Shown piece by piece: positions 1 through 29,091 of a stretch of DNA of 29,091 nucleotides. Numbering within the stretch: the stretch's first letter is position 1; each line of letters starts with the position of its first letter. The DNA lies in IMG/VR virus record IMGVR_UViG_3300042691_000707, positions 1 through 29,091 of that record, one strand, 5' to 3'. This DNA is from a virus. Below the pieces are notes generated by a model. It saw only the letters and a list, made by a program, of their open reading frames with translations, was not told the origin of the DNA and ran no database searches. The position numbers and the translations under genes were made by a program.

Positions 1-215
1 GGTGCAGTGAGAACCAAGTGTCCTACAAGGGGCTGGTGGATGATCTATACCGGATGGGCGCATGCCAAGGCACCGCCAAGAAAGCTATGTCCCGGGGCTC
101 CGATATGTCCACGCCCCCGGTGAACGCGCTGGTCATCGATTGCACTAAGGCCACCGTGCTAGACCCAGAGGACAGTAACCCACTGCCTTCACCGTCTAAT
201 GACGATACTGAATAG
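1..215 (+). CDS. Hypothetical protein, C-terminal end (partial)
   Basis: An open frame enters from the left edge and stops with TAG at 213-215. It is open from base 3, so the gene probably begins outside the window; a GTG at 18 is the only early in-window start and lacks a good ribosome binding site. The visible end is about 70 residues, with a mixed middle (DDLYRMGACQGTAKKAM) and an acidic, proline/serine-rich tail that looks disordered. I do not recognise the family. It overlaps the next plus-strand gene by 17 bases, which suggests a shared transcript ending at the terminator at 467-494. It lies opposite to every other gene in the window, so it belongs to a different transcription unit, possibly early or middle genes. 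The call rests on the open frame and the neighbour, not on homology. Confidence 0.5.
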   Translation, partial: CSENQVSYKGLVDDLYRMGACQGTAKKAMSRGSDMSTPPVNALVIDCTKATVLDPEDSNPLPSPSNDDTE

Positions 216-402
216 CGGAGTGCCAGTCGTAATAGAATGGCACAAATTCGCAGTTGGCAGTTCTTTTTATATCCCGACGCTAACGCCCGACACGCTGGCA
301 GAGGATATTGGAAGAGCCGCCAAGGAAAGGGGAATGGTGGTGAAGCACCGGTTCTCCAAAGAGGATGGCACCTACGGAGTTAGGTTCTGGCGGATTAAAT
401 GA
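199..402 (+). CDS. Small conserved phage protein of unknown function
   Basis: A 67-residue protein starting at ATG 199 and ending with TGA. The core runs VPVVIEWHKFAVGSSFYIPT, then a helix (LAEDIGRAAKERGM), then a basic strand ending YGVRFWRIK. The layout of one aromatic-rich strand, one helix and a final aromatic 'G-V-R-x-W-R' strand matches small hypothetical proteins I recall from environmental phages, where the end often reads G-[VL]-R-[VF]-W-R. The function of that family is unknown to me. The start overlaps the end of the preceding gene and has no strong Shine-Dalgarno sequence, so coupled translation is likely. It is the last gene before the plus-strand terminator. Small nucleic-acid-binding roles are possible but unproven. 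Confidence 0.65.
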   Translation: MTILNSGVPVVIEWHKFAVGSSFYIPTLTPDTLAEDIGRAAKERGMVVKHRFSKEDGTYGVRFWRIK

Positions 403-466
403 TCATGTGCTACAGTTCGCTCCGGCAACTTGATCTCCTTTCTCCGTAGTTGCTACACCCTCCTGT

Positions 467-494
467 ACCCCCGGCTTGACCGGGGGTCTTTTTT
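467..494 (+). terminator. Intrinsic terminator of the plus-strand unit
   Basis: An 8-bp perfect GC-rich stem (467-474 pairs with 480-487) with a 5-base loop is followed by CTTTTTT at 488-494. The U-tract lies on the plus strand, so it ends transcription of the two small left-hand genes. It runs into the stop codon of the convergent giant gene (493). On the minus strand the hairpin follows that gene's stop but has no U-tract after it, so any effect there would be weaker. The 90 bases between 402 and 493 hold nothing else I can call. Confidence 0.85.
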
Positions 495-3400
495 AGAAGG
501 TGTCCTCCATAGCCTCGATGATCTCGTTGCGCATGCGCTTGTCAATCTGGATGCCTTGATACATATCGCGGCTGATTGCATCGCGGGCCCGGACAGACCG
601 GCTGATAGTGTCGTCCGAGATACCCAGATCCGGGTGTTTGTCGCCAAGTGCAAACAGCTTTTCAGCAAGCGCGTCCATGCGCTCCTGATCACCCATGTTG
701 TAGGCCACGTAGTACTGCTTGAGCAGGCGCTTGACTTGGCCCACCGTAGCATCTTCCTTGCTCTTGGCGTAGGCGTTGGCCTCGTACTTGGTCAGTAGGT
801 CGGCAGGGGCAAAGCCTAGCACCTGCATGGCGGCGTTGTAGCCGTTGACCTCACCCACCAAATCCCCGCGCAGGGTCGTCGCATCTTCCGTAGCGTAGCG
901 GTATGCCTTCAGCGGGTTCTTCAGCGCCACCGGCAGCATCGTCTCAACTCCCCGGTAGAACTGCCCCTCGGCGATAAGCTCTTGCCCACGGAAGACGTTG
1001 TTCACGATGGCATACGGAGCCCCCAAGATGTTCTCCAAGAACTGGGACAGCACCGAGGCGTCAGCCTTGTCGCCCTTTTGGTCACGGTAGATCAGATCCG
1101 TCCAGCCCACCCGGTCAGCGATGCTCAGGTTGGTAAGATAGTTCACGGGGCCCTTGAACAAGAACTCCCCGAGGTAGCGGCGCATCACCTCATCGAACTG
1201 GTCTTCGTCGTCATCCGCAAAGGCGTTGTATGCCGTCTCGGCGATCCAGTACAGGGGCACACCCTTCACACCCGCAAAAAGCGCAGACATGCCGTAGATG
1301 CCCACAAGCTGCCGCCGTGCGGCCTTGACCATCTCAACTTCTTCCGAGGTGGCGTTGGGCCCGACAGGCAGCGACCGGCGGATCGTGTCGAACAGCATGT
1401 AGTACATGGTGAAGGCGAACCGCTTGAACACGGTCAGCACCTTACCGATACCCGACTGCCCGATGCTGGGAGCGGACTCAGCATGACCCGCACCGTGCGT
1501 GTACTCGACCATGCGAACTGCCTTCTCGATGGCTTGCTGCACAGCAGCATCGCCCGTGACCCCACGCTTTTTCAGCCGGGCCATCTCAAGGTCATAGGCA
1601 GCGACAGCCGTCACCTCCCGGTTCATACGCTCAGCGTGATGGAAGAGAAACGCAGAGTACAGAGCGGTCTTCTCACCCAAGGTTTTGAGCCTGCTGGGAT
1701 CAGCACCGGGCATGTTCGACGCTTCAAGAGCATCACGCGCCGTGGAAGTTTGCAGGAAGCCGAGGTCTTTCAGGCGCTTGACCAGCGCCTCATACTGCGG
1801 AGCTTTGCCCGAGTTGACCAAGTTTTCCACGGAGAGCATCGCCTGCTCGGTGGTCTGTTGACCGTTAATGTCCGTCACCGTGCGGCTAAAGCCCGAGCCG
1901 GAGTAGAGGCGGGTCGCCGCCATCAGGGCCTTGGCGGCTTCGCGGAATCCGTAGGTACCACCCAACTGCGGCAACACCACCATCGGGGTCTGGAGCAAGT
2001 TGACCGTAGCCGAGGAGATGTTGCCCGCGAGGTTGAAGTAGAACGCGCCGCCGCTGGCCCACCGAGCCCATGCCTCAACAGTAGGCTTCATGGCGAACTG
2101 ATAGCGGGCCTCAAGCTCGTTGATGATGTCGAAAGCGTTAGCGGCTTCGGGGCCACGCATCTTCTGCATGGTCTCACGCATATTCATGAGGTTGCGCTGC
2201 AACTTGTCCGAGTACCGCATGCGCGATAGCTGACCCACCAAGTTATTGGTAACGTTGCGGAATGCCGTGGCGGCGTTCTCTTCATAGCCCAGAGTGCCTT
2301 TACGCGCCGTGAACGACTTGAGGACGCTGGTCTCAGGCATGGCGCTGACGATCAACTCCAAGAACCGATCCACAGAACTTTGATCAGCCCCGCCGTCCTT
2401 CATGATCTTGATGATCTGGGCAGCGATCGTGCCGCTCGGGGCGGAGCGGGCAAGCTGGATGTCGCCCTTCACATACTCATCAAAGTCCGTGTTGCCTTCG
2501 CTCTCTAGACGGGCACGGGCGGAAGCTCGTTCAATCTGCGTATCGTACAACTCACGGACAAGTTCACCGTCCTTGTTCTTGTACTGCAACCAGAAGTTAC
2601 CCTGACGGTACAAAGGCGCATAGTGATCGACGCCCTTGCTGATGATCATGCTGATCACCTTCTCATAGGCACCTAACGCCTGCTTGCGCTCAGCGGTACC
2701 CTCCGCATGCACACCGACGAGGTTCGAATACAGCGAGTCTTGCAGTTCCTTAAACAGCTTTTTGTACGAACCGAACAGGTCACGGTACAACTGCTTGCCC
2801 TTGGGAGTCAGCGAGTTGAACTCCTGCTGGAACTTCTTGTGCATCGCCATCTTCTCAGGCGAGCCCACGTACTTGCTGGCGGGTGCTTCGGGGTTCACAT
2901 CCTCGCGGGTGTGATCGTGCACCATCTTCGTCCACTTGGTGAACTCAGGATCGGTCGTGTACTCTTGCAGGCGCTTATCCAGCGGGGTAAGCCGTTCAAT
3001 CAGGTTCTCGCGGTAGCCCGCCATCTCGTTGACGTTATCGGCAAATTCGGTGGCATCACGTCCCAGCACCCGGGCACCTACCTCACCAACAGCGGACAGG
3101 TTGAGGAACTTCTGCATCGCCCGACGCAGACCCATGCCGGTGGTCTCAACCATGCCGAGGAACCGCGCCGCCTGCTCAGGACTCATGCGGGTCTGGGCCT
3201 GCGTGGCTTCACCCAGCTTGCGGAAAATGTCGCTGGCTACATTGGAGTCATGGATAGCCTGCGCGTACAGGCTATCTCCCGTGCGGGTCTCCGGAGGCGG
3301 GCTGACGATAGCGTCAAGGAGTCGATCCACCTGATCCAGCGTAGCTTCGGTGCGCTCAGGCATGCGCAGCACGCGGCGCATCAGTCTGACAATTTTGTCC

Positions 3401-6324
3401 CACAAAGACATTGCAGGAACTTCAGACCGCTTCTCCTTCAACGTGTTGCGGAAACTCTCGTTGCTCCAAAGCTCAGCAACAAACTCCTGCAAGTTTTTCG
3501 CCCCATAGGCACCGTCGATGTCCGCTTTGACCTGCTCAAAAATCCGGGCCAACTGCTTGGTGACCGGGTGTGACGGATTCTCGATGACGTGGGACAGCCC
3601 CGCATGGGAGGCTTCGTGCATAAGCTCGTAGTCCGTAGCCCCATTCGGCAAGTAGATGGTGTTGGTCTTGGGGTCATACATGGCTTTCTCAGCGCCATAC
3701 ACAACTTTCACATCCCCCAACACACTGGCAAGAGTGTCCGCGATCTTGGCCAGACGAGGCTGGTCGATCGAATCCGCAAAGAGTTTCAGGGCGCTAACCA
3801 GATTGCCTTGGCGTAGGGCAGCGGTAACCGCAGGGTGGAGTTCCGTAGACAGTGTGGCGATCTCAGGGGAGGCCAAAAGCGCATCCAGATCCGACGCGGT
3901 GATCGACATCATGTCATCGCCCAGATCCCCAAACTCCCGAATAGCCTGCTCGGCCAGCTTACGCGCCTGACGACGGGTCTTGGGCTTGGCCTTGATGCCG
4001 AACTCTTTGCGGTCAGCTTCCAGATCGGACAGAGCATCCCGGTCAGCAGTCTCGGCCTTGGCCTGCTCCGCAGACACCTGCTTTTTGGTGTTCTTGCGGG
4101 CCTCTTGCTGCGTATCGAGCTTCTTGCGGAACTTGGCGGACTTCTCCGCTTCTTTCGTGTACTGCGCAACCCACTTGTCTAGGTAAGCGACGTTCTCGGG
4201 GGAGAGGTTGGCACGGGCCCACTCGGCAGCGTTCTTGGCATGCACCCCGCCCTGACCACGGAACATTTCAGCTTCTTTTTCCGTAGCGAACAGAGGCTCC
4301 GCGCCTTCGGCGGTGCCTTCGAACGCCTTCATCTTGGCGTTGCGATAAGCAGTGGGCTGATAGACCAGATCGTTGGCAATTGACCGCAGCGCGGTCTCGG
4401 TGTCCATGCGCCCGAAATAAGCACGGGCGTCCTTCTCCTGCGGAGTGACGTTCTTGCGGTCAAGCGCCGTGACTGTGGTGCGGTCGGCGGGGCTATCAAC
4501 GTAGGCGGACTCGGGGATGTCCGGCTCTTGCTCAAGATCCAGTTCGCTGCCGAACTCTTTGACCTGCTTAATCAGAGCTTCAGCCCGGTACAGTTCAATA
4601 CCGAGTTCTGCCGCCAGTTCTTTAGGATCAGTGACCCCCGTCTGATACAGGCTAGTAGCTACGCCCAGCAGTTCTTCGGAGTCACGCTGCACCTGCTCCG
4701 CACGTTGAAGGATCTCGCTGGCGCGATTTACTGGAGCGGGCTGCTCTGCTTCTCTTCCAGCAGGCAGTCCAGCATCCGTTGCAGGAGAAACCACTCCAGT
4801 TGATTCAGGCTCTCCAGTTGCTGCGGCGGCGGTGTCGGCAGCGGATCCGCCAGCCACGCCAGTGCTTGCTCCACTTGGCTGTTTGACAGGTTTTGCAGTA
4901 GAGACACTTGGGGCTCCTTGTATTTCCGTGCGAGCCGTAGCAACCTGCTCGGGGTTGAGCTTAGCGACCAACTCATCGTACGCGGCCTCATTGATCTTGC
5001 CCATAAACGCCGGGTCTTCCAGCGTCTTGATGAATGCACTGACTCCCTCAGGAGTGCTGAGATCCACACCGATCAGAGACTGTGCGGCTTTAGACCGGGG
5101 GTTGATTCCCAGCGACTTGAGAAAGGGAGCGTCAATAGCTTGCGGCTGCTGCGGTGCAGCATCGACGACAGTGGGTTCAGCAACCTCAGGCGCAGGCAGC
5201 TTCGCGGGCTCCATACCCAGCAACAGGCGCTCTTCCGGAGCGGGCAGGGCAGGAGTACCCGGGGCTTCAGCCTCCGCAGGGGCAGCAGGTGCGGCCTCGG
5301 GCGTTTGCTGACGGCGGAACTCGGAGCGCTCTTGCGCGTAGCGGGCAACCCCACCGGGGGTACCAAACATCCCACCGCCCACCGCGCCCTTAACGAACGA
5401 CTCTTTGTATCGCTGAATGTTCTCAGGCGACAGCAGGCTCTCGGTACTACCCGCCAGCTTCTGCGCATACACACCAATAGCTTCTTGAGCGGCTTCAGTA
5501 AGACCCTCAGACCCAGCCGCCTTGGTGGCTTCCGCGCCGATAGTTTTCCACGCAACGGGGGCGGCCCCGGACTTCTTGGCCAACTCCTCGACGAGCTTGA
5601 GCTTGCCGTACCCACCCAGCGTATCCAAGATTTTGGCAGGCAGTACAGAGTCAAGCACGGCACTGATGCCGCCGGTCAAGGCAGCGATGCCTGAATCTAG
5701 AGTCCCCGTCTCTTGATAGATGCCCTCAAAGATCTCTGGCGCGTTCTGCGCGTAGGAGCCGAGGAACACACCACCGTACATGCCCCTGCGGGAGCCAACC
5801 TGCGCAGCGGTCTCCACACCGGCCAACGCGGCACGGGAGGCGGGGCCTGCGGCCTGAGCAGCGCGAAGCGCGGCCTGTCCAGCAAGACGACCACCAAGAG
5901 CACCGCCACCCACACCGGGGATGATGGACGTAGCAACCGTAGGAGCCAGTTCACCAGCGGTCTCGGCCGCATACTCCAGTGCCTCAAACGGGCTGGCAAT
6001 ATCTTTGTAGGAGCGGAAGCGAGTAGGGTACTCCCGCTCCAGCTTGGCGCGAGACTCCTCGGCCTCTTTCAACTGCCGCTTGGCGTAGTCCTCTTCGCCG
6101 ATGGCGCTACCCACCATGGCAGGCAGCACGTCCCCCGCCGCGATGCCAATCTCACCCAGCCCCCGCATGAAACCGCGCTTGGCGATCTCACCCATGCCGA
6201 TGTCGGGCTTGGGCAGAGTGAACTCGTACTTCTCAGCCAGCCGCCCAACAAGGGCTTCGACCTGCGCCGGGGACAAGTTATCCGGGAACTGAACCGCCCC
6301 CAGCTTCGGCAGGTTGATGATCAT
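493..6324 (-). CDS. Giant internal virion protein with HEXXH metallopeptidase motif (T7 gp16-like position)
   Basis: A 1943-residue protein, the largest and last gene of the late operon. The N-terminus has a short 'G-x-V-x-F-P-D-x-L-S' segment (VQFPDNLS, near residue 11), often found at the start of large phage virion proteins. Hydrophobic, Gly/Ala-rich stretches follow at roughly residues 115-160 and 185-235, then long Pro/Ala/Glu-rich linkers (about 340-400 and 480-560). At residues 903-907 lies HEASH, with a candidate third zinc ligand in LQEFVAELW (E947 or E951), the layout of zincin peptidases in large polyvalent phage proteins. The remaining ~1000 residues are mostly helical. Size, last position and embedded enzyme motif fit a T7 gp16-type ejected protein that crosses the envelope with the DNA; this is inference. 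The start ATG follows GGAGTAAGCCC, 4 bases after the upstream stop. Confidence 0.8.
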   Translation of the reverse strand: MIINLPKLGAVQFPDNLSPAQVEALVGRLAEKYEFTLPKPDIGMGEIAKRGFMRGLGEIGIAAGDVLPAMVGSAIGEEDYAKRQLKEAEESRAKLEREYPTRFRSYKDIASPFEALEYAAETAGELAPTVATSIIPGVGGGALGGRLAGQAALRAAQAAGPASRAALAGVETAAQVGSRRGMYGGVFLGSYAQNAPEIFEGIYQETGTLDSGIAALTGGISAVLDSVLPAKILDTLGGYGKLKLVEELAKKSGAAPVAWKTIGAEATKAAGSEGLTEAAQEAIGVYAQKLAGSTESLLSPENIQRYKESFVKGAVGGGMFGTPGGVARYAQERSEFRRQQTPEAAPAAPAEAEAPGTPALPAPEERLLLGMEPAKLPAPEVAEPTVVDAAPQQPQAIDAPFLKSLGINPRSKAAQSLIGVDLSTPEGVSAFIKTLEDPAFMGKINEAAYDELVAKLNPEQVATARTEIQGAPSVSTAKPVKQPSGASTGVAGGSAADTAAAATGEPESTGVVSPATDAGLPAGREAEQPAPVNRASEILQRAEQVQRDSEELLGVATSLYQTGVTDPKELAAELGIELYRAEALIKQVKEFGSELDLEQEPDIPESAYVDSPADRTTVTALDRKNVTPQEKDARAYFGRMDTETALRSIANDLVYQPTAYRNAKMKAFEGTAEGAEPLFATEKEAEMFRGQGGVHAKNAAEWARANLSPENVAYLDKWVAQYTKEAEKSAKFRKKLDTQQEARKNTKKQVSAEQAKAETADRDALSDLEADRKEFGIKAKPKTRRQARKLAEQAIREFGDLGDDMMSITASDLDALLASPEIATLSTELHPAVTAALRQGNLVSALKLFADSIDQPRLAKIADTLASVLGDVKVVYGAEKAMYDPKTNTIYLPNGATDYELMHEASHAGLSHVIENPSHPVTKQLARIFEQVKADIDGAYGAKNLQEFVAELWSNESFRNTLKEKRSEVPAMSLWDKIVRLMRRVLRMPERTEATLDQVDRLLDAIVSPPPETRTGDSLYAQAIHDSNVASDIFRKLGEATQAQTRMSPEQAARFLGMVETTGMGLRRAMQKFLNLSAVGEVGARVLGRDATEFADNVNEMAGYRENLIERLTPLDKRLQEYTTDPEFTKWTKMVHDHTREDVNPEAPASKYVGSPEKMAMHKKFQQEFNSLTPKGKQLYRDLFGSYKKLFKELQDSLYSNLVGVHAEGTAERKQALGAYEKVISMIISKGVDHYAPLYRQGNFWLQYKNKDGELVRELYDTQIERASARARLESEGNTDFDEYVKGDIQLARSAPSGTIAAQIIKIMKDGGADQSSVDRFLELIVSAMPETSVLKSFTARKGTLGYEENAATAFRNVTNNLVGQLSRMRYSDKLQRNLMNMRETMQKMRGPEAANAFDIINELEARYQFAMKPTVEAWARWASGGAFYFNLAGNISSATVNLLQTPMVVLPQLGGTYGFREAAKALMAATRLYSGSGFSRTVTDINGQQTTEQAMLSVENLVNSGKAPQYEALVKRLKDLGFLQTSTARDALEASNMPGADPSRLKTLGEKTALYSAFLFHHAERMNREVTAVAAYDLEMARLKKRGVTGDAAVQQAIEKAVRMVEYTHGAGHAESAPSIGQSGIGKVLTVFKRFAFTMYYMLFDTIRRSLPVGPNATSEEVEMVKAARRQLVGIYGMSALFAGVKGVPLYWIAETAYNAFADDDEDQFDEVMRRYLGEFLFKGPVNYLTNLSIADRVGWTDLIYRDQKGDKADASVLSQFLENILGAPYAIVNNVFRGQELIAEGQFYRGVETMLPVALKNPLKAYRYATEDATTLRGDLVGEVNGYNAAMQVLGFAPADLLTKYEANAYAKSKEDATVGQVKRLLKQYYVAYNMGDQERMDALAEKLFALGDKHPDLGISDDTISRSVRARDAISRDMYQGIQIDKRMRNEIIEAMEDTF

Positions 6325-6328
6325 GGGC

Positions 6329-8551
6329 TTACTCCGTCAGGCCGAGCAGTTTCATGTCTTCATTATCAAGCAGGGACGAGACAGGGGTGGCTTTAGCCGT
6401 AGAGGATTGCGCACCGATGTAGTCGTTCTTACGAGTCTGGTACTCAGCCTGCGCCCTCGGTTGATCCGCCCAGTTCTTGCCGTACTGCTGAGACAACTGC
6501 CGCTCAAGGCGCGGGCCCGGGCCAGCTTCCCAATCTTTGAGCGCAGTCTGGCGAACACGGGCCAGTTGAGCAGCGGCACTGAGACCTTGAGCCGTAGCTT
6601 GCTGCTGACGAATCCGCATAAGCTGACCGAACTGTTCCCCGCGCTGGCTAAGCTGCGCCTGTGCAATCGCGCCTTGTTGACGAAGCTGCTGAGCTTGCAG
6701 TGCCAGTTGATCGCGAGAGTTCTGCAACACCTCGGCCTGCTGAGCCAGTTGTGCGGCAGCGGTGCGGTCGCCCGTACGCTGGGCAATCTCATACTGCCTG
6801 AGGGTAATTTGAAGCTGCGTGTCGGCCTTGTTGGCCTCGCGGATCGCCTTGCGGTAATCAGCGGAAACTTCAGACAGCACCGGAGAGGCTTCGGCCGCAC
6901 TGCCAATAAACTTAGCGCCGGGTTTAGCAGCCGCTTGTGCCCACTTAAATCCGAACGCAGCCAGTGCGGCAGGTAGCGCTTCTTCCTTGAGCTTCTTGCC
7001 CTCACCCATTTGCGCCGCCACTAGCTCCCGCAGGCCCTTCATGTCTTCAGCCCGCTGGTCAGCAAAATACTGCTCCAGTTTTTTCTGGCTGGCCATCAAA
7101 GTTTCCAGCGGAGTGCCAGTCTGCCGAGACATCACTTGCAGGGCAGGAATGATGCTTTCAGAAGTCTTGGTCTCCTTCGGCTCTTTAGCAGCGGCAGCAG
7201 GTGCGGCAGCAGGTGCTACTGCCCGAGGAGTTTCTGTTTTAGCCGCAGCAAGGGAGGTGGGGGGTTCTTTGTACGCGCCACGACCTTCTTGGATGTCATA
7301 GATGTCCGAAAGCCCAACAGTTTTACCCTGCGCCCGCAACGCTTCGACGATCCGGGTTACTTCATCGTCTTTTCGTTTGGTAGGAGGGGTGTAGACCTCA
7401 GAAGAGCCTCCAAATTCAGGCCCTACATTAGCAAAGTCACCACCACCAGCAAGTGCAACAACACCTCCACCGGCCATCTCAGCCACATCGCTCTGCATGC
7501 TCTCGGGTAGAGCATTGAAGGCGTTACCCAGACCCGAACGGATAGACGCCCGCTCAGCCATCTCGGAGTCGATCATGGCAACGCGCTCCATGTCGCGGGC
7601 ACCCAGCGCAGCCTGTTTAGCTTGCGCCAGTTGTGCATCGCTGAGCTTGCTCAGGATGTCCTCGATGTTTTGATCGCTGGTCACACCACCTTCAGCGTAC
7701 TCGTTCTCATCCTCATCCTCATCGACAGAGCCGCCTTCAGCAAACATCCTGCTTAGGCCATACGCACCCATGCCGATACCCGCAAGCTGCCCCAGAGTGC
7801 TGCCCGGAGGTTGATACATGGTGTTGACGGTACCCAGCGGAGTGCCGCGCAGCATGCTGGACATGAACTCAAGCTGCTGATACGGATAGCGCTGCTGGTT
7901 CAGGAAATCCTGATACCGTGTGTTGAGCACATCCTGCACCTTCTGCTGCTGGAATCCACCAAGCTGGGCCTGCTGCTGACCCACTGCCATGCCCTGATTG
8001 ATGCCCGTTCGGAATTGATCGGCGGCGCGGTCATACGCGGCTTGGAGGCCCTTGGTCTGAATGTCTCCCATCTGGGAGCGAAGGCCCCGCTCGCGCTCAG
8101 CACGCTGAATGGCTTCACGGTAACCACCAAACGCACCGGCTTGAGTAGCTTGCGCCTGCTGCTGTTGACCCAGAAGATCCGAAGCACGAGCGGCCTCTAG
8201 CTTTTCCCGGTCGATGACGTTCTGCATGTACGGGGACATGTACTGCGGAACTTGCCGGGCAAAACCTTCTGGGCCCGCATCCATCGTGGCGGCACCATAG
8301 AAAGCCTGCTGCTGAAGCGGCGTAAACTGGGCAAACCGTTCACCCTTGTACTGTTGGTACGGGTTCTTGGAGATGTCAGTCAGCGCTTCCGATTTGGCAA
8401 GCAGCCGCTGCGCGGACGGTTTAGCCCACTCTGGCAGATCAGAAATTTGAGTCTGCGTAGACGGTGCGTCACCACCGTCACTATAAACGCGCCGGGTCGA
8501 AGTCAGGCGACCGCCTTCGCCGTAGCCATCAAATTTGCTCGGGATGATCAT
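6329..8551 (-). CDS. Putative internal virion protein, Gln/Ala-rich and largely helical
   Basis: A 740-residue protein. The N-terminal 260 residues are Gln-rich and helical (repeated QQQ, for example LLGQQQQAQATQ). A 'F-A-E-G-G-S-V' segment leads into an acidic patch (DEDEDENEY). Another Gly-rich element (MAGGGVVALAGGGDF) sits near residue 360, followed by an Ala/Pro linker near 445 and a long coiled-coil-prone C-terminal half rich in Gln, Ala and Arg. No catalytic motif is visible. Its place between the acetyltransferase-like gene and the giant gene parallels T7 gp14/gp15, which are ejected into the host with the DNA, so an internal or tail-associated role is inferred. Its start overlaps the upstream stop by 4 bases (ATGA). 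Similar Gln-rich proteins occur in environmental podoviruses; the molecular function is unknown. Confidence 0.75.
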   Translation of the reverse strand: MIIPSKFDGYGEGGRLTSTRRVYSDGGDAPSTQTQISDLPEWAKPSAQRLLAKSEALTDISKNPYQQYKGERFAQFTPLQQQAFYGAATMDAGPEGFARQVPQYMSPYMQNVIDREKLEAARASDLLGQQQQAQATQAGAFGGYREAIQRAERERGLRSQMGDIQTKGLQAAYDRAADQFRTGINQGMAVGQQQAQLGGFQQQKVQDVLNTRYQDFLNQQRYPYQQLEFMSSMLRGTPLGTVNTMYQPPGSTLGQLAGIGMGAYGLSRMFAEGGSVDEDEDENEYAEGGVTSDQNIEDILSKLSDAQLAQAKQAALGARDMERVAMIDSEMAERASIRSGLGNAFNALPESMQSDVAEMAGGGVVALAGGGDFANVGPEFGGSSEVYTPPTKRKDDEVTRIVEALRAQGKTVGLSDIYDIQEGRGAYKEPPTSLAAAKTETPRAVAPAAAPAAAAKEPKETKTSESIIPALQVMSRQTGTPLETLMASQKKLEQYFADQRAEDMKGLRELVAAQMGEGKKLKEEALPAALAAFGFKWAQAAAKPGAKFIGSAAEASPVLSEVSADYRKAIREANKADTQLQITLRQYEIAQRTGDRTAAAQLAQQAEVLQNSRDQLALQAQQLRQQGAIAQAQLSQRGEQFGQLMRIRQQQATAQGLSAAAQLARVRQTALKDWEAGPGPRLERQLSQQYGKNWADQPRAQAEYQTRKNDYIGAQSSTAKATPVSSLLDNEDMKLLGLTE

Positions 8552-8976
8552 TTCGCCACCTCAAAAAACTTCTGGTACACCACGCTCTGTACCTCAAAAC
8601 CATGGTTCTGAGCCGTCTTACGCCAACCGGGACGCCCCACGAATTCAATACCTGCGCAGCCCGCTGCCTTAGCCGCGCCTTCTAGTGCCAAGAACATCTC
8701 ATCCTCAACCATGAACATGTGGTTGGGCTGGCCCGCGCAATACTGCACGGTGAGCATCTTGCACTGAGGATACTGCTTAACTTCCGCAATCACGTGCCCA
8801 TAGGCCACGTTATCTTTATGCACTGCCCACAGGAACATTTGCCCGTTGAGCAGGAACCGGACAATATCTTCAACGAGGGCGCGGCCACGTGTCCACTGCG
8901 CCGACTCCTGCAAATAGGGTAAGAGCGCCGGGACGACGCTCATGAGTTGACTGACAGGAACCAGCGTGATGTTCAT
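8548..8976 (-). CDS. GNAT-fold acetyltransferase-like protein in the virion module
   Basis: A 142-residue protein with the strand-helix pattern of GCN5-related N-acetyltransferases. The strand MFLWAVHKDNVAYGHVIAEV (around residues 47-66) is followed by a second strand (CKMLTVQYCAGQ), a helix, then a C-terminal strand plus GRPGWRKTAQNHGFE (residues about 114-128), the 'G-R-x-G-W-x-K ... G-F-E' signature common in phage GNAT-like proteins. The usual acetyl-CoA loop (Q/R-x-x-G-x-G/A) is not recognisable, so activity is doubtful. It overlaps both neighbours by 4 bases (ATGA on each side), placing it firmly inside the internal-virion cluster. T7 gp13 is a similarly sized protein in an equivalent position, so a scaffolding or assembly role is possible. 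A true acetyltransferase acting on host or virion proteins is the alternative. Confidence 0.7.
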   Translation of the reverse strand: MNITLVPVSQLMSVVPALLPYLQESAQWTRGRALVEDIVRFLLNGQMFLWAVHKDNVAYGHVIAEVKQYPQCKMLTVQYCAGQPNHMFMVEDEMFLALEGAAKAAGCAGIEFVGRPGWRKTAQNHGFEVQSVVYQKFFEVAK

Positions 8977-11282
8977 GCCGGGAGGTGCTTATCGGCACGG
9001 CTGTTGACCGCAACCTTACCCTTACCAACCGACTTATTCCGCGCTTTTTGCACCCGATCCATCATGGCGTAGAGCTTACGGGCGCCTGCTTCGGTCGAAC
9101 CGTTGCCCAGTTCAGAGACGATGCGGGCGGGCACCACAAACTCACCATCGGCCAGACGGGCAGGCTGCTTACGCCCAATCACGGCAGGAATAGAGTCACT
9201 TACGCCATCACCCGGGCCGCGAAGAAGCCGACCACCATCAGAGTAATCACCCAGATGACTCGCACCGCCACCTGCAAGATACGAGAGCCCGCCGCCAGCC
9301 ATACCATTTCTTCCATAACGCGGCGAGAGTTCATCAGCCTCGATGCCGGAGACGCGCTTGGCGTAGTCGATGCCTCGTTTGTAGATGGAGTACGCATGCT
9401 CGTTGTCTCCTTCCTTGATGGCTTCGTAGGCGGGCTTGATGTAGTTACGGTACATGCCCTTGTACAGACGGTCAGCATTCGGGTGCGCATCAAGCGCAGC
9501 AACGATCTTGGGCGCGTTCTTGTAGTACCACGCAACGTCCTTGGATTTCTCCTTGTTCTTGCGCATGTACGTGTCACGGAAGCGGCGCAGGGTAGACAGC
9601 ACTTCGCCATCGTCGTCTTGGCCCATGTGCTCAACAGCAGCCGTGGTCAGGAAGCAGCCACCGCCACCCCCACCGCCGCCACCGCCACCACCATCACCAC
9701 CGGCACCGCCATCACCAGCACTTGCGCCACCAGCATCGGCTCCGCCTTCGCCAACACCACCATCGCCAACACCACTGTCGCCAACACCGTCGTTACCACC
9801 AATACCAGCGGCGGAAGCAGCGGCAGCGGCAGCGTCACCAGACCCACCATCGTTGTTACCCGTGGTGTCCCCACCCGGGCCAACTCCACCTTCAGCGGCG
9901 GCACCGGCAGCGGCTGCTGCGGCAGCGGCAGCGGCATCAGACGCAGCGTCCATACCGTTAACCGCATCTACGCCACTCGGGTTAGTGCCGGGGCCCATCA
10001 CGCCTTCCGCACCAATCGGGCTACCAAAACCCAGCGCGGGGTGTGCACCAACGTCCATGGCGTTTTGCGCATCGACGGCAGACGGGTTAGTACCGGTGGG
10101 GTCGATACCCTCGGCGATCATGTTCTGCGTGATGACCGCAAACGGATCCATCGTAGCTTGGATCATGCCCGGAGTAGTCAGGCCAAACACGGTCTGCGCC
10201 GCCTGCGTAATCGCGGACATCACGGGGTTGTCAGCATAGAACGCGGCTTGCTCCGCCGGGGTCATATCCGCCCATGCTTGGTTACCAACAGCGTCTGTGC
10301 CGTTATATGCATACGGATCAACCGAGGCAAACAGATTTTCCTCCGCAGTGGGGGCACCCTGTGCTGGCACTTCTTTGTAGGACTGCGTGACCGGATCGTA
10401 GACGTAGACCATGCCCGGGTTAATGCTAGGCAGGCTTGCAAACGCGGGAGTTTCGGCGGGGGCGGTGAGCGCCGGAGCGGGAGCCGGAGCAGCCACTCCA
10501 GTCAGGCCCATCAAGCGGCGAAACACATTTTCGGATTCCCCAGACATACCCGCGATGCCACCATCGGCCATACGCTGCACATAGCGAGGACGGAAGAACG
10601 CCTGCTCTTCGGTGCCGCTGTATGCGGGAGGGGCCTGCCGCCCCGGGTCGTAGTCATACTGGAAGGGGTTAGGGCCACTGCCCTTGTACTGTTGCCCGCC
10701 TTCTTGACCACCAATCAACATGGGGGCAGCGGCGGCACCGCCGTACTTCATGAGCCCTTTGGCCCCACCAATGTTCTGCATGAACGCATCGCGCCCCGCC
10801 TCAGTGGTAAGACCCTTAAAGCCCGCGCCGATTCGGTCAAACGGCCCCATCGCGTTCATACCCGCAGTGGGATCACCTGCTGCGGCAGCAAGCCGCGCAC
10901 CTTCAGGAACCGTCGTGGCAGCAGCGCCGGTAACACCACCCATCAAGCCTGCGCCACCATAAGCGCCAAGACCTGCCATCAAGCCCCTGCCAAGATTGCC
11001 GGTAGCAAGCGCGGTGCCCCCACCCACAAGACCTGCGGCCATAAGGGGGCTAAGTGCCCCACCGGAAGCAATAGAAAGCCCGGCACCGATCACGGTGGGC
11101 AAAATATTTTTTAGGAAACCCGCTTCCGGAAGGCCGGTGTCGGGGTTGAGAGTCAGCGACCCACCATGAGCTTTGGCTAGCGCTTGCAGCCCCGCAACTT
11201 CCCCGGGGGCCATGTGAACCAACATACGGTCGGGGCCCCGACCTTTGGAAGCAAGATGTTGTGCGGCAAGTTGCAGGCTCAT
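8973..11282 (-). CDS. Large virion protein with polyglycine linker and CFI-box-like domain
   Basis: A 769-residue protein from ATG 11282, which has GAGAGG upstream; a longer in-frame start at 11339 would invade the upstream gene and has no support. The N-terminus (MSLQLAAQHLASKGRGPDRM ... VHMAPGEV) is of a type I recall from environmental podovirus virion proteins. Gly/Ala-rich hydrophobic segments follow (about residues 60-130), then a Pro/Ala-rich region. An Ala/Gly/Asp low-complexity stretch (about 445-542) ends in a run of glycines immediately before CFLTTAA (Cys543). After this comes a helical domain (LRRFRDTYM ... WYYKNAPKIV) like the bacterial CFI-box C-terminal domain. The last ~80 residues contain GPGDGVSDSIPA and ARLADGEFVVPA, also found in phage tail and internal proteins. 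It is probably carried in the virion; its exact job is unknown. Confidence 0.75.
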   Translation of the reverse strand: MSLQLAAQHLASKGRGPDRMLVHMAPGEVAGLQALAKAHGGSLTLNPDTGLPEAGFLKNILPTVIGAGLSIASGGALSPLMAAGLVGGGTALATGNLGRGLMAGLGAYGGAGLMGGVTGAAATTVPEGARLAAAAGDPTAGMNAMGPFDRIGAGFKGLTTEAGRDAFMQNIGGAKGLMKYGGAAAAPMLIGGQEGGQQYKGSGPNPFQYDYDPGRQAPPAYSGTEEQAFFRPRYVQRMADGGIAGMSGESENVFRRLMGLTGVAAPAPAPALTAPAETPAFASLPSINPGMVYVYDPVTQSYKEVPAQGAPTAEENLFASVDPYAYNGTDAVGNQAWADMTPAEQAAFYADNPVMSAITQAAQTVFGLTTPGMIQATMDPFAVITQNMIAEGIDPTGTNPSAVDAQNAMDVGAHPALGFGSPIGAEGVMGPGTNPSGVDAVNGMDAASDAAAAAAAAAAGAAAEGGVGPGGDTTGNNDGGSGDAAAAAASAAGIGGNDGVGDSGVGDGGVGEGGADAGGASAGDGGAGGDGGGGGGGGGGGGCFLTTAAVEHMGQDDDGEVLSTLRRFRDTYMRKNKEKSKDVAWYYKNAPKIVAALDAHPNADRLYKGMYRNYIKPAYEAIKEGDNEHAYSIYKRGIDYAKRVSGIEADELSPRYGRNGMAGGGLSYLAGGGASHLGDYSDGGRLLRGPGDGVSDSIPAVIGRKQPARLADGEFVVPARIVSELGNGSTEAGARKLYAMMDRVQKARNKSVGKGKVAVNSRADKHLPA

Positions 11283-11316
11283 TGTGGCCTCTCGGAAAGG
11301 GGGTTGATTGAGTCTA

Positions 11317-12186
11317 TCACGCAGGTAAGTTAGACACAAACGTGATTGTGGCGATGATGGATGGTGTGGCTGGTATGGCCGGAGTTGATCCGCTGGCTGT
11401 CACCGCAGGGAAATGCTCCAAGGAAACCCCCGAATCACTGACGCGCCACATGATCTCTACGTAGTCGGTCGCCTGCAACTCAAGAAAGAAGTTAAGTGCG
11501 GCGATCAAACGGCTTGCAGAGCCCGTAGATTTACGGGCCTTGATACCAAACTGACTGTTTGACCCAGTTACATCTGTGCCGTTAACTCGGAACCAAATAT
11601 CTATTTCTTGAACATCGTTGGTGGTGTTAATAAACTGAGCACTAAATTGCAGGTTATAGATACCCGGCTGTTCAACAGTAATCTTGGATGGCAGATCGCC
11701 CGTGAGCGTGGTGGACGCGACCGTCTGGGAAATGTTAACCGTGTAGGTGCCCACCCCACCCGTGGTGCCAGTAAGCTGCGCCACGATCCGGGTACCCGCC
11801 GTCACACCGGTGCCGGTCAACTGCATGGACGGGTAGATCGACCCGGAGGTCACCGCCGACACCGTAAGCGTGGTCAAGGTGATGCTGCCAGTTACGACAG
11901 CGGAATGGCTTTCTACTGAAACTCCATTACTGAAGTCCGTAGTGTTAAAACGCATATAGTACGCAACAGCCGTGGAGCCGTCCGTCTGGTCAGTGTCGTC
12001 TTGAAACGCGCCATACGGGAAGTCCAACCATTTACCACCCCGGGGGCCCAGCACGTTGGAGTTGGTGGCGTCCAACTGGTTGTAGTACAGGCGCTGCGCG
12101 TTAGTAAGCTGCTCCATGTACGGCCGATCTGGCAAGAGCGGCGACAGCGGCAGGTTAGGTGCCTTGGGGATGAGAAGTTTGGTCAT
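11317..12186 (-). CDS. Beta-rich tail surface protein with inserted module
   Basis: A 289-residue protein. Residues about 60-95 ([15 protein letters not shown] ... [14 protein letters not shown]) and 167-289 ([51 protein letters not shown]) together form a jelly-roll-like domain common in environmental phage tails. Between them sits a ~70-residue beta module (about 96-166) with [10 protein letters not shown] and [19 protein letters not shown], which looks like an insertion. The start overlaps the nozzle gene stop as ATGA (12183-12186), so it is translationally coupled to it. A role as tail appendage or host-contact protein is inferred from fold type and position; no enzymatic motif is seen. 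Confidence 0.7.
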
Positions 12187-14528
12187 CGACGGCCATCCGG
12201 CTTAATGTCGATCCGGGGTGCACCAAGCTGCCACTGAAGGCCCACTTGGTTACCAGCCACCTTGAACGACATCTGGCGACCCCGCACCCGGATATAGACC
12301 TGCCCGGTGAACTGTTCGATCGGCACGGTGGCTCCGCGCACCACAGGAGCGTTGTCCTGCCCGCCAACAGACGGGGGCGTGTTGTAGCCAGAGCCCGAGT
12401 TCTGCATGGGCAGCAGCGTCATCGTCACCTGCGGGCTGGCCGCAGTGGAGCCCCGGAACGTGATGTCTGGGATCAAGCGCCAGATGAAGCCAAAGTTGTG
12501 GCCATCGCCGATGTCGAACTCGGACGAGGTGATGTACGAGTCAATTGCCACTGGGGTACCGGTGACGTTATCGTCCACCCCAAGCTCATGGAACACCAAG
12601 TTGTTGGAGTACGTTGCAGCCATCGGGTACTCGTTGAGCCCCGAGTCGATCCACGCCGTGCGAGCCATCGTGCCGTAGTACCAGATGTCCTCGGCGTAGT
12701 TATAGACGACGTATTTATCTACCGTGGTGGAATTGGCTGAGCAGTAGAACCACCAGACCTCGTTGAAACCCTCATCAGTACCCGCGAAGAACTGATCTTG
12801 CTGCTCTAGATTGATGTCACTGAAAATGTATTGGCGCAGGTCGCAGCGCAGGGTTTGCACCCGACCGTCGTAGCGGTAGAACTTATCCACGCCCATCCAG
12901 AACACCACGCCCGAGGCAACGACCGCCGTGTTGACGCCCGCAATAGATATGTTGTCACCAAGAAGCTGAGCACCCCACACATACGGAGGCCCGAGGTACT
13001 GAAGCGAGTACGCCGACGCATCGGTGAACACCACAATCTCTTGCCGGGTCTGCACGTAGCTGCGGATTTCAGAACCGTGAGATAGGCGCAAGCCCCCCGC
13101 TTGGTTGGTAGCTGAAGGAGTCCAGTCCACCACGGATTCCTGCGCCGTCCAGCGGATGAACATCGGGTCGATCTCGGTCTCACCAATCGGGTTGCAGCCC
13201 AGCGCGATGACAAATCGGCTCACATCCGAGACCGTCATATTGTTAACGGCTACTGGCACGTCCGAAGCACCAGCAAGACTGGAAACCGGGATACCCCGAG
13301 GAGAAATGTAATGAGTGCCGCTCTGAGACCCCGAAGTGATGATCGCCGCGCCACCCGGGGTTAGCGCCAGATTGCACGTGCTTCCTGAGGCGTTGACCAC
13401 ATAATAAGTAACGCCGATGGACAACCCCGTAGGAAGCGCCCCCGTAGTCTCCAACACAACAGCGGTGTTGTTGATGAGTTGAGAGCCCGAAAATGTCACG
13501 ACCCCCGGCGAAGCAATCGTCACCGTGAAAGTCTGCGGCAGCACACCGATCTTGGCGTTCCAGTAATACAGCGGGCCACCTCGGTAGCCGAATACAAGAT
13601 CTTCACCGAAGTTGTTCTGATACCAAAGCCGTGCACCAACGATCGATGTCGTACCAATACCCCAAGGCCCAGAACCCCACGTACCTGCGCCCCAACCGCT
13701 CAGCGGGGTAGGAACCTCGTTGCCAGTTGGGATTTCATAGACCGCGTAAACGGACGTACCACCGTTACCAACATCTTGAGCGGTCGCCGCCACCGGAGAC
13801 TGGATGGTGTAGCTATTGCCGTTAACGACGGTGACTTGAAAGTTCTGATTTAGAACCGCTGAGGTGATACCTGTATTAGTCTCTAGAGTAAAAGTGCCAG
13901 AACCCGCAGTGGTCGTGCTAATGGCCGCGCCGTCCGGGACGTTGGCGAAGTTCACCATGGTGCCCGACACCACACGAATATAGTAGACGACCCCCGTGAG
14001 CAAGCCGGTCGGCAAAGAGCCCCCGGCAGATACCGAGAGCAGTACGGGGGTGTTATCCGCCAGCGCCGAGGTGAGAACGAAGTCGGTCGCCGTAGACCGG
14101 GTGAACGCCTGAGAACTCAACCCCAACGCGCCAAGGAAAGTCACGAAGTCTCCGGTCTGACAGCCGTGGGCGTTATCAGTCACCGTGATAGTGGTGGAGC
14201 CCGTGGTCGCCGCAAACGGGCCAGAGAGCGGGCCAGCGTAAGACCGCGCCGGGGTAATGTCGTTGTACGCTCCGCCCTGCGTAATATAAAACTTAAGATT
14301 AGTGCCAACACCAGTAAGCACCGACGGATCTGTGATGGTGCCCCAAGTCCACAAAGACCGGCAAACACCTAGATACGTATTGGGGGAGATGCGCTCCCAA
14401 CCCCCGAGCTTTTCAGGGGTGCCCTGACGAAAGCGCACCTTGTCGCACGAGTACCAGCCGCCCTCAGTGGTATAGCGGGTGTTCTCGCGGTTGACCCCGG
14501 GCTTGAAGAGAATTTTCTGGAGCGGCAT
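12183..14528 (-). CDS. Tail nozzle / hub protein, P22 gp10-like
   Basis: A 781-residue protein from ATG 14528, preceded by AAGGTG; an upstream in-frame start at 14600 lies inside the endolysin gene and is rejected. The N-terminus ([17 protein letters not shown] ... [17 protein letters not shown]) is a hallmark of gp10-type packaged-DNA stabilisation/nozzle proteins in environmental podoviruses. Repeated beta-blade-like segments follow, including [18 protein letters not shown] (about 455-472), [17 protein letters not shown] and [20 protein letters not shown] (about 591-610), consistent with a beta-propeller. Two copies of a small module (L-P-T-G-L-x-x-G-V-x-Y-Y) lie at about residues 148-216 and 334-408. 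It would close the tail below the adaptor ring and hold the DNA in the head. Family assignment is from remembered motifs, not from an alignment. Confidence 0.75.
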
Positions 14529-14536
14529 TGTGCACC

Positions 14537-15058
14537 TTATGCCGCCGAATCGACCATCCCGGCAGCAGCAACTTGGACTTCTTGGACACGGCGACCCCAA
14601 CCTTTACCGAACGTGTCCCACGTAGGCAGCGCCTGAAGAAACGCCAGCCGGATCTGCTGGTATTTTTCCACAATATCTTGTGCGGGCATAGCGTTGACCG
14701 CCCGCAGCGTGCCGGGCCCGATCGCACCATCTGCCACTACATCTACAGCTTGTTGAAGCCACTTAGCCGCCCGGCCCGGGCCCGAGTTAATGGCGGCATC
14801 AAACACGAGGTAGTCCACCCCAGACGGCAGATCGTCGCCCCGGATCTTGTCCCAGTACTTGGTCTTGTACATGGGGGCCACCATCTCAGCGGTCAACCCG
14901 CGCATGGTTTTCTCGTCCACCTCATGGCCCACCCACTCCTCCCAGACGCGCTTGGTAACGCCAAGATTGGTCATTCCCCCGGGATCTTTCGGATGGTTCA
15001 CGAAGCCTCCCTCGTGGTGGAGGACAGCGGCCAGAGCGTCGAGAAAGTTCTCTTTCAT
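14537..15058 (-). CDS. Endolysin, glycoside hydrolase family 108
   Basis: A 173-residue lysozyme-like enzyme that should cleave the glycan strands of peptidoglycan at the end of infection. The N-terminal domain has HHEGGFVNHPKDPGGMTNLG (residues 14-33), the GH108 signature, with Glu16 as the expected catalytic acid. DYLVFDAAINSGPGRAAKWL (about 82-101) leads into the C-terminal peptidoglycan-binding region typical of this family (VADGAIGPGTL). Length matches single GH108 endolysins. No signal peptide is visible, so export needs the holin. The start overlaps the holin stop by 4 bases (ATGA), forming a lysis cassette with the next two upstream genes. It lies just 8 bases before the nozzle gene. 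Confidence 0.93.
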   Translation of the reverse strand: MKENFLDALAAVLHHEGGFVNHPKDPGGMTNLGVTKRVWEEWVGHEVDEKTMRGLTAEMVAPMYKTKYWDKIRGDDLPSGVDYLVFDAAINSGPGRAAKWLQQAVDVVADGAIGPGTLRAVNAMPAQDIVEKYQQIRLAFLQALPTWDTFGKGWGRRVQEVQVAAAGMVDSAA

Positions 15059-15546
15059 TTGGTTTTGGACATCAATTCGGTTTTAGCCTGCGAGCCAGCG
15101 GAAGAGCCAAAGTAGTAGGCGATGATGCCCGTCCACGCGGTGCCAAGGGAGCCCAGCATCATGGTCAGAGCCGTGTTATCAGCCACGGACATCTTGCCGA
15201 ACATCATTCCGCCAAGAATGGCGAAGAAGCCCACCGTGACCGAACCGGCCAGCAGCGGAGGCACCCACGAGCGCGTAGCGGCTTGCATCTCCCGGGCCGA
15301 CTTGCGGTCGTCCACCGCCAGCTTCTCGAAGTTCAGCCCAAGCTCGTTGGCTTGCTTCTGGAGTTCAATCTCCGCCACTTTGATGCTGGCGATCTGCTCA
15401 GCGCTCAACTTATTGTTGGAGATGAGGTCACCGACTTTCTCAGGCTCCACACCGATGGCTTTAGAAATGGCGGAGACCGCCATGCCCGCAAGCGGGCCAC
15501 CCATCGCCGTAGCGATCGTAGGAGCGATCTGTTTAAGCCATTCCAT
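15055..15546 (-). CDS. Holin of the GTA/3TM type
   Basis: A 163-residue membrane protein. An amphipathic, Gly/Ala-rich N-terminus (residues about 10-33) is followed by a charged helical region containing DDRKSAREM (79-87), a motif typical of GTA-holin-like proteins. Two clear transmembrane segments follow at about 93-117 (WVPPLLAGSVTVGFFAILGG) and 125-147 (ALTMMLGSLGTAWTGIIAYY), with a short polar C-terminus. It should form lesions in the inner membrane that release the GH108 endolysin. It shares one base with the stop of the upstream coiled-coil gene and overlaps the endolysin by four, so the three are almost certainly co-translated. Confidence 0.85.
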   Translation of the reverse strand: MEWLKQIAPTIATAMGGPLAGMAVSAISKAIGVEPEKVGDLISNNKLSAEQIASIKVAEIELQKQANELGLNFEKLAVDDRKSAREMQAATRSWVPPLLAGSVTVGFFAILGGMMFGKMSVADNTALTMMLGSLGTAWTGIIAYYFGSSAGSQAKTELMSKTK

Positions 15547-15815
15547 TATTTCTTCCCCAGTTTCTCGCGCTCTTCAAGCAGCCGGACTTTGACCTGAAGC
15601 TCGTTGATGTGCTGCATCAACTGTTCTTTCAGCATCGCCCTGCGTTCAGCCGAGATCGGGCTGTCGGTCGGGATGCCCTCTTTGGTGATTAGCGCAGGCA
15701 TCTGGCCTTCGATCTTGGTCAGGCGCTCAGAGAAAGACGCGACCTGCCCCAGCAGCCAAGCCAGCGCAGCCACCACGATAGGGATGACCGCCTTGAGAAC
15801 GTCTGACCATGCCAT
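15546..15815 (-). CDS. Small membrane / coiled-coil lysis-associated protein
   Basis: An 89-residue protein with one N-terminal transmembrane helix (about residues 7-25, VLKAVIPIVVAALAWLLGQV) and a charged helical remainder (LKEQLMQHINELQVKVRLLEE) that should form a coiled coil. This is the topology of inner-membrane spanins (Rz-like) and of some holin accessory proteins. It precedes the holin and endolysin in the same cassette, with GGAG six bases before its ATG. No outer-membrane lipoprotein partner (lipobox) is seen within or beside it, so the i-spanin assignment is tentative; an antiholin or XhlA-like role is equally possible. Confidence 0.65.
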   Translation of the reverse strand: MAWSDVLKAVIPIVVAALAWLLGQVASFSERLTKIEGQMPALITKEGIPTDSPISAERRAMLKEQLMQHINELQVKVRLLEEREKLGKK

Positions 15816-15818
15816 GGG

Positions 15819-15980
15819 TTACTCCGGTTGCGGATCAGCAGGCAGCGGCGTGTTGCCCTCGGCCAGCCACTTCAGGTACTGCTGGTAGTCGGTGTTGTCG
15901 GGGTCGAATGGAATCCAAGTGCGATCCGCAAGCCGCAAAACGCAGTTCTGCCCAGAGGAGGTATTTACAAGTTGGTACAT
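15819..15980 (-). CDS. Short tail-fibre-associated protein
   Basis: A 53-residue gene: ATG at 15978-15980, TAA at 15819-15821. Its ATG overlaps the stop of the receptor-binding fibre gene (TGATG), so translation is coupled. The protein reads MYQLVNTSSGQNCV, then TWIPFDPDNTDYQQYLKWLA, then a Pro-rich end. The 'W-I-P-x-D-P-x-N-x-D-Y-x-x-Y-L-x-W' pattern is frequent in very short genes next to fibre genes of environmental phages and in the ends of some tail-fibre assembly proteins. A chaperone-like or accessory role for the fibre is plausible but unproven. Confidence 0.7.
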   Translation of the reverse strand: MYQLVNTSSGQNCVLRLADRTWIPFDPDNTDYQQYLKWLAEGNTPLPADPQPE

Positions 15981-17104
15981 CACAACTCCGCAGAAAATTT
16001 CATTTGCCCGGAAGTGGTCAGGCTAAACAGTCGAAGTGCTTGGCCCCCGGTCGCCCCAGTAAAAGTTACAACAAGGGCGTAACCATCCGGGTTCATTTGG
16101 TCACTACTAACCCCGGTGGGGTTTGCATCGCCAGAGATAGAGTATTTAATATCCGTGCCAAGCGTACCGGAATAACTGAAAGAGGGGGTACTCCGCATCG
16201 TAGTCTTGAGCCATCCAGCAACATAACCTTGCGTAGAAGACACCACGTTCCCTACGCCGATCATGTAAAAACCAGACGCGGTTGCAGCAAACTGCTGGTA
16301 ATACCGCTGGCAGGCGCGGAGCATCGCGCCGTACTCCACGCGCTCGAAGTTCGTGGCGTTGGTTCCAGCTTCAAGCTGGACGCCGGTGATGTAGAAGGTG
16401 GCTCCGTTGGTGGCGCAAATGTTTACCTGCCCCGTAGCACCTGTAGCGCCACTTGCAGCCCACGCTCCCGCAGTAGTCAACTGCGACGATCCAGACCCCA
16501 AGTTAAAGGTCAGAACGAGCCCAGAAGAGTTGTTGGTGCTCCAAGTACCAGTTGTGTCACCGCTGATGGTGACCGTTTTATACTCCCACGTATTCGCGGC
16601 GGAAATTGTGAATGTGAACGGGTATGTGCGGTTTTCTGCCCCATTTTGAATCGCCCCGCTAAATGTTCCAGTCAAGGAACTACGCACCCAAAAAGAAAGT
16701 GTGACTGTGGAAGCGCTGGCGGTTCCCCACGCAAGATCCGCAATGTTAAATCCCTCGATCCGCTGACGAAGCAAGTTAACGTCAGTGCTGCCGGGGGTAG
16801 CCGCAGAACTCACTGAAACACCAAGATAGTTGCTAAACCCTGTGGGGGGTGTAACAGACCCTAAGTTTTGCTGTAGCGTGAAACGCCCGGTGGGGTTGAA
16901 GTTGTAAACCCAACGATCAACAGCGTACGCGGCTTGCGTTGGTGTGATGCTCGCCCCAGCATTGCGCTGGTCGATCCGCATGTCGCCGTTGATGATGCGG
17001 TTGCGGAAGCCCTGCAAGCTCAGCGCCGTGGGGGTCATGCCGTTGATGGTGGCTGTGTTGCCACCGCTGGCGTCTTGGTAGGTGTTGGCTTTTACGAGAG
17101 ACAT
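15980..17104 (-). CDS. Tail fibre, receptor-binding type
   Basis: A 374-residue beta-rich protein. The N-terminal region has LQGFRNRIINGDMRIDQRNA (about residues 29-48) followed by YAVDRW (about 60-65), a well-known opening of phage fibre domains resembling carbohydrate-binding folds. The middle is Ser/Thr/Gly-rich (LSFWVRSSLTGTFSG, TWEYKTVTISGDTTGTW), followed by GVQLEAGTNATNFERVEYG and ACQRYYQQF, also characteristic. It probably recognises surface glycans of the host. A strong GGAGG sits 4 bases before the ATG. The 53-residue gene that follows overlaps it by one base. Confidence 0.85.
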   Translation of the reverse strand: MSLVKANTYQDASGGNTATINGMTPTALSLQGFRNRIINGDMRIDQRNAGASITPTQAAYAVDRWVYNFNPTGRFTLQQNLGSVTPPTGFSNYLGVSVSSAATPGSTDVNLLRQRIEGFNIADLAWGTASASTVTLSFWVRSSLTGTFSGAIQNGAENRTYPFTFTISAANTWEYKTVTISGDTTGTWSTNNSSGLVLTFNLGSGSSQLTTAGAWAASGATGATGQVNICATNGATFYITGVQLEAGTNATNFERVEYGAMLRACQRYYQQFAATASGFYMIGVGNVVSSTQGYVAGWLKTTMRSTPSFSYSGTLGTDIKYSISGDANPTGVSSDQMNPDGYALVVTFTGATGGQALRLFSLTTSGQMKFSAEL

Positions 17105-17115
17105 TGAACCTCCAA

Positions 17116-17856
17116 TTAGCGGAACACCGCGACGTTGACGCCCTGCACATCGGTGCCGGTCTTAGCTTGGCTGACAAAAATCGAAACTGCGCCGGTCGTC
17201 TGGGCAAGGTACGCAGCGGAAGCGTTGGTCTGCGGGGACAAGGTTGGAGGGTTACTGCTACCAGAGTTGTCACCAGAGGCAGCCCCAACCACACTGTAGT
17301 TAGCGTCCGGCATAGCCACGGAGAAATTGATGTAGTAGAAACCGGCACCCGCGTCCGTGACGCTGGCCACACCCCCGCTGGCGCGAATGGTGCTGCGAAC
17401 AATAGACACGTTGCCGCTAGTGGTGCCCGAGGTTCCGTGAGTAACGGTAAAAGTATTGGCGTCCGGAACCGTGACCACAGTAAAGATGCCGTCGGCAGCA
17501 GTACCAGAAGTGAAGTCAAGATACACCACGTTCCCGACAATCTGGCCGTGGTTAGTGGCTGTCACCGTCACCGTCGTGCCCGAGCGGGCGTACGTCCCAG
17601 CGAGGTTGGAGTTTGCCGTACCGTTGAAGTTGACCCACGCACGGCAGCCGTAAGCCACGGCCGCAGAACCGTAGCCAGAGTTGAACGACAAGTTGCCGCT
17701 GAAAGAGCCGGTGGTGCCAGAAATCGGGCTACCACTGACTTGCACCGTACCCGACGCATCAGGCAGATCAAGCGTGCGGTCTGTGTTGCTGTTGGGCGAG
17801 GCAATCGTGAAGATGCCCGTGCCCGAGGCGTTGCCTTGGATCTTTACTTGACTCAT
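17116..17856 (-). CDS. Tail fibre-like structural protein with inserted module
   Basis: A 246-residue protein. The start (VKIQGNASGTGIFTIASPNS, RTLDLPDASGTV) is a trimeric-fibre type repeat seen in many tail proteins. CRAWVNFNGT (71-80) and IRASGGVASVTDAGAGFYYI (157-176) are halves of a continuous motif in related fibres; here they are separated by a module at about 82-155 (GTTVTVTATNHGQIVGNVVY, LDFTSGTAADGIFTVVTV). The C-terminus is beta-rich. AAGGAG lies seven bases before the start. The gene overlaps the 121-residue gene upstream by four bases (ATGA). Host-contact or fibre-shaft function is inferred. Confidence 0.75.
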   Translation of the reverse strand: MSQVKIQGNASGTGIFTIASPNSNTDRTLDLPDASGTVQVSGSPISGTTGSFSGNLSFNSGYGSAAVAYGCRAWVNFNGTANSNLAGTYARSGTTVTVTATNHGQIVGNVVYLDFTSGTAADGIFTVVTVPDANTFTVTHGTSGTTSGNVSIVRSTIRASGGVASVTDAGAGFYYINFSVAMPDANYSVVGAASGDNSGSSNPPTLSPQTNASAAYLAQTTGAVSIFVSQAKTGTDVQGVNVAVFR

Positions 17857-18218
17857 TGTGCGGCTCCTTCAAGCGCTGGGACTTCAACCCACGAAGTTGT
17901 AGCCTCGTCCCAGCCATACGCCTTACCGTCCTGCGGCATCGGAGTTGGGGCTGACCACAAGCAGCTATCTTCGTTCAGCACCCAAGAAGGATAGGGTTTC
18001 GGCGGAATAAAAGCGTCACGCTGCGCGTCATAAGTAAACCCGATGCCCGCAAAATTTTTACGGAACGGGCGACCTTCGGGGTGCTGCCCACCGTGGGTGT
18101 TGTAGCTGGTTTGAAGCCACTGACCGGGGGAACTATCCACGAAAGAATCAAAAAAGTCCGGCTCGGCAACGATCACTTGAACAACAAGGCCGTCAACAAC
18201 TTTTGCAAAATGTGCCAT
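17853..18218 (-). CDS. Conserved small tail-module protein (MAHFAKV family)
   Basis: A 121-residue protein. I place the start at ATG 18218 (MAHFAKVVDGLVVQVIVAEP) because GAGGAAAAAC precedes it; a GTG four codons upstream would bury that site. The order of motifs (MAHFAK ... QVIV, WLQTSYNT, FRKNFAGIGFTYD, RDAFIPPKPYPSW and CLWSAPTPMP) matches a very common protein of marine T4-like cyanophages and other aquatic phages, where it sits among tail fibre genes. Its role has not been established as far as I know; a virion or fibre-associated role is likely. It is followed by the fibre gene with a 4-base overlap. Confidence 0.82.
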   Translation of the reverse strand: MAHFAKVVDGLVVQVIVAEPDFFDSFVDSSPGQWLQTSYNTHGGQHPEGRPFRKNFAGIGFTYDAQRDAFIPPKPYPSWVLNEDSCLWSAPTPMPQDGKAYGWDEATTSWVEVPALEGAAQ

Positions 18219-18226
18219 GTTTTTCC

Positions 18227-19159
18227 TCACGCCGTAAAGGTGCCGGAAGTGGTGAAGGTGTGGTACGTGTACCCGCCCGCAGAAGTTACGGTGCCACCAG
18301 TGCCGCGTTGATCGCCAGAATAGCGGATCACAACAACCCCCGAGCCACCATTACCGCCTGTCGTACCGGGGTTGCCGCCACCGCCACCGCCACCACCCGT
18401 GTTTGCTGTACCAGAAGTACCCGGGCTACCACCTGTACCGCCACCGCCAGTACCTCCAGTACCTCCAGTACCCCCGCCACCACCCGCATAGGTGGTGCCG
18501 TTCGACCATGTTGAGCCGTTACCGCCCCGGCCCGCACCCGCAGTGTTACCTACCTGAGAAGCGCCGCCGCCACCGCCCGCTTGGAATCCTCCAGCACCGC
18601 CACCGCCGTTGTTGCCTTGACCGGCAGTTCCAGAACCTCCGGATGTAGACCCGCTAACCCCTGCGCCGCCGCCTCCAGAACCTCCAGATGCGCCGTTACC
18701 GGAATAACCGCCAGCACCGCCACCAACCGCAGTTGTAAAAGATGCAAGCGTGCTGTTAGAACCGTTGGTAGGAGAGGAACCCCGGGAACCGCCACCCCCC
18801 ACAACCGCAGAGAATGTTTGCCCAGACGTAACGGACTGAGACCCCGTTACATACCCACCGCCGCCACCACCACCAGCGTTTGAGACTGTGGGGTTTCCGT
18901 CTGCGCCGCCACCGCCGCCCGCAACAATCAGATACTCAATTGTGTACGGGGGAACGGAGTTAAAACCGTACCACTGTGCGCTCACAGAGTCATACCACTC
19001 GGGGGTGCCGGTGGTAGTGTTTAGCCGAATCATTCCAGCCGTTGGGGAGGCCGGACGTTGTGCAGTAGTGCCCGCAGGAATCGTGTTTGAGCTTGTTGCA
19101 GTAGAAACGAGCGTCCCGGTTGTTGAGATACCGGTTGTACCATTGATCGTTACTGGCAT
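18227..19159 (-). CDS. Glycine-rich tail fibre tip-like protein
   Basis: A 310-residue protein. Residues 1-70 hold a fibre-type lead-in (TTAQRPASPTAGMIRLNTTT, then EWYDS). IEYLIVAGGGGGADG begins a ~190-residue domain with many runs of four to eight glycines separated by short polar strands, closing with GVVVIRYSG and GGYTYHTFTTSGTFTA. This is the layout of the 'Gly_rich_2' type domain, and it resembles the polyglycine sandwich of phage T2 gp38 adhesins, where variable loops bind receptors. It is therefore a candidate host-range determinant. AAGGAAGGA precedes the ATG. Composition makes the DNA strongly repetitive (GGT/GGC codons). Confidence 0.85.
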   Translation of the reverse strand: MPVTINGTTGISTTGTLVSTATSSNTIPAGTTAQRPASPTAGMIRLNTTTGTPEWYDSVSAQWYGFNSVPPYTIEYLIVAGGGGGADGNPTVSNAGGGGGGGYVTGSQSVTSGQTFSAVVGGGGSRGSSPTNGSNSTLASFTTAVGGGAGGYSGNGASGGSGGGGAGVSGSTSGGSGTAGQGNNGGGGAGGFQAGGGGGASQVGNTAGAGRGGNGSTWSNGTTYAGGGGGTGGTGGTGGGGTGGSPGTSGTANTGGGGGGGGNPGTTGGNGGSGVVVIRYSGDQRGTGGTVTSAGGYTYHTFTTSGTFTA

Positions 19160-19172
19160 TTTTATTCCTTCC

Positions 19173-19763
19173 TTAGATTACAGTCCAGACAGCACCGGAC
19201 GAGACCGTTACCGTCACGCCGCTGTTTACCGTAATAGGGCCGAACGTACCCGCGTTCTTGGTACCGGGAATCGTGTAGTCAGTCGTTACTGTCTGGTCGT
19301 TTTCAAAAAACACTTGGTCAGTGCCCCCGCCCGTTGCACCACCACCAGCACCGGCGATCTGCACAAAGTCGCCCGCAGATGTATCCCACGCAACAAGAGA
19401 CGAAGTGCCTGCCTGTAGCAGCACCCCCGCCGTCGGAGAACCGGGCCCGCCCTTGACATACATAGGGCTGTCCGAGTTGTTAACAATAACGTAGGTCTTA
19501 CTCTGCTTTGGCGCGTAAATATTCCGCGTAGTCCCGGGAGTCCCGGTAGCAACCAAAATAGCCGTACGCGCTTCGTTGGCCGCACCACCAGCAGTGGTGG
19601 AAAGCGTCCAATCACCGGCGGTGACATCAGCCGTGGAAGTGGTAGCAATCGAATCTTCGATCAGTTGAGTCAACTGGCTGTTGACCGTGCTACCCCACGT
19701 GTTGTTCAGTTCCCCGGTGACGGGCTGCACGAACCCGAGCAGCGAGGTGTATGAAGACGGCAT
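19173..19763 (-). CDS. Tail structural protein with GPIT/WTV C-terminal motif
   Basis: A 196-residue protein. MPSSYTSLLGFVQPVTGELN followed by NTWGSTVNSQLTQLIEDSI (about residues 21-39) is a frequent N-terminal pattern in phage fibre/baseplate-edge proteins. ARTAILVATG and RNIYAPKQSKTYVIVNNSDS (about 80-99) form the body, a beta-rich domain. The last ~25 residues (GPITVNSGVTVTVSSGAVWT) repeat the C-terminal motif of the 152-residue protein at 20915-21373. AAGGAG lies six bases before the start. The sequence supports a virion surface location; no enzymatic residues are evident. Confidence 0.75.
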   Translation of the reverse strand: MPSSYTSLLGFVQPVTGELNNTWGSTVNSQLTQLIEDSIATTSTADVTAGDWTLSTTAGGAANEARTAILVATGTPGTTRNIYAPKQSKTYVIVNNSDSPMYVKGGPGSPTAGVLLQAGTSSLVAWDTSAGDFVQIAGAGGGATGGGTDQVFFENDQTVTTDYTIPGTKNAGTFGPITVNSGVTVTVSSGAVWTVI

Positions 19764-20915
19764 TCAAGGCTCCTTCGTGTCAATGTTGCGCCAGTCAGGA
19801 TTGGCTGAAGTAGAAATATCCTGCCATGTGGACGGCCCAACACTGCTTGTTACAGACCAACTTGGACTCACCGAAGTTGGAATATTTTGCCATGAGGATG
19901 GCCCAGTGTCATCAATAACGCCCCAGTTCGCTGACTGCGCATCGATGATCAACTCCCATTTCAAACGGGCGATTATTTGATCCGCCGCGTTTATATTTTC
20001 TTGGATTAGGGCAAAAAACGTAGCAAATACTGCGAGCACATCCTGCGCCGTAGCAGCCTCAGTCACCTCCACTGGAAAAATAGCGTTTGTGGCAACCGCA
20101 TCAACCCCAGCCGCAGAATCCGAAACTGCGGCGTTGTAGATTGACTGCCCAACGATTTGATCCTGCGCTGCGGCGGTTTCACTTACGCTACCGAAGAACG
20201 TGAAACTGGAGGCGGTAGCATCAACTCCCGCAGCCGACTCAGCAACCTGCGTTGAGTACACCGGGGTAGAAGCCACCGCGTCAGCCCCAACAGCGCTTTC
20301 ATTAACCCGCGTAGCGTAGGTGGGGACACTGCTAGTCGTGTCTGCGGCTCTAGTGACTTCTGTGACGGATGCCGGGAACGTGGCATTTGCGGAAACGCTA
20401 TCCGTACCGATTGCGCCCTCATCCACCACGCCAAACACAGCATGCTGCGTGAAGGTGAAATCGCTGCCTTGGGCTGTTTCAGAAATTACGGGGTTCAGCA
20501 CAGCCCCCGCCAGAACGGAGTCCGCGCCGGTAGCGCTTTCGGAAATGTTGGTGGCGTAGGTCGGGGTCGCAGAAACCGAGTCGGTGCCCGTAGCGGTTTC
20601 GCTGATTGCGGTCAAAAAAGTCGCCGCTGCCGCTACCGAGTCCGTACCCGTAGCAGTCTCAGAAACCGCCGCTAAGAGTGAAACGGAAGAAGCAACGCTG
20701 TCCGTACCCCTAGCGGATTCAGATACCGTGCTACCAAAAGTAATCCGGCCCGCTGTGGTATCGGAACCTCTAGCAGTTTCACTGATCGCCGCCAGAACCG
20801 ACACCTTGGCACTGACCGCATCCTGCGCTGTAGCGCTTTCAATAACCGCAGCCGTGAACACATTCCCCGCCAACGCAGAGAAGGCGGTTGTGGAGAACGC
20901 ATAGAAGCCGAACAT
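19764..20915 (-). CDS. Fibre-like protein made of 15 tandem 20-residue repeats
   Basis: A 383-residue protein from ATG 20915, whose start overlaps the upstream stop (TGATG); a TTG five codons upstream is less likely. After a 21-residue lead, residues 22-321 are fifteen consecutive repeats of exactly 20 residues with no insertions or gaps, best seen in AAVSETATGTDSVAAAATFL. The consensus is x-x-[VI]-[ST]-E-[ST]-A-x-G-x-D-[ST]-x-x-x-x-x-[FY]-x. The C-terminal 62 residues carry five tryptophans spaced exactly 11 apart (331, 342, 353, 364, 375). Such regular repeats suggest an elongated, probably trimeric, shaft of the tail appendages. I recall comparable SETATG-type repeats in environmental phage genomes, but know of no structure or function. 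Confidence 0.8.
   Translation of the reverse strand: MFGFYAFSTTAFSALAGNVFTAAVIESATAQDAVSAKVSVLAAISETARGSDTTAGRITFGSTVSESARGTDSVASSVSLLAAVSETATGTDSVAAAATFLTAISETATGTDSVSATPTYATNISESATGADSVLAGAVLNPVISETAQGSDFTFTQHAVFGVVDEGAIGTDSVSANATFPASVTEVTRAADTTSSVPTYATRVNESAVGADAVASTPVYSTQVAESAAGVDATASSFTFFGSVSETAAAQDQIVGQSIYNAAVSDSAAGVDAVATNAIFPVEVTEAATAQDVLAVFATFFALIQENINAADQIIARLKWELIIDAQSANWGVIDDTGPSSWQNIPTSVSPSWSVTSSVGPSTWQDISTSANPDWRNIDTKEP
19791..19925 (-). repeat. Tryptophan repeats, 11-residue period
   Basis: The end of the fibre-like protein contains tryptophans at residues 331, 342, 353, 364 and 375. The units read like GVIDDTGPSSW, QNIPTSVSPSW, SVTSSVGPSTW and QDISTSANPDW, giving a consensus of polar-x-I/V-x-T/S-x-x-x-P-x-W. 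The 33-base period follows directly after the 60-base repeats. It is probably a distinct tip or attachment segment. Confidence 0.75.
19953..20852 (-). repeat. Fifteen 60-bp coding repeats (20-residue units)
   Basis: Inside the fibre-like gene, 900 bases encode 15 in-phase units of 20 residues. Units 3 to 6 are the most alike (S-E-[ST]-A-x-G-[TA]-D-S-V); outer units are more diverged and the last (ALIQENINAADQIIARLKWE) is poorly conserved. Conserved positions are E5, A7, D11 and an aromatic or hydrophobic residue near 19. Constant length without indels implies a structural constraint on the rise of each unit. Nucleotide identity between units is only partial, so the array is old or purified by selection. 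Confidence 0.85.
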
Positions 20916-21373
20916 CAGACCACCGTCCAAACGGAGCCAGAGGGCACTGTCACTGACACCCCAGAGGCAATCGTTATCGGGCCTCCGCTAATCGCGTTAT
21001 GCCCATCATTGATGGTGGACGACTGTGTGATGGTCGCCTCGTTCTCGATGTACCCCATACCACCAATCACGGCACGAACGGCGGGGTAATCGCAGAACAC
21101 ATCCTTGGTACCAGCAGAAAAGTTGACTAGCGCCCCCGCGTTGCTGGAGGCCAGCACCGTATTACGGGCGAGCGTAGTACCGGCGGAGGTGTATGTGCCG
21201 ATACCTACCTCCCACTCGGCGGTACCTTGCCCAGCGATGGTGTAGTAGGTAGTGTTGCCGTTGCCGATTGCCGCGAAGGTTTGAAACCCCGTGACTGCCC
21301 CCGCCAGCGTCACCGTACCGGTGCCAGTCGTTGTCGTTGTCTCGCGGACTCGATCCGCAAGGACGAAGGCCAT
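20915..21373 (-). CDS. Conserved tail structural protein (MAFVLADRV family)
   Basis: A 152-residue protein with the opening MAFVLADRVRETTTTTGTGT and then VTLAGAVTGFQTFAAIGNGN, TYYTI and WEVGIGTYT. This arrangement recurs in many phage tail regions; the exact role is not known to me. KDVFCDYPA sits near residue 90. The C-terminus (GPITIASGVSVTVPSGSVWT) matches that of the 196-residue protein at 19173-19763, suggesting a shared assembly or folding element. GGGGG lies upstream of the ATG. Its stop overlaps the start of the repeat fibre gene by one base. Confidence 0.78.
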   Translation of the reverse strand: MAFVLADRVRETTTTTGTGTVTLAGAVTGFQTFAAIGNGNTTYYTIAGQGTAEWEVGIGTYTSAGTTLARNTVLASSNAGALVNFSAGTKDVFCDYPAVRAVIGGMGYIENEATITQSSTINDGHNAISGGPITIASGVSVTVPSGSVWTVV

Positions 21374-21374
21374 A

Positions 21375-21554
21375 TTAGGCCCCCGTCAGTTGGTCTTCGT
21401 CGAACCAGCGTTGTTGCGTGACACCGTTGGCATCCACCCACTCAACGAGGTACTGAATGATGCCGCTGTCGTCCATGCGCAGAGCCAGCACAGGGCCTTG
21501 CGGCACCACGCTGGTCAGCTTCACAACATCGCCCTTTTTGAACGCGGTAGCCAT
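21375..21554 (-). CDS. Small DUF2158/YodC-like protein
   Basis: A 59-residue gene: ATG at 21552-21554, TAA at 21375-21377. AAGGAG lies five bases before the ATG, the best type of site in this operon. The protein begins ATAFKKGDVVKLTSVVP and ends WVDANGVTQQRWFDEDQLTG. The 'F-K-x-G-D-V-V-x-L' start and 'W-F-D-x-D-x-L' end match small beta-barrel proteins of the YodC/DUF2158 type, whose function is not established. It fits the gap between two tail genes almost exactly (one base to the next gene). Confidence 0.75.
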   Translation of the reverse strand: MATAFKKGDVVKLTSVVPQGPVLALRMDDSGIIQYLVEWVDANGVTQQRWFDEDQLTGA

Positions 21555-21563
21555 GCGGACTCC

Positions 21564-22085
21564 TTAAACAGCGTCAAGGCTAAAGGTGTAGGTCACAGTC
21601 AGCGTGTCTCCAGACACAACCGAGCGATCGCCGGGAGACTGAAAGTCCGAAGCCGAGAACAGAATGCCCGTCGTGCCACCCTTGGTGTTGTCACTGGTCA
21701 GGAACGCGCCGCCAACAGTGGTCGTGCCGTTGATGCTGAACGTGGCCGGAGAAGCGCTGTTGGTGATCACAGACGGGTCAGCGGTAGACGCCGCAGCGAA
21801 CGTAACAGCGGGGCGAGTGGCTTGGCTGTATGCCGTCACTTCAGTCCAGCCAGCGTGAGAGGCCATGGTATCGCCAGCGGCGGGGTTATTTGACGCAGCG
21901 GCACCGTACAGACCGATGTACCATGCAGCAGTGTAGGAACTGCCCGTGAAGTACTTGTCGTTCATGTCCTTGAGACCGACGTTGACCACAAGGTTGTGAT
22001 TCTCTTCGGCCCATTTCAGGTTACCGTCTTTGTCATGGCACTGAACGGTGAAGACGCCGCCAGCTTTAACTTTTTCGTTGAACAT
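21564..22085 (-). CDS. Conserved tail-region structural protein
   Basis: A 173-residue beta-rich protein. MFNEKVKAGGVFTVQCHDKD followed by LKWAEENHNLVVNVGLKDM (about residues 23-41), then YTAAWYIGLYG, TMASHAGWTEVTAYS (about 74-88) and GGAFLTSDNTKGGTTGILFS (about 126-145), ending SVVSGDTLTVTYTF. This motif order is common in environmental phage tail modules, usually annotated only as hypothetical or structural. AAGGAG lies five bases before the start. It is adjacent to the 140-residue protein at 22095, a frequent partner. No catalytic motif is visible. Confidence 0.75.
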   Translation of the reverse strand: MFNEKVKAGGVFTVQCHDKDGNLKWAEENHNLVVNVGLKDMNDKYFTGSSYTAAWYIGLYGAAASNNPAAGDTMASHAGWTEVTAYSQATRPAVTFAAASTADPSVITNSASPATFSINGTTTVGGAFLTSDNTKGGTTGILFSASDFQSPGDRSVVSGDTLTVTYTFSLDAV

Positions 22086-22094
22086 GGGAACTCC

Positions 22095-22517
22095 TTAAAC
22101 GAGTCGAATGAGCGCAGAGGTGCTAGTGTTAGCAGGCATCTGCACAGTGAAAGCCAAGGTAGAGGTCTTATCAGACCCGAAGTCCAACACGCACACCGCG
22201 CCATTGTCGCCGGGTTTGTAGATTAACGCGCCACGGGCCGTGATCGCGCCCGTCCACGCCGGAGAAGAGAAACTCACATAAGTGACGCTACCGTCAGCCG
22301 TGGCCTGCGAAGAAACAGTGGCCGTAACCACCTGCCCGCCAGCAACATAGTCCCCACCAGAAGCCTCACCCGTTGCGGCGTACGCCGTGGTGGTCTCATC
22401 CAACGTGGCTGCATTGGTGTACAGCGCCAGATAAAAAGTATCTGACGCAAAGTTGAAGGAGCCATTCATCAGCCCCGACCGCAGTGAGTTGCAGGAGTAG
22501 TTGCCGGTAAAGGCCAT
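22095..22517 (-). CDS. Conserved small tail-region structural protein
   Basis: A 140-residue protein, beta-rich. MAFTGNYSCNSLRSGLMNGS is followed by FYLALYTNAATLDETTTAYA (about residues 28-47), TGEASGGDYVAGGQVV and FSSPAWTGAITARGALIYKP (about 82-101), with VCVLDFGSDKTS near the end. The same pattern occurs beside head-tail adaptor genes in many environmental phages; its role is unknown, probably a virion component. The start overlaps the adaptor stop (TGATG), so it is translated with it. Confidence 0.75.
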   Translation of the reverse strand: MAFTGNYSCNSLRSGLMNGSFNFASDTFYLALYTNAATLDETTTAYAATGEASGGDYVAGGQVVTATVSSQATADGSVTYVSFSSPAWTGAITARGALIYKPGDNGAVCVLDFGSDKTSTLAFTVQMPANTSTSALIRLV

Positions 22518-23224
22518 CAGACGACCCCGTTATTCTGAGGTAGCGGTGCCACCCGGAACTGCCCACTGCGGTACGCATCGCTACGCTCCAGACCATCGCC
22601 CAGACGCTTGGCCAGTGCAAGGGCTTCACCGTACTTAGTGTTGTACAGCGCCATCATGTCGGGCTCACCCTTCATGTATGTGTACGCTTCAACCAACGAG
22701 CCATACAGCAGCACGGAGTCAAAGTTATCGCCCAACCAAGTCTGACCATCCGCAGCCACCGTGATGGACTCGGGGTAGAAGAAGTAGTGAAGCTCTACCG
22801 GGTACTGCGCATCGGGAGTAGGGCCCAGAATGAAGCTCAGTTCATCCGTCAGCGTCGGGTTTGGGCCTGCGGTGGTAGTTGGGCCAAACAGCGCGTAAAA
22901 CTTCGGGGTCGCAGTATCGTTCGGGTTTGGATACGCCTGCCGGATGAAGTTCACATCCTTGTTCAGCAGGTACTCGTAGTTGCCCGATGCGTTAACGATC
23001 GCTATCGAGTACACCGCCAAAAAATCAGTCGGTGCAGATAGATACTTGTTAGCCGCCGTAGTCAGACCCGTCACGTTCTTGCGCAACGACGGAAACTGCA
23101 CCGAGTTGTAGATGCGCTGCTCGGCCTGCTGAATGAACCGATTGAGCACGGACGGGTTCGTCGCGTACTCAAAGGTATTTTCAGTGTAGTCCTGAATTGC
23201 AGTAACAAGCTCGGTGTAGTTCAT
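22517..23224 (-). CDS. Head-tail adaptor-like protein (SU10 adaptor type)
   Basis: A 235-residue protein, largely helical at both ends. MNYTELVTAIQDYTENTFEY, then FIQQAEQRIYNSVQFPSLRK (about residues 29-48), then YLSAPTDFLAVYSIAI (about 60-75) form the N-terminal helices and strands. VELHYFFYPESI leads into a C-terminal helical bundle (LVEAYTYMKGEPDMMALYNT ... YGEALALAKRLGDG). This arrangement is that of adaptor proteins forming a ring between portal and nozzle, like the phage SU10 adaptor family. GAGGTGATGA precedes the ATG. With the 232-residue gene at 24044 it makes a connector pair. Confidence 0.7.
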   Translation of the reverse strand: MNYTELVTAIQDYTENTFEYATNPSVLNRFIQQAEQRIYNSVQFPSLRKNVTGLTTAANKYLSAPTDFLAVYSIAIVNASGNYEYLLNKDVNFIRQAYPNPNDTATPKFYALFGPTTTAGPNPTLTDELSFILGPTPDAQYPVELHYFFYPESITVAADGQTWLGDNFDSVLLYGSLVEAYTYMKGEPDMMALYNTKYGEALALAKRLGDGLERSDAYRSGQFRVAPLPQNNGVV

Positions 23225-23232
23225 TCATCACC

Positions 23233-23433
23233 TCAAGCCATCGGGCCACGCGCCATCAAACCTTTGGTAGCCGCGCCAGTGCCACGGATCTTGATACCAG
23301 AAGTTTTGACGGGCTTGTACGCGTTGCTACGAGTATTGGCCACCGACGTGTTGGCTTCACGCAGGTACTGCTGGTTGTTGCTCACACCAGCTTCCTGCAT
23401 CGGGGTGTATTTCGGGGTTTTGTAGGTGGCCAT
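23233..23433 (-). CDS. Small basic protein with RGTGAATKG C-terminal motif
   Basis: A 66-residue, lysine/arginine-rich, probably disordered protein. The body has NNQQYLREANTSVANTRSNA and the end is IRGTGAATKGLMARGPMA. Similar endings ('G-x-A-T-K-G-x-x-x-R-G-P-M-A') occur in small phage proteins I recall from aquatic genomes, function unknown. The GAATKG part resembles DGVATKGKTKG in the 167-residue protein at 26928, so it may be a distant member of the tag group described in the findings. It has AGGAG-type signal GGAGCC before its ATG and sits one base from the following gene in the connector region. Confidence 0.65.
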   Translation of the reverse strand: MATYKTPKYTPMQEAGVSNNQQYLREANTSVANTRSNAYKPVKTSGIKIRGTGAATKGLMARGPMA

Positions 23434-23434
23434 C

Positions 23435-23611
23435 TCAGGCTCCTTTGCGGCCGGGGCTGCGCTGGTTCATGACCTTGGCCATGTTGCGGCCGTACTTGAG
23501 CATGTCGGCGTTGGTCTTGCCGCCAGCTTTCAGTTTGGTCATAGGCTTGCCCGGGTGCATAGCCTTCTCGTGCTTATGCACGGCGGTTTTAGCGGCTTTT
23601 TTCGCGTCCAT
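23435..23611 (-). CDS. Small lysine-rich phage protein
   Basis: A 58-residue gene: ATG at 23609-23611, TGA at 23435-23437. AAGGAG lies six bases before the ATG. The protein is strongly basic: MDAKKAAKTAVHKHEKAM, then PMTKLKAGGKTNADMLKYGR, then NMAKVMNQRSPGRKGA. The 'G-G-K-T-N-A-D-M-x-K-Y-G-R-N-M-A-[KR]-V-M-N-Q' core is one I recall from short genes near head-tail adaptors of environmental phages. It may bind DNA or a virion surface; nothing in the sequence decides this. It is one base from the next gene. Confidence 0.75.
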   Translation of the reverse strand: MDAKKAAKTAVHKHEKAMHPGKPMTKLKAGGKTNADMLKYGRNMAKVMNQRSPGRKGA

Positions 23612-23621
23612 GTTCGACTCC

Positions 23622-24044
23622 TTACGTCGTTACAGCAGTAACTGTACCAAGTTCTATTTGCAACACCAAGTTATTCGGTGTCAGCCCGTCATCATTCGCC
23701 CGAGACCCTCCAACGGGGTTCCACCCCCATTGAAAAATCCGGCTACCTTGCTCCACCGACCCGGTACCGTTGGGCCCTGCGCCTGAGACGATTTGCAGGC
23801 CGCTCGTGCCCGAAAGCCGATAACTCCGGTCAGGTCGCGGGTTGCGCAGGCCCTGCGGGTCATCCACCGGATACATACCCAGTTGAAGCTGCGGCTGATC
23901 AGGATCCCAACACTCGGGGCATACCAACAACTCATAGTTCTTGGTCTTGATGACCTCACGCTTCAACTGCGTCAGCTTAAACCGCTGGTCACAGCGGTCA
24001 CACTGAGCGATTGCATACTTACCACTGGCAAACCGATTGCCCAT
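23622..24044 (-). CDS. Zinc-ribbon virion-region protein
   Basis: A 140-residue protein with MGNRFASGKYAIAQCDRC, then VIKTKNYELLVCPECWDPDQ (about residues 31-50). Cys15, Cys18, Cys42 and Cys45 form two C-x-x-C knuckles, a clear zinc ribbon. PQLQLGMYPVDDPQGLRNPR (about 51-70) follows, and the rest is Gly/Asn-rich and probably beta or disordered. The same domain order is common beside connector genes in environmental podoviruses; I do not know its function. The start overlaps the stop of the adaptor gene upstream (TAATG), so the two are coupled. DNA contact near the portal is one possible role. Confidence 0.78.
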   Translation of the reverse strand: MGNRFASGKYAIAQCDRCDQRFKLTQLKREVIKTKNYELLVCPECWDPDQPQLQLGMYPVDDPQGLRNPRPDRSYRLSGTSGLQIVSGAGPNGTGSVEQGSRIFQWGWNPVGGSRANDDGLTPNNLVLQIELGTVTAVTT

Positions 24045-24742
24045 TAGTAAGTGCTCCCAATGAACTGCTGACGGGGGACAAACCGCAGTGCGGCTTTTTC
24101 CCGGTCTTCATCCGCCGCCAACTGCCAAGCCTCGTCGTACTGGGCCTTAAGGATGGGGAGTCTGTCCATGGCGGTGGGAACCTTCATGGCGAGGTAGTAG
24201 GCCAGACCCGCCACCATGCATGGGATGAACCGGAACGGCATGTCCATTGTGTTTACGCCGTTACCCGCATCTTGAATACGGCGCAGCCGCCAGTACACAA
24301 GCTGATACTGCTGCGAGTCGTCCGGCACAGGCCAGACGGTAAAACGGGGCGTATCCAACCGCTCAATCCAGATCTGGATAGGGCGTCCCTGCGTCAACTT
24401 ATTAGGAATCGTGGCGTAAGTAGAAACACTAATCCGGGTGATCGTCAGGTCAGCCTGCGTAGCCGCGTTGCCCGCACCCGTGCGGATCACATGCTCCAAA
24501 AGGTCAACGGTATCCGCCGGAAGGTTGTACATGGCTACGCCGGGGGTCAAGACTTGGGTGCCCTGTTCGAACGTCCACATGTTCACGCCCCGGTTGGCCC
24601 AGTCAGCGAACATCAGGTTCAGGGAACGCCGGGCGGTCTTGAGGTCATACCCCGTGCGAAGTTCAGAGCCACAACGCTCAAACGCCTCTTCCACGATCTC
24701 CACAAGATCGAGGTTAAAAGTTGCGGTGCCAGAAGTAGCCAT
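24044..24742 (-). CDS. Head-tail connector / tail accessory-like protein
   Basis: A 232-residue protein. LDLVEIVEEAFERCGSELRT and YDLKTARRSLNLMFADWANR (about residues 12-51) form N-terminal helices, followed by NMWTFEQGTQVLTPGVAMYN and LPADTVDLLEH, a strand-rich centre (IWIERLDTPRFTVWPVPDDS, YQLVYWRLRRIQDAG), then a C-terminal helical part (MVAGLAYYLAMKVP ... YDEAWQLAADEDREKA). This matches proteins annotated as structural or as P22 gp4/T7 gp11-type tail accessory factors in aquatic podoviruses. It probably forms a ring under the portal. Start overlaps the upstream stop (TAATG). The family name is by analogy. Confidence 0.68.
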   Translation of the reverse strand: MATSGTATFNLDLVEIVEEAFERCGSELRTGYDLKTARRSLNLMFADWANRGVNMWTFEQGTQVLTPGVAMYNLPADTVDLLEHVIRTGAGNAATQADLTITRISVSTYATIPNKLTQGRPIQIWIERLDTPRFTVWPVPDDSQQYQLVYWRLRRIQDAGNGVNTMDMPFRFIPCMVAGLAYYLAMKVPTAMDRLPILKAQYDEAWQLAADEDREKAALRFVPRQQFIGSTY

Positions 24743-24975
24743 TACCTAAACCTCGCTGTCTTTTTTGCCACCGTCTTAGGCTGAGCCACGAACTGCTTGC
24801 CCGCCTTCTTGCCCGCCCGCTTAGCCCGGGTCGTTGCCGCGTATTCTGCGGGAGACAACGCCTTGATGGCCGCTTCGGGCAAGTATCGCTCACCCGTCTT
24901 GGAAGACGGCTTGCCGGACTTGGTACGCCACTTTTGGGCAGTCCAGTCCTTGAGCGATTGCTGCGGGTTCTTCAT
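24742..24975 (-). CDS. Small basic protein, DUF5872-like
   Basis: A 77-residue lysine/arginine-rich protein. LKDWTAQKWRTKSGKPSSKT is followed by GERYLPEAAIKALSPAEYAA and TTRAKRAGKKAGKQF. 'W-x-T-K-S-G-K-P-S-x-K-T-G-E-x-Y-x-P-x-x-A-I' is the pattern I associate with the DUF5872 family, of unknown function, found in phages and giant viruses. Basic composition suggests nucleic-acid binding or packaging with DNA. It overlaps the preceding gene (ATGA) and its stop overlaps the start of the connector gene (TAATG). Confidence 0.7.
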   Translation of the reverse strand: MKNPQQSLKDWTAQKWRTKSGKPSSKTGERYLPEAAIKALSPAEYAATTRAKRAGKKAGKQFVAQPKTVAKKTARFR

Positions 24976-25355
24976 ACCATTTTGCCGCGAGTTTTACCGC
25001 GTTGGGCGATGCCATCGGCACGAGAGGAAGCAGTCATGCCGCCTTTTTTCATGCCCCGCCCAGCTTCACGACGTTCTTCTGCCGCCGCTTCTCGCATGGC
25101 TTGCCGAGCGCGGGGGTCAAAAAGCGCCTCGCCCGCCGTCTTATCCTCTTTATTAAAAATCTCTTCCGCTTTCTTGTAGCCCGCACTGCGAGCGCCGGGG
25201 CTGCGCGAGGTGCCAAAACCATTGTCGCCGCGCAACCTGTCCTTAATTTTTGTCGAAAGCTTATCCGCGATATCACTCACGCCGTACATCGACTTTTTAT
25301 CAAGCTCCAACTCTTCGCGCATCATGCGCTCACGAGGTGTTTCTTTCTCAGCCAC
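24972..25355 (-). CDS. Small charged protein ending in the DGIAQRGKTRGK tag
   Basis: A 127-residue protein. I place the start at GTG 25355 (VAEKETPRERMM) because GGAGG lies five bases before it; another GTG four codons upstream would overlap that site. The body is charged and helical (REELELDKKSMYGVSDIADK, ARQAMREAAAEERREAG). The C-terminus is GMKKGGMTASSRADGIAQRG followed by KTRGKMV, a tag nearly shared with the proteins at 25638 and 25911 and related to that at 26928. The start overlaps the stop of the 95-residue gene. Function is unknown; co-packaging with the capsid or DNA is a guess from composition and position. Confidence 0.72.
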   Translation of the reverse strand: MAEKETPRERMMREELELDKKSMYGVSDIADKLSTKIKDRLRGDNGFGTSRSPGARSAGYKKAEEIFNKEDKTAGEALFDPRARQAMREAAAEERREAGRGMKKGGMTASSRADGIAQRGKTRGKMV

Positions 25356-25635
25356 GATAACCTCCACCTTTGGCCTTGTACTGCTTAGCCAGAAGCTGCG
25401 CCTTGCGGGCCGACCACTGCCCTGCGGCAGTACCCTGCACCGCCTGCGCCTTGATACGGTTAAACAGCGCCTTGCGCATGCCGGGGTTGGTGTAGTTGCC
25501 AGCCGCGTTGACCTTGGACTCTACCTTTCCGCCCTCGGCGTACTGAGTGAAATCGGTGTCGTCCCGCCGGGCCTTCTTGACCCCTTTGGGCATCTTGCTG
25601 GGGTTTATGGCCCCCATGCCACGGCTGGCCATCAT
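25348..25635 (-). CDS. Conserved small basic phage protein (GQWSARKAQ family)
   Basis: A 95-residue protein. PKGVKKARRDDTDFTQYAEG is followed by a short variable part and then AGNYTNPGMRKALFNRIKAQ (about residues 45-64) and GQWSARKAQLLAKQYKAKGG (about 72-91). These two blocks recur widely in small proteins of environmental phages; I know of no established function. A YAEGG element near residue 32 resembles the A-x-G-G motifs of its neighbours, but the C-terminal DGIA tag is absent. AAGGTG precedes the two adjacent ATGs. It overlaps the next gene by eight bases. Confidence 0.75.
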   Translation of the reverse strand: MMASRGMGAINPSKMPKGVKKARRDDTDFTQYAEGGKVESKVNAAGNYTNPGMRKALFNRIKAQAVQGTAAGQWSARKAQLLAKQYKAKGGGYRG

Positions 25636-25637
25636 GA

Positions 25638-25901
25638 CTAGATCACCTTCCCACGGGTCTTGCCGCGCTGGGCGCAGCCATCAGCGCGAGCAGAAGCGGA
25701 GCCGCCAGAGGCCATCCTCTTAGGTGCCATGGGAGTGGAAGCGGGGGCAGAGGCGGGCTTCATCGGGGGCTTAACAGACTCATAGCCCTTTTGTTCCCGG
25801 CGATCCACTTGTTGGTACAAAGAGTCCAACTCGGGAACGGATTTACCAGCTTCACGCTGCTTCTCCAACTCCCGAATGCGATCCATCATTTTCTGATCCA
25901 T
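25638..25901 (-). CDS. Small coiled-coil protein ending in the DGCAQRGKTRGK tag
   Basis: An 87-residue protein. An N-terminal charged helix (MMDRIRELEKQREAGKSVPE) and QQVDRREQKGYES are followed by a Pro/Ala linker (PPMKPASAPASTPMAPK). The C-terminus RMASGGSASARADGCAQRGK plus TRGKVI is the tag shared with its neighbours. AAGGGG lies five bases before the ATG. It lies between the 334-residue tagged protein and the 95-residue gene, separated by 9 and 2 bases. The coiled coil suggests oligomerisation; its partner and role are unknown. Confidence 0.72.
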   Translation of the reverse strand: MDQKMMDRIRELEKQREAGKSVPELDSLYQQVDRREQKGYESVKPPMKPASAPASTPMAPKRMASGGSASARADGCAQRGKTRGKVI

Positions 25902-25910
25902 GTCAGCCCC

Positions 25911-26915
25911 TTAGTACATCTTGCACTTGGTTTTGCCCCGCGAAGCGATGCCATCGCCCCGCTTGGACGCGGAGGAGGTCGAGCCACCAGAGGCCATCTT
26001 CTTGGCGGCAGGTTTAGCCTTGATGGCTCCACCCTTTTTCTTGACCGTGAAGTCTCTGCCGCCGATGTTCTCGCGCAGCGCCCGCATCGCGGCTTCGTAG
26101 CCGGGGGCGTTGGGGTCAAGGCCATAGCGCGAAGCGTTCTCGCGCAGCATCTCTTCTTGACGGGCCGTAGCGCGGGCACCGCGAGCAGACTCCCGCATCT
26201 GGGTAGCCGACGGGCCAGTCAGACGAGGGGTAGGAGCAGGAAGCGCGGCTCGACCGGCGGGGCCGGGCAACTCTTTCAGGTAAGGTGCTGCGGACTCAGC
26301 GGCGCGGGCCCCCGTACGGTTAGCCAGACCTTTGGCAAGCGCAGCAACACCTTTGAGGCCGGGGCCACCAATCAGGTACTCCTCGGGGCTCACGCGCTCC
26401 AACGCCTGCGCCTCGGCTTGCTGGCGCATCTCTGGAGACATCGGAGGCGGGTTGTACGCAGCGGCAGGGGCTTCAGGGCGGCGACGGGGAACATAGTTCT
26501 CCATGCCGACTCCACCAGCACGGCTGTTGGTGCTTACCGCCGCAGGAGCCTCGGGGCGACGACGGGGAACATAGTTCTCCATGCCGACACCACCAGCGCG
26601 GCTATCAGTGCCCGTACGAACAGCAGGTGCCCGAACAGACGCGGGAGCAGCAACGGAGGCCGGTGCGCGAGTAGCGACCGTGCCCGGGTCGTACATCTCA
26701 CCCGTCTCCATGTTGCGGCGAAAACCCCCCGGGTGAACACCACCACCGATGTCCCGATCGTCTCCAATATCCGCCTGCTTTTGCGGCTCGACAGGAGAGA
26801 AAGTGCGGGTCTCGACCGGAGCGCCTTCGCCCTTGCGGTCTTTAGACAGCATGTAGCCCAGTGCGCCTAGCGCAGCAAGGCCAGCAAGTTGTGCGGTACG
26901 ACGCCCTTTTGCCAT
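25911..26915 (-). CDS. Putative virion protein with N-terminal hydrophobic segment and DGIASRGKTK tag
   Basis: A 334-residue protein. After MAKGRRTAQ comes a short hydrophobic helix (LAGLAALGALGYML, about residues 10-23), then a Pro/Ala/Arg-rich disordered region with two copies of a 22-residue unit beginning SRAGGVGMENYVPRRR. A helical region follows (SPEMRQQAEAQALERVSPEE), then RQEEMLRENASRYGLDPNAP and YEAAMRALRENIGGRDF. The C-terminus is KKMASGGSTSSASKRGDGIA followed by SRGKTKCKMY, the local tag. AAGGAG lies six bases before the ATG. The hydrophobic N-terminus could be a membrane or packing segment. No known domain is recognised. Confidence 0.68.
   Translation of the reverse strand: MAKGRRTAQLAGLAALGALGYMLSKDRKGEGAPVETRTFSPVEPQKQADIGDDRDIGGGVHPGGFRRNMETGEMYDPGTVATRAPASVAAPASVRAPAVRTGTDSRAGGVGMENYVPRRRPEAPAAVSTNSRAGGVGMENYVPRRRPEAPAAAYNPPPMSPEMRQQAEAQALERVSPEEYLIGGPGLKGVAALAKGLANRTGARAAESAAPYLKELPGPAGRAALPAPTPRLTGPSATQMRESARGARATARQEEMLRENASRYGLDPNAPGYEAAMRALRENIGGRDFTVKKKGGAIKAKPAAKKMASGGSTSSASKRGDGIASRGKTKCKMY
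26460..26603 (-). repeat. Two direct copies of a 66-bp coding unit
   Basis: The 334-residue gene carries two 66-base copies (26538-26603 and 26460-26525) encoding the same 22 residues, SRAGGVGMENYVPRRR plus PEAPAA, 78 bases apart. The central block around GGGGAACATAGTTCTCC is identical at the base level; a few third-position changes occur outside it. This indicates a fairly recent in-frame duplication. Confidence 0.85.
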
Positions 26916-26927
26916 GATGGCTCCTTA

Positions 26928-27431
26928 TCAGCAGTAGCCGCCCTTTTTCATACCCAGCGGTTTGGCGGCACCCATCTTGACCTGCATGCCCTTGGTCTTG
27001 CCCTTGGTGGCCACGCCGTCCTTGCTGGGAGCAGCGGTCTTCACGGCACCCATCTTGGCAGTGGTGATGCCGCCGTTGGCCATCTTCTTGGCGTAGCCGC
27101 CCTTTTTCATACCCATCTCAGCCATCTCGTGCTTGATCATGGACTTGGGAGCACCCTTCTTTTTCATGAAGGACACTTCCTTTTTCATCATCGCCTTGGA
27201 TTCTTTCATTTCACCACCTCGTGAGAAAAGTTCGTTGGCCCCTTGGTCAGTGGTAGGCCGATTCACCACTTGTCTATCCGGGCGGCTGCCCGAAGAGCCA
27301 AACTTCTTGCCCTTATCTGCGCTGAGAAACTCTTTGCCTACGGACTGAGGAACACCTGCCTTCTTAGCAAACGCGGGGTTCTTAGCCACCGCCGCCATGA
27401 AGTTATGCTGTTTCTTAGACACGCTCGGCAC
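26928..27431 (-). CDS. Lysine/glycine-rich small virion-region protein with tag-like repeats
   Basis: A 167-residue protein starting at GTG 27431 (PSVSKKQHNFMAAVAKNPAF), preceded by GGGAGAG. The N-terminal ~40 residues (KKQHNFMAAVAKN ... VGKEFLSADKGKKF) form a domain seen in small phage proteins. The middle (MMKKEVSFMKKKGAPKSMIK) is very basic. The C-terminal third has GMKKGGY twice, KKMANGGITTAK and SKDGVATKGKTKG, a variant of the tag in the three genes downstream, but followed here by ~19 more residues ending in MKKGGYC. The high charge suggests contact with DNA or the inside of the capsid. It overlaps the upstream membrane/coiled-coil gene by 17 bases. Confidence 0.72.
   Translation of the reverse strand: MPSVSKKQHNFMAAVAKNPAFAKKAGVPQSVGKEFLSADKGKKFGSSGSRPDRQVVNRPTTDQGANELFSRGGEMKESKAMMKKEVSFMKKKGAPKSMIKHEMAEMGMKKGGYAKKMANGGITTAKMGAVKTAAPSKDGVATKGKTKGMQVKMGAAKPLGMKKGGYC
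26934..27115 (-). repeat. Perfect 23-bp direct repeat encoding GMKKGGY
   Basis: The bases at 26934-26956 and 27093-27115 are identical over 23 positions. Both lie in the 167-residue gene and encode the GMKKGGY element in the same frame. The exact identity at the DNA level points to recent duplication or recombination within the tag region. Confidence 0.8.
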
Positions 27432-27663
27432 GATTGCTCTCCCGCATTGCGTCGATCTTGCGCTCGATCCGGTCGAAACGCTCCATCAACTGCGCCATGT
27501 CGGCCCGGAACTCCGTGCGAGTGATGTGGTCACGCGCCACTTCCTCACGGGTGCGATTGAGTAGAACACTGATGCGTTGCAATTCAGCGAACTTCTCTTT
27601 CACGACGAACCCCAGTAGAGCAACGATGGCTGTCAGCACCACGTTCCATACCATCATTTCCAT
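27415..27663 (-). CDS. Small membrane-anchored coiled-coil protein
   Basis: An 82-residue protein with one N-terminal transmembrane helix (about residues 3-21, MVWNVVLTAIVALLGFVVKE) and a long charged helix (AELQRISVLLNRTREEVARD, EFRADMAQLMERFDRIERKI). The topology is like the 89-residue lysis-cassette protein at 15546 and like some holin-accessory (hemolysin XhlA-type) proteins, yet it lies far from the lysis genes, between capsid-region genes. AAGGTG precedes the ATG. A role in membrane contact during lysis or DNA entry is possible; no homology can be claimed. Confidence 0.68.
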   Translation of the reverse strand: MEMMVWNVVLTAIVALLGFVVKEKFAELQRISVLLNRTREEVARDHITRTEFRADMAQLMERFDRIERKIDAMRESNRAERV

Positions 27664-27672
27664 CGCGCACCT

Positions 27673-27918
27673 TTAGCAGTTCCACGCCCGCAGGGCTTTG
27701 TTAATCCGGGAATTTGGGTCTTTCGCCGTCTTCTCGGATGTGAGTTTCTTCTTCATCCCACTCATCCTTGCGCAGAAGGAGTCTCGCCTCTTTCCGCCTT
27801 CGGGTTGCGGGGGCTTTAGATTCATCCCTTGGGCCTTCGCAGAGGCGCGACCCTTGGCGTTCAAGCCACCCTTTGGGTTCTTTCCTTCTTTGCGAGTCCA
27901 TGCGGGAGTCTTAGCCAT
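27673..27918 (-). CDS. Small basic protein, DUF6321-like
   Basis: An 81-residue protein: TPAWTRKEGKNPKGGLNAKG (residues 4-23), RASAKAQGMNLKPPQPEGG, then RRDSFCARMSGMKKKLT and a basic end NKALRAWNC. The block 'W-T-R-K-E-G-K-N-P-x-G-G-L-N-x-K-G-R' with 'S-F-C-A-R-M-x-G-M' is diagnostic of a small family I know as DUF6321, found in phages near structural genes; its function is unknown. The start overlaps the upstream stop by eight bases and has only a weak ribosome site, so it is probably coupled. Confidence 0.8.
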   Translation of the reverse strand: MAKTPAWTRKEGKNPKGGLNAKGRASAKAQGMNLKPPQPEGGKRRDSFCARMSGMKKKLTSEKTAKDPNSRINKALRAWNC

Positions 27919-28189
27919 AAAACACCGTGACTTTGGCGTTGGACAGCGTGACGTACACGTCGGTTTTGAACAGAATGCCGTCCGAAGGCACGACCATGGA
28001 GAAAGTCTCTCCCTGCGCCGACGTGTTGATCGTCATCACCGTGGTGCCACTAGAGCCGCCGTCCTTGAAGACGACACTACCCGCCGAAGCGCCCGGCTCA
28101 ATCAATGCGCCACGAACACGGGTACGGCCCGCAAACGCAGTGCCTGACGCGGCCAGCGATGAGGCTAGGATGTCAGTTTGCATACCCAT
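27911..28189 (-). CDS. Small conserved phage structural protein
   Basis: A 92-residue protein, mostly beta. RTRVRGALIEPGASAGSVVF (about residues 22-41) is followed by KDGGSSGTTVMTINTSAQGE and MVVPSDGILFKTDVYVTLSN, ending VTVFYG. This pattern is widespread in aquatic phages, usually a short gene close to the capsid or tail genes; no function has been shown to my knowledge. A TAGGAG site lies six bases before the ATG (a second ATG two codons later is possible). Location after the capsid gene suggests a minor virion protein. Confidence 0.75.
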   Translation of the reverse strand: MGMQTDILASSLAASGTAFAGRTRVRGALIEPGASAGSVVFKDGGSSGTTVMTINTSAQGETFSMVVPSDGILFKTDVYVTLSNAKVTVFYG

Positions 28190-28202
28190 GGCGGGCTCCT
28201 AG

Positions 28203-28604
28203 TTAGGCAGCGACAGCGCCGTTGAGAGCAACAATAGCCCAACCAGCAGCGGTGTACACCAGCATGGCCGACTCACCGACGTTGGTAAAGGTGATGGTGG
28301 TGAAACCCAGAGCGGTCGTGGGGGTCAGCACAGCAGAGCCGCCATCCACAACGTGGGTGATGATCTTGACTTCGCCAGCGGTACCGTTAGCCAGAGTCAG
28401 GGCTTGAGCCGCGCCAGTGGTGGTCAGTGCAGTGAAGGCGTTGGTGACATCGACCGCGCCAGCGCCAGACAGCGACTGGGTGCCAAGAACAACATCGGTG
28501 CCGAAGGAAGAGTTAACCGTGACAGCGCCAGTGGTGCTATTGACGGTGATGGACTGGAAGCCGTTCTGGGAGCGAACCGGCCCGGAGAAGGTGGTGTTAG
28601 CCAT
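28203..28604 (-). CDS. Putative capsid-associated (decoration-like) protein
   Basis: A 133-residue Thr/Ala/Gly-rich, beta-strand protein: MANTTFSGPVRSQNGFQSIT, TGAAQALTLANGTAGEVKII (about residues 64-83), ALGFTTITFTNVGESAMLVY (about 98-117) and GWAIVALNGAVA at the end. It is the first gene after the capsid gene and terminator, the usual place of decoration or capsid-stabilising proteins in these phages; this role is inferred from position and composition. TGAGGA lies before the ATG. No known catalytic motif is present. Confidence 0.72.
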   Translation of the reverse strand: MANTTFSGPVRSQNGFQSITVNSTTGAVTVNSSFGTDVVLGTQSLSGAGAVDVTNAFTALTTTGAAQALTLANGTAGEVKIITHVVDGGSAVLTPTTALGFTTITFTNVGESAMLVYTAAGWAIVALNGAVAA

Positions 28605-28701
28605 TTGATCCTCACATGCGATTGAGGTGCTGCTGTCTGCATGTCGTCGGCCCCGGAGCCGTCAGCAACACCGGATAACCCGGGTTTAGACCAATATAAC
28701 C

Positions 28702-28730
28702 CAAAAGAAAAAGGGGCACAAGGCCCCTTT
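28702..28730 (-). terminator. Intrinsic terminator after the capsid gene
   Basis: On the minus strand an 8-bp perfect stem (28723-28730 with 28710-28717) and a 5-base loop are followed by TTCTTTT (28703-28709). It lies 42 bases after the capsid stop. Because no strong promoter is obvious between it and the next gene (28604), it may allow partial read-through and so set a high capsid-to-tail ratio. Confidence 0.85.
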
Positions 28731-28771
28731 CTCAGTGGACGGCCGGGAACCCCCAACCCAGTCCTTTAGGC

Positions 28772-29091
28772 TCAGGTAGAACCCGAAGAACCCCACATTC
28801 CGAGCGGATCCGACCAACCGAACGAATAACGCTCGCGGGCCTTGTAGCGGACGTTGCCGGTGTCGAAGTCTCCATCCATGGAATTCTGCAACGGGGTACG
28901 CACGAAGTGCTTCATACCGTTGGGAACGTCCGTGGTCAGGAACCAAGCGTTCGGGTCAGTCAGGAAGTGGTTGACCGTGTAGCCCTCGGGGATAGCGCCC
29001 ATCTGCTTGATAGCGTTGATGTCGTTATCGGCGGTGGCAACCCGCAGTTCGGTGTCCAGCAGACGCTTGGCAACGAACATCAGGCTCGGGG
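28772..29091 (-). CDS. Major capsid protein, C-terminal end (partial)
   Basis: The last ~106 residues of a protein that continues beyond the right edge. An internal Met at 29080 is not the start: the frame stays open to the edge (reading P-S-L before it). RLLDTELRVATADNDINAIK is followed by MGAIPEGYTVNHFLTDPNAW, FLTTDVPNGMKHFVRTPLQN and DGDFDTGNVRYKARERYSFG, ending in a Gly/Ser-rich tail. 'N-x-F-L-T-D-x-x-A-W-F-L-x-T-D-x-P-N-G-x-K-H-F-x-R' is a pattern I know from capsid proteins of environmental podoviruses. The terminator at 28702-28730 follows. The C-terminal part lies in the HK97-like core (inferred). Confidence 0.82.
   Translation of the reverse strand, partial: PSLMFVAKRLLDTELRVATADNDINAIKQMGAIPEGYTVNHFLTDPNAWFLTTDVPNGMKHFVRTPLQNSMDGDFDTGNVRYKARERYSFGWSDPLGMWGSSGST

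Follow-up and report, generated by a model that had tools for sequence, protein, structure and literature searches.

What kind of viral protein is built from fifteen units of exactly 20 residues, and what might such an array do for the virus that carries it? The question is raised by one gene in a sequence record of 29,091 bases from a lake-type bacterial virus, an HTVC023P/DSL-LC04-like phage. We refer to the whole of this stretch as the window.

The repeat gene and its array

The gene lies on the minus strand and encodes a protein with three recognisable parts: a short aromatic cap, a repetitive shaft, and a ladder of tryptophans at the C-terminus.

19764..20915, minus strand: repeat-fibre gene, 383 residues from the ATG at 20915
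19764-20930, minus strand: open reading frame of the repeat gene, with an in-frame TTG at 20930 that gives a 388-residue alternative
20844..20915, minus strand: N-terminal cap MFGFYAFSTTAFSALAGNVFTAAV, with aromatics F7, F12 and F17 at a spacing of 5 residues
19944..20843, minus strand: shaft of 15 exact 20-residue units, with the approximate consensus SETATGTDSVSAxATFxAxV
19767..19958, minus strand: C-terminal Trp ladder, W325, W336, W347, W358, W369 and W380, with a step of 11

Cutting the protein every 20 residues from residue 30 yields 15 gapless units, running from 20843 down to 19944. An earlier note on this DNA had described the same array at 19953-20852, with a phase 3 residues earlier, and had claimed 15 exact 20-residue units free of insertions and deletions. 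This claim is confirmed: at a shift of 20, self-similarity reaches a mean BLOSUM62 score of 1.47 versus -0.35 +/- 0.11 in 2000 shuffles (z = 16.7), the highest of which scored 0.05. Shifts of 20, 40 and 60 alone stand out, with 40 and 60 scoring like 20.

Several positions are strongly kept among the 15 units of the window protein. Position 2 is E in 14 and D in one, position 4 is A in 13, position 6 is G or A in all 15, and position 8 is D without exception. Position 16 is always hydrophobic (F, Y or W in 11/15) and position 20 is always V or I. Strongest of all are the two acids, at 2 and 8. The E5, A7, D11 and aromatic 19 of the earlier note correspond to E2, A4, D8 and F or Y16 in the present phasing. 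Serine and threonine favour odd positions (60/150 versus 17/150 at even ones), while many even positions hold an acid or a hydrophobic residue.

The units have diverged, with a mean pairwise identity of 32% between their protein sequences and 44% between their DNA sequences. The array is therefore not a recent tandem array at the DNA level, and the shaft units are old. The array is continued by the six-Trp ladder, whose step of exactly 11 residues the earlier note did not describe. The first ladder tryptophan, W325, sits in the position-16 slot of shaft unit 15.

A gene embedded in a tail-fibre module

The repeat gene is tightly packed between its neighbours. At its start, the ATG shares bases with the stop codon of the preceding gene (TGATG); at its end, the stop codon abuts the ATG of the next gene (TGAATG). 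The surrounding features, all on the minus strand, are as follows.

22517..23224, minus strand: SU10-type head-tail adaptor (PF24175, E 7.7e-23), the anchor at which the conserved gene order begins
22095-22517, minus strand: small gene of 140 residues (phrog_644), kept between adaptor and fibre
21564-22085, minus strand: small gene of 173 residues (phrog_8123), kept between adaptor and fibre
20915..21373, minus strand: upstream gene of 152 residues, homologous to HTVC023P gp58
19173..19763, minus strand: downstream gene of 196 residues, with the same C-terminal module as the 152-residue upstream gene
15980..19159, minus strand: remaining fibre/adhesin module of four genes (310, 125, 246 and 374 residues)
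within 15980..19159, minus strand: Gly-rich protein of 310 residues (PF21722)
within 15980..19159, minus strand: protein of 125 residues (phrog_7759)
within 15980..19159, minus strand: protein of 246 residues (phrog_11355, tail fiber)
within 15980..19159, minus strand: protein of 374 residues (phrog_4492, tail fiber, E 6.8e-51)

The fibre-like character that the earlier note gave the protein is supported by these neighbours, which match tail-fibre PHROGs. The C-terminal GPITIxSGVSVTVPSGSVWTVV module of the 152-residue upstream gene matches the C-terminus of the tail-fibre PHROG phrog_5342. Beyond the two tail-fibre homologues, the minus-strand order continues with an endolysin-type protein and then other structural genes. 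The closest sequenced phages by structural proteins, at low identity, include DSL-LC04, HTVC023P, HTVC027P and Roseobacter phage CRP-901.

Gene order is also kept among relatives. In all loci examined of the close family, here termed clade A, the order runs adaptor, 140-residue gene, 173-residue gene, 152-residue gene, fibre, and in all of them but one (L003) a gene of the 19173 type directly follows the fibre gene.

Other features of the region deserve mention in their own right. Both genes flanking the repeat gene end in GPIT(I/V)xSGV(S/T)VTVxSGxVWTV(V/I), and phrog_5342 itself measures 3319 residues. In the structural half, a 1943-residue ORF (493-6324, minus strand) matches the DarB-like antirestriction family phrog_10089 over its C-terminal 710 residues (E 1e-78). 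A 788-residue ORF (8973-11339, minus strand), which has no PHROG match and is a candidate internal virion protein, lies near ORFs matching a tail-fibre family and, weakly, a DNA-ejection family.

Relatives keep the unit length and mostly the unit number

The clade A set comprises 20 distinct complete proteins from viral contigs, the window protein included. Nineteen of them hold exactly 15 units; the other holds 10, and is identical in three contigs (L017, L018 and L020). The earlier note had supposed that copy number could change fibre length and so host reach, and the close family largely speaks against a free change in number. Among more distant clades the number does vary, in whole units: clade B proteins have 9 in every complete member but one, which has 7, and a protein related to clade B (L144) has 10, as counted on its sequence. 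Unit length, by comparison, is constant in every relative examined in clades A and B, and none shows a change.

The N-terminal cap is nearly invariant across relatives and is common to proteins with unrelated shafts. The ladder is shorter by two 11-residue steps in many relatives than in the window protein, and ladder lengths among clade A relatives differ by 22 residues, that is, two steps of 11.

Clade B is characterised by the cap MFGFYPFSGASFSGLA and by units of the form SDTLTLTDxAAG... Its last unit carries W in the position-16 slot, and the tryptophans that follow are spaced 10 or 11 residues apart in most members. The clade A unit profile misses clade B proteins, and the link between the clades comes from profile and pairwise alignments, partly through the shared cap: profile comparison, covering the cap and first units, gives a probability of 96.7% (E 4.5e-10), and pairwise alignment places the acid-x5-acid pairs of both repeats in register. 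The same unit profile detects L151, a truncated protein, with E 2.1e-10, and a protein of Methanosarcina virus MetMV with E 1e-4, the latter in one short homologous 20-residue stretch; the best of 700 shuffled sequences reached 0.044. The MetMV protein also matches the PHROG of clade B (phrog_12240, E 1.6e-14), with a further match, to a family of virion structural proteins, at its C-terminus.

Individual sequences add some detail. The MetMV protein (L098 2245-3645) bears diverged 20-residue E-x5-D repeats ahead of its virion structural domain, a relative of the repeat in an archaeal virus. In one relative (L011 5001-6164), most units carry ETASGVD or EAASGVD, as if homogenised, and it still has 15 units of the same length.

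Selection on the array and probable exchange of units

Purifying selection acts on the repeat gene: omega is about 0.2, with a median of 0.20 for 62 pairs from clade A. When different proteins are compared, identity is 63% for units that occupy the same position and 33% for units at other positions; therefore, the 15 units are an inherited layout.

Within this layout, some blocks depart from the rest of the protein. Between L006 and L010, pS rises to 0.70 in units 9-13, against 0.31 in units 1-8 and 0.18 in units 14-15. Across the pairs L006/L010, L002/L010 and L001/L010, units 9-13 have pS of 0.60-0.70 versus 0.14-0.31 on either side. Lag-1 clustering of unit identities in the same three pairs gives p of about 0.0005-0.02, and the value observed for L006/L010 was attained in one of 2000 permutations, these being values uncorrected for the choice of pairs after their unit identity profiles had been viewed. 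Three other pairs tested for mosaicism showed no significant clustering. Because synonymous sites are affected, block exchange of units is the likely cause. Exchange of unit blocks between relatives is supported but not proven. Since the count stays at 15, shaft length seems to be held in clade A while unit content is traded.

A proposed fibre-like rod and its alternatives

We consider it reasonably probable that the gene encodes a small, probably surface-exposed tail fibre or adhesin made of a docking cap, a beta rod and a Trp-ladder end, in which the unit count is kept by selection and the content is swapped by recombination. We infer a virion location, a beta rod, cation binding and adhesion. 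The short aromatic cap would dock the fibre on a conserved partner, and the 15 units would form a regular rod rich in beta strands, with about two strands per unit and a fixed rise for each. The ladder may carry this beta structure on in steps of half a unit (11 residues), as a terminal cap or contact surface. For the acids at unit positions 2 and 8 our guess is that they might hold cations such as Ca2+ where units meet, or else lie along the rod's edges. In close relatives, the number of units would be kept by selection and their content swapped by recombination. Proteins of the same plan occupy the same neighbourhood in the cultured phages DSL-LC04 and HTVC027P, which is evidence for a fibre. 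Also in favour are the tail-fiber and tail-collar genes near Venkman gp51, the alternation of S/T with acid or hydrophobic positions in the units, and the virion structural match of the MetMV protein.

Structure predictions qualify this picture. AlphaFold2 gives the window protein a mean pLDDT of 47.9, with strands at unit positions 8-14 and 18-5. A clade B protein fares better (mean pLDDT 61.5, and 70-80 over most of the shaft), with strands at 3-8 and 13-18, or about one strand per 10 residues and two per unit. Homologous units cannot have both registers, and one model or both must be wrong. In the light of these models, the window protein is likely a beta-rich rod of one topology or another. 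The earlier note had pointed to a rigid rod, possibly with a new shaft fold. The rigidity of unit length holds in all relatives examined; a new fold would go beyond these AlphaFold2 models, whose confidence is low to moderate. A fibre-like rod with a fixed rise per unit is plausible.

The rod could be a single-chain, two-sheet parallel beta-solenoid resembling curli or RTX-antifreeze proteins, a possibility that we take seriously without expecting it to prevail. At a rise of about 4.8 A per unit, such a protein would be only about 7 nm long and would serve as a stubby spacer or adhesin rather than a long tail-fibre shaft. The two strands per 20 residues of the clade B model suit a solenoid, and the weak Foldseek matches of both models are nearly all to what we take to be parallel beta-helix proteins, among them curli CsgA and a Ca2+ beta-helical antifreeze protein. 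However, neither model has a Foldseek match at E below 0.001 (the best reach 0.21 and 0.34), their registers disagree, and a solenoid with acids stacked at unit positions 2 and 8 would require bound cations. AlphaFold2, moreover, is biased towards beta-solenoids, over-predicting them for repeats, and stacked internal acids are a warning sign except in Ca2+ proteins (PMC11795689). A homotrimeric intertwined shaft, comparable to the adenovirus triple beta-spiral or the T4 gp5 triple beta-helix, would lie beyond monomer prediction and could explain the low monomer confidence; this architecture is typical of phage fibres, and the adjoining genes are tail fibres. The unit of 20 residues nevertheless differs from the 15 and 8 of those known shafts, and the window protein has no sequence match among PDB chains, so that we regard a trimer of this kind as possible but rather unlikely.

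Two further explanations would place the protein outside the virion or deny it a defined fold. It could be a soluble or secreted late product, for instance an aggregation or surface-coating factor, given that repeats of 20-22 residues are curli-like in size and that genes for curli fibres occur in some pelagiphages of the HTVC023P type (PMC9599517). Yet the gene is embedded in a tail-fibre module with overlapping and abutting start and stop codons, Pfam detects neither curlin nor any other family in 19 members, and no CsgG or CsgF family appears among the window ORFs scanned, making a non-virion role improbable. Its composition, rich in S, T and A, and the lack of a family match would also suit a low-complexity spacer whose regularity is a relic of duplication with no defined fold. 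We find this very hard to credit: the units are old, at 44% DNA identity, yet the 20-residue frame has never slipped, omega is about 0.2, and position-specific residues are kept in all relatives.

A proposed wider class with one building plan

A DNA scan for the cap motif MFGFYxF returned proteins with the same cap, a Trp-bearing C-terminus and unrelated shafts. Autocorrelation gives a period of 20 (or its double) in L100, L106, L144 and L151, and of 22 in L120 and L161, the last being a family of three loci, one of them the query. In the L100 family, a period of 20 recurs in 57/57 complete distinct proteins, length classes lie mostly about 20 residues apart, and the Trp step is 10, barring scattered extra or missing tryptophans. 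For the DSL-LC04-type family, 22 is the best period in all 62 distinct complete ORFs, a set in which a few ORFs are apparently in the wrong frame or give a weak signal, and the ladder gaps are steps of 11 in 132/143 and of 12 in 9/143. Within the class, 20 and 22 are the only periods observed, in a biased sample gathered through shared motifs and homology. Its members share an aromatic N-cap, a unit of 20 or 22 residues and a Trp step of 10 or 11, with few irregular gaps, and the cultured phages DSL-LC04, Venkman and probably HTVC027P have proteins of the same plan.

The cap-shaft-ladder plan recurs with unrelated shaft sequences. These proteins are a real, uncharacterised modular family, and our literature search found no paper describing this architecture. 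Blocks of constant length and mostly constant number, with swapped content, suggest a modular way of building virus fibres that has not been described. We tentatively raise the idea, which we think somewhat doubtful, that many small aquatic-phage fibres share one undescribed beta-rod fold of 10- or 11-residue strand-plus-turn steps, with shaft units that are interchangeable and defined by length, while geometry, dock and ladder are kept. If true, shaft units of two steps (20 or 22 residues) could be replaced by others of unrelated sequence, and length rather than sequence would define the shaft across a widespread class of phage proteins that lack annotation, now mostly labelled hypothetical or misnamed, as with the HERC6-like Venkman gp51. 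It would also provide a simple recognition rule, and a protein in which the structure of a regular beta rod could tractably be solved. Clade A is a clean case, where recombination appears to swap shaft content at constant total length.

Comparison with known systems

The window protein has no family match in Pfam, PHROGs or NCBIfam, and no direct match among sequenced phages at E 1e-3. In prokaryote genomes, two scans, both weak tests, brought up no relative: the A1 profile found none, and among 592 matches to an archaeal-style Ser repeat pattern not one was confirmed as related, possibly owing to low-complexity masking. Matches of the consensus unit to Synechococcus fibres, phiH and PhiCh1 were set aside, as most of their E-values are weak; the PhiCh1 repeats are also 10-residue AMDAVSxSQT-like units without the E-x5-D pattern.

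Clade B (phrog_12240, labelled as of function unknown) and MetMV AZF89921 share with clade A the 20-residue units and the acid-x5-D pair. Clade B differs in having 7, 9 or 10 units, and the MetMV protein in having interrupted units and, fused to them, a virion structural domain.

Venkman EXVC282S gp51 (MT375522) and the uncultured L100-type family resemble the window protein: they have an aromatic N-cap (MYGLSAFSQSPYSALG), a period of exactly 20 residues and a Trp ladder at the C-terminus, and are encoded in the fibre gene cluster; gp51 lies close to genes annotated as tail fiber and tail collar. Their unit sequence is different, however, without the E-x5-D acids, and the ladder step is 10 rather than 11. 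Unlike clade A, the L100-type family has about 8 to 12 units, judged by the first ladder Trp. The Venkman gene (L167 8001-8717) is labelled a putative E3 ubiquitin-protein ligase HERC6, likely a misannotation of a repeat/Trp-ladder protein.

Two VTG-repeat proteins, that of DSL-LC04 at 59268-60398 and HTVC027P gp68, the latter with weak repeats, occupy the same neighbourhood, adjoining homologues of window gene 22095-22517, and have an aromatic WG-x3-WG N-terminus and C-terminal Trp residues. Proteins of the DSL type differ from the window protein in their 22-residue unit, a VTGVQxTGxVG repeat of unrelated sequence. The T7-like tail fibres of marine pelagiphages combine a PF03906 N-terminus with a variable C-terminal binding domain (PMC3909814). 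In the window protein, by contrast, the N-terminus is a short aromatic cap, and the Trp ladder at the far end is kept as well.
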